From Branchiostoma floridae (Eukaryota > Chordata > Leptocardii > Amphioxiformes > Branchiostomatidae), in contig NC_049997.1 of assembly GCF_000003815.2 (NCBI RefSeq), positions 8,822,553 through 8,886,552 of the forward strand: a stretch of 64,000 nt of DNA. The letters are read 5' to 3'. Positions 1 through 64,000 of the stretch are shown piece after piece. The first letter of the stretch is position 1, and every line of letters starts with the position of its first letter. The notes under the pieces were generated by a model that worked only from the letters and a program-made list of their open reading frames with translations, did no database searches and was not told where the DNA came from. A program made the translations under genes and the position numbers.

Positions 1-83
1 TGTGAAAATTTAGCCTTTTCTTATGTGTAATTCCCTTGTGTAGATGTATGTACATTACCAACCCAACAAGATAATGATGTTAA

Positions 84-1055
84 CCCTCAAACACCCGAGT
101 GGGGTCCATTTGGACCCCAGGCGTACATTTCGAAGTGCCATTTCAACATTTTTGATCTAAAGAAAAAATCCTTCCGTGACTTTGTCGGTCAATATGTCTT
201 ATACCTTCTCCTAAGTTGTCGCAAAGATTGGTACAATAATGTGGAAATTATAAAGAAAGTTTGTGTTCAGTCCCTCTGGGGTCCAAACGGACCCCAGCAA
301 AAATGTGCAGTTTTTAAAACAAACTTTGGGGGCAAACTCATTAACCACTTATAGTTTGACTACCAAACTTTTAGACGATATTGAGAATGTAAACCTAAAT
401 CCTAACAAAAATTTCTGTGTCATCAACATGTAATGTGGAGACATTATGACATCATTTACCTAATCAGGGCCGTCATCTTGGATTTTGAACAACGACGTCA
501 TGAAATTAGCATAAATTATAAATTCTAAGTCATGAAAATTACATTGAATTTCATAGAATTTAATTGTTGTCAGAAAACAGGTGTAGTTTACCAAGAAAAC
601 CTTCTTTAAATTGAAATTGTCAAATTTTGGCAAAAATATGCCTGTTAGAATATGGTTGCCATGGCAACCCTCCAAAATAATAAACTTACTTTATTGACCA
701 AAAACTTTTGCGAACAATATTTTGTGATAAGTTACCGAGTTTTGTAGCTTTAGCTCTAACCGTTCATGAGTTATTCGACATAAATGTTGCTGAGTGCCTC
801 AAAATTCCCCTATCTGGTCCGAATAGGTTTAGTGCAAAACGTGGTCCTTCTGAACTTTTGCATAAATTATGATAATGAGTTGGAATTAGCAACATCTTAA
901 CATCTCAAAATCTTCCTCTTACATTGACGAAGCAATGTATATACAATGATCGCCGATAAGAAATGGTACTGAGACTTTATGAACAAAACATTTTGGGGTC
1001 CGTTTGGACCCCACTCGGTCATTTTAGTCGCAAAAAAAGGTCGGCTGCTTGAGGG
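84..1055. mobile_element. piggyBac-like MITE 1 (TTAA-flanked)
   Basis: Terminal inverted repeats CCCTCAAACA / TGCTTGAGGG, flanked by TTAA on the left and TTGA on the right. Subterminal palindromes GGGGTCCATTTGGACCCC and GGGGTCCGTTTGGACCCC sit near both ends. No transposase is visible. It shares internal sequence (AGAAAAAATCCTTCC, GTTGCCATGGCAAC, ATAAACTTACT) with the elements at 10605 and 57458, so all three are one family. Open frames inside it are not genes. Confidence 0.75.
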
Positions 1056-1477
1056 TTGATATTATCTCTGTATAACGGACATTCTAGATCAGAGGGTACT
1101 TCATTAATTCCCTGTTGATAATGCCTTCTGACCTTCATTCCAATTGAAAAAACGTAAAGAGAAAAACGTAATGTCTTTTTTCCCCAGCCGAGGTAATTGG
1201 CTTAACAAATGGTCATCATCGGTTCACTAATGGACACTTGGATCAATCACGTACGAGCGGAGGGTGCGAAATCACCCCTAAGTGCCCTCGTTAAATCCAA
1301 ACAGCCAACGTCCAGTATCACATGTGCTGACCACTCTACATAAGCATTTTTTTTTTCTATTGTGCTTTTTGACAGACGAGGACAATGTGGTACTGCACTC
1401 AAGTTTTGTAACTTATATTAACAGTGCCACATACATGGTACAGACAGAAGGTACCCATTTTTACACCTGGGTGAAGT

Positions 1478-1602
1478 GAGGAAGATCGTGTAAAGTGCCT
1501 TTCCCAAGGGCACAACGTCGGGGCGGGGCACGGCGGGGATCGAACTCAGAACCTCTAGGTTCCGAGCCGAACGCTCTACTAGTTACGTCACGCCCGACGC
1601 CA
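1478..1602 (-). mobile_element. tRNA-derived SINE fragment
   Basis: Read on the minus strand, 1602-1535 gives a tRNA-like head with box A (TAGTAGAGCGTTCGGCT) and box B (GAGTTCGATCCCC), followed by a body containing GTGCCCTTGGGAAAGGCACTTTACACGATC. No cloverleaf good enough for a functional tRNA. Confidence 0.6.
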
Positions 1603-2708
1603 CGTAAGCATTCCTCCCAGACATTAATAACTAGCTGAACAAAAGCAGCCTCTCTCACGAGCCTTCTTTTCCGGCGGTCATTCTGATTACAGTATTTCAG
1701 TAACTCCGGATGTTAACCGGCTGGCTATCGGGAGCTCGTCGTGATGTCTACGGTGCTGGAAGAGTAGTACGCCCGCCAAATTCGCTAGCGCACACCGGGA
1801 CAGCTTGTGCGGTGTTGGGCTTAGTAGCCTAGCCTCCTTCACCGAAATCTCTGGGGGCATTGGTGTAAATTGTAAGACCACCTACAAGCTCCCCGGTATA
1901 TATTCCTTTACTGGCATATATTTTGGGGGGAATATATACTATTTTCCTGTCATATATTCTTTTCCCGGCATATTTTCCTTTCCCGGTATATTTCCTTTCC
2001 CGTTGTTTTCCCGGTTAAAAATCGCGAATCGACCACCGTCACCTCCCCGAAAACCACCCCACAAAACTTTACGCCCATGCCCTTAGGGAGGCCGGTGAAG
2101 AAGGCTATTAGTTACCGTGCTACTTTTATGTAACACCCTGACGTGTGAAACTCCTACTGGGTTCAAAAGTAAAGCCCGGCGGCTTTTACCGCAGTGCAGA
2201 TAAGAATGATTACCGGCAAAGAGCTTCCTTTGCCCCGAAGACAGCCTGACCAAGCCACGATAGGCTGAAGAACAGGTTATATAATGGCCCCAGCCCTATT
2301 AAAAGTGTATAGCCTATAACCCGACCACATAATATTTTCAGACGACCTTTCTGATTACTACAGTCGTTATCACTCGACGAAGAGATTGAAGAAAAAAAAC
2401 GACCCCAGTTTGCGCTTATATAGATCGGGTCAGGCCAGCAGCTCTCGAAGCACCAGATAGATACCGTGGAGCTCCCTATTCCACTACCGAGGCCACATAG
2501 ATAAAAGAAATGAATAATTCATATCTATCATCATTCCTTCATTTGCAATCCCCCACAATTGATAAGTTCCAACTTGAAGGTCAGGCAATTTTGGCGTGTC
2601 TGCGGCGTTATTGACACGTGTAGACATAACCATCAGTCTTCAATTGCCAAGCAATGAATATAATCGTACAGGTTATGTCGATCCTTTATAGCCTAGCCAC
2701 CATTCCAA

Positions 2709-3152
2709 ATGCGAGCAATTTATGCAATGATTGCGCTATGCATTTGCCGGGATGTGTCTTGGATTGAAATTCGCCCTATTAGGACTTATTTGCAGTGGAT
2801 GTCACTTGAAGACAGAAGGGAAATGTCCAGACTTTCCATGATGTACAAAATGACCAATAAACTGGTGGACGTACCAACTGATAAGTATCTAATACCAGTT
2901 CAAAAAAGAACAAGAAACCGTCATGCCTTCAAATACCAGAGTTACCGACCTAGGATTGATGTGTTCAAAAATTCGTACTTTCCCAGAACTATCGTAGAGT
3001 GGAGTTTGTTATCACCAAGTACAGTAGGGGCATCTTCTCTGGGTAGTTTTAAAGAACGCTTGCAGATACGAGCGTAGATGTGCAAAAGTTAGGGGTAACG
3101 AGTCGTTCGGTGTAATATAACCAGCTGCTGCCGCGCCGCGTGCCTGCGAAGC
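2709..3152 (+). pseudogene. 3' end of a CR1/L2-like non-LTR retrotransposon
   Basis: An open frame to 3077 encodes the C-terminal end of a LINE reverse transcriptase protein: SRLSMMYKMTNKLVDVPTDK, then a basic RTRNRHAFKYQ, then KNSYFPRTIVEWSLLS and SLGSFKERL. These are the usual last blocks (FYKI.N.LVD.., SFFPRT...WN.LP.., S...FK) of CR1/L2-type elements. The polymerase domain is absent. The 3' tail (GAAGCTGGTGTGTAA) is cut off by a MITE at about 3161. Confidence 0.7.
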
Positions 3153-3160
3153 TGGTGTGT

Positions 3161-4311
3161 AAAGGCCCCCTCTCACTTGACGTGCGGCACGCTTGCGGCA
3201 TTGCTGCGTTCGAAAACGCAGATGTACCGCCACGGAACCTAGAGGTGTCGCAAGCAAACCTAGAGGTGCCGCAAGCAAACCTAGAAGTGCCGCAAGCAAG
3301 CGCGACGTTTTTTAAAAAGTTTAAAGATAACGCAAGTGGCAAGATGCCGCAACAGTGCCGCAACAGTGCCGCAACAGTGCCGCAACGGTGCCCCAACGGT
3401 GCCCCAACAGTGCCGCCACCATGCCTCAAACAGTATCAAGGATATATTTTGCCTATTTTACACCAAGAATCAAAAGTGAACATCATTTTATCACCGAAAA
3501 ACTATTTTAGATGCATTTCTAATAATTTTACAGCGGTTTTCGATCCAGTTAAAACACTGCGAATTCCAGAAAACTTACCTTGTATCCGTATTCAGAGTTA
3601 ACTTAAAAATACATCTTTTGATTTATTTAATGGAAAGTAGGTCAGTATTTTATACTTGAAAACAAAAAATAAGTAACTGGTTTATCGATTAACCTACGGA
3701 TGTAGAGATAAAGGTTATCGTCAACGTTCAAAAAGAAATTATTTATGTTGGATGATAACGAGTTTGCGTTTGCGTTATAACGTTACAAGCTAATCATTGC
3801 TGGTAGCCTGCCACCGATAAAATACAAAATTGCAGTCATTCAGACCCATGGGCCATATTTTTCTCACTTTTTACAAATATGATAGACTTAGACATCAATA
3901 GGCTGGCAAGCCATCCGCCGACAATGAAAATACTCCGCGTCATACAAAAAAAGTATGAAATATCAAACATTTTCATTTTAGAAATTTGCAAAATTGGTGA
4001 ATAAACATATAAACATACATAATTACACATAACGTTAAATGGTACAAAACGTACACATCGAGTGAAATCTGGTATATAGTTCGTGTCCGTTCATTTGGGT
4101 CATTTCCTTTACAGTAAAAGTCTTTCAAGGTTATTTATAGCATATGTATCATATAATTCATTATCATAAGGGAAATCTTTTTCATTATAAATCTCATTTT
4201 GGGGCATTCTCATCATTTTACAGTGATTTTTAATAAATTGACAACGCTGCAATTGTCAATAACATGTTCATTTAGTCTAGAAACGCAACAGTGCCGCACG
4301 TCAGTGTGAGT
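3161..4311. mobile_element. MITE family 1, expanded or composite copy
   Basis: The left end GGCCCCCTCTCACTTGACGT and GCGGCACGCTTGCGGCATT match the intact copy at 26164. The right end is GTGCCGCACGTCAGTGTGAG. The inside contains 24-bp repeats (3235-3300) and a 12-bp array (3346-3418). Right-end assignment is tentative. Confidence 0.45.
3235..3418. repeat. Short tandem arrays, 24-bp and 12-bp units
   Basis: Three copies of CCTAGAGGTGCCGCAAGCAA, then after 45 bp at least six copies of GTGCCGCAACAG with some GTGCCCCAACGG variants. The units look like pieces of the MITE end (GTGCCGCA). Confidence 0.75.
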
Positions 4312-6887
4312 GCAAGAGTCAAGACAAAATCTAACTTTTAGCGTTGTTGAAAGCTATCTATTAATCTGTGCTATTGCAGTTCTTGGTGGTAACGTGTTTA
4401 ACTTCAAGGCATCTTTACAAAAGAATTCTCAGTTGGTTCTCGTTTTACAAAATATTTATGCTTTTCTTTTGCCAAGCTGTCACTTAATTTTTTTTCTGAA
4501 ATTGATTGGGTTTACAGAATCATAGATTGTGATCAGGCAACACGGCACTTCCAAGTGTTTTACTTGATATTTCCAGTGAAGCATATGTTGTACCTAGATG
4601 TAATTCAATGCAACATGCCTGAGGCAGTACAAGTTATCTGGATCGTTTTTGTGATTGAAAGAAAAAAGCGTCAACGATGTAGCAATGTACATATGTTATT
4701 GATGAGTACAGATGTTATTGATCACCTTGTAATTCTCTTTGACGTCGACCAGACGTACCATTCAACAACTACCACCTGTTAAAGGCTTTTGTAGCATCTA
4801 CTGAGCTGTGTGAACATGATTAGGACGTGTTAAAAGACCGAGTTAATGTAAGCTTTGACCATAAGCTCTTACATAGATGACTACCCAAAGAAACCAAGGT
4901 TGCTGACAGGATAGGTCAGGTAGCGTAGCAACGTAATTATTTGTAAATGTTTAGACTTAAGACTTGATTTGCAACATTAATGTGGATTTATATTCAAATT
5001 GTGTTAAATAACTGTTACAGGAACTTCATACTCTTTATATGTTCAACTTGGTAAGGGAGAAACCTTTATTTGGATAGATTATGCAAATCCAGGCCGAATT
5101 TACATAATCAGGTAGAAAATTGTATAACAACTTAGTGGTAAGAATGGCATGAAAATACTAGTGCCAGATGTAAATAAAGAAAGTTGAATATATCAGACAG
5201 AAATATGATAGTTTAGTTTGATATCATTGACATACTTAATGAAGAAAGTGTACGTATATAGTTTAATGAGGAAAGATATTTGCATAATAATCCCCCCCCC
5301 CAAGGACATTAGATTATAATGAATAAGTCATGCTAAAAAGAGACTAAATTTATAACTTGCATATCTTATGCCATAGACTTAAAAATTTCATTGGTGAATG
5401 ATACATCTTTCATATCTTTGACATCATTTTAAGTGATAAACCATGTAGATCTAGTGTTAACCATAGTTACTGTGCCATTGTAATATGACAAATTTACGGT
5501 ATCTTGGAATTAAAAGAATGTTTTAGAGCTTGCAAACTTACAAAATGCAAATTCAAACTGTTCAAGGCCTCTATAGAAAGATGAACTTGTGCTTTGGAAG
5601 TTCATTCCAACACCTGGGCTTGAATGTAACTTAAGGCAGCAGGCATTGTCCTTGGTTAGTCTTGTAATAATTTATCATCTGCCCTGGTCAGCCTTTTGCG
5701 TATGGAATCGACACAACAACGGTTTAATCACCGAAAAGACATGTGCAGAGTTGTAGAAGAAGAGATAAAGGTGACCGACCCATGGAACACAACACCTGGT
5801 GGATTTTATCAGATAAATTAAGTTGTTTATGCAGTGTTCTCCACTGACCCATGTATCTCAAACATCCTGGTTAACGAGTACATGAAGTCAATTTGGCAAC
5901 GTATGCCATATGAGACTAACAACAAGGTTGTAGTACAGCTGACCCTATGGCATAATAAGCTAGATATAAGAAATTGAGTTTTGTAGGATTTGAATGTACA
6001 AAAACAAAAACAAAACAGCTGTAAGAGAGACCTTGACTTCCAAAATAGTTGCTTTCGGTCCTTTTATTGTGGTTGTGTGTGTATGTGTGTGTGTTTGTGG
6101 ACAGCATAACTTGAGAAGCTGTCGATGGATCTTTGTGATGTTTGACGTCGTACTGCAAAGGAATCACCGTTATTTTTGTATCTTGTTTTCCGGACATGCT
6201 CTGCTTAGAATATGACCTTGTAAAGGTAGTTAGCCCTTAACGTTCGTAAAGAGGTAAATGTAGGTACTGGCGCCTAGGCAGCCTTTCCAGAACTCCAAGA
6301 GCCAATTTGTTTGAGCCTTTGACTGATCGTTGTTGGTTAATAATTAAATTGATGATTGGCATACCAATAATTAGGTTACAGTTGTCAAAATGAGCAGCTA
6401 TCTTCCGTGTTATGATATTTCTAACTGTTAAAATGAATGTCTCAAAAGTTTGTACATTGAATTTCTCTCATCGTATATTCTCCTCAATGAGTGCTTGATA
6501 GATTTTCTTTGCCCTCACAGCGCCAACCGAAAGCTGCCCCGGCTCATACGTTTGGAGAGAACGCACCTATACCTCATCAGAGAACGGCACATCTTCATTC
6601 ATAGCACGTGGGTATTCATCGCCGACACGCTGTAATCGATGTCAGTCCCCATCAGAGCATTCAGTTCCAAAAACGATTCCAGCTTTACTCAAGATCAAGA
6701 CCGAGACTGAACTCAAGTGGAATGCAAATTTAAAGTTCTCAGCGGGAACAAAACTTACATAACAGTGGTAAGCTTACATAACGGTCGGAGTGGCGTTGGC
6801 CGTAATTGCAGTTCTCGGAAAAGAAAGAAAGAAGGTATTGAAGTAGAAGAAGTACTTTCTGAAAGCCAAAGGATCTCGAAACTGAAG
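4312..6887. other. Upstream region of PROKR-like gene, no gene seen
   Basis: AT-rich noncoding DNA with a C-run at 5291 and a (GT)n-like run at 6071-6100. The frame from 6717 is open into exon 1. An AACAGTG/GTAAGC donor-like site at about 6766 could belong to a 5' noncoding exon, but no promoter could be fixed. Confidence 0.5.
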
Positions 6888-7468
6888 ATGGATCCAGCGC
6901 TAGAAGTGCTTTATCCTACAGAACACCCCCTCATTGAGCACAGCACGGACACCTATTCCGTACAAAGTTTCAACATGACTTATTGCCTACACTTCTTCTC
7001 CCAATTCTACAACCACACCGCTTCTGAGACGTACGGCTTTCAGGATATCCTCTCACAGATCCCGCCGTATTGCCAGCAGCTTCTACTGGAGACCGCCGCC
7101 ATGGACAGCCACGTCATGCACCAGGACTTTGAGTTTACGGACACCGATCGGGCTTCGTCGGTCATCCGAACAGTCCTGGGTATAGTGTACTCTCTCGTCA
7201 TGGCTGTATGTGGGATCGGGAACCTGCTCCTCTTCGCAGTCATCTTCTGCTACAAGAAGAGCCGAAGCGCCACCAACATGTTGATCAGTAACCTCTGCTT
7301 TGCTGACTTCTTCGTGGCGGTGTTCTGCATCCCGCTGCAGCTGGATTACTACGTCATCAGGAACCAGGCCTGGGTGTGGGGAGGCTCCATGTGCAAGGTG
7401 GTGTCCTTCATCCGCATGATGTCACTCTACGTCTCTACCAACACGCTACTGGTCATCTCTATCGACAG
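6888..7468 (+). CDS. PROKR: PROKR-like exon 1 (N-terminus to TM3)
   Basis: Encodes the extracellular N-terminus with two N-glycosylation sequons (about N29 and N42), TM1 with GIGN (about residues 93-120), TM2 with SNLCFADFF, and TM3 ending ISID-R. The donor is CGACAG/GTCAGT, splitting the Arg codon of the DR(C) motif (phase 2). The 3' end of this exon and its donor are repeated twice more just downstream. Confidence 0.88.
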
Positions 7469-10400
7469 GTCAGTTCTACAACTCGTCTGGTTTACTTGGT
7501 TAAACTCCTTAACTTTCACTTGTAAAGTGTAACAGCTGTTCTGTCAGGAGCAACAAGTCTCTACCAACACTCGAGTACTCTCCTGGTCATCTCTATCGAC
7601 AGGTCAGTTCAACAACTCGTCTGGTTTACTTGGTTAAACTCCAAGTAAACAATTTTCACTTGTAAGGTGTGGCAGCTGCTATCTTCCAAGAGTAACAAGT
7701 GTACTCTCCTGGTCATCTCTATCGGCAGGTCAGTTCTACAACAAAGTTTGGTTTGGTTTATTTGGTTTAACTTCTTAGCTGTCAGATGTAAAGTGAATAA
7801 AGTGGCAACTTTTGGCACGTTGTTCAATACTGCTAAAACAGCACTGTTGATCTCTGACCACCCGACCCGACTTCCCACATAAACGTTATAATTAACGTTT
7901 TGCGATTCTAATTGACAGTTGTGTATATATTGTTACTCTGGGCTGTTGATTGTTTGGTTTCTCTTATTTCTTTGTTTATGCTATTTCATTCATTCATTCA
8001 TTCATTCATTCACTCATTTATTCACCATATTATTTCATAGAGAAGAATTTCAGCTGCATATCCATCTATCCCATGCTTTATGACGGTGTGCTTTTCACAT
8101 TGGTAATCATCTGTCCCATGAACTGGGTTCTTCGGTCCTTTATAGTTGATTTAGTTGACATGATGAGGTTATCTGTTTGGCCTTGGCTACGTCGTGTTTG
8201 ATCATTCAGGATGATTACATTTGATCACGGTGCACGTATTTTACGTATGGTGGTGGTTTCTGCCTTTCAAAGGATTTCCACCCGGTGATTTTAATCTTGA
8301 TCATGGAGGAATAAGGACTTTATTGGTTTCCAGGGTTACCTTTATGTACACTTCAAAGTGTAAAGTATTAACTTATTAAGTAGCTTCAACAGACGCTTCC
8401 ATATCAAGGACGTTCTCCATTTTAGTGTACGCGTGTGCAACAGAATGCATAATGGGTAATAATTCAAAGGTGAAGGTGTCTGAGACTAGGGTACCATCCG
8501 GATAGTAGTTCGCTCCTATATTCGCTTCTGCTATCTCTGGAAACACAGAGAAGCGACTGTATATAGTGTATAATGAATGTCAGAGCTAGAAGCGACTGTA
8601 TATAGTATATAATGAACGTCGGAGCGAACTACTCTTTGGATGGTACCCAGGCTAGTCTGAGACATGAATAAAACACATCTGAATATCACAATACTAATCG
8701 ATGAAATTGTCGACATCAGAACTGTTTTTTTTTATAATTTAGATATTGTAATACGTAAAATTATTGCATAGAAGACGACAAAATACACAAAAAGTAAGAA
8801 AATTCGTTCTTTATTTCGTTGAGTATCTTTCGAGCCCCGCAATGCCACAAGCGTGCCTCACGTCCGGTGAGAGTGCACATTTAGTCTTTGGCGTCCATCT
8901 ATGTACTTAGAATCGTGAACCCTCTTATTGATAGATTTAAAAAAAAGACTTAATAGCTTATTAGCCCTGGCGATACCATCTCATCATCACTTATTCAAGT
9001 CCAATTGCGTTGAAAGTAATGATTCTTTAAAAGCAGTTGGGTGCACTGTTTTCGTTGTATTTGCATGAAGGCTTATGTATGCTGAAAGGTGCGTGTGAAA
9101 AATAGAAAAAAAATGAAAACAATGAAACGTGACTCCAGCACTAAACTAAGACAAGATTTTCGACCAGTTCTATAATATAGAAACTCGAAAGCCGTGCACA
9201 AATGCCACCTGTCTTTTAACCGAACAACCTGTCTCGTTTGTTTGAACGTTTTTTTTTATTCATAAGAAGCTCAAATCGGCCCGCAGGCCGCTTCTTATTG
9301 AGGTCATTTAGTTAGATCCCCGTTTCTGGCACAACCTTATTTGAAAATCCTACGACATCAAAGTAGGACTATGTGTTCCTACCACAGATGTAAACGCATT
9401 GTCTGTGACTTAGGGCGATGTATGGTATTTCAAACCTATTGATGTTACCCGTAACCTTTAAATACCCCTGGGGCCTTGTGTTCATAATTGATAAGAAGAA
9501 CTACAATTACATCATATACCATATTTCTGCTGTATTATACACCATTTAACACGACCGCCATCTTAGAAGTGTTCCAAAATCGACCCGGTAAACGTAAATA
9601 TCCAAGTTGGTTTTGCTGTTACCCAAAGGTAGATGCTGAGGTTGTTAGTAGACCCATCCATGCGTACATGTGGTTTGATTGGATTTTGATCAAACCTAGG
9701 TCGTTCTCAACGCAAGGGTCCCTGTGAAATGTCAATCGATGCCAAGGTATTAAAAGTTTACACTGCAAGGTCAATTTGGATTGTGATTGAAAAAAACAAC
9801 AACTAAGGATTCAATATTGTCTAAATGGCCCGAAGCCAAAAATTTACAGTTTTTGTTTCTGACAAATGCAGGACCCCGTCAAATGAAGTAGCGAAGTTGT
9901 TACAACAACAAAGTTCTTTTGAGTAATGCGTTACGTGTATGAACTTTCTTTGGGAAGGTTTCCAAGAATGTTTGCCATTACTTATGATGTATGCTTGGCT
10001 AAACTCCTAGAGGAAGATATTCTAGTTTGGCAGATAGGATTTTCTGAGTCCCAAGAGTTAATTGAGTTGGCAACTTCATTTCTACCTGCATCGGGTCTAC
10101 GATTGATCTTATCATCCTTGGCAACCGTCCCAGCAAAATCCGTACTTACAATGTTAAAACTGTGCCCCCAGAAAACAAAGGACGTGCACAGAAATGTAGT
10201 TTTGTTCTAGAAAACAATATTTATGTTTTACAGTATGCGTGTGAATGATTTGTTATCTATTTTTAGCCTAGACAACCCATTTCTAATAAGCAAAAGAATG
10301 ATCTAAAACTAATCAATTATGTCATACTTAAAGACTGCACCATTCCCATCATGCATTTCACATGCGTCTGCATACAGGGAAAATGTTCAGTTCAGTTCAG

Positions 10401-13400
10401 TTGGTTTTAAAATTTTTCATCATTAATCTGTAATCAATTCTGTACCGGTTCCATGAAAATGTAATATTTTCATTTTTTAGTTTTATTTCCTTTTTTTTAG
10501 AAAATAGGACTTTTTTAGCCTCCCGTTTAAATACTGGTTATAGGTAATATTGAGATATGCAGAAAATACTGGGGTTTTACCGTTCTTGTACGTGCATGCT
10601 TTAACCCTATCCAGACTGGGCTTTTGGGGCATTCCCTGGACTATCTCATTTTGATTTTTAATTATAAATGTTCAACTTAGATGTGTTACACATTAAAGAT
10701 ATATGAAAAGAAGTTTAGTTTAGCAAGAAAATCTTAAAATCCCATTGTTTAAACCAAAATTAGTGATTTTTTGTAAAATTTGCCTTTCAGAAACCCGTTA
10801 CCATGGCAACACGAAAAATTATAAACTTACTCTATTTTTTTTTCAAATTGCTGCCAACAATATTCTAGAAAAAGTCACCAAGTTTAGTTGTTCTAGCACA
10901 AGCCGTTCGGGAGCTATAGGACGTCAAAGTTGCCGCGGGCACTTTACCCCCCCCCCCCTCCCACCCCCGGCTGGATAGGGTTAACAAATTGAATCTAAAT
11001 ACAGACAAAAGTGCCAAGGCCCAATTTGTGATGTTGGAAGATATCATTTAATGACTTACAATCCGTAACAAGCTTAATTATATTTTGTGGCGATCCATGA
11101 AATTGAATAATAAATCCATGAAATTGAATAATAAATCAATCTTTACTGCTGGATATATTAGGTAAGTAATATTAGGTACAATATTTATTGAAACGTTTCA
11201 GACAGCATCCATCGTCTTTCATCAATTCAATGAATATACAGAGATTCTACTTTATGTAAACATGTTGGTTTTGCTTTGTCTCTTCTTCTTCTTCTCCAAT
11301 CAAATAAGGTCAATGACCTGGGCCAGACAAATGACCTGGACCAGACAGCTATCACCATGGTTACCAGTAAAGATGCAGACACCCAGTGGTGTTCGGTTAC
11401 ATCAAGTAGCAAATGGCTTAGCACAGAGCTAGAGGGGTTCAGGTCACTTGGAGTAAGAATAAACATAACAGTATTTAGAGTAAGACTACAACATGTAAAG
11501 GCAAACATTATATATTTTCTTGCAAATGTCACCTTTCTTGTTATATTTATTTCTTAAATATTTCATTTATGGATGTACAGATGCCTGGTGGTGAGAAGGC
11601 AGTTTAACGGTAAGAAGACGAGGCGGAGTGTTGCTGTGGTGTTGGCGGTGGTGTGGACAGTCTCAGCCCTTGTAGCTCTCCCCTCGGCCCTCTACGCCAA
11701 GGTACGGAATCTTCCCTTTGCTATCAACTCCTGGTCACGGATTAAGAACGTTATAGAAAAGAAAAATAACACGTGTAATGTATAATAAATTGTTAGTTGA
11801 ACTACTGGTAATATCTAAGAATTTAAAAGTACCATTCTACTTTGTGAATAACAATAATAAGCCAATCTAGCTATGCATGCTCTAAAGTGTTCATTGTGTT
11901 GATGACAGGAATACGTTGTCTCGTTCTTGCATAAAATTGTTTCTTTCCTACACAAAGAGGGAATGCGTCCCATTTCCAAAAAATTTTCCATAAAAGTGCA
12001 TAGTATATAAACGGTAAAAAGTTCTTTGCTGGTGTCCTTGTTTTAGATGAAGGTTAGACATCCAGGTAATAACATACGCCAAATAGCAATTACTCAAGCA
12101 TCGGATATAACATTCGTTGCCTGGCCTTTTCCAAAATCATAATCCCGTTGCTTGAGTAATTGCTATTTGGCGTGATGTTTATATCATCATTTGACATTTA
12201 CCTAGAATAATACGAATACGAATTTTTTTTTCATATATGAAGTCATTGCATTGTAATATACATTTGTAAATAGCAACCCAGTCCCCTATAGATTTTACTA
12301 TTACGAATAGCTCACACGATGTTTATTCTGATCGGGAAGTAATCAGAAGTTGACTTTTGCCTAGACGTACATCGAAGGTTACAGATATTGACTATTATAT
12401 TCTATTCCTACAATAGATCCACCCTCAGCAGAACGGAAACAACATGTTCTGTGGGCAGGCGTGGCCTGTGAGCCAGATGTTTGCCTACAAGGCGTACTTC
12501 ATGTTCCTGATGATGATGATTATTCTATTCTATCTCTACTTTAGATCCACCCTCAGCAGAACGGAAACAACATGTTCTGTGGGCAGGCGTGGCCGGTGAG
12601 CCAGATGTTCGCGTACAAGGCGTACTTCATGTTTCTGATGGTGATTACTCTATTCTATCTCTACTCTCGATCCACCCCCAGCAGAACGGAAACAACATGT
12701 TCTGTGGGCAGGCGTGGCCGGTGAGCCAGATGTTCGCGTACAAGGCGTACTTCATGTTCTTGATGATGATTATTCTATTCTATCTCTACTCTAGATCCAC
12801 CCTCAGCAGAACGGAAACAACATGTTCTGTGGGCAGGCGTGGCCTGTGAGCCAGATGTTCGCGTACAAGGCGTACTTCATGTTCCTGATGATGATTATTC
12901 TATTCTATCTCTACTCTAGATCCACCCCCAGCAGAACGGAAACAACATGTTCTGTGGGCAGGCGTGGCCAGTAAGCCAGGTTTTTGCCTACAAGGCGTAC
13001 TTCATGTTCCTGATAATGATTATTCTATTCTATCTCTACTCTAGATCCACCCTCAGCAGAACGGAAACAACATGTTCTGTGGGCAGGCGTGGCCGGTGAG
13101 CCAGATGTTCTCGTACAAGGCGTACTTCATGTTTCTGATGATGATTATTCTATTCTATCTCTACTCTAGATCCACCCTCAGCAGAACGGAAACAACATGT
13201 TCTGTGGGCAGGCGTGGCCGGTGAGCCAGATGTTCTCGTACAAGGCGTACTTCATGTTTCTGATGATGATTATTCTATTCTATCTCTACTCTAGATCCAC
13301 CCCCAGCAGAACGGAAACAACATGTTCTGTGGGCAGGCGTGGCCAGTAAGCCAGGTTTTTGCCTACAAGGCGTACTTCATGTTTCTGATGATGATTATTC

Positions 13401-14089
13401 TATTCTATCTCTACTCTAGATCCACCCTCAGCAGAACGGAAACAACATGTTCTGTGGGCAGGCGTGGCCTGTGAGCCAGATGTTCTCGTACAAGGCGTAC
13501 TTCATGTTCCTGATAATGATTATTCTATCATATCTCTACTCTAGAGCCACCCTCAGCAGAACGGAAACAACATGTTCTGTGGGCAGGCGTGGCCGGTGAG
13601 CCAGATGTTCGCGTACAAGGCGTACTTCACGTTCCTGATGATGATTATTCTATTCTATCTCTACTCTAGATCCACCCTCAGCAGAACGGAAACAACATGT
13701 TCTGTGGTCAGGCGTGGCCAGTGAGCCAGATGTTCGCGTACAAGGCGTACTTCACGTTCCTGATGATGATTATTCTATTCTATCTCTACTCTAGATCCAC
13801 CCTCAGCAGAACGGAAACAACATGTTCTGTGGTCAGGCGTGGCCAGTGAGCCAGATGTTCGCGTACAAGGCGTACTTCACGTTCCTGATGATGATTATTC
13901 TATTCTATCTCTACTCTAGATCCACCCTCAGCAGAACGGAAACAACATGTTCTGTGGTCAGGCGTGGCCGGTGAGCCAGATGTTCGCGTACAAGGCGTAC
14001 TTCATGTTCCTGATGGTGGCGGAGTACGCTGTACCGTCACTCTGCATGGCCTTGTGTCTGCTCTTCGTCTGGTGCAAGGTGCATACAAA

Positions 14090-14121
<32 letters not shown>

Positions 14122-15404
14122 GTTTTTGAGGCTACCAACTTCAATTTGAAGACTTTTGTAGCCTATATAGGAAAGTCGTGTAAAGTGCCTTTCCCAAGGG
14201 CACAAGATCGGTGACCTTCTGGACCTGAGTCAAACGTGCTGCCGATTGCACCACGCGGTCCTACGATATCTGCACAATGGTCTATACAGCTACTTGTTTA
14301 CATTCAATATCAACAATTGATAATTTAATTTGCTGCTGAGAAGTTAAGTTATCTTTGTTTTCGTGTTTTTTTGCAAGAATCTACATATCAATCATCTATC
14401 TAAAAGTGGAAATTTTTGCCTAGAATAACCGCCTAACGACGTGTACTAGGACTAATCAAACTTGGTGAATTTTCATAAGATTTTGTTGTCCTTGAGTCCT
14501 TGATAGACATATTTTATAACGTTCACTGATTTTGGTTTGAACAACAAGGTTTTAGGGGTTTGTTGCTCAACTACACTTGTTTTCCTATACATAATAATGT
14601 AGAACTTCAAATTAAAAATATATACATAATTATCTTACATACCTATTTGTTATCTTTTGTTTACTTTAATAGAGGCATTAACTTTTGTTTCTAAAGACTA
14701 AACTAGCTGCCAAGAATTTTATGTGTTTTGAGGTTCTTTTGAACTACTTTTATTTGTCTTTTCCTTTACCATATGTTCTTGAATAGTATTAAAAACATTG
14801 TATGTATTTCTATGCAAATTCTACATTTCTACTTTTTTTTTCTCCATTACTACAGGTTTGGGGCCGTCGGTTCCCCGGGACCGAGAACGCGTCCATTCGC
14901 CGTGCGAGAGAAAAGTCCCGTAAGAAAACCATCCACCTCCTGGTTCTGGTCATCATGTTCGTGGTGTGCTGGACGCCTTACTACACCTACAGTCTCGTGC
15001 GAGACTTCTTCGACGTGCTGCAGACGTACCACCTCAACACAGACCTCTTCTACATCGCAGAGGTCTTCGCGAAGAGCAATAGCATGATCAACACCGTGGC
15101 CTACATAGTTTTCAACGAGAACATCATGATGTACGTGCGGAGTTTGGTCTCTTTCCTCCGTACACGAGCGGGGAAACGGCGCACGATCAGTCGATATGGG
15201 TCACAGCCGACCCGGAGAACCAGCCTGCGGAGACGCCCCATGATTGTGCAGGTTGAAATGGCGGTGTTGCCGACTGAACATGAGGGCAGCCCGGGGAAAC
15301 TTTGTTTGTCGCCCGTCCGCACCACTGCTTGTAGCGTTACCTCTACCCCGGTGGCGGTGCATCGAAATAATGAGCCTGCAGTTGCCCACCATACTCAGCT
15401 CTGA
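6888..15404 (+). CDS. PROKR: Prokineticin receptor-like GPCR, 4 coding exons
   Basis: Class A (rhodopsin-like) seven-transmembrane receptor, expected at the plasma membrane to bind a secreted prokineticin/AVIT-type peptide and signal through G proteins. The inferred join is 6888-7468, 11581-11701, 13920-14078, 14856-15404, giving about 469 aa. Family-typical stretches are LDYYVIRNQAW after TM2, SLYVSTNTLL in TM3, FCGQAWPVSQ in extracellular loop 2, VRDFF after TM6 and SNSMINTV in TM7, all strongly like vertebrate PROKR1/2. Disulfide partners are C169 (top of TM3) and C246 (loop 2). The DRY motif reads DRC, TM6 carries CWTP, and TM7 has NT instead of NP. NMT and NHT sequons lie in the N-terminus. 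The start is uncertain: an in-frame ATG at 6717 would extend it, and an ATG at 7101 has a near-ideal GCCGCCATGG context but would leave only about 20 residues before TM1 and no sequon. Family call is firm; ligand specificity is inference. Confidence 0.9.
7432..7790 (+). repeat. Triplicated exon 1 donor boundary (3 units)
   Basis: Three tandem units begin near 7432, 7558 and 7699. Each contains the end of TM3 (CTGGTCATCTCTATCG), the donor CAG/GTCAGTT and about 70-90 bp of following intron (GTTTGGTTTACTTGG-like, then CACTTGTAA). The first unit is the real exon 1 end. The second keeps the coding part almost intact, the third is truncated on the left and reads ATCGGCAG. Spacing is about 126 and 141 bp, so units have diverged by small indels. 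Confidence 0.8.
7985..8022. repeat. (ATTC)n microsatellite
   Basis: About nine ATTC units in PROKR-like intron 1. Confidence 0.9.
8125..8480 (+). repeat. Dispersed noncoding repeat, copy 1
   Basis: Shares many blocks with 25335-25660 in inverse orientation, such as ACGTCGTGTTTGATCATTCA, TTTCAAAGGATTTCCAC, CTTCAACAGACGCTTCC and ACCTTTATGTACACTTCAAA (blocks differ by a few bases). Family not recognised. Confidence 0.65.
8481..8660. mobile_element. TAGCCTGGGTACCATCC fold-back element
   Basis: GAGACTAGGGTACCATCCGG and AGTAGTTCGCTCC pair with GGAGCGAACTACT and GGATGGTACC...CTAGTCT. Inner direct repeats GAAGCGACTGTATATAGT occur twice. In PROKR-like intron 1. Confidence 0.75.
8721..8882. mobile_element. 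MITE family 1, half copy
   Basis: Contains GAAGACGACAAAATACACAA, AAATTCGTTCTTTAT, CGTTGAGTATCTTTCGA and the end CACAAGCGTGCCTCACGTCC...GTGAGAGTGCAC. Same order as copies at 17991 and 19172. In PROKR-like intron 1. Confidence 0.55.
10605..10980. mobile_element. piggyBac-like MITE 2 with perfect TTAA duplication
   Basis: Begins CCCTATCCAGAC and ends GGCTGGATAGGG, flanked on both sides by TTAA (10601-10604, 10981-10984). Internal sequence resembles the element at 84-1055 (CCATGGCAAC, ATAAACTTACT, AACAATATT). Lies in intron 1 of the PROKR-like gene. Noncoding. Confidence 0.8.
11581..11701 (+). CDS. PROKR: PROKR-like exon 2 (intracellular loop 2 and TM4)
   Basis: Acceptor GTACAG at 11575-11580. 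The first base completes the Arg codon split by intron 1, giving DRCLVVRRQF, then a basic loop and TM4 (VAVVLAVVWTVSALVALPSAL). The donor is CCAAG/GTACGG in phase 0. The motif VW-VS-L-A-PSA matches TM4 of vertebrate prokineticin receptors. Confidence 0.87.
12073..12175. mobile_element. Fold-back with 24-bp arms
   Basis: CGCCAAATAGCAATTACTCA and AGCA pair with TGCT TGAGTAATTGCTATTTGGCG, with about 50 bp between. In intron 2 of the PROKR-like gene, upstream of the exon 3 array. Confidence 0.75.
12417..14018 (+). repeat. 13-unit minisatellite of exon 3 acceptor plus exon start
   Basis: Thirteen tandem units begin at 12417, 12545, 12670, 12795, 12920, 13045, 13170, 13295, 13420, 13545, 13670, 13795 and 13920. 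The period is 125 bp in eleven of twelve steps, 128 in the first. Each unit holds about 99 nt encoding IHPQQNGNNMFCGQAWPVSQ plus the next 13 residues, then about 26 bp of intron end (TATTCTATCTCTACTCTAG). Only the last unit continues into the rest of exon 3. Unit 3 has lost its AG (CTCTCG), and unit 10 reads CTAGAGCC. Units differ by few substitutions, such as GCG/TCG at the AYK codon, indicating recent expansion or homogenisation. Confidence 0.95.
13920..14078 (+). CDS. PROKR: PROKR-like exon 3 (extracellular loop 2 and TM5)
   Basis: Acceptor CTACTCTAG, phase 0 at both ends, 53 codons. It encodes loop 2 with conserved Cys (MFCGQAWPVSQ), the YKAYFMFLM entry to TM5, and TM5 (VAEYAVPSLCMALCLLFVW). 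The donor is TGCAAG/GTGCAT. I chose the 13th array unit because it alone runs on into complete TM5 and a donor in the right phase. Confidence 0.88.
14093..14121. repeat. (CTTT)n microsatellite
   Basis: About seven CTTT units, 14 bp after the exon 3 donor of the PROKR-like gene. Confidence 0.9.
14165..14262 (-). mobile_element. tRNA-derived SINE fragment
   Basis: Shares GTCGTGTAAAGTGCCTTTCCC/AAGGGCACAA with the element at 1478-1602 and ends in a decayed tRNA-like head. In intron 3 of the PROKR-like gene, just after a (CTTT)n run. Confidence 0.5.
14856..15404 (+). CDS. PROKR: PROKR-like exon 4 (intracellular loop 3 to C-terminus)
   Basis: Acceptor ATTACTACAG, phase 0. It encodes a basic loop 3 (RRAREKSRKKT), TM6 with VVCWTPYYTYSL, the VRDFF loop, TM7 (SNSMINTVAYIVFNEN) and a basic cytoplasmic tail of about 100 residues rich in Arg, Ser and Thr, ending at TGA. 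Confidence 0.9.
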   Translation, partial: VWGRRFPGTENASIRRAREKSRKKTIHLLVLVIMFVVCWTPYYTYSLVRDFFDVLQTYHLNTDLFYIAEVFAKSNSMINTVAYIVFNENIMMYVRSLVSFLRTRAGKRRTISRYGSQPTRRTSLRRRPMIVQVEMAVLPTEHEGSPGKLCLSPVRTTACSVTSTPVAVHRNNEPAVAHHTQL

Positions 15405-15588
15405 GATCTGATCCGACCTGATCTCAGATTGATTTTTACTAAAAAAAATTGTACACAAACTACGGTTTTTGCCAGTATTACCTAGGATCAAGCTTCTGTT
15501 TTTGCTTTGATTAACCATCTTTCTCTAACCAGCCCACCAGCAAAATCGCAATTTGCTTTGATTAACCAATTAGTGATTTGTGAACAAA

Positions 15589-15594
15589 AATAAA
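15589..15594 (+). terminator. Candidate poly(A) signal for PROKR-like gene
   Basis: AATAAA lies 185 bp past the stop codon. It is the first canonical signal downstream of exon 4; cleavage there is inferred. Confidence 0.4.
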
Positions 15595-17990
15595 ACGCCA
15601 TCGGCATTACCACAAAAAATCAAAGTATTCTCACTTTGAAGTAATTCATATGATTTATTAATCTTTGAAACAGAAACTAGCTCTTCTGTTCAAAGAAACC
15701 GGGATGTATTTGATACGATGAAAACGATAATAATCTAAAATGGTCGTAATGAGGGCACAAATCGCAATGTTTTGTTTTTTCTCCGCTATAGTTTTCTGGA
15801 ATAAAAGGCATCTCTCTGTGGTGTAATTTACCTAATTTGGAGAACTTAGAAGCGGGAAATCCTGGTGTCACCTCCCAGAGGATGAAGTGAACTAGAAACG
15901 TCTGTATGGATATAAAAAAAATGCAATCTGATCGTAATAATGTCAAAAAAACAAATCGAATATCCTTATATTTGTTATTATACAAATTGTTAAAATGAAA
16001 CAGCATGATTAGTATCTTAAAAACTAAGCCCATGTTGTTCTCAAGAAAACCGGATCTTCTTTTTTACTCAACGATGCAAAATAAGAGTAATGCCTAGGTT
16101 GATAAACGAGTAATTTGTGTATTAACCAGCTTTTAATGCAAAATAAAAACTATCTTTGTTAATCTACTGAATAGAAATTACATTCCCTTAAAATGAAAGT
16201 ACATGAGAAATCAAGAAAGGTCTTGCCAAAAAAGAGCAATGTCGAGTCACTTAACCACTTTAACTTCACGTACTGTCAGTGGTGAATTGACTTATTTTCA
16301 CTTATTTCATACTTTCACGTATGAAAAAGAAATGCCTCATGAACCGCAATGAGCAATATGCATGAATGGTGACACGTTACTTAGTGTCGTAGACGATTTA
16401 CGACAAAGCTAAAGCGTGACCAACGTTTCAAAACAAATACCTAACAACATTTTCCGTGCCGATTTGTATAATGTACACTGACTTCCCCATTATCTAACAA
16501 CGTTTGTTGTGTTCGGTCGAGCAAACATCCTTCGCGACAACGTTGCTCGTTAAAAGCTACTGAGATGACAAAACAATTGATGAAATAAAAAAAAAGACGT
16601 CCATTGGGAACCTTCTCTGTCTGATTCTATGTAACATCCTCTTCCTTTGTAAAGATAATATTGCTTTGCAAAAAATGCCTTAAAGCATTGCTAACGTCAA
16701 CTAAACGTAAGATTACTCGCTTGTTTGGTAGACCTTTGAACTTGTTTATGTAAGAGAAGCTATATCATCCCGCAGGCCTCTTGTCGCGATTAACTTATGC
16801 CTTGCAATCTGAAGAATACTTTCATGTAGAACACTCACCTTCTTTATGTAAAAGATGAAAGAAAGCTTGTGGCTAGCGGCAAATTCGCGTAAAACACTTA
16901 CAAACACTTCCCTAGACTTGCTGCTACTGAAATTGAGACCTATTTTACGTAACTACGAAGTTTTAATAAGGAGCCAACAGCTACGCAGCGAACAAGTCAT
17001 CCAGCTTGTTAGGTCCAATTTAAAAGCAATCAGCGATACGCTTGACAACGTCGTCGGCAGACGTAAATCAAAGGTTTCAGCTAAGGCCAAAAGGTGATCA
17101 CTAAAGGGCAAATCTCTCTGTTGGTGCCCCTTGACACCACAACAACTGCTTCATACAGAGGTAGCGATTACAAAAGATTACGCAGTTGCACGGAGGTGAA
17201 TTTCGAAGGCCATTTGATATCATGGTTATTTCAAAAGAACGGAATTGAATTCCCAAAGACCTTTAGGTTTAAGTGCTGCAAATATACGATAAGGAATCCG
17301 AATGACTAACAACTTGATGCTCTATTCTCACGTATATGGCTCTTTATGAGAAATCGATTTTGAGAATTCATATCTTGTGCAGCCGATGCGATTTTCTTAA
17401 AATGCGTTGGTGCCATAGAGATGCCCGTCTCTAGTTGGTTAGATATGACCATGGGTTTGGTACGTGGTTGGACTGGTTTAAGGTGAAATAAGAAAGCAAA
17501 GAGCGTATGCCTCCGTAAATATGTAGTGTTTTTTTTTTAAATTTCAAAAGGTTATAGCCTTAGCATTGCCATGCGCAATAACAGTCGGTGCTTAGTAGGT
17601 CTCATGAGGTCACAAATTGAGGCAACTGAACTTCTAGAGATTCTGTTGTAACTTCAAAATAGATCTAGAAATCATATGTGAGCTGAACCGTAATTAGTAC
17701 TTTGATAAACATCAATTCTTCAGCAATGATCATAGATACTAATTGGGTGCTGTGGGACAGGCACTACACATCAAACACAATTCTTAATTGTATTTTGATC
17801 AAACTTTCATTGGTGCATGACTTCAGACGTAATTTTTTTAACCCATTTACCTCGATCATTGATTTTCATCACCTTTACCCCCATGCCCAGGTCAGGTACA
17901 GATCTTTACACTTACGTTAAATGAGGAAAGTCGTGTTGAGCCGTTTTCCATGTATTAACCCAATATCTAGATCTTGACTCCGCTAGCATG

Positions 17991-18224
17991 CACTCTTACG
18001 GGACTTGGGGCACGCTTGCGGCATTACGAGGTTCGTTCACTACGTCGCTCTTTTGTTATTTTTTTTTATAATTGAGGTATTGCATAATACGTAAAAGTCT
18101 GACTTAGAAGACGACAAAATACGCAGAAAAATAAGAAAATTCGTTCTTTATCTCTGAAATTCGTTGAGTATCTTTCGAACCCCGCAATACCGCAAGCGTG
18201 CCCCAACTTCGGTGAGAGTGCACC
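17991..18224. mobile_element. MITE family 1 copy
   Basis: Ends GCACTCTTACGGGACTTGGG and CCCCAACTTCGGTGAGAGTGC are inverted repeats; the inner ends GCACGCTTGCGGCATT / ACCGCAAGCGTGCC also pair. The core AGAAGACGACAAAATACGCA is shared. Noncoding. Confidence 0.7.
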
Positions 18225-19171
18225 TTACGTATACGCCAGGCTATGAAATCTTTTCGCTTATAATTGAACCGTTTCAAAGATTTACCTACGGAGAACTTGA
18301 ATACATTCATGAATTCCAATGCTTTCTTCCTGAATTTATTTGGGTATGCAAAGCAAACATTTCCGACAAGACAGTCACACTCCCAAAAGGTTGTAAGATG
18401 CATTGGAAGGATTATTTCTTATGATTAAAGCAGAGCCTCCCCAGTGTTGATTTATTTGACTTCAGCTAAAATATTCAATAATGCCTCAACCTCTTTTTCA
18501 ATTTATCTAAAGCCAGCTTTATGCATATGTATACAACATCAATAAGATTAAACATTTCCTTGGCTACCTCATGCTACGATCGTTTGATAAAACATATGAC
18601 ATATATTCATTAAACTTATAAGTGGTTATTTATAATTAAAGCAATGATAGTCACTGACGATATGAACACAAATATTAATTTTAACATGTGTATATAATAT
18701 ACATATATTGTATCAAGATGTACATAATTCATTACGTAGAAGTGAATGCCCGAGAAAATGTTGGAATGTATGAAATTTAAGAAAAGTTTGTGAATATTTT
18801 TGATAGTTTATGACTGGTTGATACTAGAATCCATTTGCAGATAGCATATGGATGAAGTATGTATCATACATATGCGAGGGCAGGTCCCATTGCGAGGTGT
18901 AGTCAGAATTAATGTGGAATAACGTACTTCAGCTCAAGCTGTGAAAAATCAGTACAGATGTAACTTATGTAAGGTATAATTTAGTTCGCTAGTAGGGAGT
19001 TAGACTCCCCCACTCCCTGTGGAGTTATCAATCACATACTCCGCGCGCTTCCTGTTTACTCTTCAACGTATCTATCAAAGTTACTGGATAAGAATAACTT
19101 TTTCCTTCACCAAAACGTGGAAAAGTGAGAGGTAAAGTACAGGGGTGTAAAGTGCTTATTTTGTCTGACGC

Positions 19172-19411
19172 AAAGGTGGTATCTCACTACAATTGGGCCA
19201 CCGGTGCGGCACTGCGGGGTTCGTTTACCGCGGCACTGTTGTGTTATTTTCGCCGATCAGCTATTGCGTAGCACGTAAAAATATGACTTAGAAGACCACA
19301 AAATACGCAAAACGCAAGAAATTTTGTTTTTTATCTCTGAAATTCGTTGAGTATCTTCCTAATCCCGCAGTGCCGCAAGCGTGACGCAAGTCCATTGAGA
19401 TACCACCTTAA
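19172..19411. mobile_element. MITE family 1 copy
   Basis: Ends AAGGTGGTATCTCACTACAA and ATTGAGATACCACCTTA are inverted, inner GTGCGGCACTGCGGGGTTCG pairs with CCGCAGTGCCGCAAG. Shared core with TTCGTTGAGTATCTT. Confidence 0.75.
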
Positions 19412-19567
19412 GGTGTAATTTGGTTCACTAGTAGGAGTTAGACACACCCCCCCCCCTCCCTGTGGAGTTATCAATCACATACTCCAAACTTCCTGTTTAC
19501 TCTTCAACGTATCCATCGAAGTCGATGGATGAGAATAACTTTTTCAACGTGGCAAGGTGTGTCGTAA

Positions 19568-19733
19568 TAGCCTGGGTACCATCCGGAAAGTAGTTCGCTC
19601 CGGCGTTAATTCTACACCATATACAGTCGCTTCTCGCTCTGACATTTATCATACACAATATGCAGTCACTACTCTTATGTTCTGTAGCTGGTAATAGAAG
19701 CGAAGATAGGAGCAAACTACCACCCGGGCTAGC
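19568..19733. mobile_element. TAGCCTGGGTACCATCC fold-back element
   Basis: TAGCCTGGGTACCATCCGGA and AAGTAGTTCGCTCCGG at the left pair with a diverged GGAGCAAACTACC...GGGCTA at the right. Same inner ATACAGTCGCTTCTC motif as the copy at 8481. Confidence 0.7.
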
Positions 19734-19815
19734 GTGGTAAAGTGCGGGGGTGTAAAACTATCATTATGTCTTACGTAACAGGATATGAGTCATAACTTGC
19801 CAAGCAACATACAAG

Positions 19816-20050
19816 AAAGGTGGTATCTCGCTGTACTTGGGGCACCGGTGCGACACAGCGGGGTTCGTTCACTGCGGCATTGTTGTGTTATTTTCGCGGA
19901 TGTTTTATTTATATATTAGATATTGCGTAATACGTATGACTTAGAAGATAAGGAAATACACAAAAACGTAAGAAAATTCGTTCTTTATCTCTGAACATCT
20001 TTCGACCCGCGCAGTGACGTAAGTGTGACGCAAGTACAGTGACATACCGC
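19816..20050. mobile_element. MITE family 1 copy
   Basis: AAGGTGGTATCTCGCTGTAC at the left, AAGTACAGTGACATACCGC at the right, with the same core (GAAGATAAGGAAATACACAA, AAATTCGTTCTTTATCTC). Confidence 0.65.
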
Positions 20051-21794
20051 ATACAGTGACGAAATGAATATGCTCGTCAAATTTAGATTTACATTCAGAT
20101 AATATTTGTACGTCTGTTCCAGATGTGTCTTCTCGTATTAATGTAATTTGTCATAAAAATTATTGTTTACAAATTCGGATCCACTTGAAGTTCTTATAAT
20201 GATTATTGTTTACAGCTACAGTGCCAAAATATCATTACTATTAATATAATTATATATCAATATTATTATTGTTATTGTTATAATAGTTGTTAATAAATAC
20301 AATGTCTCTTTGATGTGCTATGTACGTTGGAATCAAATAACTTGTACTTTTTTATTATGATACGCTTGATAATATTGTTTCGTGAACAACTTATACAATT
20401 TTGTTATGTTAGATTTTATGTGACAGAAAATGCCTCAAAAAGGAAGTATAGATGAACTTGTGTTCTGCAACTAGATTTATTTATTATAAGACATTCAGTG
20501 ATCGTCTATTTTATTGCTTATTCTTATATGATGTATGTTTTTCGTCTGTAGCCTTTGGTTTTGATTGATGATATACAAATATTATTACCAGTAGTATAGA
20601 TATATGGACGTGTTTAACGTAGAGAAAGTCTATGAGACTCAGTGCATTATTTTTCATAGAAATCCATTCGAAAGAGGCTGGTTCCTCCGTTTTGTTGTAA
20701 AACTATTTGATAATGTATTTATCATCTACGATGATGCTGATTATCAATTATGATTATTCAATTTGTATCAATGGCTTATTGTAAAGAAACTTCAAATTGT
20801 ACATACTTATCTAACTGTGATGCATAGTTTCAATAAATATATTTGTTGAGAGTGAAAATCCCGCGTACGTATTGTATGTGTCTCAGAATAACGTTATGAC
20901 TTGCACGTTATATGAAATATATAAGGAAAGAATAATTGCCCTGAAAAGACATTACATGCTGTTTCACCCCCGATGAAATGAAATCAATGTTTTACACCGC
21001 GAAAACCGCATTGCAAAGAAATAGAGTGCCATTGACATAATAATGTTCGGCCATCGCACGTTGGTATCTTCAGCTATCATATCAATATTGGAGCATTCCA
21101 CATGATACTGTGAATGTCCAAATTTTCGCTTATGGTTCAGATTATAGTCTAACGTTGATCCGAAATGAAAAAAATGTGTTTTGTCTTTTGCCCTTTTGCT
21201 CCCTTATCTCAGCAATACTTACTGATTATTGTGCAGTAGTATGAAATGGAGGCGTCATTTATTACGGCAAAAAAAATATTATCATCATCATTACAATCAC
21301 CGCAAATACGCACGAATACTAACCAGGCACATATGAAAACAGACTCGATCATCAAACACAATTTACGGTACGTTCTACTCAATATAAATCAGTGACAGTT
21401 GACCATACCGTTAGTGCGGAAAGTGACTATTATGTTTATCTGTAGCACTCTTGCGGAGTCGTAAATGGGGCCGCACACTATTTCATTTTCCTTCTGGCTG
21501 TCCGCAAAGGCACCTGTGTCTATATTTCGTGAATATAGCGATGCTATAACCCCATTTCCTTACAAAATTTATGATAAATTCTCGCGACCTTGAGACCGTT
21601 CTACAGTACACCAAAACGGTTTTATCAATATGCTGTAAAATGTGTCGTTTTTATGGATTCCAAACCAATTCGTCGCGTCATTTACACTCTAATATCTCCA
21701 TTTTCTTCACCGGAATTGCTCTTGTTGTAGATTGGTCGTCCCAATTTGAAGGTCGCTGAACACACCTGTTCTGAAAATGAGTCTATCTCCTGAG

Positions 21795-22036
21795 GCCTTG
21801 TCCACTAGACGGCGATCGCGCTGCGCTCTCACTGCGACCTAAATATGATATGTGTAACTTTAGTTTTCACACTGGGTATATCGTAAAAAAGGTAAATGTG
21901 TACTTGACTGAGGAGACAACAAAACGCACAGAGTATAAAAAGATTCGTTTCTTTTCTATATGAATCGTTGAGAGATATGTCAAATCTTAGGTCCCAGAGA
22001 GAGCGCGGTGAGAGCGCCGTCCTAGTGGAAAGGGGG
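21795..22036. mobile_element. MITE family 2 copy
   Basis: TTGTCCACTAGACGGCGATC...GCGCTGCGCTCTC at the left and GAGAGCGCGGTGAGAGC...CTAGTGGAAAG at the right are inverted. The core includes GTAACTTTAGTTTTCACACTG and AAAGATTCGTTTCTTTTCTA. Confidence 0.7.
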
Positions 22037-22316
22037 TATCACCAGAATTGCTCTTATCGTAAATTGACCGTCCCAATTTGAAGCTCACTGAACAAATCCG
22101 TACACGGCGCACTATTTTCCTATCTAGCCTTGCCTGTTACAGTTGATAAGAGCTGGTATAAAGCAATTACGGAGGCGTTACGCTATTACTTTGCACGTGT
22201 AATAACAAGCGTCAGCAGGAATGGACATTCACCTTGCCATGTGCTACATTATAATTACCGCCCTATCATTTGCATGTTAATCATTATGTTTATATCCCTT
22301 TCCACTTCGACGGTGT

Positions 22317-22536
22317 GTACTCTCACTGCGCTCTATCTGCGACCTAAAATTTGACATATCGCTCAACGAATTGTATAGAAAAGAAACGAATCTTTTTAAA
22401 CTTTGTGTGTTTTGTTGTCTTCTCAGGCACACTTTTACGTTTTGCATGATATACCCAGTGTAAAAGTGAAGGTTACACATATCCTATTTAGGACGCAGTC
22501 AGAGCACAGCGCGATCGCCGTCTAGTTGAAAGGAGG
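22317..22536. mobile_element. MITE family 2 copy, left end lost
   Basis: CTCTCACTGCGCTCTATCTG, then the shared core in opposite order (AGAAACGAATCTTT, AGTGTAAAAGTGAAGGTTAC), then GAGCACAGCGCGATCGCCGT and CTAGTTGAAAGG. Confidence 0.65.
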
Positions 22537-22702
22537 ACAGTAGGAGAATTTGTAATATAAAAGGTAACGTATAAACAATCGGCTAAATAATATTGGGTAC
22601 CAATCCATCAATGATCATTGGGGCTTGCTCTACATAATTTAGAGGCAAAGTAAGAAATGATTTGAAGCTGCATATTTTGGTGTGCATGTATTTGGTAACA
22701 GC

Positions 22703-22780
22703 TAGCCTGGGTACCATCCGTACTCTACCGGGGCTCCTTACGCTTGCTACCCCTAAAAAATACGGATGGTACCCAGGCTA
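22703..22780. mobile_element. Short TAGCCTGGGTACC fold-back
   Basis: TAGCCTGGGTACCATCCGTA pairs perfectly with TACGGATGGTACCCAGGCTA; loop contains CTACCGGGGCTCCTTACGC, seen again at 31180-31215. Confidence 0.8.
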
Positions 22781-23239
22781 GGTAACATCGTGGCTGCATG
22801 TGCAGAAATTTGTCGCTTTCTTCATTTTGTGCTTGTAACTTTACTTCCTCCCGTCCCCCTTCCTGCTTTCCATTTCTATCTCCAACTCGATGGTTTCCCC
22901 ATGTTCCCCCTCTACCACCCTTTGCCTTCATTTCCTTCCTTCAATACTTCTCAGAACTACATCCTGTAGACTATGAACACAGCAAACATGTCCGCAAATA
23001 ACCCCGAGAGGCCTTACACTAAGAGTCACAAAAACACGCGTGTTCTACACAAAGATAAGACGAGCCTTCTGATTGGTCAAATTGGTCATTGATCAAATTC
23101 GAACGCTAGCTCACAAGATAGAAATATACTACAGTTGTGGTGAAAAGGAACACCTAAATCTTAAACATTCGTGACTGTGAACCGTCTGCGTTTATTTGTG
23201 CTTTTTATGTTGATGTGAGTAACAATTCAGAAAAAGCTT

Positions 23240-23348
23240 ACAGCCAATCACAGATCGCGTCCTTGTCACTGACCGCACCTAAGGCCTTGACGTCATATAT
23301 TTGCACTTCTCACCGTTACGGCCAAACATCACGACTTACCGCGACAAG
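23240..23348 (+). promoter_or_regulatory. Probable promoter and 5' noncoding exon of dispanin gene A
   Basis: A CCAAT box (23244-23248), a perfect palindromic CRE TGACGTCA (23288-23295) and an AT-rich TATA-like CATATATTT directly after it lead into about 50 bp ending CGACAAG/GTAATA, a good donor. The first coding exon has an acceptor (TGCACAG) 13 bp before its ATG, so an upstream noncoding exon is required. This is the best candidate; the link is inference. Confidence 0.5.
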
Positions 23349-24569
23349 GTAATACCTGCTGAACAAGGTACTGGCATCTAATTTCATCCTAACATCTACT
23401 TATCATTTGTATCTCAAGTTTTTTATCTTTTACTTTATTCCTTAAAGATGATAACAACGAAATTACAAATTAGTGGATTGTCAGTTTTAAAAAGATCAAT
23501 ACATAAGTCGCCATTTTGTTAAAATGGACGAACTCTCAAATGTAACATAAAAGTGAAGAATTGCTATATTTCATACAGCTATCACTCTTTTGACATCTTT
23601 AGCATGCATGACCAGCCTTAACGTGCACTAAATATACCCATGCATGATGAAAATATGCTGATCTGAAAACACCAACTGTACTTAAACCGTTACATATTTG
23701 AAAGCTTTCGAAACTTTTGAGTCACAGTGTTTGAGAACAATTGTTTAGTATGACTACTACATGTAATACAATAATTTACTGCAAGTTTTGTCTGACTGGT
23801 AGAATTTTCCTACAGTCAGACTACAGTAAGGTCAGTTTAAGGTCGGACGACGCAGTGGAGTGCCCACCAATCATTAACCATAGAGTAAAGTTGTGTCGTT
23901 GTATCACTGTGTTCGTTTCATCCAAAGTAACACTAGCCAAACTATTTTATAATGAGGGGCTTATTGAATATTGAAAAGGGCTGCTGCCCCTACCCTTTGA
24001 GTGTTCGTTTGTGGTCTGTATACAATAATGGGCTGTTGACATTAGTAAAAGTCCTAGGTTGTTATGTTCTAGGCGTAGACGTCTGATCTGTTGTTAACCA
24101 TTGACTACTGTGTAAAGGTCCTGTATACATGGTGTGTGTTGAAGATATCATCGTTCGTTTACACAAACTGGGTACAGTTCAGCAAACAGTCGCGCTGAGC
24201 ATTGCATGGGCAAGGTGGTTCTGCTTTTCTTCTTATAGTATGCTTTTTTGGTAAGCTATTTCTCTTCCCTTCTGGACTAGATCGTAAATTTTTAATTCGT
24301 TGGATGTTGTTTCCAATTTTTCTTTACATTTCTACTAAAACGAAAAAAACAGTGATTTTACAGTTAAAAGCATCATAATCTCTATGAAAGGTAACGTTAT
24401 TCTGTTTATTCTATTTTCCTTTGTATAATCTTTTCCATTCTGTATCAAATTAATTCGCTTAATGTTGGACGCCTTTTTTCTTTATATTCTCAATTCCTAA
24501 CTAACAACTGTTCTATGATCGTCGGTGTTTAATTTCAGCAGGGGCTGGTCCGCTGGTAGTGATGTGTGT

Positions 24570-24712
24570 TTAACTCCCATACTCTTTCCTGCTGAGTGCT
24601 AAGCAGAGAAAGCAACATGTACCATTTTAAAAGTCTTTGGTATGACTCAGCCGGGATCGAACTCACGACCAACCGCGAACAATCTACCCACTCGACCACT
24701 GCACCGGTAGGT
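24570..24712 (-). mobile_element. tRNA-derived SINE-like sequence
   Basis: Minus-strand reading gives box B-like GAGTTCGATCCCGG preceded by a tRNA-like head (AGTGGTCGAGTGGGTAGATTG). Ends 36 bp before the acceptor of dispanin A exon 1. Confidence 0.5.
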
Positions 24713-24760
24713 TATCGAAGACTAATGACAATTTGTATCAATGCACAGATAGACACTACC

Positions 24761-24985
24761 ATGGCGGAACAAGAAGCCTCCTACCCTCCCCCTGCTTACC
24801 CGGACAAGGGTGGTGAACAGCCGCCACAGCAGGGGTATGGCTTCCAGCCGCAGCCGTACGGACAGTACCCTCCACAGCAGGGCCAGTACCCCCCTCAACA
24901 GGGCCAGTACCCCCCTCAAGGGCAGTACCCGCAAGGGGGGTTTGTGCAGCAAGGGGCTTACGTGCAGATGGGGACTACTGTCGGG
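24761..24985 (+). CDS. Dispanin A exon 1 (Pro-rich N-terminus)
   Basis: 75 codons from MAEQEASYPPPAY to GTTVG, with three near-tandem GQYPPQ(Q) repeats. The acceptor CACAG lies 13 bp upstream of the ATG. The donor is TCGGG/GTAAGA, phase 0. Confidence 0.85.
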
Positions 24986-27187
24986 GTAAGAACGAGTCCG
25001 ATTTCGTGTTTAACATAAGTATATACTTAACAAAGAAGGAAAATGAGATCTATAGATAAATTAAACGGGAAATAATATCTATAAGTGGAAGTGACCCACA
25101 GTCTAGGGAGAGGGGGTTTGCGACTATGACATAGAAGAAGAACAAGAAGAACAATTTTTATTAAAGCTGTCAAAACCAAGATTTCCTTGTTCTTCTGTTC
25201 TTTCCTTGTATATAGTAGTCTCGAACAGTCTCCTTGGGTTGCAGAAAGTTTGTGAAATTGGAGATGACCCAATGGAGAAACTTAAACTTAAGCCATATTT
25301 CGAGTGCAGTTCTCGGCCTACTTGACCATGGTGAATGAATGAATGCCTTCACCTTTGAATCGCTACCCATTATGCGTACAGTAAAACGGTGCAGGTCCTT
25401 GAAATCGAAGCGTCTGTTGACGCTACTTAAGTTAGTAGTTTACACTTTGAAGTGCACATAAAGGTATCCCTGAAAGCCAATAATGTCCTTATTCCTCCGT
25501 GATTTAAAGTCACCGAGTGGAAATCCTTTGAAAGACGTAAACCACCACCTTATGTAAGACACATACACAGTGATCAAGTGTTATCATCCTGAATAATCAA
25601 ACACGACGTATCCAAGGCCAAATAACCTCATCATGTCAGCTAGATCAGCGTCAATGGCTGAGTAATTATAACCCTGTAATGGGATTGATGATTACAACTG
25701 TGAAAAATACACTGTTAAACGCATGGGCTAGATGAGCATGCAATTACAGTTCTCCTCTATATGTCTCATTGTGAATAAGAATGAATGAAAGAATGAATGA
25801 ATGAATGAATGAATGAATTATGCTCTCACAGAGTGGAGGAATAAAAGAAGGAAAAGAAAAAAATGGATGAATGAATGAATGAATGAATGAATGAATGAAT
25901 GAATGAATGAATGAGCTCATTGCAAGTGGCGTTACTACAATGAGAACTGACAATACAAATTTAAGACATGTTTGGGAGTTTCTAAAAGCAGATTTTTTTT
26001 TCTTTTCTTTACTATACTGATTTTGTAGCAGCCGGCCGTGATGATGGTAGGGAGCAGGGCTAATGACTACATGGGCCTCTCCATCTTCACTCTGCTCTGC
26101 TGCTGCCTACCTCTCGGCATCGCGGCCATCGTCAGCTCCTGTGAGGTAAGGAACCCTCAAACTAAAGGCCCCCTCTCACTTGACGTGCGGCACGCTTGCG
26201 GCATTGCTGCGTTCGGAAGATGCTCAACGAATTCAGAGATAAAGAACGAATTTTCTTACTTGTTGTGTATTCTGTGGTCTTCTATGTCACACTTTTACGT
26301 ATTGCGCAATATCTGAATTATAACAAATCGGAGAAAATAACAAAACAGTACCGCAGTGAACGAACGCAGCAATGCCGCAAGCGTGCCGCACGTCAAGTGA
26401 GAGGGGGCCTTTACCATGGAGGAGGGGGGCAGGTCATCACACCGCTGCCACCAGTTAAAAAAAAAAACATTCCACTGGGCGGCGACCTCGTTGAGACCCC
26501 AAATTTTAATCGATCGTTCGACGAATTCCTAAACTGTTATGTGGTCTTTTAGTCGAATCTTTACCTATCATGAACTCAGGGGCTGCATAAATCCAATTAA
26601 GATCGCAGTGAGCCTTGGGACATGTACCAATAGGGAGTGGGCAGGTCGTCACACCGCTGCCACCATTGTAATGGTATTGGTGTGGGCCTGTGTAAATATG
26701 GGCTTTACAGTGTTGAAGCATAATGTGTTTTAAAACAGGGGTCGATACTGACAGACCTTGTGGGCGATTGAGGGTTAAGCGTTTTCAATTAGACATCTAG
26801 ACACGTATATCTAAATAAACAGAAAACTCTGTTTTTTTTACGCTGCATTGTTTAATTTAGAACAATCTAGCAATGCACAGCAAAAAACGGTTTCTTTGAA
26901 CTTAAAGGATTATGCCATTCACGGCTATCAAACTTTACAGACCATATGTATTCAGTATTTGTCCAATCTGTTTGCTTGTTTGTTTTGTTTAATCGATTGA
27001 TGATTTGTTTGTTTATCAGACACAGGACGCCAACAACGCTGGAGACCTGAACAGAGCTCAGGCAGCATCGAACCGAGCCAAAATCCTCAACTACTGGGCT
27101 CTGGGCGTGGGGATCTTCTTCTGGGTCATCGGGGTCATTCTTATCATCCTGTACTTCACCCTGTTTATCTCCGCGTTTTGGGGTTAA
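24761..27187 (+). CDS. CD225/dispanin family protein A
   Basis: The join 24761-24985, 26029-26145, 27020-27187 gives about 169 aa. The N-terminal cytoplasmic region is Pro/Gln/Tyr-rich with repeated GQYPPQQ. A PPxY motif (P10-Y13) could bind WW domains of NEDD4-type ligases. The first hydrophobic segment (YMGLSIFTLLCCCLPLGIAA) has a Cys triplet at about 99-101, likely palmitoylated as in family members. The conserved CD225 loop GDLNRAQAASNRAKILN is followed by TM2 (ALGVGIFFWVIGVILIILY). This layout is that of dispanins (IFITM, PRRT1, SYNDIG1, TMEM233 relatives), which act in endosomal or synaptic membranes. Its function here is not known, and orthology to a particular vertebrate member cannot be assigned by eye. 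Start ATGG has a good context (CTACCATGG). Confidence 0.88.
25335..25660 (-). repeat. Dispersed noncoding repeat, copy 2
   Basis: Inverse-orientation partner of 8125-8480. Lies in intron 1 of dispanin A. It contains AAACACGACGTATCCAAGGC and GAAGCGTCTGTTGACGCTAC. Confidence 0.65.
25779..25914. repeat. (AATG)n microsatellite, interrupted
   Basis: Two AATG blocks (about 25779-25819 and 25863-25914) separated by 43 bp of unrelated sequence, in intron 1 of dispanin A. Confidence 0.95.
26029..26145 (+). CDS. Dispanin A exon 2 (CD225 first hydrophobic segment)
   Basis: 39 codons, acceptor TTTTGTAG, donor GTGAG/GTAAGG, phase 0 at both ends. It encodes NDYMGLSIFTLLCCCLPLG through SSCE. The length is identical to exon 2 of gene B, supporting both predictions. 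Confidence 0.9.
26164..26413. mobile_element. MITE family 1, intact copy
   Basis: About 250 bp with near-perfect ends of roughly 50 bp: AAAGGCCCCCTCTCACTTGA with TCAAGTGAGAGGGGGCCTTT, then GTGCGGCACGCTTGCGGCAT pairing inward. In intron 2 of dispanin A, beginning 18 bp after the exon 2 donor. Confidence 0.85.
27020..27187 (+). CDS. Dispanin A exon 3 (CD225 loop and TM2)
   Basis: Acceptor TTTATCAG. It encodes TQDANNAGDLNRAQAASNRA, then KILNYW, TM2 and a short tail ending AFWG and TAA. Confidence 0.9.
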   Translation, partial: TQDANNAGDLNRAQAASNRAKILNYWALGVGIFFWVIGVILIILYFTLFISAFWG

Positions 27188-27525
27188 AGGTCTGACTGAC
27201 AAGGCATGGAATTCAATCTTTAAGCACGCCTTAAAGCGTTTGTAAAGGTTCCGTTTTCTTGATCTGGTGAAAAGGGTTGCCCTCTCAATTTACGCACGTT
27301 TTAAGGTATGCGTAAAGCTTGAATTTTGTGCTATGATGACAGGTGTTTGGCGTGTTGTTGTAAGACTGAAAGTCCACGCAACAGGAAAGGGATCAATGAC
27401 TCCCATGAATACGATTATAATGCCTTATAGACAAGACAGAGAGAATATCTTAGAGAAAAGAGAGATGTCGTAACAAAATTAAAGTAAGAAACAGAAACGT
27501 TTCTGAATCTGTCAACATTTTTCCA

Positions 27526-27531
27526 AATAAA
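27526..27531 (+). terminator. Candidate poly(A) signal for dispanin A
   Basis: AATAAA about 340 bp past the stop, followed by an AT-rich stretch. Use is inferred. Confidence 0.4.
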
Positions 27532-28416
27532 AAACGTTTTCTACAAAAATGAACAGGTTTCTATGTATGTTATGGGCTAAAACCTGCACTATTTGCTGTG
27601 ATCTAGAACCCTTTGATTGAACATTTCAATCGTGTGCCTAAGTAGCATGTTTGACTTTCAAAACCTTGATTTGTACTGGTTTTTCTGTTAACGCGCATGA
27701 GTTGAAATACAAAGGGGAACTTTTGATCAACCCGTATAGAACATCTAAAATGTTTTTAAAAGATTTTTACTCATCAAAGTATTGGTAGGTATCAAAAGGC
27801 ATTTCTTTATTGTTGTGTGGAATTGCAACGGTTGGACAATCCTAAATGTACACATCAATCTAACTCCACACCAAGGGATCTAATCTCTTGCTGAAACACA
27901 CTTTCTCCTCATCTAGTCTGCTGTATAGCCGCTGTATGGATTGTTTAAGCGAGCAATGTCGTTGACATATCTTGCAGTAAACGTTTAGTATTATAATCTG
28001 AATATTGTTTTCATAATTATATTGAAAAATTAATAAAAGATGACAAATTGAACTTAACGTGTACTAAATTATTTCAAAAATATTATCCACATGTTGAAAT
28101 CTCTACGGTCATAAGTCGTTAAGTATGTCAAAGAAGATCAAAATATGATAGTATCGGCGTTTGATCATAGCAAGTCACATCGTAGTCTTACAGGGATGTC
28201 GTTCATTTTCTTCTATTCTTCAAGTAATTGTCCCCTAATATTTCGCTTTCTTTAACAATAGTTAAACTAAAGTAGAATATATCTTCCTTAACAATATCAT
28301 TCTTTGTTTCAAATTTCTAAAGCCATGCAATGCACACCGCAAGAAAACACACTTGACAAATGTAGGGATGCTGCGGTTGTCGTTTTCAAACTTTCATCTT
28401 ATAGGATCATTTGTAG

Positions 28417-28557
28417 TCAGTACTTGACGAACTGAAAGATGATGAAGACAACCAATAAAATAACCCCCAGGGCGATCGCAGAAATGTTGAGGAACAGTGC
28501 TGCGCTTGACGCTTTTTTGGCCCGGTCGATGTCCCCAGAAGACTTAGCGTCATTCGC
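28417..28557 (-). CDS. Dispanin B exon 3 (CD225 loop and TM2)
   Basis: 46 codons plus TGA, acceptor GTTTGTTAG. It encodes ANDAKSSGDIDRAKKASSAA, then TM2 and FQFVKY. The GD-x(3)-A-x(3)-S spacing matches genes A and C. Confidence 0.85.
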   Translation of the reverse strand, partial: ANDAKSSGDIDRAKKASSAALFLNISAIALGVILLVVFIIFQFVKY

Positions 28558-30001
28558 CTAACAAACAAACGACCAAGCAAAAAAAAAACAGAAAACAATC
28601 CATCAAATGACATACTTGGCGAATGACAAGACTGGGGTCATACTGTTTTCATTTGTATTGAAACAATAAAATACTGAATACAGTTGGATGCTATGTTCAC
28701 CACACTCAACAAAGACACATTTACACTACAGTATGATACAAGAAGAAGTAGAATAGATCTTTAATAGTATGCCATCTTAAACTTCCAATGAGATCCTATA
28801 ACGCCATTATGGCGAGTCTCACCTTGCTCGATTGGGCTATCGCGCAGAGGCCGATGGGCCAGCAGCAGCAGAGGCACGTGAAAACGGAAAGGCCCATGTA
28901 GGTAGGTACGTCGCCCTCTTCCGTCGTCACGCTGGTTCGCTGGTTTAAAAACAAACAGTTTATAAAGAAAACGAGAAAACTATGCTTCCCATTCTCTAAG
29001 TATCATATTACAACATTTTTGAATAAAATGTTGCCATAATGTTAACACAAAGATAAAGAAACACGCAATACTTCCCCTTCTATGGACTTCGGTAAAAATG
29101 TTGCAATGACTTCCGGGACTTGTCAATGCCACAATGTCTAATGACTTCTTTGTAAGTGAAACACAGGTTGATACTAGCTAGGTTGACACAGAATCTGCTG
29201 GCCGTATCTACATGGTGCTACTTATTTCAGGAGAAAAGTCCGCAAAGGCAAAATTTATATAAATAGAACAGGGAAAGTCCTAACATTTATCCGAACACCA
29301 CTGTTGATTTCAATTTTTACCACTCTCTCACCTAAGGTTATTGATTTCTAAAAAGGGCAACGCTTTTAGATAACTGATCAGAATGACCTGAGTTGGTAGA
29401 TCTCAAGTGCCAAATAGTGCTATAGCAAATGCACGCTTTTACTTACGTACCTACATGCACCCAGTTCCTCTCGTTGCTATGTTGTAACACCAGGGATCAA
29501 TGTCGTAACTTCAACCAAAAGGTTACGACCAAAATCTGCAATCAATTGGCAGCAGCCACCCCCTCCCCTCCCCCTGTTAAATCTGAACAATATAATCACA
29601 CGATAGCAAGAGAATAAGACAGCAACGTCTCACTTAGTAGAAGTATGAATTCACCTTTAGACATTGCAAAGGAAATGTTCGAAACTTATTGGAAAAGTAA
29701 TCATATAGACTTTTCAACCAAAATGTTTGGATACCTCCTCCTGACATTCCATCAAGGGACGGTTGGCACATGCCACCACTGGTGATGGCCGTGTTGTCTG
29801 TCCAGAAGGGTCCAATTGTTGCAGTGGACCGTACCGCCAGCTTGGAGGACCCTTCTGTTCCGGTAAGTGCTGTTGCTGTAGGAGCACATGTTGCACTGGG
29901 TACAGGCTATCCTGCTGCCGTTCGTCCTTCATAGCAACCCATACTTCTTGACTTTTTTCCAAATAAGCGGGAGGGGGAGAAGACTCATCTCCAGTCGCCA
30001 T
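28417..30001 (-). CDS. CD225/dispanin family protein B
   Basis: On the minus strand, exons 30001-29735, 28939-28823 and 28557-28417 give about 174 aa. The N-terminus is Pro/Gln-rich with PPPAY ending at Y13, the same position as in gene A. The hydrophobic exon reads YMGLSVFTCLCCCWPIGLCA, with four Cys. The loop SGDIDRAKKASSAALFLNIS is CD225-like but has lost the NRAK segment of A and C. TM2 is ALGVILLVVFIIF and the tail is QFVKY. All junctions are phase 0, as in A and C. It lies between A and C in opposite orientation, which suggests local duplication with inversion. Function unknown beyond the family. Confidence 0.85.
28823..28939 (-). CDS. Dispanin B exon 2 (CD225 first hydrophobic segment)
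   Basis: 39 codons, phase 0, acceptor AAACCAG, donor AGCAAG/GTGAGA. It encodes RTSVTTEEGDVPTYMGLSVF followed by the CLCCCWPIG motif. This short exon was found by reading the minus strand for the CCC motif. Confidence 0.85.
29735..30001 (-). CDS. Dispanin B exon 1
   Basis: 89 codons starting MATGDESSPPPAY. The middle is Gln/Pro-rich (VLLQQQHLPEQKGPP). The donor GAGGAG/GTATCC is phase 0. The frame is open upstream of this ATG, but the PPPAY position matching A and C supports this start. Confidence 0.8.
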
Positions 30002-31169
30002 TGCAGCACTCGCTTGACTGAAAAGTTGTGCTATACTAACATCGCTACCAATTATATATATACCCTTTTGCGACAAGGAAGTAAATTCAACGGGAAACGG
30101 CTTTTTAAGAGAGAGAAGAGAAAGCAGAACCACTTTGAAGAAAAGAATAGCGGCAGTTCAAGGGTAACTGATAAAATCTAAGAGGTCATGATAACCGAAT
30201 AACAAAGCTAGTTTTAGTAACTTTACATTGACTCCCTCCACTCACTTCCTGTAACTCTACTTATAATGTATTCTGACAGACAACAACCCACTAAACTAAA
30301 GATCACATACCACTAGTATACCAGCAATATTTAAGATTTTGTTTGAATTTGCCATCCTCGGGTCACTGATGTTATCATGCACAAACAAAATCAATTTCCT
30401 CCTGCCTGCCGAACAAAAACTTGCATAATGTTTGTATCGTTACTATATATAACATTTACGATGAAAGCGTCACAGTAACGGTAAAAGTATTTTTAAAAAA
30501 ACAAATAAAAGGCTCAGTCACCAACAGAACGTCTGACTGAAAAAAATTGAATCTTAACATTGTTTACATTCTTTACAAAGAGAAATTACACGCAACGGGA
30601 AAAGATAACTAAAGGGAACAAATATCTTGAGTTGAGTGTGTTATTTTACAGAACAGAAAAGCAGAACCAACAAAATGACTGATAATGTAACAATTAAAAT
30701 CACATTAGTTAACTAAATGTTTACCTTTTCAAAGAGCAATGAAATGCAATCAGTTTAGCACGTGCTCTCTTTTTTGTCAGAAATGTTACATAAACAATTT
30801 TTGAGCTCTCCTATACAGACTTTGCAGCGCAGAGAATGTTTGCTGTCTGTGCGACCTTGCTCAGAACGTATGGCCAAATCATGCGGTACCAATTGGGTGA
30901 TAATTCTAACTACCACACATGCACAGTGATCACGGCATTCGTCTTGATTTTCGAGGCTGTAGAAACGTTTAGGAGGTAGTAAAAATGAGGCGATTTTTCT
31001 TCCCTGTACTGCACCTTTCTTGAACAAGATGTTAGAATTGAGACATTTATTTTGACTCTTTGAGTGGCGTTGAATGCTTGAGTGGCTAGGTTAGTTGACA
31101 GAAAAGGTCACTGGTAGATTCCTGGCGTTGTGTTCCTGAACAGACGTTTCGTCTGTTCAATCAGGTATA

Positions 31170-31220
31170 ACAATTAGCCTGGTTACCATCCTATTTCTAC
31201 CGGGGCTCCTTACACTCACT
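31170..31220. mobile_element. Half of a TAGCCTGG fold-back
   Basis: TTAGCCTGGTTACCATCCTA then CTACCGGGGCTCCTTACAC. The right arm is missing or unrecognisable. Confidence 0.5.
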
Positions 31221-32340
31221 TCCCTAAAAAAAACGATTCCAACTACTGTCTTAAAACCCTCATGGTGTCTCGGAATGTACTCTACGGCTTTAAGAAAAGG
31301 CTATATAACCTTTACTTTACCTAAATCTAGACAATCAATACTTCAGTAATATATCACGTACATCATAAGAAGGACAATATATGACAGACAAGTTTGAATG
31401 TAAAACACCTGTGGTCGTGTTGCCAGGTAATTTCTTGGTTTTGCCGGTTTTGCCTTTGCGTCGGCCCAAACTCAGACTCAAAGATTCAATTTGTTCTATC
31501 TCAAATTTCCTGTTGATATTATTATTTAAGGGTGCCTGTCCACCCCACTCATGTCCTACATATTTCCCAAAACATATATGCACATGAGCAGCAGTTAAAG
31601 TTGATCCAAATATCAGCTCTTTACCGGGTTTTTCGATTCTCGCTTAATTCGTCCATGTCCAAGCGATTCTACCATCTCATGGGGGATACATAATCATTGG
31701 CGTTGGATAGACGTCGCTAGAGCACCGTCAAATTTGTGAACAGGCAGATTTTCAGAGAAAAATACAGCCGACCCTCGGGTGATGTTGACATTTGGCGAGC
31801 TTGGACCGATCTAAAAATTCAGACGGCGTTCGCACGAATTGTAAAACCTGTTTCAGTAAGAAAGCAAGGCGATATAACCTCTAAGAACTCAGTCAAAACA
31901 TACCCATCTCTCATCTAGTATTAAAATTGGTCTTTTTTCACGCAGACTATTCAGCGCCACACGTTTCCCAGTGCGGTTTAGATAAGTTCCAGCTGCCGAT
32001 CCCAGACCTGTAACCTCAAAGAAACGTCGATTCAACTATTCGATCTAACTGATCTTCCTCCCTATTAAACGGTGACGATACCTGAAGTAAAGAAGATAAG
32101 GAATTCAAAGGTCCAAGAATCCAATTCCACTGCCAAGCCCTTAGCGTGAGTCTCTAAATAGCAGCAGACAATCGCGTTCGAGTCTCCAGCCCGCCTTTGA
32201 CACCGGCGACGCTTTCAAGAGTTAAGGGCATGTAAAGGGCTTGGAATCATTCAATCAAAGAGATGGGCGTATGTTGACTGGTGAATACAAGCTGTCTAGA
32301 CTGTGTGAATCTTATTGCAATAAAAAGGCGGTGTTTTTAG

Positions 32341-32622
32341 TCTGCCATAACCATAACCCTTGTACTAACCATAACCTTAACCATAATCATAATCCTAATC
32401 CTAATCCTTACCCTAACCCTTACCCCAACCCTAACTTTAAACTAATTTACTCTAACTTTATCCCTAACCATTGACCTAACTATAACCCCAACACTAACCC
32501 CAACCCCAAACTTAACCCCAAACCCAACCACCAACACTAACCCAAATCGTAACCACTACTCCTACCTCAACCCCAACCCCAACCCTAACCCTAACCCTAA
32601 CCCTAATCCTAACCGAGGCCAA
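32341..32622 (-). repeat. Degenerate interstitial telomere-like repeat
   Basis: About 280 bp of CCCTAA-related hexamers (CCTAACCCTAACCC, CATAACC, CCCCAACC), purest at 32583-32610. This is TTAGGG read on the minus strand. Heavily mutated, so old. Confidence 0.85.
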
Positions 32623-33088
32623 GTCCTATACCGTTACATAACCTAGCCCTAACCCTTACGATACTCCTAACGCTGATCATCACTATACACACTAATCCAG
32701 GAAGCCAAAAAATCGTCGGAGCAAGAATTTGGCGCCATCCCTCCCGCTCAAAGACGCCCTTGAGGCCCTTAAGCTTTACCTCTCTCGACCTTATAATTAC
32801 CAACCGTAAGATCTCACAAGTGTTTACACTATGTATGAGCATGAGATGAATGCTACGTACGTGTGGGTCATACCTAGTTCGATTTGTATTCAAGTCCAAA
32901 ATTCATGGCGTACCAGTGTAATAATGACATGGATTTACGGTGAAGACATTTTAATGATCAAGGGCAGGTCATGCATAGAAACACGTTTTTAATAAAAGAA
33001 TGCAAGTCCCTATCCTACGATTGCCCAATCGTGAACTCTTTATTAGGCCTAGTTCCCAATTGCACCGGTGTCATTCAGGGATGTAGCC

Positions 33089-33299
33089 TAGACTCCGTTG
33101 CAGTCTTCGAATGGGGATGATTTTATTGTGTGTGTGTTGGGGGGGGGGGGGGGGGGGTATGGGGGGGCTCCGTTGGTTCGCGATTTTCAACGTTGGCTGG
33201 GTTCTCTTGTGCCGGGAAAGGGAGTTTGCCGAGGAAGTGAGTTTGCCGTGATAGCGATTTTGCCCCGTCCGGGCCGTTCGAAGACTGCAACGGAGTCTA
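33089..33299. mobile_element. Fold-back element with TAGACTCCGTTGCAGTC ends
   Basis: TAGACTCCGTTGCAGTCTTC and GAAGACTGCAACGGAGTCTA are exact inverted ends. The inside has a G-run (about 33138-33157), GCGATTTTCAACGTTGG and near-tandem GGGAGTTTGCCG / GTGAGTTTGCCG / GCGATTTTGCC units. Confidence 0.8.
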
Positions 33300-33686
33300 G
33301 ATGTAGCCCTGGCCAGACTTCAGCCAGAAATTTGTCCCGGTGGGCTGTCAGTTACCGGAGGAGTGCCCCTCGGTGTTCCCCACGGGTAGGTCACGGCGTC
33401 TACTTGTTACCATGCCCCGGGTTCAATTTAAGTCCGACTTAGATTCAACCCGGTGCCTGGCCAGGCCGAAAAATACCCCGTAAGCCGCAAGGTGTCCCAC
33501 GGGGCCACTTAGGGGTCAACCTCGAAAGTGCCCCCCCCCCCCCCAAAAAAAACGTTTAGGCTGAGCACCTATTGCAATTGGGACCTTAGCCTGAAATAGT
33601 TCAAAATGTCACACATGTATGCCCTGACATCTTGTCCAAACGAATTGTTATTCTCATCACGTAGTAGTTTAATTTATACCACGTTC

Positions 33687-33897
33687 TACAAGGACGGCGC
33701 TCTACGACCTAAAACTTTCTACACGGATCGCTCAACGAAGTATGGAAAAATGTAAATCTCTTTAAGTTTTTTGTGTTTCGCTGTCATTTTAGTAATACTT
33801 TACATTTTGTATGGTATACCCAGTATGAGATCAAAGGTTACACGCGCCCGTTTAAGGTCGCAGAGAGAGCGCAGCGCGATCGCCGTCTAGTGGAAAG
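33687..33897. mobile_element. MITE family 2 copy
   Basis: GGACGGCGCTCTACGACCTA at the left and GAGAGCGCAGCGCGATCGCC, GTCTAGTGGAAAG at the right. Core ATCGCTCAACGAAGT and GGTTACACGCG match the other two copies. Confidence 0.65.
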
Positions 33898-34025
33898 CTG
33901 ACCTTGATGACGACAGCTATTGCCTTAGGCGGTACATCCTTATTTTGTTACACCTGCGCAACAGTTGGGCTGATTGTATTGAGAGACTTAGAAAGGTAGG
34001 TGTGTATAAAATTTGCTCAATCAAG

Positions 34026-34053
34026 ATATATATACATATATATATATATATAA
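34026..34053. repeat. (TA)n microsatellite
   Basis: TATA run with a few interruptions, between dispanins B and C. Confidence 0.85.
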
Positions 34054-34799
34054 CTATACAAGTAGTCTTATATTGTATATTTGCTACAGTAAACGTAAAT
34101 TCATTGAAAGGTTAAAATGGCGCTTTTATTACCTATAGTCAGGGGTCGTTAAATTCAATACAAGTTAAAGGTCTGATGAAACTGTCTTGCTGCAATGTTA
34201 TCAATACAAAATGCACTAGAACGTTAACAACGTGAAACCTGTGATATAAGCAGGCGCCGAATCTACAGAATAGCATACTATTGTAACGGTTAATCTAGTA
34301 AGACATGTACAGCACCCCTCCCCCAACAGTGCTTTGATTATTAATGATATTAAAATAATTTGTAATGTCTTTTATTGGTATTTTATTAGAATCACAACAA
34401 TTCAATACCAATGAAGAGTCAGATATGTTCAAAATGCATTCAAATGACTAAACAGACAATCTAAATTGAATGCAATAGCATTTAAGCACCATACGTGCAG
34501 AATATGTCAAACTGTGTACGTAAAAAATATTTGTTGACAAAATAATGCCATCCCGGACGTTGTTTCTGGCAAACAAGCAACCGAAATGTTGTACGCTAAC
34601 TCGAAGGTCGCTAGCTTCGCTTTAATTCGCGGCAGCTTTCGGCAGCGGACTAAGGCGAACAAGGCTGGACTGCAGGCTACATCCATTACGCTAATATTGT
34701 ATGTTTTCAAGCATAAATGAAAAGTACGCTTTAAGCAGCGACGCAACAGTTCCATTTACTCATAAAACCTTGCATTCATTTTACAATCCACAATCAGAA

Positions 34800-35009
34800 A
34801 TGGCGACTGAAAGTGAGCTTTACCCCCCTCCTCCTTACAATGTCGACCACCGAGAACAACCTCAAGGTTACGGGTTTCATCCGTACTACACCCAACAGCC
34901 ACCGTACAACCCACACCCACCGTACAACCAACAACCACAGTACAACCAACATCAACACCCAACAAACATGCACCCCTACGGACAACAAACAACCACTGTC
35001 GAGATTTCG
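34800..35009 (+). CDS. Dispanin C exon 1 (Pro/Tyr-rich N-terminus)
   Basis: 70 codons, ATGG in context CAGAAATGG, donor ATTTCG/GTATCT, phase 0. It contains PPPPYN and repeated PPYN/PQYN. Confidence 0.8.
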
Positions 35010-36895
35010 GTATCTTTAAATTTCTTGCAATACGTTTGACATTTTGCCAAAATACATACACATGGCGTTTATACATTGTAGCTGGCATTGATAGGGTGGG
35101 AGGGGGTACTGGAGTATTACACGTACCAATTTTCTCTTCTTTTTTTTTCCCCTCGAATTTGTAAGGTGCTGCCGAAGGACTACTATGGCCTGTCCATTTT
35201 CACTCTCATCTGTTGCTGTCTGCCTGTCGGCGTCGCCGCTTTGATCTTTTCTTACGAGGTAAGGGCCGTTTCCATGGTAACGAGTGATTGTGATCCCACC
35301 CCTGCCACCATTTGGTAGTTTGGCAATGATCACATACAGCGCCAGTGCTTTGTCCTCAGCGAAGATATGGAAATAACTACACTGATCTTAAACGTGACTT
35401 TGATTCTATATTCACCTCAAGATGATGCGATCTACTTGAGTGATTCCACAACGTCGTTTCCAGTGGGACTTGGGTTTTAGTCTGTTTTCCTGCGTATGTT
35501 CGTCCGTGTTGTGCATACGTCATGGTAAATGTAGGCTTCAGCGAAGGAGGTGTGGTCCTTAGAAACATAGGCGACATCCGATTACTTATAGCATATCTAT
35601 TTATTTGCATCTGAAAGGCATAAAAAATGAAGCAATTAGAAAAGATGTGATTTTGATTTTTATCTGACCAATGTATCCTGTCACTGATAAAAAATGAGCT
35701 AATACTCGTCTATCACCACCTAGCTTAACAGCTGCAATCGGGTAAAATACACTTAAAAAAATGTATATATGAATTGGCCTTATAACATTATATACGTTCT
35801 GTTGTGTACATACATACATACAATGTACAAAAGATAATCTTCTGTAAAATCGCGATTTCAACGTTGGTCGGGTCTCTGGCCGAATCANNNNNNNNNNNNN
35901 NNNNNNNNNNNNNNNNNNNNNNNNNNNNNNNNNNNNNNNNNNNNNNNNNNNNNNNNNNNNNNNNNNNNNNNNNNNNNNNNNNNNNNNGTGATAGCGATTT
36001 TGCCGACGGGGCAATATCGCTATCACAGCAAACTCCCTTTCACAGCATACTCCCTTCCTGGGCATAATCCCTTTCCCGGCACAAGAGAACCCGACCAACG
36101 TTGAAAATCGCGAAACAACGCCCCCCCCCCCCCATAAAAACCAGCCCCGTTCGAAGACTGCAACGGAGTCTAAAGTTAAGTGATGTAACGTTAACGCTGT
36201 TTCTTAAATTTGTGCTTGTCAGGTACAGAGCGCGAACGCCATCGGAGACGTTCCCCGGGCCCTGAAGGCGTCCAACCGCGCCAAGATACTGAACTACGTG
36301 GCGCTCGTGCTGGGCGCTTTCTGCTGGATGCTGGTATCCAACCATTAAATCTGACTCACATCAAAACAATCGAGGAAGTTTATAAGTCCCAGAACTTTCG
36401 TGGTGAACCTCATTGGACATACATAGAAGAAAAGAGCTAAATGAGTAATGTTAAGGTAGTATTGTTGACGTAGGTTTAAAAAGCTGCTGAAAAAGACTTC
36501 AAATTAGGGCTTACGCATCATGCATTGCCATAGACGATATATACATTTATTTCTTCTATAAAGTGATTGAAAGTGCCATTAGCATCATTAAAAACACTAT
36601 TGTAAACAACTACTGTCAGAACTATAATAGAAAACTACATTAAATGATTACAGTAAACAATTACAGTAAATAGAGTAAACAATAACAGAACAAGCATAGT
36701 AAACAATTACAGTAAACAATTAAACAACTATAGAAAACTACTACAATAAAAATTACAGTAAACAGCTACAACTACATTTGTATTAGCTCATTATGAGGTG
36801 CCTACTTTGATTCATATATTCCTTCTCAGGTCGAGAACTACGTTTGGGAAAAACAGAGGAATTACAACATAGCAGGGAGGAGATACAAAACATAA
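34800..36895 (+). CDS. CD225/dispanin family protein C, 3' end uncertain
   Basis: The join 34800-35009, 35166-35258, 36223-36333 plus a terminal exon gives about 159 aa if 36830-36895 is used. The N-terminus MATESELYPPPPY puts PPPY at the same position as in A and B, followed by Tyr/Pro/Gln repeats (PPYNPHPPYNQQPQYN). The first hydrophobic segment is YYGLSIFTLICCCLPVGVAA. The loop is GDVPRALKASNRAKILNY. TM2 starts ALVLGAFCWML and then is cut by the exon end, so it is short compared with A and B. The fourth exon choice (VENYVWEKQRNY and onward) is polar. The gene spans an assembly gap (35888-35987) in intron 2. Closest to gene A by eye. Confidence 0.75.
35166..35258 (+). CDS. Dispanin C exon 2 (first hydrophobic segment)
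   Basis: 31 codons, acceptor TTTGTAAG, donor TACGAG/GTAAGG (same donor heptamer as gene A exon 2). It encodes VLPKDYYGLSIFTLI, CCC and LPVGVAALIFSYE. Confidence 0.87.
35845..36172. mobile_element. Second copy of the TAGACTCCGTTGCAGTC element, gapped
   Basis: The right end CGAAGACTGCAACGGAGTCTA and inner ACCCGACCAACGTTGAAAAT, with AACTCCCTTTC repeats, match the reverse of 33089-33299. The left half contains GCGATTTCAACGTTGGTCGG but runs into the 100-N gap. In intron 2 of dispanin C. Confidence 0.65.
35888..35987. other. Assembly gap (100 N)
   Basis: Run of N in intron 2 of dispanin C, inside a fold-back element. Confidence 1.
36223..36333 (+). CDS. Dispanin C exon 3 (CD225 loop, start of TM2)
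   Basis: 37 codons, acceptor CTTGTCAG. It encodes VQSANAIGDVPRALKASNRA, KILNYVALVLG and AFCWML. The donor ATGCTG/GTATCC is modest. Without splicing there, the frame adds VSNH and stops at 36348. Confidence 0.8.
36830..36895 (+). CDS. Dispanin C candidate terminal exon
   Basis: Acceptor CCTTCTCAG then 21 in-phase codons (VENYVWEKQRNYNIAGRRYK and T) and TAA. A second phase-compatible candidate is 38327-38347 (acceptor TTTTGCAG, VNDWYI, TAA). The sequence alone cannot choose. Confidence 0.4.
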   Translation, partial: VENYVWEKQRNYNIAGRRYKT

Positions 36896-37745
36896 AGAAT
36901 AATCCTGTGGGGACTAAGGTGCAAAAGTTATCAGATATAGATTAAGGAAGTATGCATAAATCCCAAATGTATAATAACCCTGGTATCCAAACATATTATA
37001 GCTGCTTATCTCTCTCTCTCTCCAAAATGGTTATTTTCGGAGAGGACGGGCAGATTCGACAACTATAAAAGGTATGGATAATCTAGATTCTATCTGCCTT
37101 TGTGTCTATAACTGTCTTAAAAGAAGCTAGAAGTTGAATCTTACTTGATATTAGTATATATAAGTATCTGTAGATGTAGTAAATACCAGTCTGGGATGAT
37201 ATCAAACTTTTGAGAGCATAAATGTACAAAAAGTATTTTATTTATCATTCTTACTATCTTTGTTCTGTCTTCCTAAAGTAGATGTAGAAGAGATGAAGAA
37301 AAAACGCCTAAAACATTTCCTCCAACGAAGGCTTTATTGTTATGTTATAGTAAGGTATATTTACCTCATTTAACCTTGATACATCTTCGGCCTGTTCCGT
37401 TTTTCAAGATTTCAAGGGTGGAGGGATTTTATTCAATTGATGAATCATCCCTTTCATGGTTACTAGCTGTCTCTCAAAGGAAGACGGTAGAAGATGGATA
37501 CAAGGTAGTCCCGAGTCGTTTTTTAAGCTGTAGAGGCAGTGGTTAGTTCTCCACTGTGTCTATGGCACGGCATTGGAAGGCTGAGTCCATCCCTAAGCTT
37601 CCACTGTTCCTCAACCGAAGTCAAGTACTTATTTTACACCGGAATGTAGAAGGATAGGTGGCAATCCCAAGGACCCGGCATATAGCCAAGAATTCCAGGA
37701 ATATCCAACATATCCCGTGACCTTAGTGGACCTCGTGTCTCCTAC

Positions 37746-38066
37746 CTTAAGGTGGTATCTCACTGCACTTGGGGCACCGGTGCGACACTGCGGGGTACGT
37801 TCACTGTGGCAATGCCGTGTTAATTTCGCGAATTTTGATAATCTAGATATTACTCTGTCTTCGTGTCTACCTTGTCCCCCCAACGACCTGGAGGTCAAGG
37901 GACTAGGTAGGTAGATATTACGTAATAGGTAAAAGTACGACTTAGAAGACAGCAAAATACATAAAACGGAACAAAATTCGTTGTTTATCTCTGAAATTCG
38001 TTGAGTCATCTACGAACCCCGCAGTGCCGCAACGGTGCCCCAAGTGCAGTGAGAGTCCACCTTTAG
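37746..38066. mobile_element. MITE family 1 copy with an insertion
   Basis: TTAAGGTGGTATCTCACTGC at the left and GCAGTGAGAGTCCACCTTTA at the right. The typical core is interrupted near 37850-37910 by a GC-rich piece containing CCCCCCAACGACCTGGAGGT. Confidence 0.65.
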
Positions 38067-38731
38067 TCACTCGGCCATTCCTCGCCACAAGAAAGACCGC
38101 CACGAAATGCATGAGACTGAATTTTAGGGATGGGCAACGGTACAATGTTTCCAATCACAAGTTTTCACAGATTAGGTCCTGGTTCAGGTCCGGCCCTGGA
38201 CCTGATCCTCTGGACCTGAACCATATCTGTACCTGAATTTTCTGTACCGATACCCACCCGTACTGATGTTACTTAAGTTATTACAAGTATTATAAGAGAG
38301 ATTATGGGACGTCTTTGATTTTGCAGGTGAATGACTGGTACATCTAAGGAGTGATTAACAGCAACAAAATTAAATATGCTAATTGACTAATACTTGAAGA
38401 TTAAGCGTAAATGAATCTGAAAGAAATCGTAATGATCTTGGATTACTGACTACCAACACGAGTAATTATTGTCATAGTTAGATATTCAAGTGTTTTGCCA
38501 TTAAACGATATAACTGCCATCCGTAGCCATATCAATCACAAAACAAAACACAATCTCGGGAAATATGCATAGGGAGGATTATAAACTTATTAAGTAATAG
38601 ATAAATACAGTTTTTATGACAGTAAATCAACCACATCGTACAGGATAGGGACGTGAATGTCTGTCATATTGGGGAAAAAAACTATCCTCTCATAACTACA
38701 TAAATACTACATAAGTGGCTATAATTTGGGC

Positions 38732-38865
38732 GAATGAATGAATGAATGAATGAATGAATGAATGAATGAATGAATGAATGAATGAATGAATGAATGAATG
38801 AATGAATGAATGAATGAATGAATGAATGAATGAATGAATGAATGAATGAATGAATGAATGAATGA
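38732..38865. repeat. (AATG)n microsatellite, about 134 bp
   Basis: Uninterrupted AATG repeats, roughly 33 copies, between dispanin C and the 7TM gene promoter. Confidence 0.97.
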
Positions 38866-39852
38866 TACTTAGTATACGTTTACCCTCACCGTGAAAACAG
38901 AAATCAGTGCTGGAATCCGTGTTGACGCTCATGAATATGCTTAGCTGCTAGCGATGTACCCAAATCACAAAGGATCTTGGTCATGGCTATAGGCGCGTAT
39001 TACAACTGATTACGTGCTGCATACCTTTGTAGTTAATACTTTGATATAGTGTCTTATCGCTTAGTTGCAGCCGCACCATGCGCACTAGTAGCGTCAAAAC
39101 TGACGTGTAGCTAAAGAAACATACACACACAGAAGAACTCCGCATATGACACATACAAAGCCCCCGGCGGCTTGTGGCCTTGATGGCGAATCGTTTCGAC
39201 GGTTGTCATTTCAAAACGTGTCACAAAGAAGTTTGCAACTTTGGCATGCTAGCGAAAACTTGTAGCCAACAGTCTTGCTGTAGTGCTGCTTACTTCCGCC
39301 AGATGTCGCTGGCACACTGGTCGTTGTTGAGACAGTGTGGGATCAAGGACAATACATAGAAGTCCTACACTATGTCATTGGTGGTATTAAAACTCTGTGA
39401 TCATTTGTTCGCGCTATCGGTGAAACCCAGTGATTGATAGTGGTTAATCAAGGTTTCTAAACAACAGTCAAAGTTACATTTGAACTCTGGAACACAATGT
39501 TTCCAGTTCGAAAATATCATGATCTATCATAATTTTGAAATATAATATTGAGCTATAACATACTATATCATACGCTCATGTGCGTCTGATATCAACCATC
39601 TGGGCCTATACTATACCAGTAGCAGAAGCCTGAAACCAAAGCCCCACAGTCATCAATAAATAATTACTGCTAATGATTGGGACAAAAACGCACCCTTCCC
39701 ACCTTAATCATTCAAATATCTGATCATTACAGATTTTGTCACAACCTACCAACACATCAAATGTGATCCATCCAGCCGACCTGTATAAAACAACATAAAT
39801 CTTTCATGACCGTTCCCTGGATAGTTGACTCAGTTTTGGCGGGAAGTCACGG

Positions 39853-40112
39853 GATGACTCAATGGCGCGCCATTCCATTCTGATGACGTTTCCTTCTCTG
39901 ATTGGTCAGTTTTTGATGACGCACTTTGCCCCACACGACTCGACCCGCCTTTGGCAGTGCGTATTTTAGTTTCGCCATATCTGCAACGTTACAAGAACCC
40001 GAACATATTTTCTCCATTTTGCGGACAATTTTAGAAGGATTTTGACCGGCATAGGGCGTAAAGGACTCCTCAAGCCGTTTTCGTAGAGTAGTGCTGCAAG
40101 AAATTTCGAAAG
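39853..40112 (+). promoter_or_regulatory. Probable promoter and 5' noncoding exon of the 7TM gene
   Basis: An AP-1-like TGACTCA (39855 region), a GATGACGTT CRE-half site, an inverted CCAAT box (ATTGG, 39901) and TGATGACGCA cluster within 70 bp, followed by about 140 bp ending TTCGAAAG/GTAGGT, a strong donor. The next + strand coding exon is near 47.2 kb and has an acceptor (TTTTCCTCAG, ending 47153) about 100 bp before its ATG. Linking the two is inference. Confidence 0.45.
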
Positions 40113-40884
40113 GTAGGTATTTGATAGAGAAATTTCGGGTTAAAATGTTGTAATTTCGTCTAGGAAATTAGGTAACACCCGGTATAACGTTATGTGTGTA
40201 GCATGTGTTCATTACGATATTTTCCGGCCAATCTATGATGTAAATTCTGTACGTTTGCTACGTGTTGGATTGAATTCTATATACAAAACAAAGGCGGGAT
40301 ACAATACTCTATGTTACGAAATCCACACATTGTTTTTGTTATTGTGGAAGTTCATGTTTGTAAACAAGTGTCCTAGGCTTGCTGAATCATGGGTGGGGAG
40401 GGGGGCGATTGTTGTTGTTGTTGTTGGGTTGTTGTGTATCTCGTGATGCCCAGAGTAGAAGGATTTTGTTACTTTATCCAAGGAGATTGGAAGTGAGTCT
40501 GTCTATGTGTGTGTGTGTGTCGTTGTCTGTCACTGTACACGTGTATGTGCATGTGTGTGTGTATCATATGACGTTGTATGTGTGTCATTAGCTATGTCAC
40601 TATAATTTTCTTACAAATTTAATGTTACATCATATCAATGACATATTTTTGCCTACACGTACTGATCGAGATAAAGGTGACAAGTCTCTTATGGTGTTGA
40701 TGTTATTGTTTTTCTCATGTTGATCCAAAATTGTTGTTTTCCTTGACTGATGGCATGTTCCTCGGTCCTTCCAGTTTCATGCTGTAGCAATACTATTATA
40801 GTAGTTATCACCCTTGTCACGAGTTACCTTACATTACATAAGATTTACCGGGTAAATAATTAAAAAGGGAAGTTACCACCAGCC

Positions 40885-42169
40885 CAGGGCTTTAGCCAGC
40901 TCGAAATTTTTTTCCGTCAGCCCAATTTTCATTGACGGAAAAATCCTTCCGAAAATTATTTTTTTCCGTCATCGTTTATTATTTTCCGTCATTGACTACA
41001 AAATCTAAACAAAACAATGTCTGCCTCGTGCGATCATTATCACGCCCTTCCGTAACGTCACCATTCACAACGTCAAATAACACACGCACGCACAGAATTG
41101 AAGCAAACCTGATTAAAGTTTATTGAATAAAAAAGATCTACTACCTGATGAATTCCTATAATAAAAGAAACTTTACTTATTAGTCTCCGTCTCCTTCAAT
41201 GGGTAATGGCAAAGCTAGTTCGCATACTTCGTAGTCTTTGATAGTCTTGGTCATCGGAAGACAGCGTCAGCGAAAGGACTTCACGAGTCGTGCTACGAAT
41301 TTGTCAACGTAGGTCAAGGTAGGTAATATTTTACTTCATAACCTACACAATGGTTTCCTATATCGTCAATTGAAAGTTACTTGTATACTTACGACATAAA
41401 AGGACAACACTAGTCGACGTAACATTCACTGAATTTCACTCAAAATTATGGACTCAGCACCAGCAACAAAATGGCCGCTAGCAACAACAAGTGCTACGTC
41501 ATCTTCTGGGTGAAAGTTCGTAGGAACGTACCGTCGGACCAGTTTAGTCTTTTGTCATGTAACACTTAGCGCATGTTGTTTCCGTAAGACGCCCGTTGTT
41601 TACTTTATTTTATTGTCATGTAACAGTTAGCCCATACGTTGCGCTTGTAAGACGCTCGATGTTTATTTTATTCTATTGTCATGTAACAGTTAGCGCAAGT
41701 TGGGCCCGTTCCCGCGCCGTTGTTTATGCCACGTAGCAGTATGTCGGAGTCCGGCCAGTCGGCCCCGTTCTTTATGTAAATTCATTTTATTGTTATGTTA
41801 CAGTTAGCACATGTTGTTTAACATTAAAAGTAAACAAAAACGCATATAACAGACTTCAACTGAGACCTTCTGGCGCCGGTGGTCATGGCGCGTCAATTTT
41901 CCCGCCCAGTGTATTCTTTTAATGCAAATAACGCCGGCGCTTGCCGTGCGCTGGGAAAAATCGGCCCGCGGGTTTTTTGGCGTGGTTTTCGCGGCAGTTT
42001 TTCTGGTGTTTGGGCGTGGTATAGCCGTACTTTATTTAAATTCAGGAGATTTCATATCTTTCTCCGTGATTTTTTTCCGTCAAGGTTGACGGAATGGTTT
42101 AATTTTTTTCCGTCACAGGCAGCAAATTTCCGTCAATTGACGGAAAAACGGACGCTGGCTAAAGCCCTG
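40885..42169. mobile_element. hAT-type nonautonomous element with 8-bp target duplication
   Basis: Inverted ends CAGGGCTTTAGCCAGC / GCTGGCTAAAGCCCTG with an exact 8-bp target-site duplication CACCAGCC (40877-40884 and 42170-42177). Both subterminal zones carry many TTTTCCGTCA / TGACGGAAAA copies, the kind of motif hAT transposases bind. The middle contains about three degenerate repeats of TCATGTAACAGTTAGC spaced roughly 65-70 bp. No transposase is present. Located in the long first intron of the 7TM gene. Confidence 0.9.
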
Positions 42170-42735
42170 CACCAGCCTGATTAAACATGTGACCGCCCAT
42201 TTCTACTAGAGCCAGAGCAACCTAGATAATTAAATAAAATTTCAATTCAAAGTGTTTTTGTTAATTTTTTTTTACAGGGGGCATTATAAAGTAAGTATTA
42301 TAAAATGAAAGATATAAAGGGATAAGTTGCTTACAGCAAGGAGGTTGAAAAATCATTAAATGTTTTAACCTCCTTGCTTACAGGTACTGTACCCTACTTC
42401 CCTTGATCTCCGAGCAGAGGTTCAGCTCTAGCTGTTTTTAAGATGTTTTTTCCGGGGTTTTCGATTTCTTTATATGTCAGCCCAAAGACATTAAAAAATA
42501 GCACAAAATAGAAAGCCTGATAAAAATGCATTGAAGACAAAAAACAACCTCCGAACCTCTGCTTGGACGAGAGTAGTACCCAAGTGCCAACAAAACTTTA
42601 TACAGTTTATTCAAAAAGGTCAAAGAAAATGCAAGATGCTGATTATAGAGTATAGACGTTAAGATGATTTTATAATGTTGTAATCCAAAACATCAAGAAA
42701 CATTTAATGTAATACATAAACACCGTGTTTATGTA

Positions 42736-42774
42736 TACACCTACATACGTGTTTAAAACATGTATGTAGGTGTA
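42736..42774. other. Short hairpin in intron 1 of the 7TM gene
   Basis: TACACCTACATACGTGTTT pairs with AAAACATGTATGTAGGTGTA with almost no loop. A second one (GCAAGGAGGTT / AACCTCCTTGC) lies at 42336-42377. Confidence 0.6.
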
Positions 42775-43472
42775 CTATAATGTACATGAGACTTTGTTAC
42801 CAGGGTTATAGTAGGGTCAGACATGACTAGAATCACCAATGAGGCATGCATGGCTATGTACATGTAAGGTGTGGCCCACTTATCTCCCTGTAGAATGGTC
42901 CTTGCCCCTTTTCATAATAATTTATGTAATATGTTCAACACACAGTGAGAGAAATCACAAACATACACTTTGGACTGGCACGTAGACCATAGATGTTTTT
43001 CCCAACATGGTTTGTTTTGTGGGGCATGCAAATTGTGTCCGCTTACTCAGCCAATCACGGAGCTGGAAAATGGGGTAAACAGATACAGTATCATTGTTCC
43101 TGCTAGCATGGTCACATGGAAGCACATGCATGTGTAGGTACATGCCTGGTACCTCTAGCACATTAACTGTTGGTACCTTTGTGGTTAGAAGGGGCAGTTA
43201 CCTGTACCTGTATGCTGTACCTACCTCAAGGCTGTAGCTGCAAGTAGATACCCGAGAGACACTGGAGACTGTAAGTTTCTGACATTGGTGTGACATTTTG
43301 ATAGTGTAATTAGAGATGCTGTCTTGATATGGTGTTGGGTGTTGCATAGGGTTGCATGAAGTTTGACTCCCTAAGGCTGTAGGGTATTTTATCTTTAAGA
43401 TTCATTTATACAAGTTGTGCTCTTCATAGTGGTCCTGAAGGCCAAAGTGTATAACTACATACATGCAATATT

Positions 43473-43568
43473 TAGCCTGGATACCAGACCCTAGCCCGAT
43501 CTCAAAAACATCTATTGTGTACATGATAGATATTTTTGAGATCAAGCCAGAGTCTGGTATCCAGGCTA
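43473..43568. mobile_element. TAGCCTGGATACCAGA fold-back
   Basis: TAGCCTGGATACCAGACCCT at the left and GAGTCTGGTATCCAGGCTA at the right, inner ATCTCAAAAACATCTAT / ATAGATATTTTTGAGAT. Confidence 0.8.
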
Positions 43569-46228
43569 AGCAATATTATGTTGCCACATTGTTTATATTT
43601 GTAAGGCTTTACTATGTATACCTTATGTATACGGAAGTACATTATATCAGGAAGGCGCAGTATATTTCAACCTTCAGTGTAATGAAGAATGAATATTATA
43701 AGAAATTGTAGACAGAAAAGCTTTACTTTGAGACTCCAGCTTCTATATGCAGCTATTGTGGATCTGGATAAATTCTGGCATGGGCAACACCCTTCTTGTT
43801 GGTGTAGTACAAATGTATGCCCAGGAACTGGTTCTGTGCAGTTATTGCTGGCTCCACATGATCGAGACTTTCTGTGATATATTCTTCTCCCTGAACTTGG
43901 CAGGACCAGGGTTCTAGCTAGTGCATTTTTAGCGTGACGGGCCACTACCAACACTCTGAAATGAAGACCACATCGCTAATTTTCAACTAGTGTAGTGGTA
44001 CTTTGCTATCATTTACTTGTTGAAAAATGTCCAATCAAATATGAAAAAAGATATGCCACTCCAAACTGACCTTCAAAAAGTCCTTCAAAGTACATGTGAT
44101 ATTATTAACATAATTACAGTAAGTCTCCTAGAGACTCTACATTTTCAAAATCTCACCGTGGAACGGCCAAGACCCCCCTTCCACAGCATTCTTGCCATTG
44201 CTAAAATAAAATCCTGGCTAGAACCCAGACTGTCTGATATTGTGGTACAATATTGTAGCTATTTAAATGTAGATGGTTGATCCCTGGAAAACTGGAGGGC
44301 AGCCAAAGTCTCACACATCTTTGATTAAGTCTCTTTCTATAGGAGGCTTGAGATCCACTAGTATAATGGGACTCCAAAGGTTAAGTTGTTTCACAGCTGT
44401 ATACATGTGGCTGTAGTTTGGAACCAATTTTGTATTTTCTCTGTGATACATTGTACATGTTTATGTATGGTAGATTCAGTGAGCTAACTTTACGGTACCA
44501 CTTAACTTAAGTCATGAGTATGTTTTAATGTCAGTTAAAACAAATCCAGCAATCATTTACAAAGACCGGCATCTTTTGGAGTGTGTGTTGAATTTTTGGT
44601 AGAATTAACACTACAAATACTGATAATTTGCAAATATTTAATAATAGTACAGAGAGCATGACACCATTGATTGCAAGTTCTGAACTTTGTCCCACGCCTT
44701 GTTACTTAACTAACGATGGTATGGAACTAGGTTCTCTGTTTTGGACTTCAGCCATGTTTGTTAACTACAGTGGAACCAGGCATTGTTTCTTACCAACTTA
44801 TTGCTGTAGTAACTAAAACTTAGATAAAGCTCAGTCATGACCTACTTGTGTGAGTCTTTATTTACATAAAAGGTTTGAAAAGTTTTGTAAGAGAAAGGTA
44901 CATTAAAATATATTTGTATAAAACAAGATACTACAACTTTTAAATTACTAGTAAGCATTTGTACTCATATTCAACTCCCACTGACGTTTTAAAATTGTAT
45001 CTTCATGTTCGTTCGTTCCTCCCATAGCCTTTTAATCTTCATGTAAACAACACTAAACTTGACTGTAGAAACTTGGTAGAAATGACTTTGAACTCTACTG
45101 ACTGAATAGTGATGAACCTCTTCAACAATACTCTACTTCACTCTAGTCTTGTCCTTTTTCTTGGACAGGTAAACCCAAAAATGTATGGTTCTACATAAAA
45201 AATGTATGAACAACTGCCGATATAATCATTGTATAGTTGGTCCCAGATTCGGTCCATTGATTTATTTCATGTCCGTTTTTTCGGACTGGTCCAACATTAG
45301 CTAAGAAAACTAGTCTTGTACTGGTATGTACTGGTACCCACCCTAGTCCCACTCTTGGCACAGGCTCAAGGTAGTGAAACTGATATGAGAGAGCGAAAGT
45401 TGTGATGACTCATACTGCGTGACCTGCCTTGAGTTTCACATCCTCATTAACGCTCTCCTGTGTACCTCTGATAGACAGTCGCTTCCTTTCCTGTCTCACC
45501 TTATTAAGTAACGGTCTTCATTGAAGGTAAAATGTTTATCTTATCTCTTTGATTCAGGCAGTTGAAAATCCTTGGCTTGCTTTTATGATGCCAAGTAGCA
45601 GTTCAGTTGAGAGATTGGATGGATGTGATTTTGGGTTTTGTTTCACTAGTCTGATTGTGTGGAGGTTGTTTTTGTAAATTGATCTTGTAGGATTGTTAGC
45701 TGGTGTTTTTGTTTACAAATTTGGATTGCAAGCTACATTGTTGAGTAATCTGCACTTGTGATTAAAAAGAAGGATGCAAAACATGCAAATCAGGATGTGA
45801 CTGATTGTGAGGGTTGTACCATGATGAATTTTCCATAATTTAAAAATTATGATACTTGACTTACATCATCTTTAATTTTAACAATAAAACTCATGTAGCT
45901 AAGCTATGATAGCCCGTGGGAAAGTAAATATGAGCTCTGTGACTTCAATTCTTTGTCAATATTTGCAACCACGCATGTTTATATCCGGTGAATCTAGATT
46001 GATTATCAAGAGTCTTCTCTAATCGTTGAACTGTAATTGATAGATATTAATGATTAATATTAAACAGGGTCAAAGTCAGCTGTCTGTTTCAAAATGTCTA
46101 AGGACACGCCCAGTCCCCAGTGTCACATCGTAAAACTGCACAGCAGGAAAATGGCTCGCCGGATAAGTTTGTGAGCTCATTAGAGGACATTTTTGTCTGA
46201 CGTGCTTTCCTTTACTGCCCAGTTTTTA

Positions 46229-46362
46229 TAATCTCCAAGCAGATCCTACAGTGTCATAAGATAGTATCAAAGCTGGCCAAGGAGTATAGCCGGCCAAAGG
46301 GAGTCAAACGGGCATGGTGGGTTTGATACTATATTACGCCACCGTGGATCTGCTTGGAGATT
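46229..46362. mobile_element. Fold-back MITE with AATCTCCAAGCAGATCC ends
   Basis: Perfect 17-bp arms (AATCTCCAAGCAGATCC / GGATCTGCTTGGAGATT) and inner GATAGTATCAAA / TTTGATACTAT arms. In the first intron of the 7TM gene. Confidence 0.8.
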
Positions 46363-47252
46363 ACAGTTTTTAGTGATCAGCTTATGTTCACTGATCGCTG
46401 AGACCATTCAATGTAGCGATTGATATTTATGCAAAAAAATACTCTCCCCTAGTGAGTGACGGTTTTGAAATTTGGTGATGGTGTTACGATCAATAAAATT
46501 GGCAATGGTTTCATGTCGCAGCTTTACTTGTGTTTCAGCAGACATCCATGTACATGTTCTAGCTTTCCTAGAAGCCCTGGTCCCAGACAAACTTGAACTA
46601 GAGCCAAGTATAGGTTTTAGTGAGTCAATGTCGTATGCGTTACTGAAACTGAAAGGTCATTGCTGATAAAATTAGCATAAATACACACGCAATGTCTGCT
46701 GCTGGGTACCATACTAGCGACATCTTGGTGTGAAGAAATAATGATTCTAGTATTGTTAAAATAGGCTTTTTCAGATCAATGTTGCTTAGAAATTGTATGT
46801 CCTACAGTGCATTTGCAGATACTTTTCTGTTAGTGTTACCAATATAGCCAAATGTACTATGGTCAATATTCTTGCGCAGCCATTTTGCTTTTGACTACAT
46901 TTTAGTACTAAAAGCTTGTGTGTGGAACAGTGGAAAATATTACTCTATTCTGGAAGTATAATTTTCTTCCAGCACATTTGTGTTTCTATTATGATAGAAA
47001 TGTTTATTTTGCTGTACTTATTGTATTTTGAGAACTTATTGATTCATACTTCTAAGTAGAAGATGTTTGTTTTGACTTTTTGTGTGCAAGAAAATGAACT
47101 TTTCAATAAAAGATTAGCACTGAATATGTCTTTTCCTGTCTATATTTTCCTCAGAAGTGCCCTGCAGTCTACATTCATTGCCAGTCTACCAGTGAAATCA
47201 TGTAACAAGAGATATACAACATAGTACCTCAACTTTCTCGAAACTGTCAATC

Positions 47253-47465
47253 ATGCTGTCACCATGGCAACACGGATACATACGGGACGGCATCATGGTG
47301 CACTTCCACCATGGGAACCACTCCGATCCCCTCAAGCCGATCGGAAACGACAGCCTGGACGTGGCGTGTAAGGGGTGTTTCGAGCGGTTCGACACCACAG
47401 CGTGCGTCCGCAGCGGTCTCATGACCCTGTTTGTGACGGTGACAGGGCTACTTTGTGCTGCAAAG
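47253..47465 (+). CDS. 7TM gene exon 1 (N-terminus, first TM)
   Basis: 71 codons, MLSPWQHGYIRDGIM through VTVTGLLCAAK, donor GCAAAG/GTATTT, phase 0. Its 5' noncoding part probably begins at 47154. Another Met follows at residue 15. Confidence 0.75.
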
Positions 47466-50400
47466 GTATTTTTGATATATTTTTCCTATATTTATGTTGG
47501 GCATCAGCGTGCAAAAATACCCACTTGCACACTTGCANNNNNNNNNNNNNNNNNNNNNNNNNNNNNNNNNNNNNNNNNNNNNNNNNNNNNNNNNNNNNNN
47601 NNNNNNNNNNNNNNNNNNNNNNNNNNNNNNNNNNNNNNNNNNNNNNNNNNNNNNNNNNNNNNNNNNNNNNNNNNNNNNNNNNNNNNNNNNNNNNNNNNNN
47701 NNNNNNNNNNNNNNNNNNNNNNNNNNNNNNNNNNNNNNNNNNNNNNNNNNNNNNNNNNNNNNNNNNNNNNNNNNNNNNNNNNNNNNNNNNNNNNNNNNNN
47801 NNNNNNNNNNNNNNNNNNNNNNNNNNNNNNNNNNNNNNNNNNNNNNNNNNNNNNNNNNNNNNNNNNNNNNNNNNNNNNNNNNNNNNNNNNNNNNNNNNNN
47901 NNNNNNNNNNNNNNNNNNNNNNNNNNNNNNNNNNNNNNNNNNNNNNNNNNNNNNNNNNNNNNNNNNNNNNNNNNNNNNNNNNNNNNNNNNNNNNNNNNNN
48001 NNAATTTTGTAAATCGGTCAATATTTGGCGAAAATATTGACCAAAATATAACCTAAAAATGCCCAATTTTAAGCGTATCGGGGGACCATTCAGTTTTTAC
48101 TAATTCTTAAACCTGTGATCTAACAGAAAAATTGTAGTTGGTACAGTGTAGTTAGAAACTACTTGCTTATGATATGCGGTCATGTGACTACTAGTGATTT
48201 TATGCTTTTTTTTAAGGATATGACCATTTTTTGGTTCCATAGGGACTATTTTTCCATTTTACCCACATGTTGACAGATTCCAATGTTATTTTAACTGGAT
48301 ATATCTGTAGTCTGTAGCAGCTAATTGTTTGGTAATATTGGTGTTGTCTTTGTATGTAAAAGTAAGATATTATGTGTGAATAAGTTCAGAAGTAGAATAA
48401 GATCAGTAGCACTTTCTTATGACATATTATTTACAAGCAAAGTCCAGGATGTCATTTTCCGAAAAAAATCTGTAGCGTCCGTACCCCCTTTAATTTCTGT
48501 ACTAAGTAAATCCCACAAGCTTGTGATTATGACAGTTTAGAGGTCTCTATTACCACATACTAGAACACCCTTTAAATCATTGCTGTCCTGAAAACTCTGC
48601 CTAGTATAGCACCGTAAACATCAAAATGTAGCGTCCGTACCCCCTGTAGCGTCCGTACCCCCACCTGTAGCGTCCGTACCCCCATTTGAAGCTTTTTAGC
48701 AAAATGCTGTTAAAATTGCTGTCCAACTGCTACAATTCTGATTCAATACATTAATTACAGTTCTTACAGATATGATTGGTTAACTTTTTTCTCTAAAAAT
48801 GTGACTTTTCAATGAATTTGAGCTGCATTTTTCTGAGATTTCCTCCACAAATCCACATTTGCTACACCCCCTCAGACTTCATAAATGGTTCATTCCAAAG
48901 CAGCCAAAGATGGATGTGAGATGATAGTTGATATTCCCCCATGAGTTTAGCTGATATAAGAACACCAGTTTGGTAGATCTACATTATACAAGGCATAAAT
49001 TAAACATAGTATTACATAGTATGTAATGTGTAGCGTCCGTACCCCCTGCACTACTGTTTCTCTTGTCCAAACTAATATTTAGCATGTATTCAAGATAGAT
49101 GCAAGTATACATTGCTGGTTTGATGGCATGGGAAGCACTGTGTTATATTCTTTTATGTAAACCATCACTTCTTTATCACAGATTCTGTAAAATCTTCTAT
49201 CAGTAGGCCTGTTATCAAAAAGTAGAGTACAGATCCAACTGGGTGGAATCTCAACTGGCATACTTATATTTTCATTTTCTTTGTTAAACTGCTGCAGTAG
49301 CATTAATGGATGCTTCAATTAATAAATAGTTAATGATTATTAGAAAATGGACATGTTTAGTGGGCTAATTCCATTGTTCACTACCAGTCTTTACTATAAT
49401 TGTGTAGCGTCCGTACCCCCCTTGAAATGTTCATTAATGGTCATATGAAAGATTCTATGTTATGTTATACACTATATCTGCTGTAATTTTATGTAGAAGC
49501 CCAATAAGGATAGATAACCACCAAAATTTAGCTACTATGGTGCCTGGATTAAGAATTATAGTATTTGATCTTTGCTTCAAGCCAAAATACCCGCATATCA
49601 TTATAGCTGCTTTAGTAACAGATGACCAGAAAATGACCTAACATAGTCATACTGCAACTTGAGTTGATTTTCTAGCATAGCAAATGCTAATTATACAAGA
49701 AGATAAGGATAAAACACCCATTTTCTGTTCTAATGTTGAATATACATTATGCTGTAGTTCCAGTTATTCTACAGTTGTAGCGTCCGTACCCCCTTAGTGA
49801 TCCATTTATAAAAGCCCATGTACCGAAGTTATAAAAGCTCGTTGTGCGGAGATCCTTTAGGATAGTATGCCCAAGGTGTGCACCTTTGAACTGCTAACAA
49901 CAAAAAAAGAATAAAATGGAGTTGAATTTTCACCCCTAGTGACCCCCTTTTGGTACATTAGATTGTGAAGTAGCCGAATGTTTACACAAACCAATGCTAT
50001 CTAATATATTCTAAGATTAATAATAAAACCTACTTTGTGCTGCCAAGGTACAGCTACAGCCTCCCAATGTTTATAGTTGTATATTGTTCATATTTGTTGT
50101 AGAATGTAGTAGATATACTTTCAATGTTCACACAAAGCCAGTATGTATACTAAGAGCAAAACCAACTTTGTGCTCAAGCAAGGTATTGTTGCTACAGATT
50201 CCCTCATTTGTTAACTTGAATGTCCGTTATTTTGTTTTGTAGAAGTAGAAGATGTCTTTTTATAGAAGATGATTTTGAATTGATATATTAGATATCTGCA
50301 AAAACAATATGGCTTTCTCTCATTTTGCACTTGAAGCAAAATTTTTCCGAATTTTAGAACCTCACAAGGCTTGATTTATTGTAGGTCTCAAGTATATTTA

Positions 50401-53400
50401 ACTTAAGTCAATCTCTCGTATTAACTTGCAAGTTTAAACTTTTGGAAATGTGCATCTTCTTGTATAATTAATTATACTGTGAATAGGAAAAATATATCTG
50501 TAGATTGTAGAAATATTCATGTAAGATTTAAAAAGTTAAAACTGATGCAGTTTGATTATATTGTGAGAAGCTATGAATTCTTGCTGAAATGATATTATGA
50601 TTTACCATTCCTATTTTACATTGTAGTTTCTTACCAATATAGAATGATTTAGTCTTTACTAAAACTTTTATCTGAATTGTTTATTTATTTGTTTGTTTGT
50701 TGTGCAGTTGTGCCGTCTACACCAGAAGAACCAGAGAACAGTACACCAGTACATCATCTTCTACACAGCACTGGTGGAGTGTGTCTTATGGTGGGTACTG
50801 TTACCATGGAGATGGAACAAACTATTGAGGGTTGTCAGGAGGGGGTTGTTCAGTAAAAAAATATCACCCTCATCTAAGACTGTTTTCAATTGTTTTATAA
50901 AAGGGATTGGCTTTTTTTTTTAAGATGATTGTAGGCCACATTTAGCATTGTTTTTTTGATGACCAATATGTTTATATGACTATATAGGAATTATGACACA
51001 TTGCAATGTTTATGTTTCATTTAGTACATTCCTACAAACTAAGAAATTAGATGTGCTTCAGAGATAAAAGAGCTTAATAATAATATTCTTTCTGTAACAC
51101 AAATGTGAATATTTTTACAATGTTTACAAGAAGAAAAAATTCTATATCCGGCGTTAATGAAGATTGTACCATGAGATATTCTTGTACAACTAGTAACAAA
51201 CAAATACAATTCAATCTCTACAACTGGACAAATAATAGAGATTTACTTCCTATTGTTTTAAGTGACATCCATCACTCTTCTTCAATGTCACTACAATATT
51301 GTTTACAGTCAAACCTGTATTAGGGGCCACCTCTACAGATGGGCCACCTGTCCATAGTGGCCACTTTTTGTCGGTCCCTTGGGTATTTTATCTACAAGTT
51401 GCCACCTCTATACAGAGGCCACCTGTCTATAGTGGCCAAATTTGTCCAGTCCCTTGAGTGGCCGCTATAGACAGGTTTGACTGTACATGGAAGTCTATCC
51501 TTCATAAACATACTAGTAACAAAGTTCCTGTGTTGTTCTATTTCAGTGCAATCCATTGGATCTATGCCAAGTACACCCAGATCGAGTTTGGGCTGCAGTA
51601 TCTAAAGTTGCTCCAGTTCCTTGTGGTCTGCCATGTTTACTGTTGTCTCGCTGCCAGGGTCACAAGAAGAGAACAACTCTCCTCAAGGTACAAGAATATG
51701 TCGTATTATGCAATAATGACAGAAACAGATAGATGGTGTTGCAAGCTGCATTTCATGTATTATAAGGACCATGAATGTTAGCTGTGTAATAAAATATTGT
51801 CAATACTGTACAGTCAAAGCTAGCCTGAGTATCAGCCTGGGTAGTTTACCGGGGCTCCCATACTCCTCTTGGTGGGGGAGGAGTATGGGAGCCTCAGGGA
51901 CTCAGGCTAAGTCAAACCTGTACAAGGACCTCATTTTCACAAGAACCACTACTTTTTATATTTCAGCCATACATAGTATGGTGAAATATATTGTTATATT
52001 TCAGCCATACATAGTATGGTGAAATATATTGTATTCGTAATGTTTCTTTCTTTCTTTCTTTCTTCTTTCTCCTGTCAAATCTTCAAAGTGATTCATCTCC
52101 GCTTTTCCTGGACCGAATGACCTGAAATTTGGCACAGGGGTAGAATGGGCCAATACCTTGATGCTTTTTTCTCAGTTTTTTCATATCTGCCTCTNNNNNN
52201 NNNNNNNNNNNNNNNNNNNNNNNNNNNNNNNNNNNNNNNNNNNNNNNNNNNNNNNNNNNNNNNNNNNNNNNNNNNNNNNNNNNNNNNNNNNNNNAGACCA
52301 AAACTGTATATTTTGGCCCCTGTACCCTGGTATTACAACCAAATGAGCTGAAATTTGACAGAGATCTGCCTTGATAATGCCCCCATATAAATTCGATAAC
52401 ACTTTTGGTGTACAGTACAACAAAATGCTTATTTTTGCGATTTTTGACCAATTTTTGACCAAAAAAGGACACTTTTGGCCCCTGTACCCTGGTATTACAA
52501 CCAAATGAGCTGAAATTTGACAGAGATGTGCCTTGATAATGCCCTCATATAAATTCAATAACACTTTTGGTGTACAGTACAACAAAATGCTTATTTTTGC
52601 GATTTTTTTTACCAATTTTTGACCAAAAAAGGACACTTTTGGCTCCTGTACCTTGGTATTGCAACCGAATGAGCTGAAATTTGACACAGATGTGCCTTGA
52701 TAATCCCTTCATATAAATTCAATAACACTTTTGGTGTACAGTGCAACAAAATGCTTATTTTTGCGATTTTTGGCCAATTTTTTACCAAAAAAGGACACTT
52801 TTGGCTCCTGTACCCTGGTATTACAATTAAATGACCTGAAATTTGGTATAGATAGGCATTAGATACTTAGTAACAAGATTCAAGTAAATTTTTTGACATA
52901 AACAACTTTAAAATGATTAATTTTGGCACTTTTCTGAGGGGAAATTTGTTTTCTTTTGGCCTCCTGACGTGACCTTCCGTGACCCCGCACAGAGCCACAC
53001 CTGTGCGCGTCAGCCGGAGAGTTAATTGAATCAAAGACCTAGCCAATCAGCGAAGAGGAGGCCAAAGGCTAATTAATATTCATAAGCGGGGCCTCATGAT
53101 CCCGTATATAGCAGTGTTCCCGCCAGGGGGAGCGAAGCCCGCCTAAGGCTCTCGCATTTCAGAAGGCTTTATATTGTATCAGTTCTTAGGGGCATATCTA
53201 TGATAATCGCAGCAGTCACTTAACTCTCTCTTAACTTCTCTTCAGGAGTTTAGCGTAAGTNNNNNNNNNNNNNNNNNNNNNNNNNNNNNNNNNNNNNNNN
53301 NNNNNNNNNNNNNNNNNNNNNNNNNNNNNNNNNNNNNNNNNNNNNNNNNNNNNNNNNNNNTAGCGATGGTTTTTTCGCTGTGCTGTTAGCTCCGTGCGAC

Positions 53401-56400
53401 TGTTGTTGACGGTCTTATAACGGTATATTTTGCACCCCTGTACCCTGGTATGAGTAACATTTGGTATAGATAGGCATAAGATAGTTGGTAAAATGATCCC
53501 AAGTAAAATTTTTGGCTTAAAGTACTGTAAAAGGCTTAATTACAGCACTTTTTTTAGGGGAAATTGGTTTTCTTTCGTTCTCCATGCCATGATCTTTCGG
53601 ACGTTCACCCCACAGAGCCGACATCTGCACCTGCGTCTAGCCGGCAGGAAGAGTTAATTCAATTAATGGTTCAGCCAATCAGCGAAGAGGAAAGCGAAGG
53701 CTAATTAATATTCATAAGCGGGACCACACAATACGTTAACTTGAAGACTCAGGCCGTACAGACTTCTCGCCAGGATTTTTTCAAAGCGTCGGACAGGGGT
53801 CCGGGGGCCGCCGAATGTCCCTGGCGGGGTCCAGGGGCAGGGCCACTGTGGGGGGGGGGGGGGGGACCCAGGTGGGCGAAGCCCCCCCAGAAGCTCTTGC
53901 ATTTTAGACTATTGAGAAGGCTTCTTTTATCAGTTTTTTTAGGGCCATATCTACGATAATCGTAGCAGTCACTTACTTCTCTTCAGCAGTTTGACTTTAA
54001 AATATTTCGGGTCAAAGCTTCAAAGACAACTAAAACCTCATAAACAACAAACTTTACTTATCTCAACAGTATACAAAAATATTGTACGGGTTGCCATCCT
54101 TAGTTGAAGCGCTTATTTATAGCGCTAGTATCTTCGTTGCGCCGTTAGCCGCCGTGCGACTTTTGTTGACGGTCTGATAGCCCTGCGTCGCCGCCTCGCT
54201 GATATTCCCACGGACATGTTTCAAGAAAAATGCCTGGCAAAAAACGCTGTTCTGCGTCAAATTCTATTCTATAAAACATGTGGGACTCAGTGTTACAGTC
54301 TAAATATTTTGTAGAAGCACCGCTGTGGGAAAGAAGGTCCAAGCAATGTAATACATCACGTAGCATGAAGCTCGCTGTCAACTGGCTCACGACTGTTTGA
54401 AACTCTAAGTCTAATCAACAGCCGTGTTTGATTGATAGCCGGCGGCCCTTTGGTCAAGTCGGCGAAAGGTGCGTTAGTTAGACAGTTTGCGTTTAGTTTT
54501 GATACGTAATTATAAGTTAGACAGTGGTGAAAATGATTATTTTCTCATCAATATTTCTCTTCAGAATTATTTGAACTTAATTGTACATCTAAACAATTGG
54601 CTTACCTGTGCAATGTTTATATGATTAATGATCAGTGTACTGAAATCATGTGTAACGTATGGCTCCTAGTCAATAGATCAGCATTTTCTCTATAGTGATC
54701 ACCTGTCTATAGTGGCCACATTTCTATCACTGGACTGGAACTTGCGAAAACTGCTGTATTTTCTCCAGAGCAAATGTATGTGTTCCTAGTGCTGTTGTTG
54801 TTTGACATAAACTTTGAACATTTAAATTGTAAGTAACTTTAAACTGCCAGAGTTTCAGCCCAATAAAACACTCTCAGCGCCAGGGTATGAACAGACTGAC
54901 CAGACAGACGAAAATAAATCCTCGAACAAGGTTCAATCGTATCTTCCGGGTCTGGCAGGAAGTTGTTAAACTAAAATAAGAATAGGCTCGATGGCTGATT
55001 GCATACAAAGTAAAACAGTTTAACAGTTTTACAGCTTGAAGAAAACAAACGCTCCTACAGTACCTGCACCTGCTTGATAATTATTAAATCGTATGCCCTA
55101 CTTGAATAAAAAAAGTTCACTGCAATAATAAATGTACCCACATCACAAGGAGCTTATACTTTTTTAAACTTACACCTAGTTATCGTACTGAAAATTGTTA
55201 ATGACATTACATGAAGTCATTCAACAATTTTCAGTCATGATGAAAATTTTCTGAATGGAAGGTGTGATTATTGTCATTTTCTGAAAAATAGAAGCAAGCT
55301 CTGTTTTTACCTGGAATCAATTCACAATAGCAGTCCACTTTGGGGGATAATGTACTGTTAAGAGGATGTTCCATTTTTGCGCAGGGGTGATTTGGAACAG
55401 TCCAATGTTGCGTGGGAAGGGGTATGGCTGAAATATGCTGTATTTGCTCTTAAGCAAATGTCGGCCTTTCTAGTTAGTGGTCTTTTGTGGCCACTTGTCC
55501 ACATTGAATAGATTTTTTTCTAGTTGTCCTCCGAGTTTTGTGCAGCATTTATTACCAAATTATAATTCATTGGCAATTGTGAAAAAAGAAATCTTTCATC
55601 ACAGGAAATTGCAGGACTTTTGTTTATTCATGATTTCATTGTTGAAACCCTTTACAAAAAGACCATGTATACAAGTATCTAATTTTCCTTCCCCTTTATG
55701 TTCCTGCAGAGTTGTGGGTCCCCTGTTTGTGCTGGCCTTTATCTACTTCACAGTTATCGCAGTGATGGGCATGTTGGATGCCAGGTCCTCCTGGGTGGAC
55801 TGTAGAGGTAAGGGAAACATCTGATTGTCTGTGTTACACCCCCTTTCCGCTAGTGGCTGTGACTGCTGAGCAATATCTTTTAATAGGTTGCTCAAATTGT
55901 GTCGCATAGATAAAGAACAAATTCTTTACTGCTAGTGCTACAAGCCTCAACTTCAAGAGAGATATCGTGCCATTGATATTAGTGGAAATCCTCATAGGTA
56001 GCTTTGTCTTTGTTCAGTTGCTGCATTGCCATGTGCCTGTGAAGCTGGTGTGTTATGCCAAAAGGTGTTTGTACCAGTTGTATAGATGCAGATAAAATAG
56101 CTGGTGTGTTGTGCCAAACAGCTGTGTATATATATATATTAAGTGTTATACAGGCTATGTTATGCCAAGGGGAGGCTATACCAGCTATATAGATAGAGAT
56201 ACAGAAATTGGTGTGTGCCACCAAAGGGCAGTTATAGTTTATACTTTTACACAATGTGCCAGCTATATAGATATACAATCTGATATTAATAATAGAACTT
56301 TTCTAGTTCCCTATAAATCTTAAACATGTTATTTGTTACTGTGGAAATGTTTAATGGATATGGACTAATGTGTTTTCCCTCCTGTTCCAGAACCAGAATG

Positions 56401-59400
56401 GATCCTGCTGTCCTCCATGGAGTTCGTTCTTGTGCAGTTGTTTCTCGTCTCAGGGATTTACATCACCAAAAAACTCAACAAGATCAGCACACAGGCCGAG
56501 ACCAGGAGGGAGCAAAAACGGGACCTGTGGGGGTGAGGAAACTCTTACTGTAGATCTTCTAATGTTTGCGATAGTTTCATTGTTCCTTCTTTTTCAGCAA
56601 GCTCTTAAAAATGATTAAAAAATTGCTAAGTAATACATGTGTATGGCAATTGTATAGCACTACAATGAACTTGCAACAGTACACTGCAAAATTTCTTTTA
56701 TCCTTATATTGTGAAATAAAAGCACCATGAAAGTGAATGCATCTACAGTGGTTGGAAAATGTAATTGATTTACCTGTTGTCAACATAAATTTCAGTCAAC
56801 AATGTAGAAAATGAAGAGGACGTTTTGCAGTGGCAAATATATATAATATGGTATCATATTGCAGTTCTTCATTTTATTAGAAAAGAACTGCAATATGATA
56901 CCACTTTGCAGTAGTATAACCTATTCAAAATAGTTTCATTTTTATTTAACTTCCTCTTCATCCCATTGTATACAGTCACATGCTTTTCTTGATTCTGAAA
57001 TGCATTGTTAAAAATGTGAAATTCACTGCTATAATGTTTATCATTTTAGAGAGATCTACCACTTGTGAAATTGATAGTTTGTTACTCATAAAACTTTCAC
57101 AAATTGGTTACATTTTTCTGTTGAGGGTCATTGAAGAGACAGGAATTTTCCTTGACATTACATGCATTTGAATGTTTAACTAACAGCCAGTCTGATTTGA
57201 ATTCCAGGTTGATTGGTGTTTTTGAGCTGTCTGCTACCGTTACACTGGTTTATGACATCAACATGTTAATATGTAAGTATATGTATATGTATACACCAGT
57301 GGATATGATATTTTGTGATACCAGTGGATGTGATATTTTCTTAGGAATTTCATACAAATATAGTTGGAAACAGTATGGAAAATATTTCGACACCATCTTC
57401 AATATTATCAACAAAGTAGACTTGCACATAAATCTCCACTATGTTGTGAATGATTAACCCTCATCCGACCGTATGGGGTCATTTTTGACCCCAGGCGTAT
57501 ATTTTAATCTGCCACAGCAACATTTTTCATTAGAGAAAAAATTCCTTCCATGAATTTGTTTGTATACATGTCTTACAACATCTACCAATTTTTCGCTGAG
57601 TTTTGCCCATTATTGTATAAGCTATACTTGAAAGTTTGTGTCTTGTTCGGTGGGGTCAAAAATGACCCCAGCCAATTATGAATCATTAATTACATAAATA
57701 TCAAGATATTTCAATAAAATAAAAGGCATTCCTCATTATTGCTATTGCAGCAACAGGTTATAGTTGCTTCGATGAGTAAACACCGAATATTTTGAAAGAA
57801 ATTTAGTATTTTAGTGTAAAACACAGTTTTTCGACATTCTGCATAAATTATGATAATACGCACTAATTACCTATGCTAATGAAAGTGAAAATGTTTCTAA
57901 TTAATTAAAAAACAATATTTGGACAGAATGTGCAGAAGGAACCTACAAGAAAGATCTTTGCGGGAAAAAAGACAAGAGTTATTGTATGTATGTGTTTAGA
58001 TGGCGGAATATGGTGCATGATTAAGTAATAAATTCGTTACTTTTCACAAATATTCTATTTTTTCTTGTAATAATTCTTATCAGCATTATTGCATCACCAC
58101 AATTATTGTTTATAAATTGATAAAACAAAACATTGTTTAAGTAAGTTTAGTATGGTAGATTTTCAGAGCAAATGTGGGTTTTCCTCATTTTCTGCATAAA
58201 TTATGATAATGAGTAATAACTACTGACACCAAAACTTGTCAAAATATTTTTCATAGGTTAGTGAAACAGAAAATACATAGAAATGACAAAATAAGCCAGC
58301 AGAAATATGTCTATGAGCAAAACAAAATGGGGTCAAAAATGACCCCATACGGTCAGATTCGTCATAAAAATGTAACGGTCGGATGAGGGTTAAGTATGAA
58401 AAACATTGCCACATATGTGGCTTCAAGTACTGGAATTATCAACACAGGATGGTGGATGTGTGTAGGTATTCACTTTTTTATAAAACTATCATAGAGAAGA
58501 ACTTATTGCCACCAATGCAAGTACAGTTACTGTAAAAGATCCTCACTGGATAGCTTTGAACAGCTAGGTGTGCGGAGGTTAGGTGTGACATGTTGTTCAG
58601 TGTGATATGACCACTTGCTACCACACTGTATCCAAAGCTGGTGTGTAGTGCAGAAAAGTGGTTACACAAGCTAGTAATTATATAGATACAGATTAAGAAA
58701 GGTACAGAATGATTTAACTCTCTTTGTTTGTTCAATGACATGCGTCTCATTTTTGCCTCCTATTTTAGGGTCAGATGAAGACAACGGCTGCAGTGGTGTC
58801 TTCGTAAGTATCTTCTTCTTTTGTGCTGTATGCTTGTGACCTTGAATAATTATAAATTGCAGTGTTAGGGAATAGAGTAAAGAAGAATAGAAGAGAAGAG
58901 AAGAGAATAGATCTGAATGAAATGAAATGAAAGAAAATAGAATGGATTAGAATAGAAGAAACAAAATTGAAGTAAAATGTAATAGAATATTTTTTGGGTA
59001 AGACTTAGAGATCTTACTTTTTCAAGAAATATTAGCCATAGTACTTATATGTATATCATAGTTTCAGATGCACACCCAGTGGTTCTACTCCCTGATCTAT
59101 GCCCTGTTGTATGTCTGTGATTCTAACCTGTGTGTTATATATCCCCAGCTGCACACCCAGTGGTTCTACTCCCTGATCTATGCCCTGTTGTATGTCTGTG
59201 ATTCTAACCTGTGTGTTATATATCCCCAGCTGCACACCCAGTGGTTCTACTCCCTGATCTATGCCCTGTTGTATGTCTGTGATTATAACCTGTGTGTTAT
59301 ATATCCCCAGCTGCACACCCAGTGGTTCTACTCCCTGATCTATGCCCTGTTGTATGTCTGTGATTATAACCTGTGTGTTATATATCCCCAGCTGCACACC

Positions 59401-61230
59401 CAGTGGTTCTACTCCCTGATCTATGCCCTGTTGTATGTCTGTGATTATAACCTGTGTGTTATACTAGTATATCCCCAGCTGCACACCCAGTGGTTCTACT
59501 CCCTGATCTACGCCCTGTTGTATGTCTGTGATTATAACCTGTGTGTTATATATCCCCAGCTGCACACCCAGTGGTTCTACTCCCTGATCTATGCCCTGTT
59601 GGAGCTGTTGAAGTTCATGTTGCCCATCTGGACCATGCTGTGTGTGTTCCACCCTGTAGAGGCAGCTTCTACAGACTTCGACTCCAGCTGGGCAGAGGAC
59701 GGGGTCAGTTTATGTTATATGTTACTTTGTACAAAGGGATTAGTGAGGTTTTGTTGTTTATGTTTGCATATTTTGCCCTGTATGTAACTGCGAACGCATG
59801 CAAATCATGGTGGTGAAATTTCAGTATTCCTTATTGTATACTACATTTGTACTTTCAATGAAGAGAGTGAAGTTTTGTTGTGGCTTGCCTTGTATGTATG
59901 TTTGTATTTATTTGTCTTTGTTTGTGTTTGTGCATGTGTTTCTGCCTTTTTTGTATATCACATTTTTACTTTCCATGAAGGAAGTGACGTATTGTTTTGG
60001 CTTGCCTGTGTGTTTGTGTACAATGTATGTGGCTTCTACCGTTTTTGTTGCTCAAGGACTGGCAAGGACATACATTTTGGATCTGATGCCTTCGTGATGA
60101 CATACAATGAGACTTCATGTATTTCACAATTAAAGCCTAAGTCATTGAACAATTGATGTAAAAAAATGTTTTTAACATCATTATACTTCTTTGTGCTAGA
60201 GTGACTGGAGATGAAGTTCAGAGTTGACAGAATAAGTCATTGATTTGAAACTGTTTCTGTTTCTCCACACACCTACAGACGTACACGTCAGTGTTCAGTC
60301 CTCAGCAAGGAAACCGTTTAGAACACATTGTACATGTAAATGTCATACTTCTTCATGCCAGGGTGACAGGAAGTGAAGTTCAGAGTTTACAGAATAAGTA
60401 ATTAATCTGAACATGTTTCTGTTTTCCTGAACACCCACAGACGTACACGTCGGTGTTCAGTCCGCAGCGAGGAAGCCGTTACCGCCGGCTGCAGAACCCG
60501 ACAAGCGTCCAGGCATCATAAACATTATATTTCTGTATGCTGGGTGACAGGAAGTGAAGTTCAGAGTTGCCACAATAAACTCATTCATTTTTCTGTTTTT
60601 CCCCAAACCCACAGACATACATTTGGTGTTCAGTCAATTACATTTTCTGTATTGAAAGTGTTTTTGTTTCCCCACACACCTTTGTGCTAGAGTGACAGGT
60701 GAAGTTCAAAGTTGCCAGGTGAAGTTCAAATTTGCCAGAATAAGTAATTAATTCGTCTGTTTTCCCCCACACGTACAGACATACACATCGGTGTTCAGCC
60801 CGCAGCGAGGAAACTGTTTAGACCACATCGTTCATGTACACATCATACTTTTTCGTGACAGGAAGTGAAGTTCAGAGTTGCCACAATAAACCATTCATTT
60901 TTCTGTTTTCCCCCAAACGCACAGACGTACACATCGGTGTTCAGTCCGCAGCGAGAAAACTGTTAAGACCACATCGTTCATGTACACATCATACTTTTTC
61001 GTGACAGGAAGTGAAGTTCAGAGTTTCCTGAATGTGTGATTTATCATTCATCCTTGTTTCAAATGTTTTCCCTACAGACGTACACGTCGGTGTTCAGCCC
61101 ACAGCGAGGAAACCGTTACCGCCGGCTGCAGAACCCCACAAGCGTCCAGGCGACCCTCCACAGCAGCCGCTCCTTCCCCGTGCTGCCCCCCATCCACGAG
61201 GAGGAAACAAGCCCGCGACCTTCTGTCTAA
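47253..61230 (+). CDS. Seven-transmembrane protein, family uncertain, 9 coding exons
   Basis: The join 47253-47465, 50708-50790, 51547-51687, 55710-55807, 56391-56532, 57208-57272, 58769-58803, 59560-59703, 61078-61230 gives about 357 aa, every junction phase-consistent. The N-terminus has two sequons (NHS, NDS) and CKGC. About seven hydrophobic segments follow: residues 52-71, 85-106, 115-137, 147-168, 184-204, 227-246 and 264-292. The tail is Ser/Pro/Arg-rich (YTSVFSPQRGNRYRRLQNP). The loop after segment 5 is basic (ITKKLNKISTQAETRREQKR). The arrangement, and FYSLIYALLELLKFMLP in the last segment, recall the THH1/TOM1/TOM3-GPR137 group of 7TM proteins, but I cannot confirm this by eye. It has no DRY or NPxxY, so it is not an obvious class A GPCR. 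It probably acts in a membrane; nothing more can be said about its function. Confidence 0.75.
47538..48002. other. Assembly gap (465 N)
   Basis: Run of N starting 73 bp after exon 1 of the 7TM gene. Confidence 1.
48471..49793 (+). repeat. Seven interspersed copies of TGTAGCGTCCGTACCCCC
   Basis: Identical or near-identical 17-18-mers on the same strand begin at 48471, 48627, 48645, 48666, 49029, 49403 and 49776. Three are almost back-to-back; the other four are spaced roughly 150-400 bp in AT-rich DNA. Located in intron 1 of the 7TM gene after the 465-N gap. Confidence 0.9.
50708..50790 (+). CDS. 7TM gene exon 2
   Basis: Acceptor GTTGTGCAG, donor CTTATG/GTGGGT, phase 2. It encodes LCRLHQKNQRTVHQYIIFYT and ALVECVL. 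The split Cys codon TG/T joins exon 3 to give ECVLCAIHWIY, which fixes the boundaries. Confidence 0.78.
51304..51485. mobile_element. MITE with TACAGTCAAACCTGT ends
   Basis: Ends TACAGTCAAACCTGT and ACAGGTTTGACTGTA are exact inverted repeats, consistent with a TA target site. The inside repeats GGCCACCT(C/G)T...CTATAGTGGCCA. Fragments of the same family are near 54700 and 55480. In intron 2 of the 7TM gene, 61 bp upstream of exon 3. Confidence 0.75.
51547..51687 (+). CDS. 7TM gene exon 3
   Basis: Acceptor TATTTCAG. It encodes AIHWIYAKYTQIEFGLQYLK, then a TM segment LLQFLVVCHVYCCLAA and RVTRREQLSS. Donor CTCAAG/GTACAA, phase 2. Confidence 0.8.
51804..51930. mobile_element. Fold-back inserted in a TACAGTCAAACC-type MITE
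   Basis: The fold-back TAGCCTGAGTATC...GGGACTCAGGCTA (51821-51909, inner GGCTCCCATACTCC palindrome) is bracketed by TACAGTCAAAGC and AGTCAAACCTGTACAAGGAC, fragments of the MITE end seen at 51304. Confidence 0.6.
51957..52031. repeat. Two tandem 37-bp units
   Basis: TATTTCAGCCATACATAGTA followed by TGGTGAAATATATTGT, repeated once exactly. A (TTCT)n run follows at 52042-52070. Confidence 0.9.
52195..52294. other. Assembly gap (100 N)
   Basis: Run of N at the left edge of the 162-bp tandem repeat, where collapse is likely. Confidence 1.
52311..52850. repeat. Tandem repeat, 162-164 bp period
   Basis: Units start with TTTTGGCCCCTGTACCCTGG at 52311, 52473, 52637 and 52799 (last partial). Each contains GAGCTGAAATTTGACA, AATAACACTTTTGGTGTACA and CAAAATGCTTATTTTTGCGA. 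The preceding 100-N gap at 52195-52294 probably hides more units. In intron 3 of the 7TM gene. Confidence 0.9.
52799..53990. repeat. Duplicated segment (52799-53260 and 53425-53990)
   Basis: Both halves carry, in order, CCCTGTACCCTGGTAT, TTTTCTTT, a GC-rich block, AGCCAATCAGCGAAGAGGA, GGCTAATTAATATTCATAAG, a GGG(C/G)GAAGCCC block, GATAATCG(C/T)AGCAGTCACTT and TTCTCTTCAG(G/C)AGTTT. The second copy has a G-run at about 53850-53865. A 100-N gap (53261-53360) separates them. Confidence 0.8.
53261..53360. other. Assembly gap (100 N)
   Basis: Run of N between the two copies of a duplicated segment. Confidence 1.
55187..55235. other. Near-perfect hairpin in intron 3 of the 7TM gene
   Basis: ACTGAAAATTGTTAATGAC pairs with GTCATTCAACAATTTTCAGT, loop about 10 nt, one bulge. 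Confidence 0.6.
55710..55807 (+). CDS. 7TM gene exon 4
   Basis: Acceptor TTCCTGCAG. It encodes VVGPLFVLAFIYFTVIAVMG then MLDARSSWVDCR. Donor TAGAG/GTAAGG, phase 1. Confidence 0.82.
55985..56285 (+). mobile_element. Decayed LINE 3' tail
   Basis: Contains GTGCCTGTGAAGCTGGTGTGTTATGCC and repeats of TACCAGCTATATAGAT(A)GAGATACAG, matching the 3' tail seen at 3121-3152 and 58560-58690. Not coding. In intron 4 of the 7TM gene. Confidence 0.5.
56391..56532 (+). CDS. 7TM gene exon 5
   Basis: Acceptor TGTTCCAG. It encodes EPEWILLSSMEFVLVQLFLV, SGIYITKKLNK and a basic, Gln-rich loop to DLW. Donor GTGGGG/GTGAGG, phase 2. Reading on meets a TGA at once, supporting splicing here. Confidence 0.82.
56850..56902. 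other. Perfect 20-bp hairpin in intron 5 of the 7TM gene
   Basis: Arms GGTATCATATTGCAGTTCTT (56850-56869) and the exact reverse complement (56883-56902) with a 13-nt loop. The size fits a small palindromic element or a hairpin RNA precursor; the sequence alone does not decide. Confidence 0.7.
57208..57272 (+). CDS. 7TM gene exon 6
   Basis: Acceptor ATTCCAG. It encodes LIGVFELSATVTLVYDINML and I. Donor TAATAT/GTAAGT, phase 1, a strong site. Confidence 0.78.
57458..58389. mobile_element. piggyBac-like MITE 3 with perfect TTAA duplication
   Basis: Begins CCCTCATCCGACCG and ends CGGTCGGATGAGGG, perfect 14-bp inverted ends, with TTAA on each side (57454-57457, 58390-58393). Subterminal palindrome GGGGTCATTTTTGACCCC. 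In intron 6 of the 7TM gene. Noncoding. Confidence 0.85.
58500..58695 (+). mobile_element. Decayed LINE 3' tail
   Basis: GTTAGGTGTGACATGTTGTTCAG then CAAAGCTGGTGTGTAGTGC and ATATAGATACAGATTAAG. It aligns by eye over about 100 bp with the tail that follows the reverse transcriptase fragment near 3080-3152. In intron 6 of the 7TM gene. Confidence 0.5.
58769..58803 (+). CDS. 7TM gene exon 7 (35-bp microexon)
   Basis: Acceptor CTATTTTAG, donor GTCTTC/GTAAGT. With the preceding T it encodes WSDEDNGCSGVF. It enters in phase 1 and leaves in phase 0, exactly as its neighbours require. Confidence 0.7.
59068..59640 (+). repeat. 7-unit in-frame minisatellite of exon 8 acceptor plus exon start
   Basis: Units start at 59068, 59149, 59230, 59311, 59392, 59479 and 59560: 81-bp period with one 87-bp unit. 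Each has about 41 bp of exon (HTQWFYSLIYALL), a GTATGT donor-like hexamer, about 25 bp, then TATATATCCCCAG as acceptor for the next. All units are a multiple of three and share one open frame with no stop, so the entire array can be read into exon 8. Unit 1 has a different acceptor (GTTTCAG) and ATG in place of CTG. Confidence 0.95.
59560..59703 (+). CDS. 7TM gene exon 8 (last TM)
   Basis: Acceptor TATCCCCAG, 48 codons. It encodes LHTQWFYSLIYALLELLKFM, LPIWTMLCVFHP and VEAASTDFDSSWAEDG. Donor GACGGG/GTCAGT, phase 0. Any of the six upstream acceptors in the array would also give an in-frame product. Confidence 0.83.
60279..61130 (+). repeat. 6-unit array of exon 9 acceptor plus exon start
   Basis: Units begin with ACGTACACGTCGGTGTTCAG or close variants at 60279, 60441, 60615, 60779, 60925 and 61078, each preceded by a CACAG/TACAG acceptor and by GACAGGAAGTGAAGTTCAGA. 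Spacing varies from 146 to 174 bp. Unit 2 extends furthest (SPQRGSRYRRLQNPTSVQAS then TAA). Unit 3 is degenerate; units 4 and 5 stop soon after SPQRGNC or SPQREN. Confidence 0.9.
60441..60521 (+). other. Candidate alternative terminal exon (array unit 2)
   Basis: CCCACAG acceptor followed by 26 codons matching exon 9 almost residue for residue, then TAA after VQAS. Phase 0 as required after exon 8. It would give a tail about 24 residues shorter. Confidence 0.4.
61078..61230 (+). CDS. 7TM gene terminal exon 9
   Basis: Acceptor CCCTACAG, 50 codons plus TAA. It encodes TYTSVFSPQRGNRYRRLQNP, TSVQATLHSSRSFPV and an acidic/Pro end (PPIHEEETSPRPSV). It is GC-rich compared with its surroundings. It is the longest member of the exon 9 array. 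Confidence 0.82.
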   Translation, partial: TYTSVFSPQRGNRYRRLQNPTSVQATLHSSRSFPVLPPIHEEETSPRPSV

Positions 61231-61274
61231 AAACAGCAGTTGGGTTTGAAGGGGGAACGGATTTCAAGGATATT

Positions 61275-61723
61275 CAGTCTCTTCAACTGGATAAGATATG
61301 AAGATACCGATCCAGAGTATTTGAGTGACATCCATCACTCTTCTTCAGCATCAGTAGAATGATATAGGAGAATTTCTTTTACACAACTTTGCTGTAATAC
61401 GTTATGATGTCTCTAAGATACCTTCCTCAGAGCTTCTCACTGGAGTTCTGCTTCTTGTCGTTTCATGCAGCCGATATTTGTGGTGTAAAAGAAATTCTCC
61501 TATATTCTACCAACCTAATGAAATACTTTTAGGGATCACTAGCATGAATTGGCAGAACAAATTCAATACTTTGACTTACTGTTAGTAGTTTTTTCCAGTT
61601 ACATGTTATGTACATGTACTAGTATTGATTTGTTCTGTTCTTCATTCTAGTGACTGAAGAAGAGTGATGGATGTCACTCAAAAAGTCAGAAAGTAATCTC
61701 TGTATCATATCCAGTTGCAGAGA
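61275..61723. repeat. Nested palindrome in the 7TM gene 3' flank
   Basis: Outer arms TCTCTTCAACTGGATA / ATCCAGTTGCAGAGA (imperfect). Middle arms TGAGTGACATCCATCACTCT+TCTTCAG at 61322-61348 and their exact complement at 61654-61680. Inner arms TATAGGAGAATTTCTTTTAC at 61363 and its complement at 61484-61505. Starts 45 bp after the stop. One arm also occurs at 51261-51287. Confidence 0.8.
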
Positions 61724-64000
61724 TGATTTGTTTTGAGATATTGTTATTTGGATGATATCTTAACTCTGAATATGACAGACCTCGAGACTTGAGAGACTCA
61801 AGATATAGTCTGATACACCCAAGTTCTAAATGATATTATGGTTTACTGCTGAAATCAGTGGAATATACCAACATCTGACATGTATTATGCTTCTCATAAA
61901 AGCCTAGTTTTGTTAGGAATGCCACTTGTAAGTGTTGTCTTCTCTAAAACTGTCTAATGTTGCATCAACATGACTTTGAATGACTTTATTTAGCATTCTT
62001 CTCAATATGTCTCTTTGAGCGCTATTTCAAATCTCTAGAGAGGTAGAGATTCTTGCATATATGGACACCCTGTGATGGTTTTTCGAATAACCGTTTCATC
62101 TAAATAGAAAATAAAGCAAGAGAAATTGGAAATGAGGTTGGTGTGCTCAAAAAACATTAACTTCCCTCATATTCGAAGTTATTGTGCGCATGTACATATG
62201 TATGAATGAATTTGTCATATCTAATTCATCTAATTGGATTGAATATAGATATGTGATAGTATTGATGGTGGTATCATACATGAGTACCATTTCAAAAACT
62301 GGTGAGAGACCTGTTTTCAGATTTTGTTATTTCTCGTTTAGATTGCAGTACTGTTGGATCACACATTAAGCTTTTAATTTTAGATTAATGAAACTGAGCA
62401 TTCTTACCGATGATGCCTTTCGAAAAGACTGCAAAATTTTTTAAGTGTATTCTTGATTTTGAAAAAAAAGTTTTTGATGGTGAATTGCTCAAACGTGATA
62501 ACTAAAAACCTAACTCGAGCAAAATTGTATTCTGTTATGCAACTCCATGCTATTGTTAACAAAAGGGCAATATTCTTTTATTTCTCTTCCTCTGATTTTG
62601 TGGAATGGTTTGTTGATGTTTTACAGAATTATGTAGCTGATTTTCTGTTTTCTGAATGTTGGAAATTTTAAGAGCCCAGGGATTTTATGTTGAGACTCTT
62701 ATGATCAAATTATGATTATGATGATGACATAAGAGGGTTTGTAAAATTGTAAAGTATGCAACATTTTGTGTAGGGATACATGTAGCAGATTAACAGTAGA
62801 ATGTCCAATTTTCGACAGTTATAGCATCATTATTAAGAGTCTGAGAGTACACAGTAACGTTACAACAATGTCAATCTTGGACCATTTAAAGCCACATTTC
62901 TGTTGTCAACAAGGAGGATTCGAAAATGAAGAATTGGTGCTGGTCCTTTAGAGCCGTCAGTTTGAGCTAAAGAAGAAAATGGTATGTGATACTGGAGACA
63001 ACTTAGACGATGCAATGGCAGATGTGAAAATATTACTTAGTATAGGATTTCAACTGAATAGATCTAGAAACAATCATGAGACACTATTTCAGGTTGACAT
63101 TCCAACAGTGCAAAGCTCATCTCAAAAGTCTTCTTTTTTTGCCACAGGAACTGAAACATTATGTTTTGAGATGGGCCCAGAACTTGTGGTTTGCTTTATT
63201 TGTAAATGTTGTAGAACTAACATTTGGTATTTTAGTTTTGATTATCATAACTGCAGTTGAGGTACTGTTTTTAGTTTTATTTGGGTGAAAGAATTTGATT
63301 TTATGTTAGAAAAATAGGAAAAGTCAGATATATGTTAAGTTAATTCAATTTGGTGATGTCAGAAATATCGAAGTAGCTTGAGCTTGTAAATATACTAGTA
63401 CAGTTTATATGATTATGATTATATATGATACCTTTCCTAGGTATATTGATTATGTTAATTGTTATCATAACCTTTTTTGTGGTTTTTGGTTGGTTTTAAT
63501 GGTAGAGATTTGGTGAGTTTCTTTATTTCACTGACGCTGATATTTATCAAGGAAGATATTTATTAAGATTGTAAATCAATGTATTACTATGGAATATTGA
63601 ATTACCTTTATTACACATTGTATATTTATTTATGCTCTATATGATTCACCACAAAATAGCGAAGGTGTAGCCTGCACTTGTAAAATATTACCTGTAACAG
63701 TTGCTAATCTGTAGTTCTAAAGTGGGACGTTAGGGGGAGCTGCCAACGCACATGGCCGTTGCACACAAGCACAACCCTACAGTACAGTACTGTATATACA
63801 ATCTCCCTATCTTGTACTGAACATGATACAACATGTATATCTGTACAGAAAACGCTAAATACACGGAGAATTGGGGCAAAATGAGTTTTTACTCTTGTGT
63901 TTTATTTCCGTAAGAGTCAGAAACCAAACCGTTCAGAACAATGTAGGTGATATGAACATATCCACTATATATTAAATATACATATAATGAAACTACAGTA
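61724..64000. other. 3' flank of the 7TM gene, no further gene seen
   Basis: AT-rich, with short uninformative open frames only. A single GC-richer patch (63720-63780) has no recognisable feature. May contain the rest of the 3' untranslated region. Confidence 0.4.
62110..62115 (+). terminator. Candidate poly(A) signal for the 7TM gene
   Basis: AATAAA about 880 bp past the stop codon. Weak support only. Confidence 0.25.

Follow-up and report, generated by a model that had tools for sequence, protein, structure and literature searches.

A tandem array at the exon 8 acceptor of a probable Branchiostoma floridae membrane-protein gene fits the amphioxus mirage class of minisatellites

The window analysed, a stretch of 64,000 nucleotides of Branchiostoma floridae DNA, contains a probable lancelet membrane-protein gene, for which a model of nine exons with matching phases was predicted from 47253 to 61231. 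With exon 8 taken from 59560, the predicted product has 357 amino acids and seven hydrophobic segments. The exons flanking the region of principal interest were placed as follows.

47253..47465, forward strand: predicted exon 1 (start codon at 47253 guessed, a later Met being possible), donor gtattt, phase fitting exon 2
50708..50790, forward strand: predicted exon 2
51547..51687, forward strand: predicted exon 3
55710..55807, forward strand: predicted exon 4
56391..56532, forward strand: predicted exon 5
57208..57272, forward strand: predicted exon 6
58769..58803, forward strand: predicted exon 7, donor gtaagt after 58803, phase 0
61078..61231, forward strand: exon 9 proper, with stop codon

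Comparison of the predicted protein with Pfam gave no family above the cut-off, the best being MARVEL (E 0.0086, 16.6 bits versus a cut-off of 32.8), and comparison with PDB chains gave no match up to E 10. A search of the genome for a second copy at E 0.001 returned eight matches, all within the host gene itself, which on these predicted sequences is left as an apparent orphan. Two features of its introns were recorded by eye. Intron 6 contains, at 57458-58389, an element of approximately 930 bp with terminal inverted repeats starting CCCTCATCCGACCG and TTAA on both flanks, presumably a non-autonomous element of the piggyBac type; in intron 1 several copies of the motif TGTAGCGTCCGTACCCCC lie scattered between 48470 and 49800, and TRF adds a short tandem run of it at 48627-48684.

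At the boundary of intron 7 and exon 8 the acceptor and the start of the exon are repeated in tandem.

59068..59559, forward strand: candidate mirage array of six upstream units, each a 42-nt copy of the exon 8 start plus a 39-nt tail, with lengths of 81, 81, 81, 81, 87 and 81
59068..59148, forward strand: unit 1, which begins ATG and is preceded by a non-homologous, acceptor-like TTTCAG
59392..59478, forward strand: unit 5, of 87 bp, with a 6-bp insertion within the tail
59560..59703, forward strand: exon 8 proper, 144 nt, starting LHTQWFYSLIYALLELLKFM and joined to the exon body, with a continuous frame across the nine predicted exons

Copies of the exon start were located at 59068, 59149, 59230, 59311, 59392, 59479 and 59560, giving successive start-to-start spacings of 81, 81, 81, 81, 87 and 81; TRF called the same array at 59065-59601 with a period of 81, 6.6 copies and 96% matches, and resolution as a 162-nt double unit gives the same spacings. 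A single open frame of 241 codons (59062-59787) encloses all seven copies. The seven exon starts, their spacing and their common frame, as claimed in an earlier note on this DNA, were thereby confirmed, as were the gain of exactly two codons by the 87-bp unit (6 bp) and, given phase 0 after 58803, the retention of the frame of the gene model from any of the seven acceptors. Its description of seven whole units held for the exon starts but not for the tails, of which there are six, the sequence upstream of the first copy being different; likewise, a module of 27 residues is correct in general, the exceptions being one module of 29 residues and the M at the start of the first module.

The array thus comprises seven exon-start pieces of 42 nt (LHTQWFYSLIYALL) and six tails of 39 nt, one of them extended to 45 (TATGTCTGTGATTATAACCTGTGTGTTATATATCCCCAG), each tail including CCCCAG and either TCTAAC or TATAAC, which we take to be branch-like. 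Upstream of the first copy lies CATAGTTTCAG followed by ATG, that is TTTCAG/ATG, as against CCCCAG/CTG at the repeated acceptors, and no similarity to the repeated tail was detectable in this upstream sequence, 675 of 1000 shuffles scoring as well. Since the first copy is without the repeated tail, simple duplication of an intron end plus an exon start fails at the left edge of the array, which is left unexplained. All six joints between an exon piece and a tail carry GTATGT, a donor-like site absent from the description in the earlier note, by which the units could be split on paper into 41-nt micro-exons and 40-nt micro-introns, a length very short for an intron.

Copies differ little: two variable positions occur in the 42 nt of exon start and two in the first 31 nt of tail, the 6-bp insertion in unit 5 accounting for one of the latter, so the array would appear to be young or recently homogenised. 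Individual units are nevertheless marked by internal variants, namely a C/A variant in the tail, a T/C variant in unit 6 and the insertion in unit 5. In the one assembly searched (513,431,437 bases in 431 contigs), the array occurs at one place only, all seven matches falling inside it. Its predicted RNA structure was no stabler than that of shuffled sequences (z +1.36; 94 of 100 folding at least as well). A match of the translated array to DUF1543 (26.5 versus a cut-off of 22.9 bits) was attributed to repetition of the peptide, because no stretch taken singly reached the cut-off.

Two further arrays of the same general kind were located within the window, one of them at the next exon of the host gene.

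60279..61077, forward strand: second mirage, five decoy copies of the exon 9 acceptor and exon start
12417..13919, forward strand: control mirage in a rhodopsin-family GPCR gene (PF00001), 12 decoy acceptors with exon starts

The exon 9 decoys start at 60279, 60441, 60615, 60779 and 60925, with spacings across the six copies of 162, 174, 164, 146 and 153, and all five decoy frames stop ahead of the real exon 9. The copy at 60441 encodes 26 residues before its own stop, 24 of which match the real exon, and as predicted might act as an alternative final exon. The GPCR array consists of 13 copies at about 12417-13920, spaced by 128 once and thereafter by 125, neither being a multiple of three, and 12 of 12 decoys stop after 59-60 amino acids.

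Of the 14 distinct codon changes that separate the GPCR decoys from their terminal copy (12417-14015), 9 are synonymous and 5 nonsynonymous, whereas the synonymous fraction expected for random changes is 0.16-0.23; the resultant p values (7e-5 to 1e-3) assume independent changes, which those between copies are not, and the result is accordingly a lead. As the decoys are unreadable in frame into the exon body, the simplest reading would be that unequal exchange moves units into and out of the terminal position, where they are translated, or that they are copied from alleles under selection. Counter to the generality of such a process, the decoys of a homeodomain exon elsewhere in the genome (L019, vide infra) show by eye several amino-acid changes relative to the start of the real exon (E to D, H to F, F to V). 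The exon 8 array offers too few differences for the equivalent test.

The incidence of such arrays was assessed in 20 additional stretches of 10 kb each, taken from the genome at fixed positions chosen without looking. TRF listed 38 rows with a period of at least 25, of which 24 arrays were inspected with their flanks, 4 were duplicates and 10 were left uninspected. Six of the 24 inspected arrays were judged by eye to lie at splice junctions (L016 at 9762; L019 at 6030 and 8526; L022 at 5436 and 6794; L035 at 9000), an ambiguous case, L016 at 7525, being left out. Family searches covered the L019 exon at 6030, the only one of the six with family support, and the two L022 peptides, which gave no match above the cut-off. 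In three further stretches TRF listed two rows, and no mirage was obvious in either. The resultant density of 6 in 230 kb, or approximately one per 38 kb, has a wide error, depending as it does on calls made by eye. Such arrays thus recur across genes, with three located in the window and six among the 24 inspected elsewhere, and this small sample points to a common class in the B. floridae genome. No genome-wide count of mirages was found in the library of literature searched.

Several of the sampled arrays deserve separate description. In L019 an acceptor-type mirage (6030-6461, 52 bp) is followed some 2 kb downstream by a donor-type mirage (8526-8864, 49 bp), the two perhaps belonging to one gene. 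The donor-type mirage of L022 (6794-7679) has approximately 18 copies of 48 bp, most units having GTAAGT, GTGAGT or GTGGGT. A 51-bp repeat in L017 (2138-3119, 19 copies) has a minus-strand frame open over the whole of its 327 codons. The donor-type arrays have periods of 86, 49, 48 and 91.

Five acceptor-type arrays were compared with respect to reading frame: those of exon 8, exon 9 and the GPCR exon in the window, and those of L019 and L022 in the sampled stretches. Only the exon 8 array was fully open, and only two of the five, those of exon 8 and L022, had spacings divisible by three throughout. In the L019 homeodomain exon (PF00046, E 1.6e-5), with a spacing of 52, six decoys of the seven acceptors located, which were found by pattern and do not cover every unit, run into stops. 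The L022 array, its frame judged from its one open frame and without family support, has spacings of 78 and 108 and is in frame, but reading from either decoy meets a stop within the array. In a 200-kb sample read on both strands, 367 of 928 acceptor-like 39-nt tails were open in the frame ending at AG, as were two of the seven tails at the other acceptors of the host gene. The chance that any one array is both in frame and open is then 1/3 x 367/928 = 0.13, and the probability of at least one such array among five is 0.51; for this purpose the seven open exon 8 copies count as a single event, to which the 6-bp insertion contributes only a further factor of about 1/3.

With one array of five open in this small sample, no conservation of frame above chance expectation was found. 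Given one open array in five against a chance of 0.13 each, it is suggested that the unit length divisible by three and the freedom from stops in the exon 8 array reflect chance and not selection. Frame selection went unsupported, four of the five arrays being broken, including that of L022, which is in frame and yet interrupted by stops; a sample of five is too small to rule selection out, but it gave no sign of it. Of the two readings that the earlier note offered for the 87-bp unit, frame selection or chance, the controls thus favour chance.

The module itself was compared with the native segments of the predicted protein. Its best mean Kyte-Doolittle hydropathy over 19 residues is 1.54-1.56, rising to 1.88 in the 87-bp unit, as compared with 1.34-2.50 for the seven native segments, and it carries Asp and Asn mid-module. 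An approximate insertion energy, computed with our own code, was about equally unfavourable over 19 residues for the module (3.13 at best) and for native TM7 (3.02); the module was slightly the better over 17 residues (2.01 versus 2.27) and the worse over 21 (3.96 versus 3.67) and 23 (4.66 versus 3.87). A role as a membrane span would therefore be possible but borderline: the earlier estimate of about one span agrees with the overlap in hydropathy with the weakest native segments, but has to contend with the Asp in mid-span. The wider proposal of an array that adds transmembrane segments went unsupported, the repeat fitting the mirage class and only one of the five acceptor-type arrays being fully open, at a chance of about 0.13 per array.

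In the predicted gene model the exon 8 unit spans the intron-exon boundary, with 42 nt of exon start and 39 nt of acceptor tail, and the array thereby fits the known class of amphioxus mirages, minisatellites that duplicate such a boundary. It is very probably an ordinary member, in which the upstream copies are decoys, 59560 is the acceptor normally used, and the frame is open by chance. A young minisatellite, spanning the end of intron 7 and the opening 42 nt of exon 8, would have grown by slippage or unequal exchange; the copies from 59068 to 59479 would then be decoy acceptors removed with the intron, and splicing would normally run from 58803 to 59560, the copy on the exon body, perhaps picked by the spliceosome through exon definition with 59704 as the donor. 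With 59560 as the acceptor the gene model reads through in one frame, and arrays of the same kind lie at exon 9 of the host gene and at the GPCR exon. Published mirages in the Adh3, TnC and globin genes are, in addition, said to leave splicing undisturbed (PMC3087553, PMC3902484). What speaks against an ordinary mirage is that six of the seven acceptors are near-identical in their upstream sequence, so that five decoys should locally be as strong as the real acceptor, and that in an array both open and in frame the product of an acceptor slip would be translated and not removed by decay. The openness of all seven copies also counts against it, although as copies they amount to one event, as does the missing repeated tail at the first copy.

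Those near-identical acceptors, together with the open frame, are also what favour a noisier form of the same arrangement, unlikely though by no means negligible, with low and unregulated use of upstream acceptors and minor, longer, functionless proteins tolerated by the open frame. Available excerpts of the globin study set against this the Adh3 data and RT-PCR of globin mirages, which are said to suggest regular splicing without interference (PMC3087553).

It is distinctly improbable that all seven acceptors are usable, giving isoforms or alleles with 0-6 extra membrane-like modules of 27 residues before TM7 and an altered number and topology of transmembrane segments. The frame is indeed kept at seven of seven acceptors, six of the seven copies share the same acceptor tail, and the hydropathy of the module, unit 5 included, overlaps that of the weakest native segment (1.34). 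However, the other four acceptor-type arrays, that of exon 9 in the same gene among them, are out of frame or contain stops, and the mid-module Asp and Asn and the unfavourable insertion energy, a property shared with native TM7, are also adverse. Mirages in other genes are, moreover, said in excerpts of the relevant papers not to affect mRNA (PMC3087553, PMC3902484), those of Adh and TnC generating no aberrant mRNAs (PMC3902484).

More improbable again is an error of assembly in the copy number or in the array itself. Short identical units are hard to assemble, and an aberrantly assembled mirage is reported for haplotype 1 of BflGb6 in the available part of that study (PMC3087553), but the unit-specific variants mark distinct copies, and arrays of this kind are frequent in the stretches sampled. 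According to an excerpt of its description, a chromosome-scale assembly of B. floridae exists (PMC7269912).

There is very little to recommend the idea of an in-frame mirage captured as a switch of protein length, whereby allelic copy number and acceptor choice would set 0-6 modules before TM7; if true, an unstable minisatellite would tune the topology of a receptor-like protein. The weakest proposal, scarcely to be entertained, is an intermediate in intron gain in which CCCCAG and GTATGT turn each unit into a new exon and intron pair, the 41-nt micro-exons breaking the frame unless used in multiples of three and the 40-nt micro-introns being so short. In its favour are the GTATGT at six of six joints and the intron-gain model proposed for globin mirages, which in the available excerpts are held to be capable of creating introns (PMC3087553).

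As a probable ordinary mirage, the exon 8 array would add a clean and probably young example to the unstable repeats at splice boundaries. Mirages offer a practical system in which to ask how the spliceosome chooses one acceptor among near-identical ones, and in-frame open arrays would be natural test cases, because wrong choices survive as protein and escape decay.

Mirage minisatellites of amphioxus were reportedly the subject of Canestro et al. 2002. Internal tandem repeats in human segmental duplications are likewise described, in the portion of the report available, as altering the exon-intron structure of genes, but they differ in their units of about 30 bp on average, in their setting of primate paralogs and in resting on transcripts compared with the genome (PMC2812944). 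In amphioxus, excerpts of two reports describe mirages in the genes for Adh3, globins (BflGb6 and BflGb9), TnC and PGBD5 (PMC3087553, PMC3902484), and the splice signals of mirage units could, it is stated, act as cryptic sites (PMC3087553).

The PGBD5 repeats, as excerpted, resemble the exon 8 array in lying at splice sites and in having unit lengths divisible by three, with 2 or 7 copies of 60 bp and 3 or 6 copies of 108 bp (PMC3902484). They are unlike it in being imperfect, in involving both types of splice site and in varying in copy number between the two sequences described; in the JGI gene model, exon 5 took in two of the 108-bp repeats as translated sequence and was left out by the authors (PMC3902484). 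Published units elsewhere, in the excerpts available, measure 10-72 bp (Adh3), 150-160 bp (BflGb6) and 157 bp (BflGb9), as against 81 here. The unit of the exon 8 array is a multiple of three and open in the frame of its exon. Like the mirages described for Adh3, the globins and TnC, the exon 8 array is a tandem repeat of several similar units over an intron-exon boundary in the same animal group, and with BflGb6, as excerpted, it shares the acceptor type, a 3' intron end joined to a 5' exon part.
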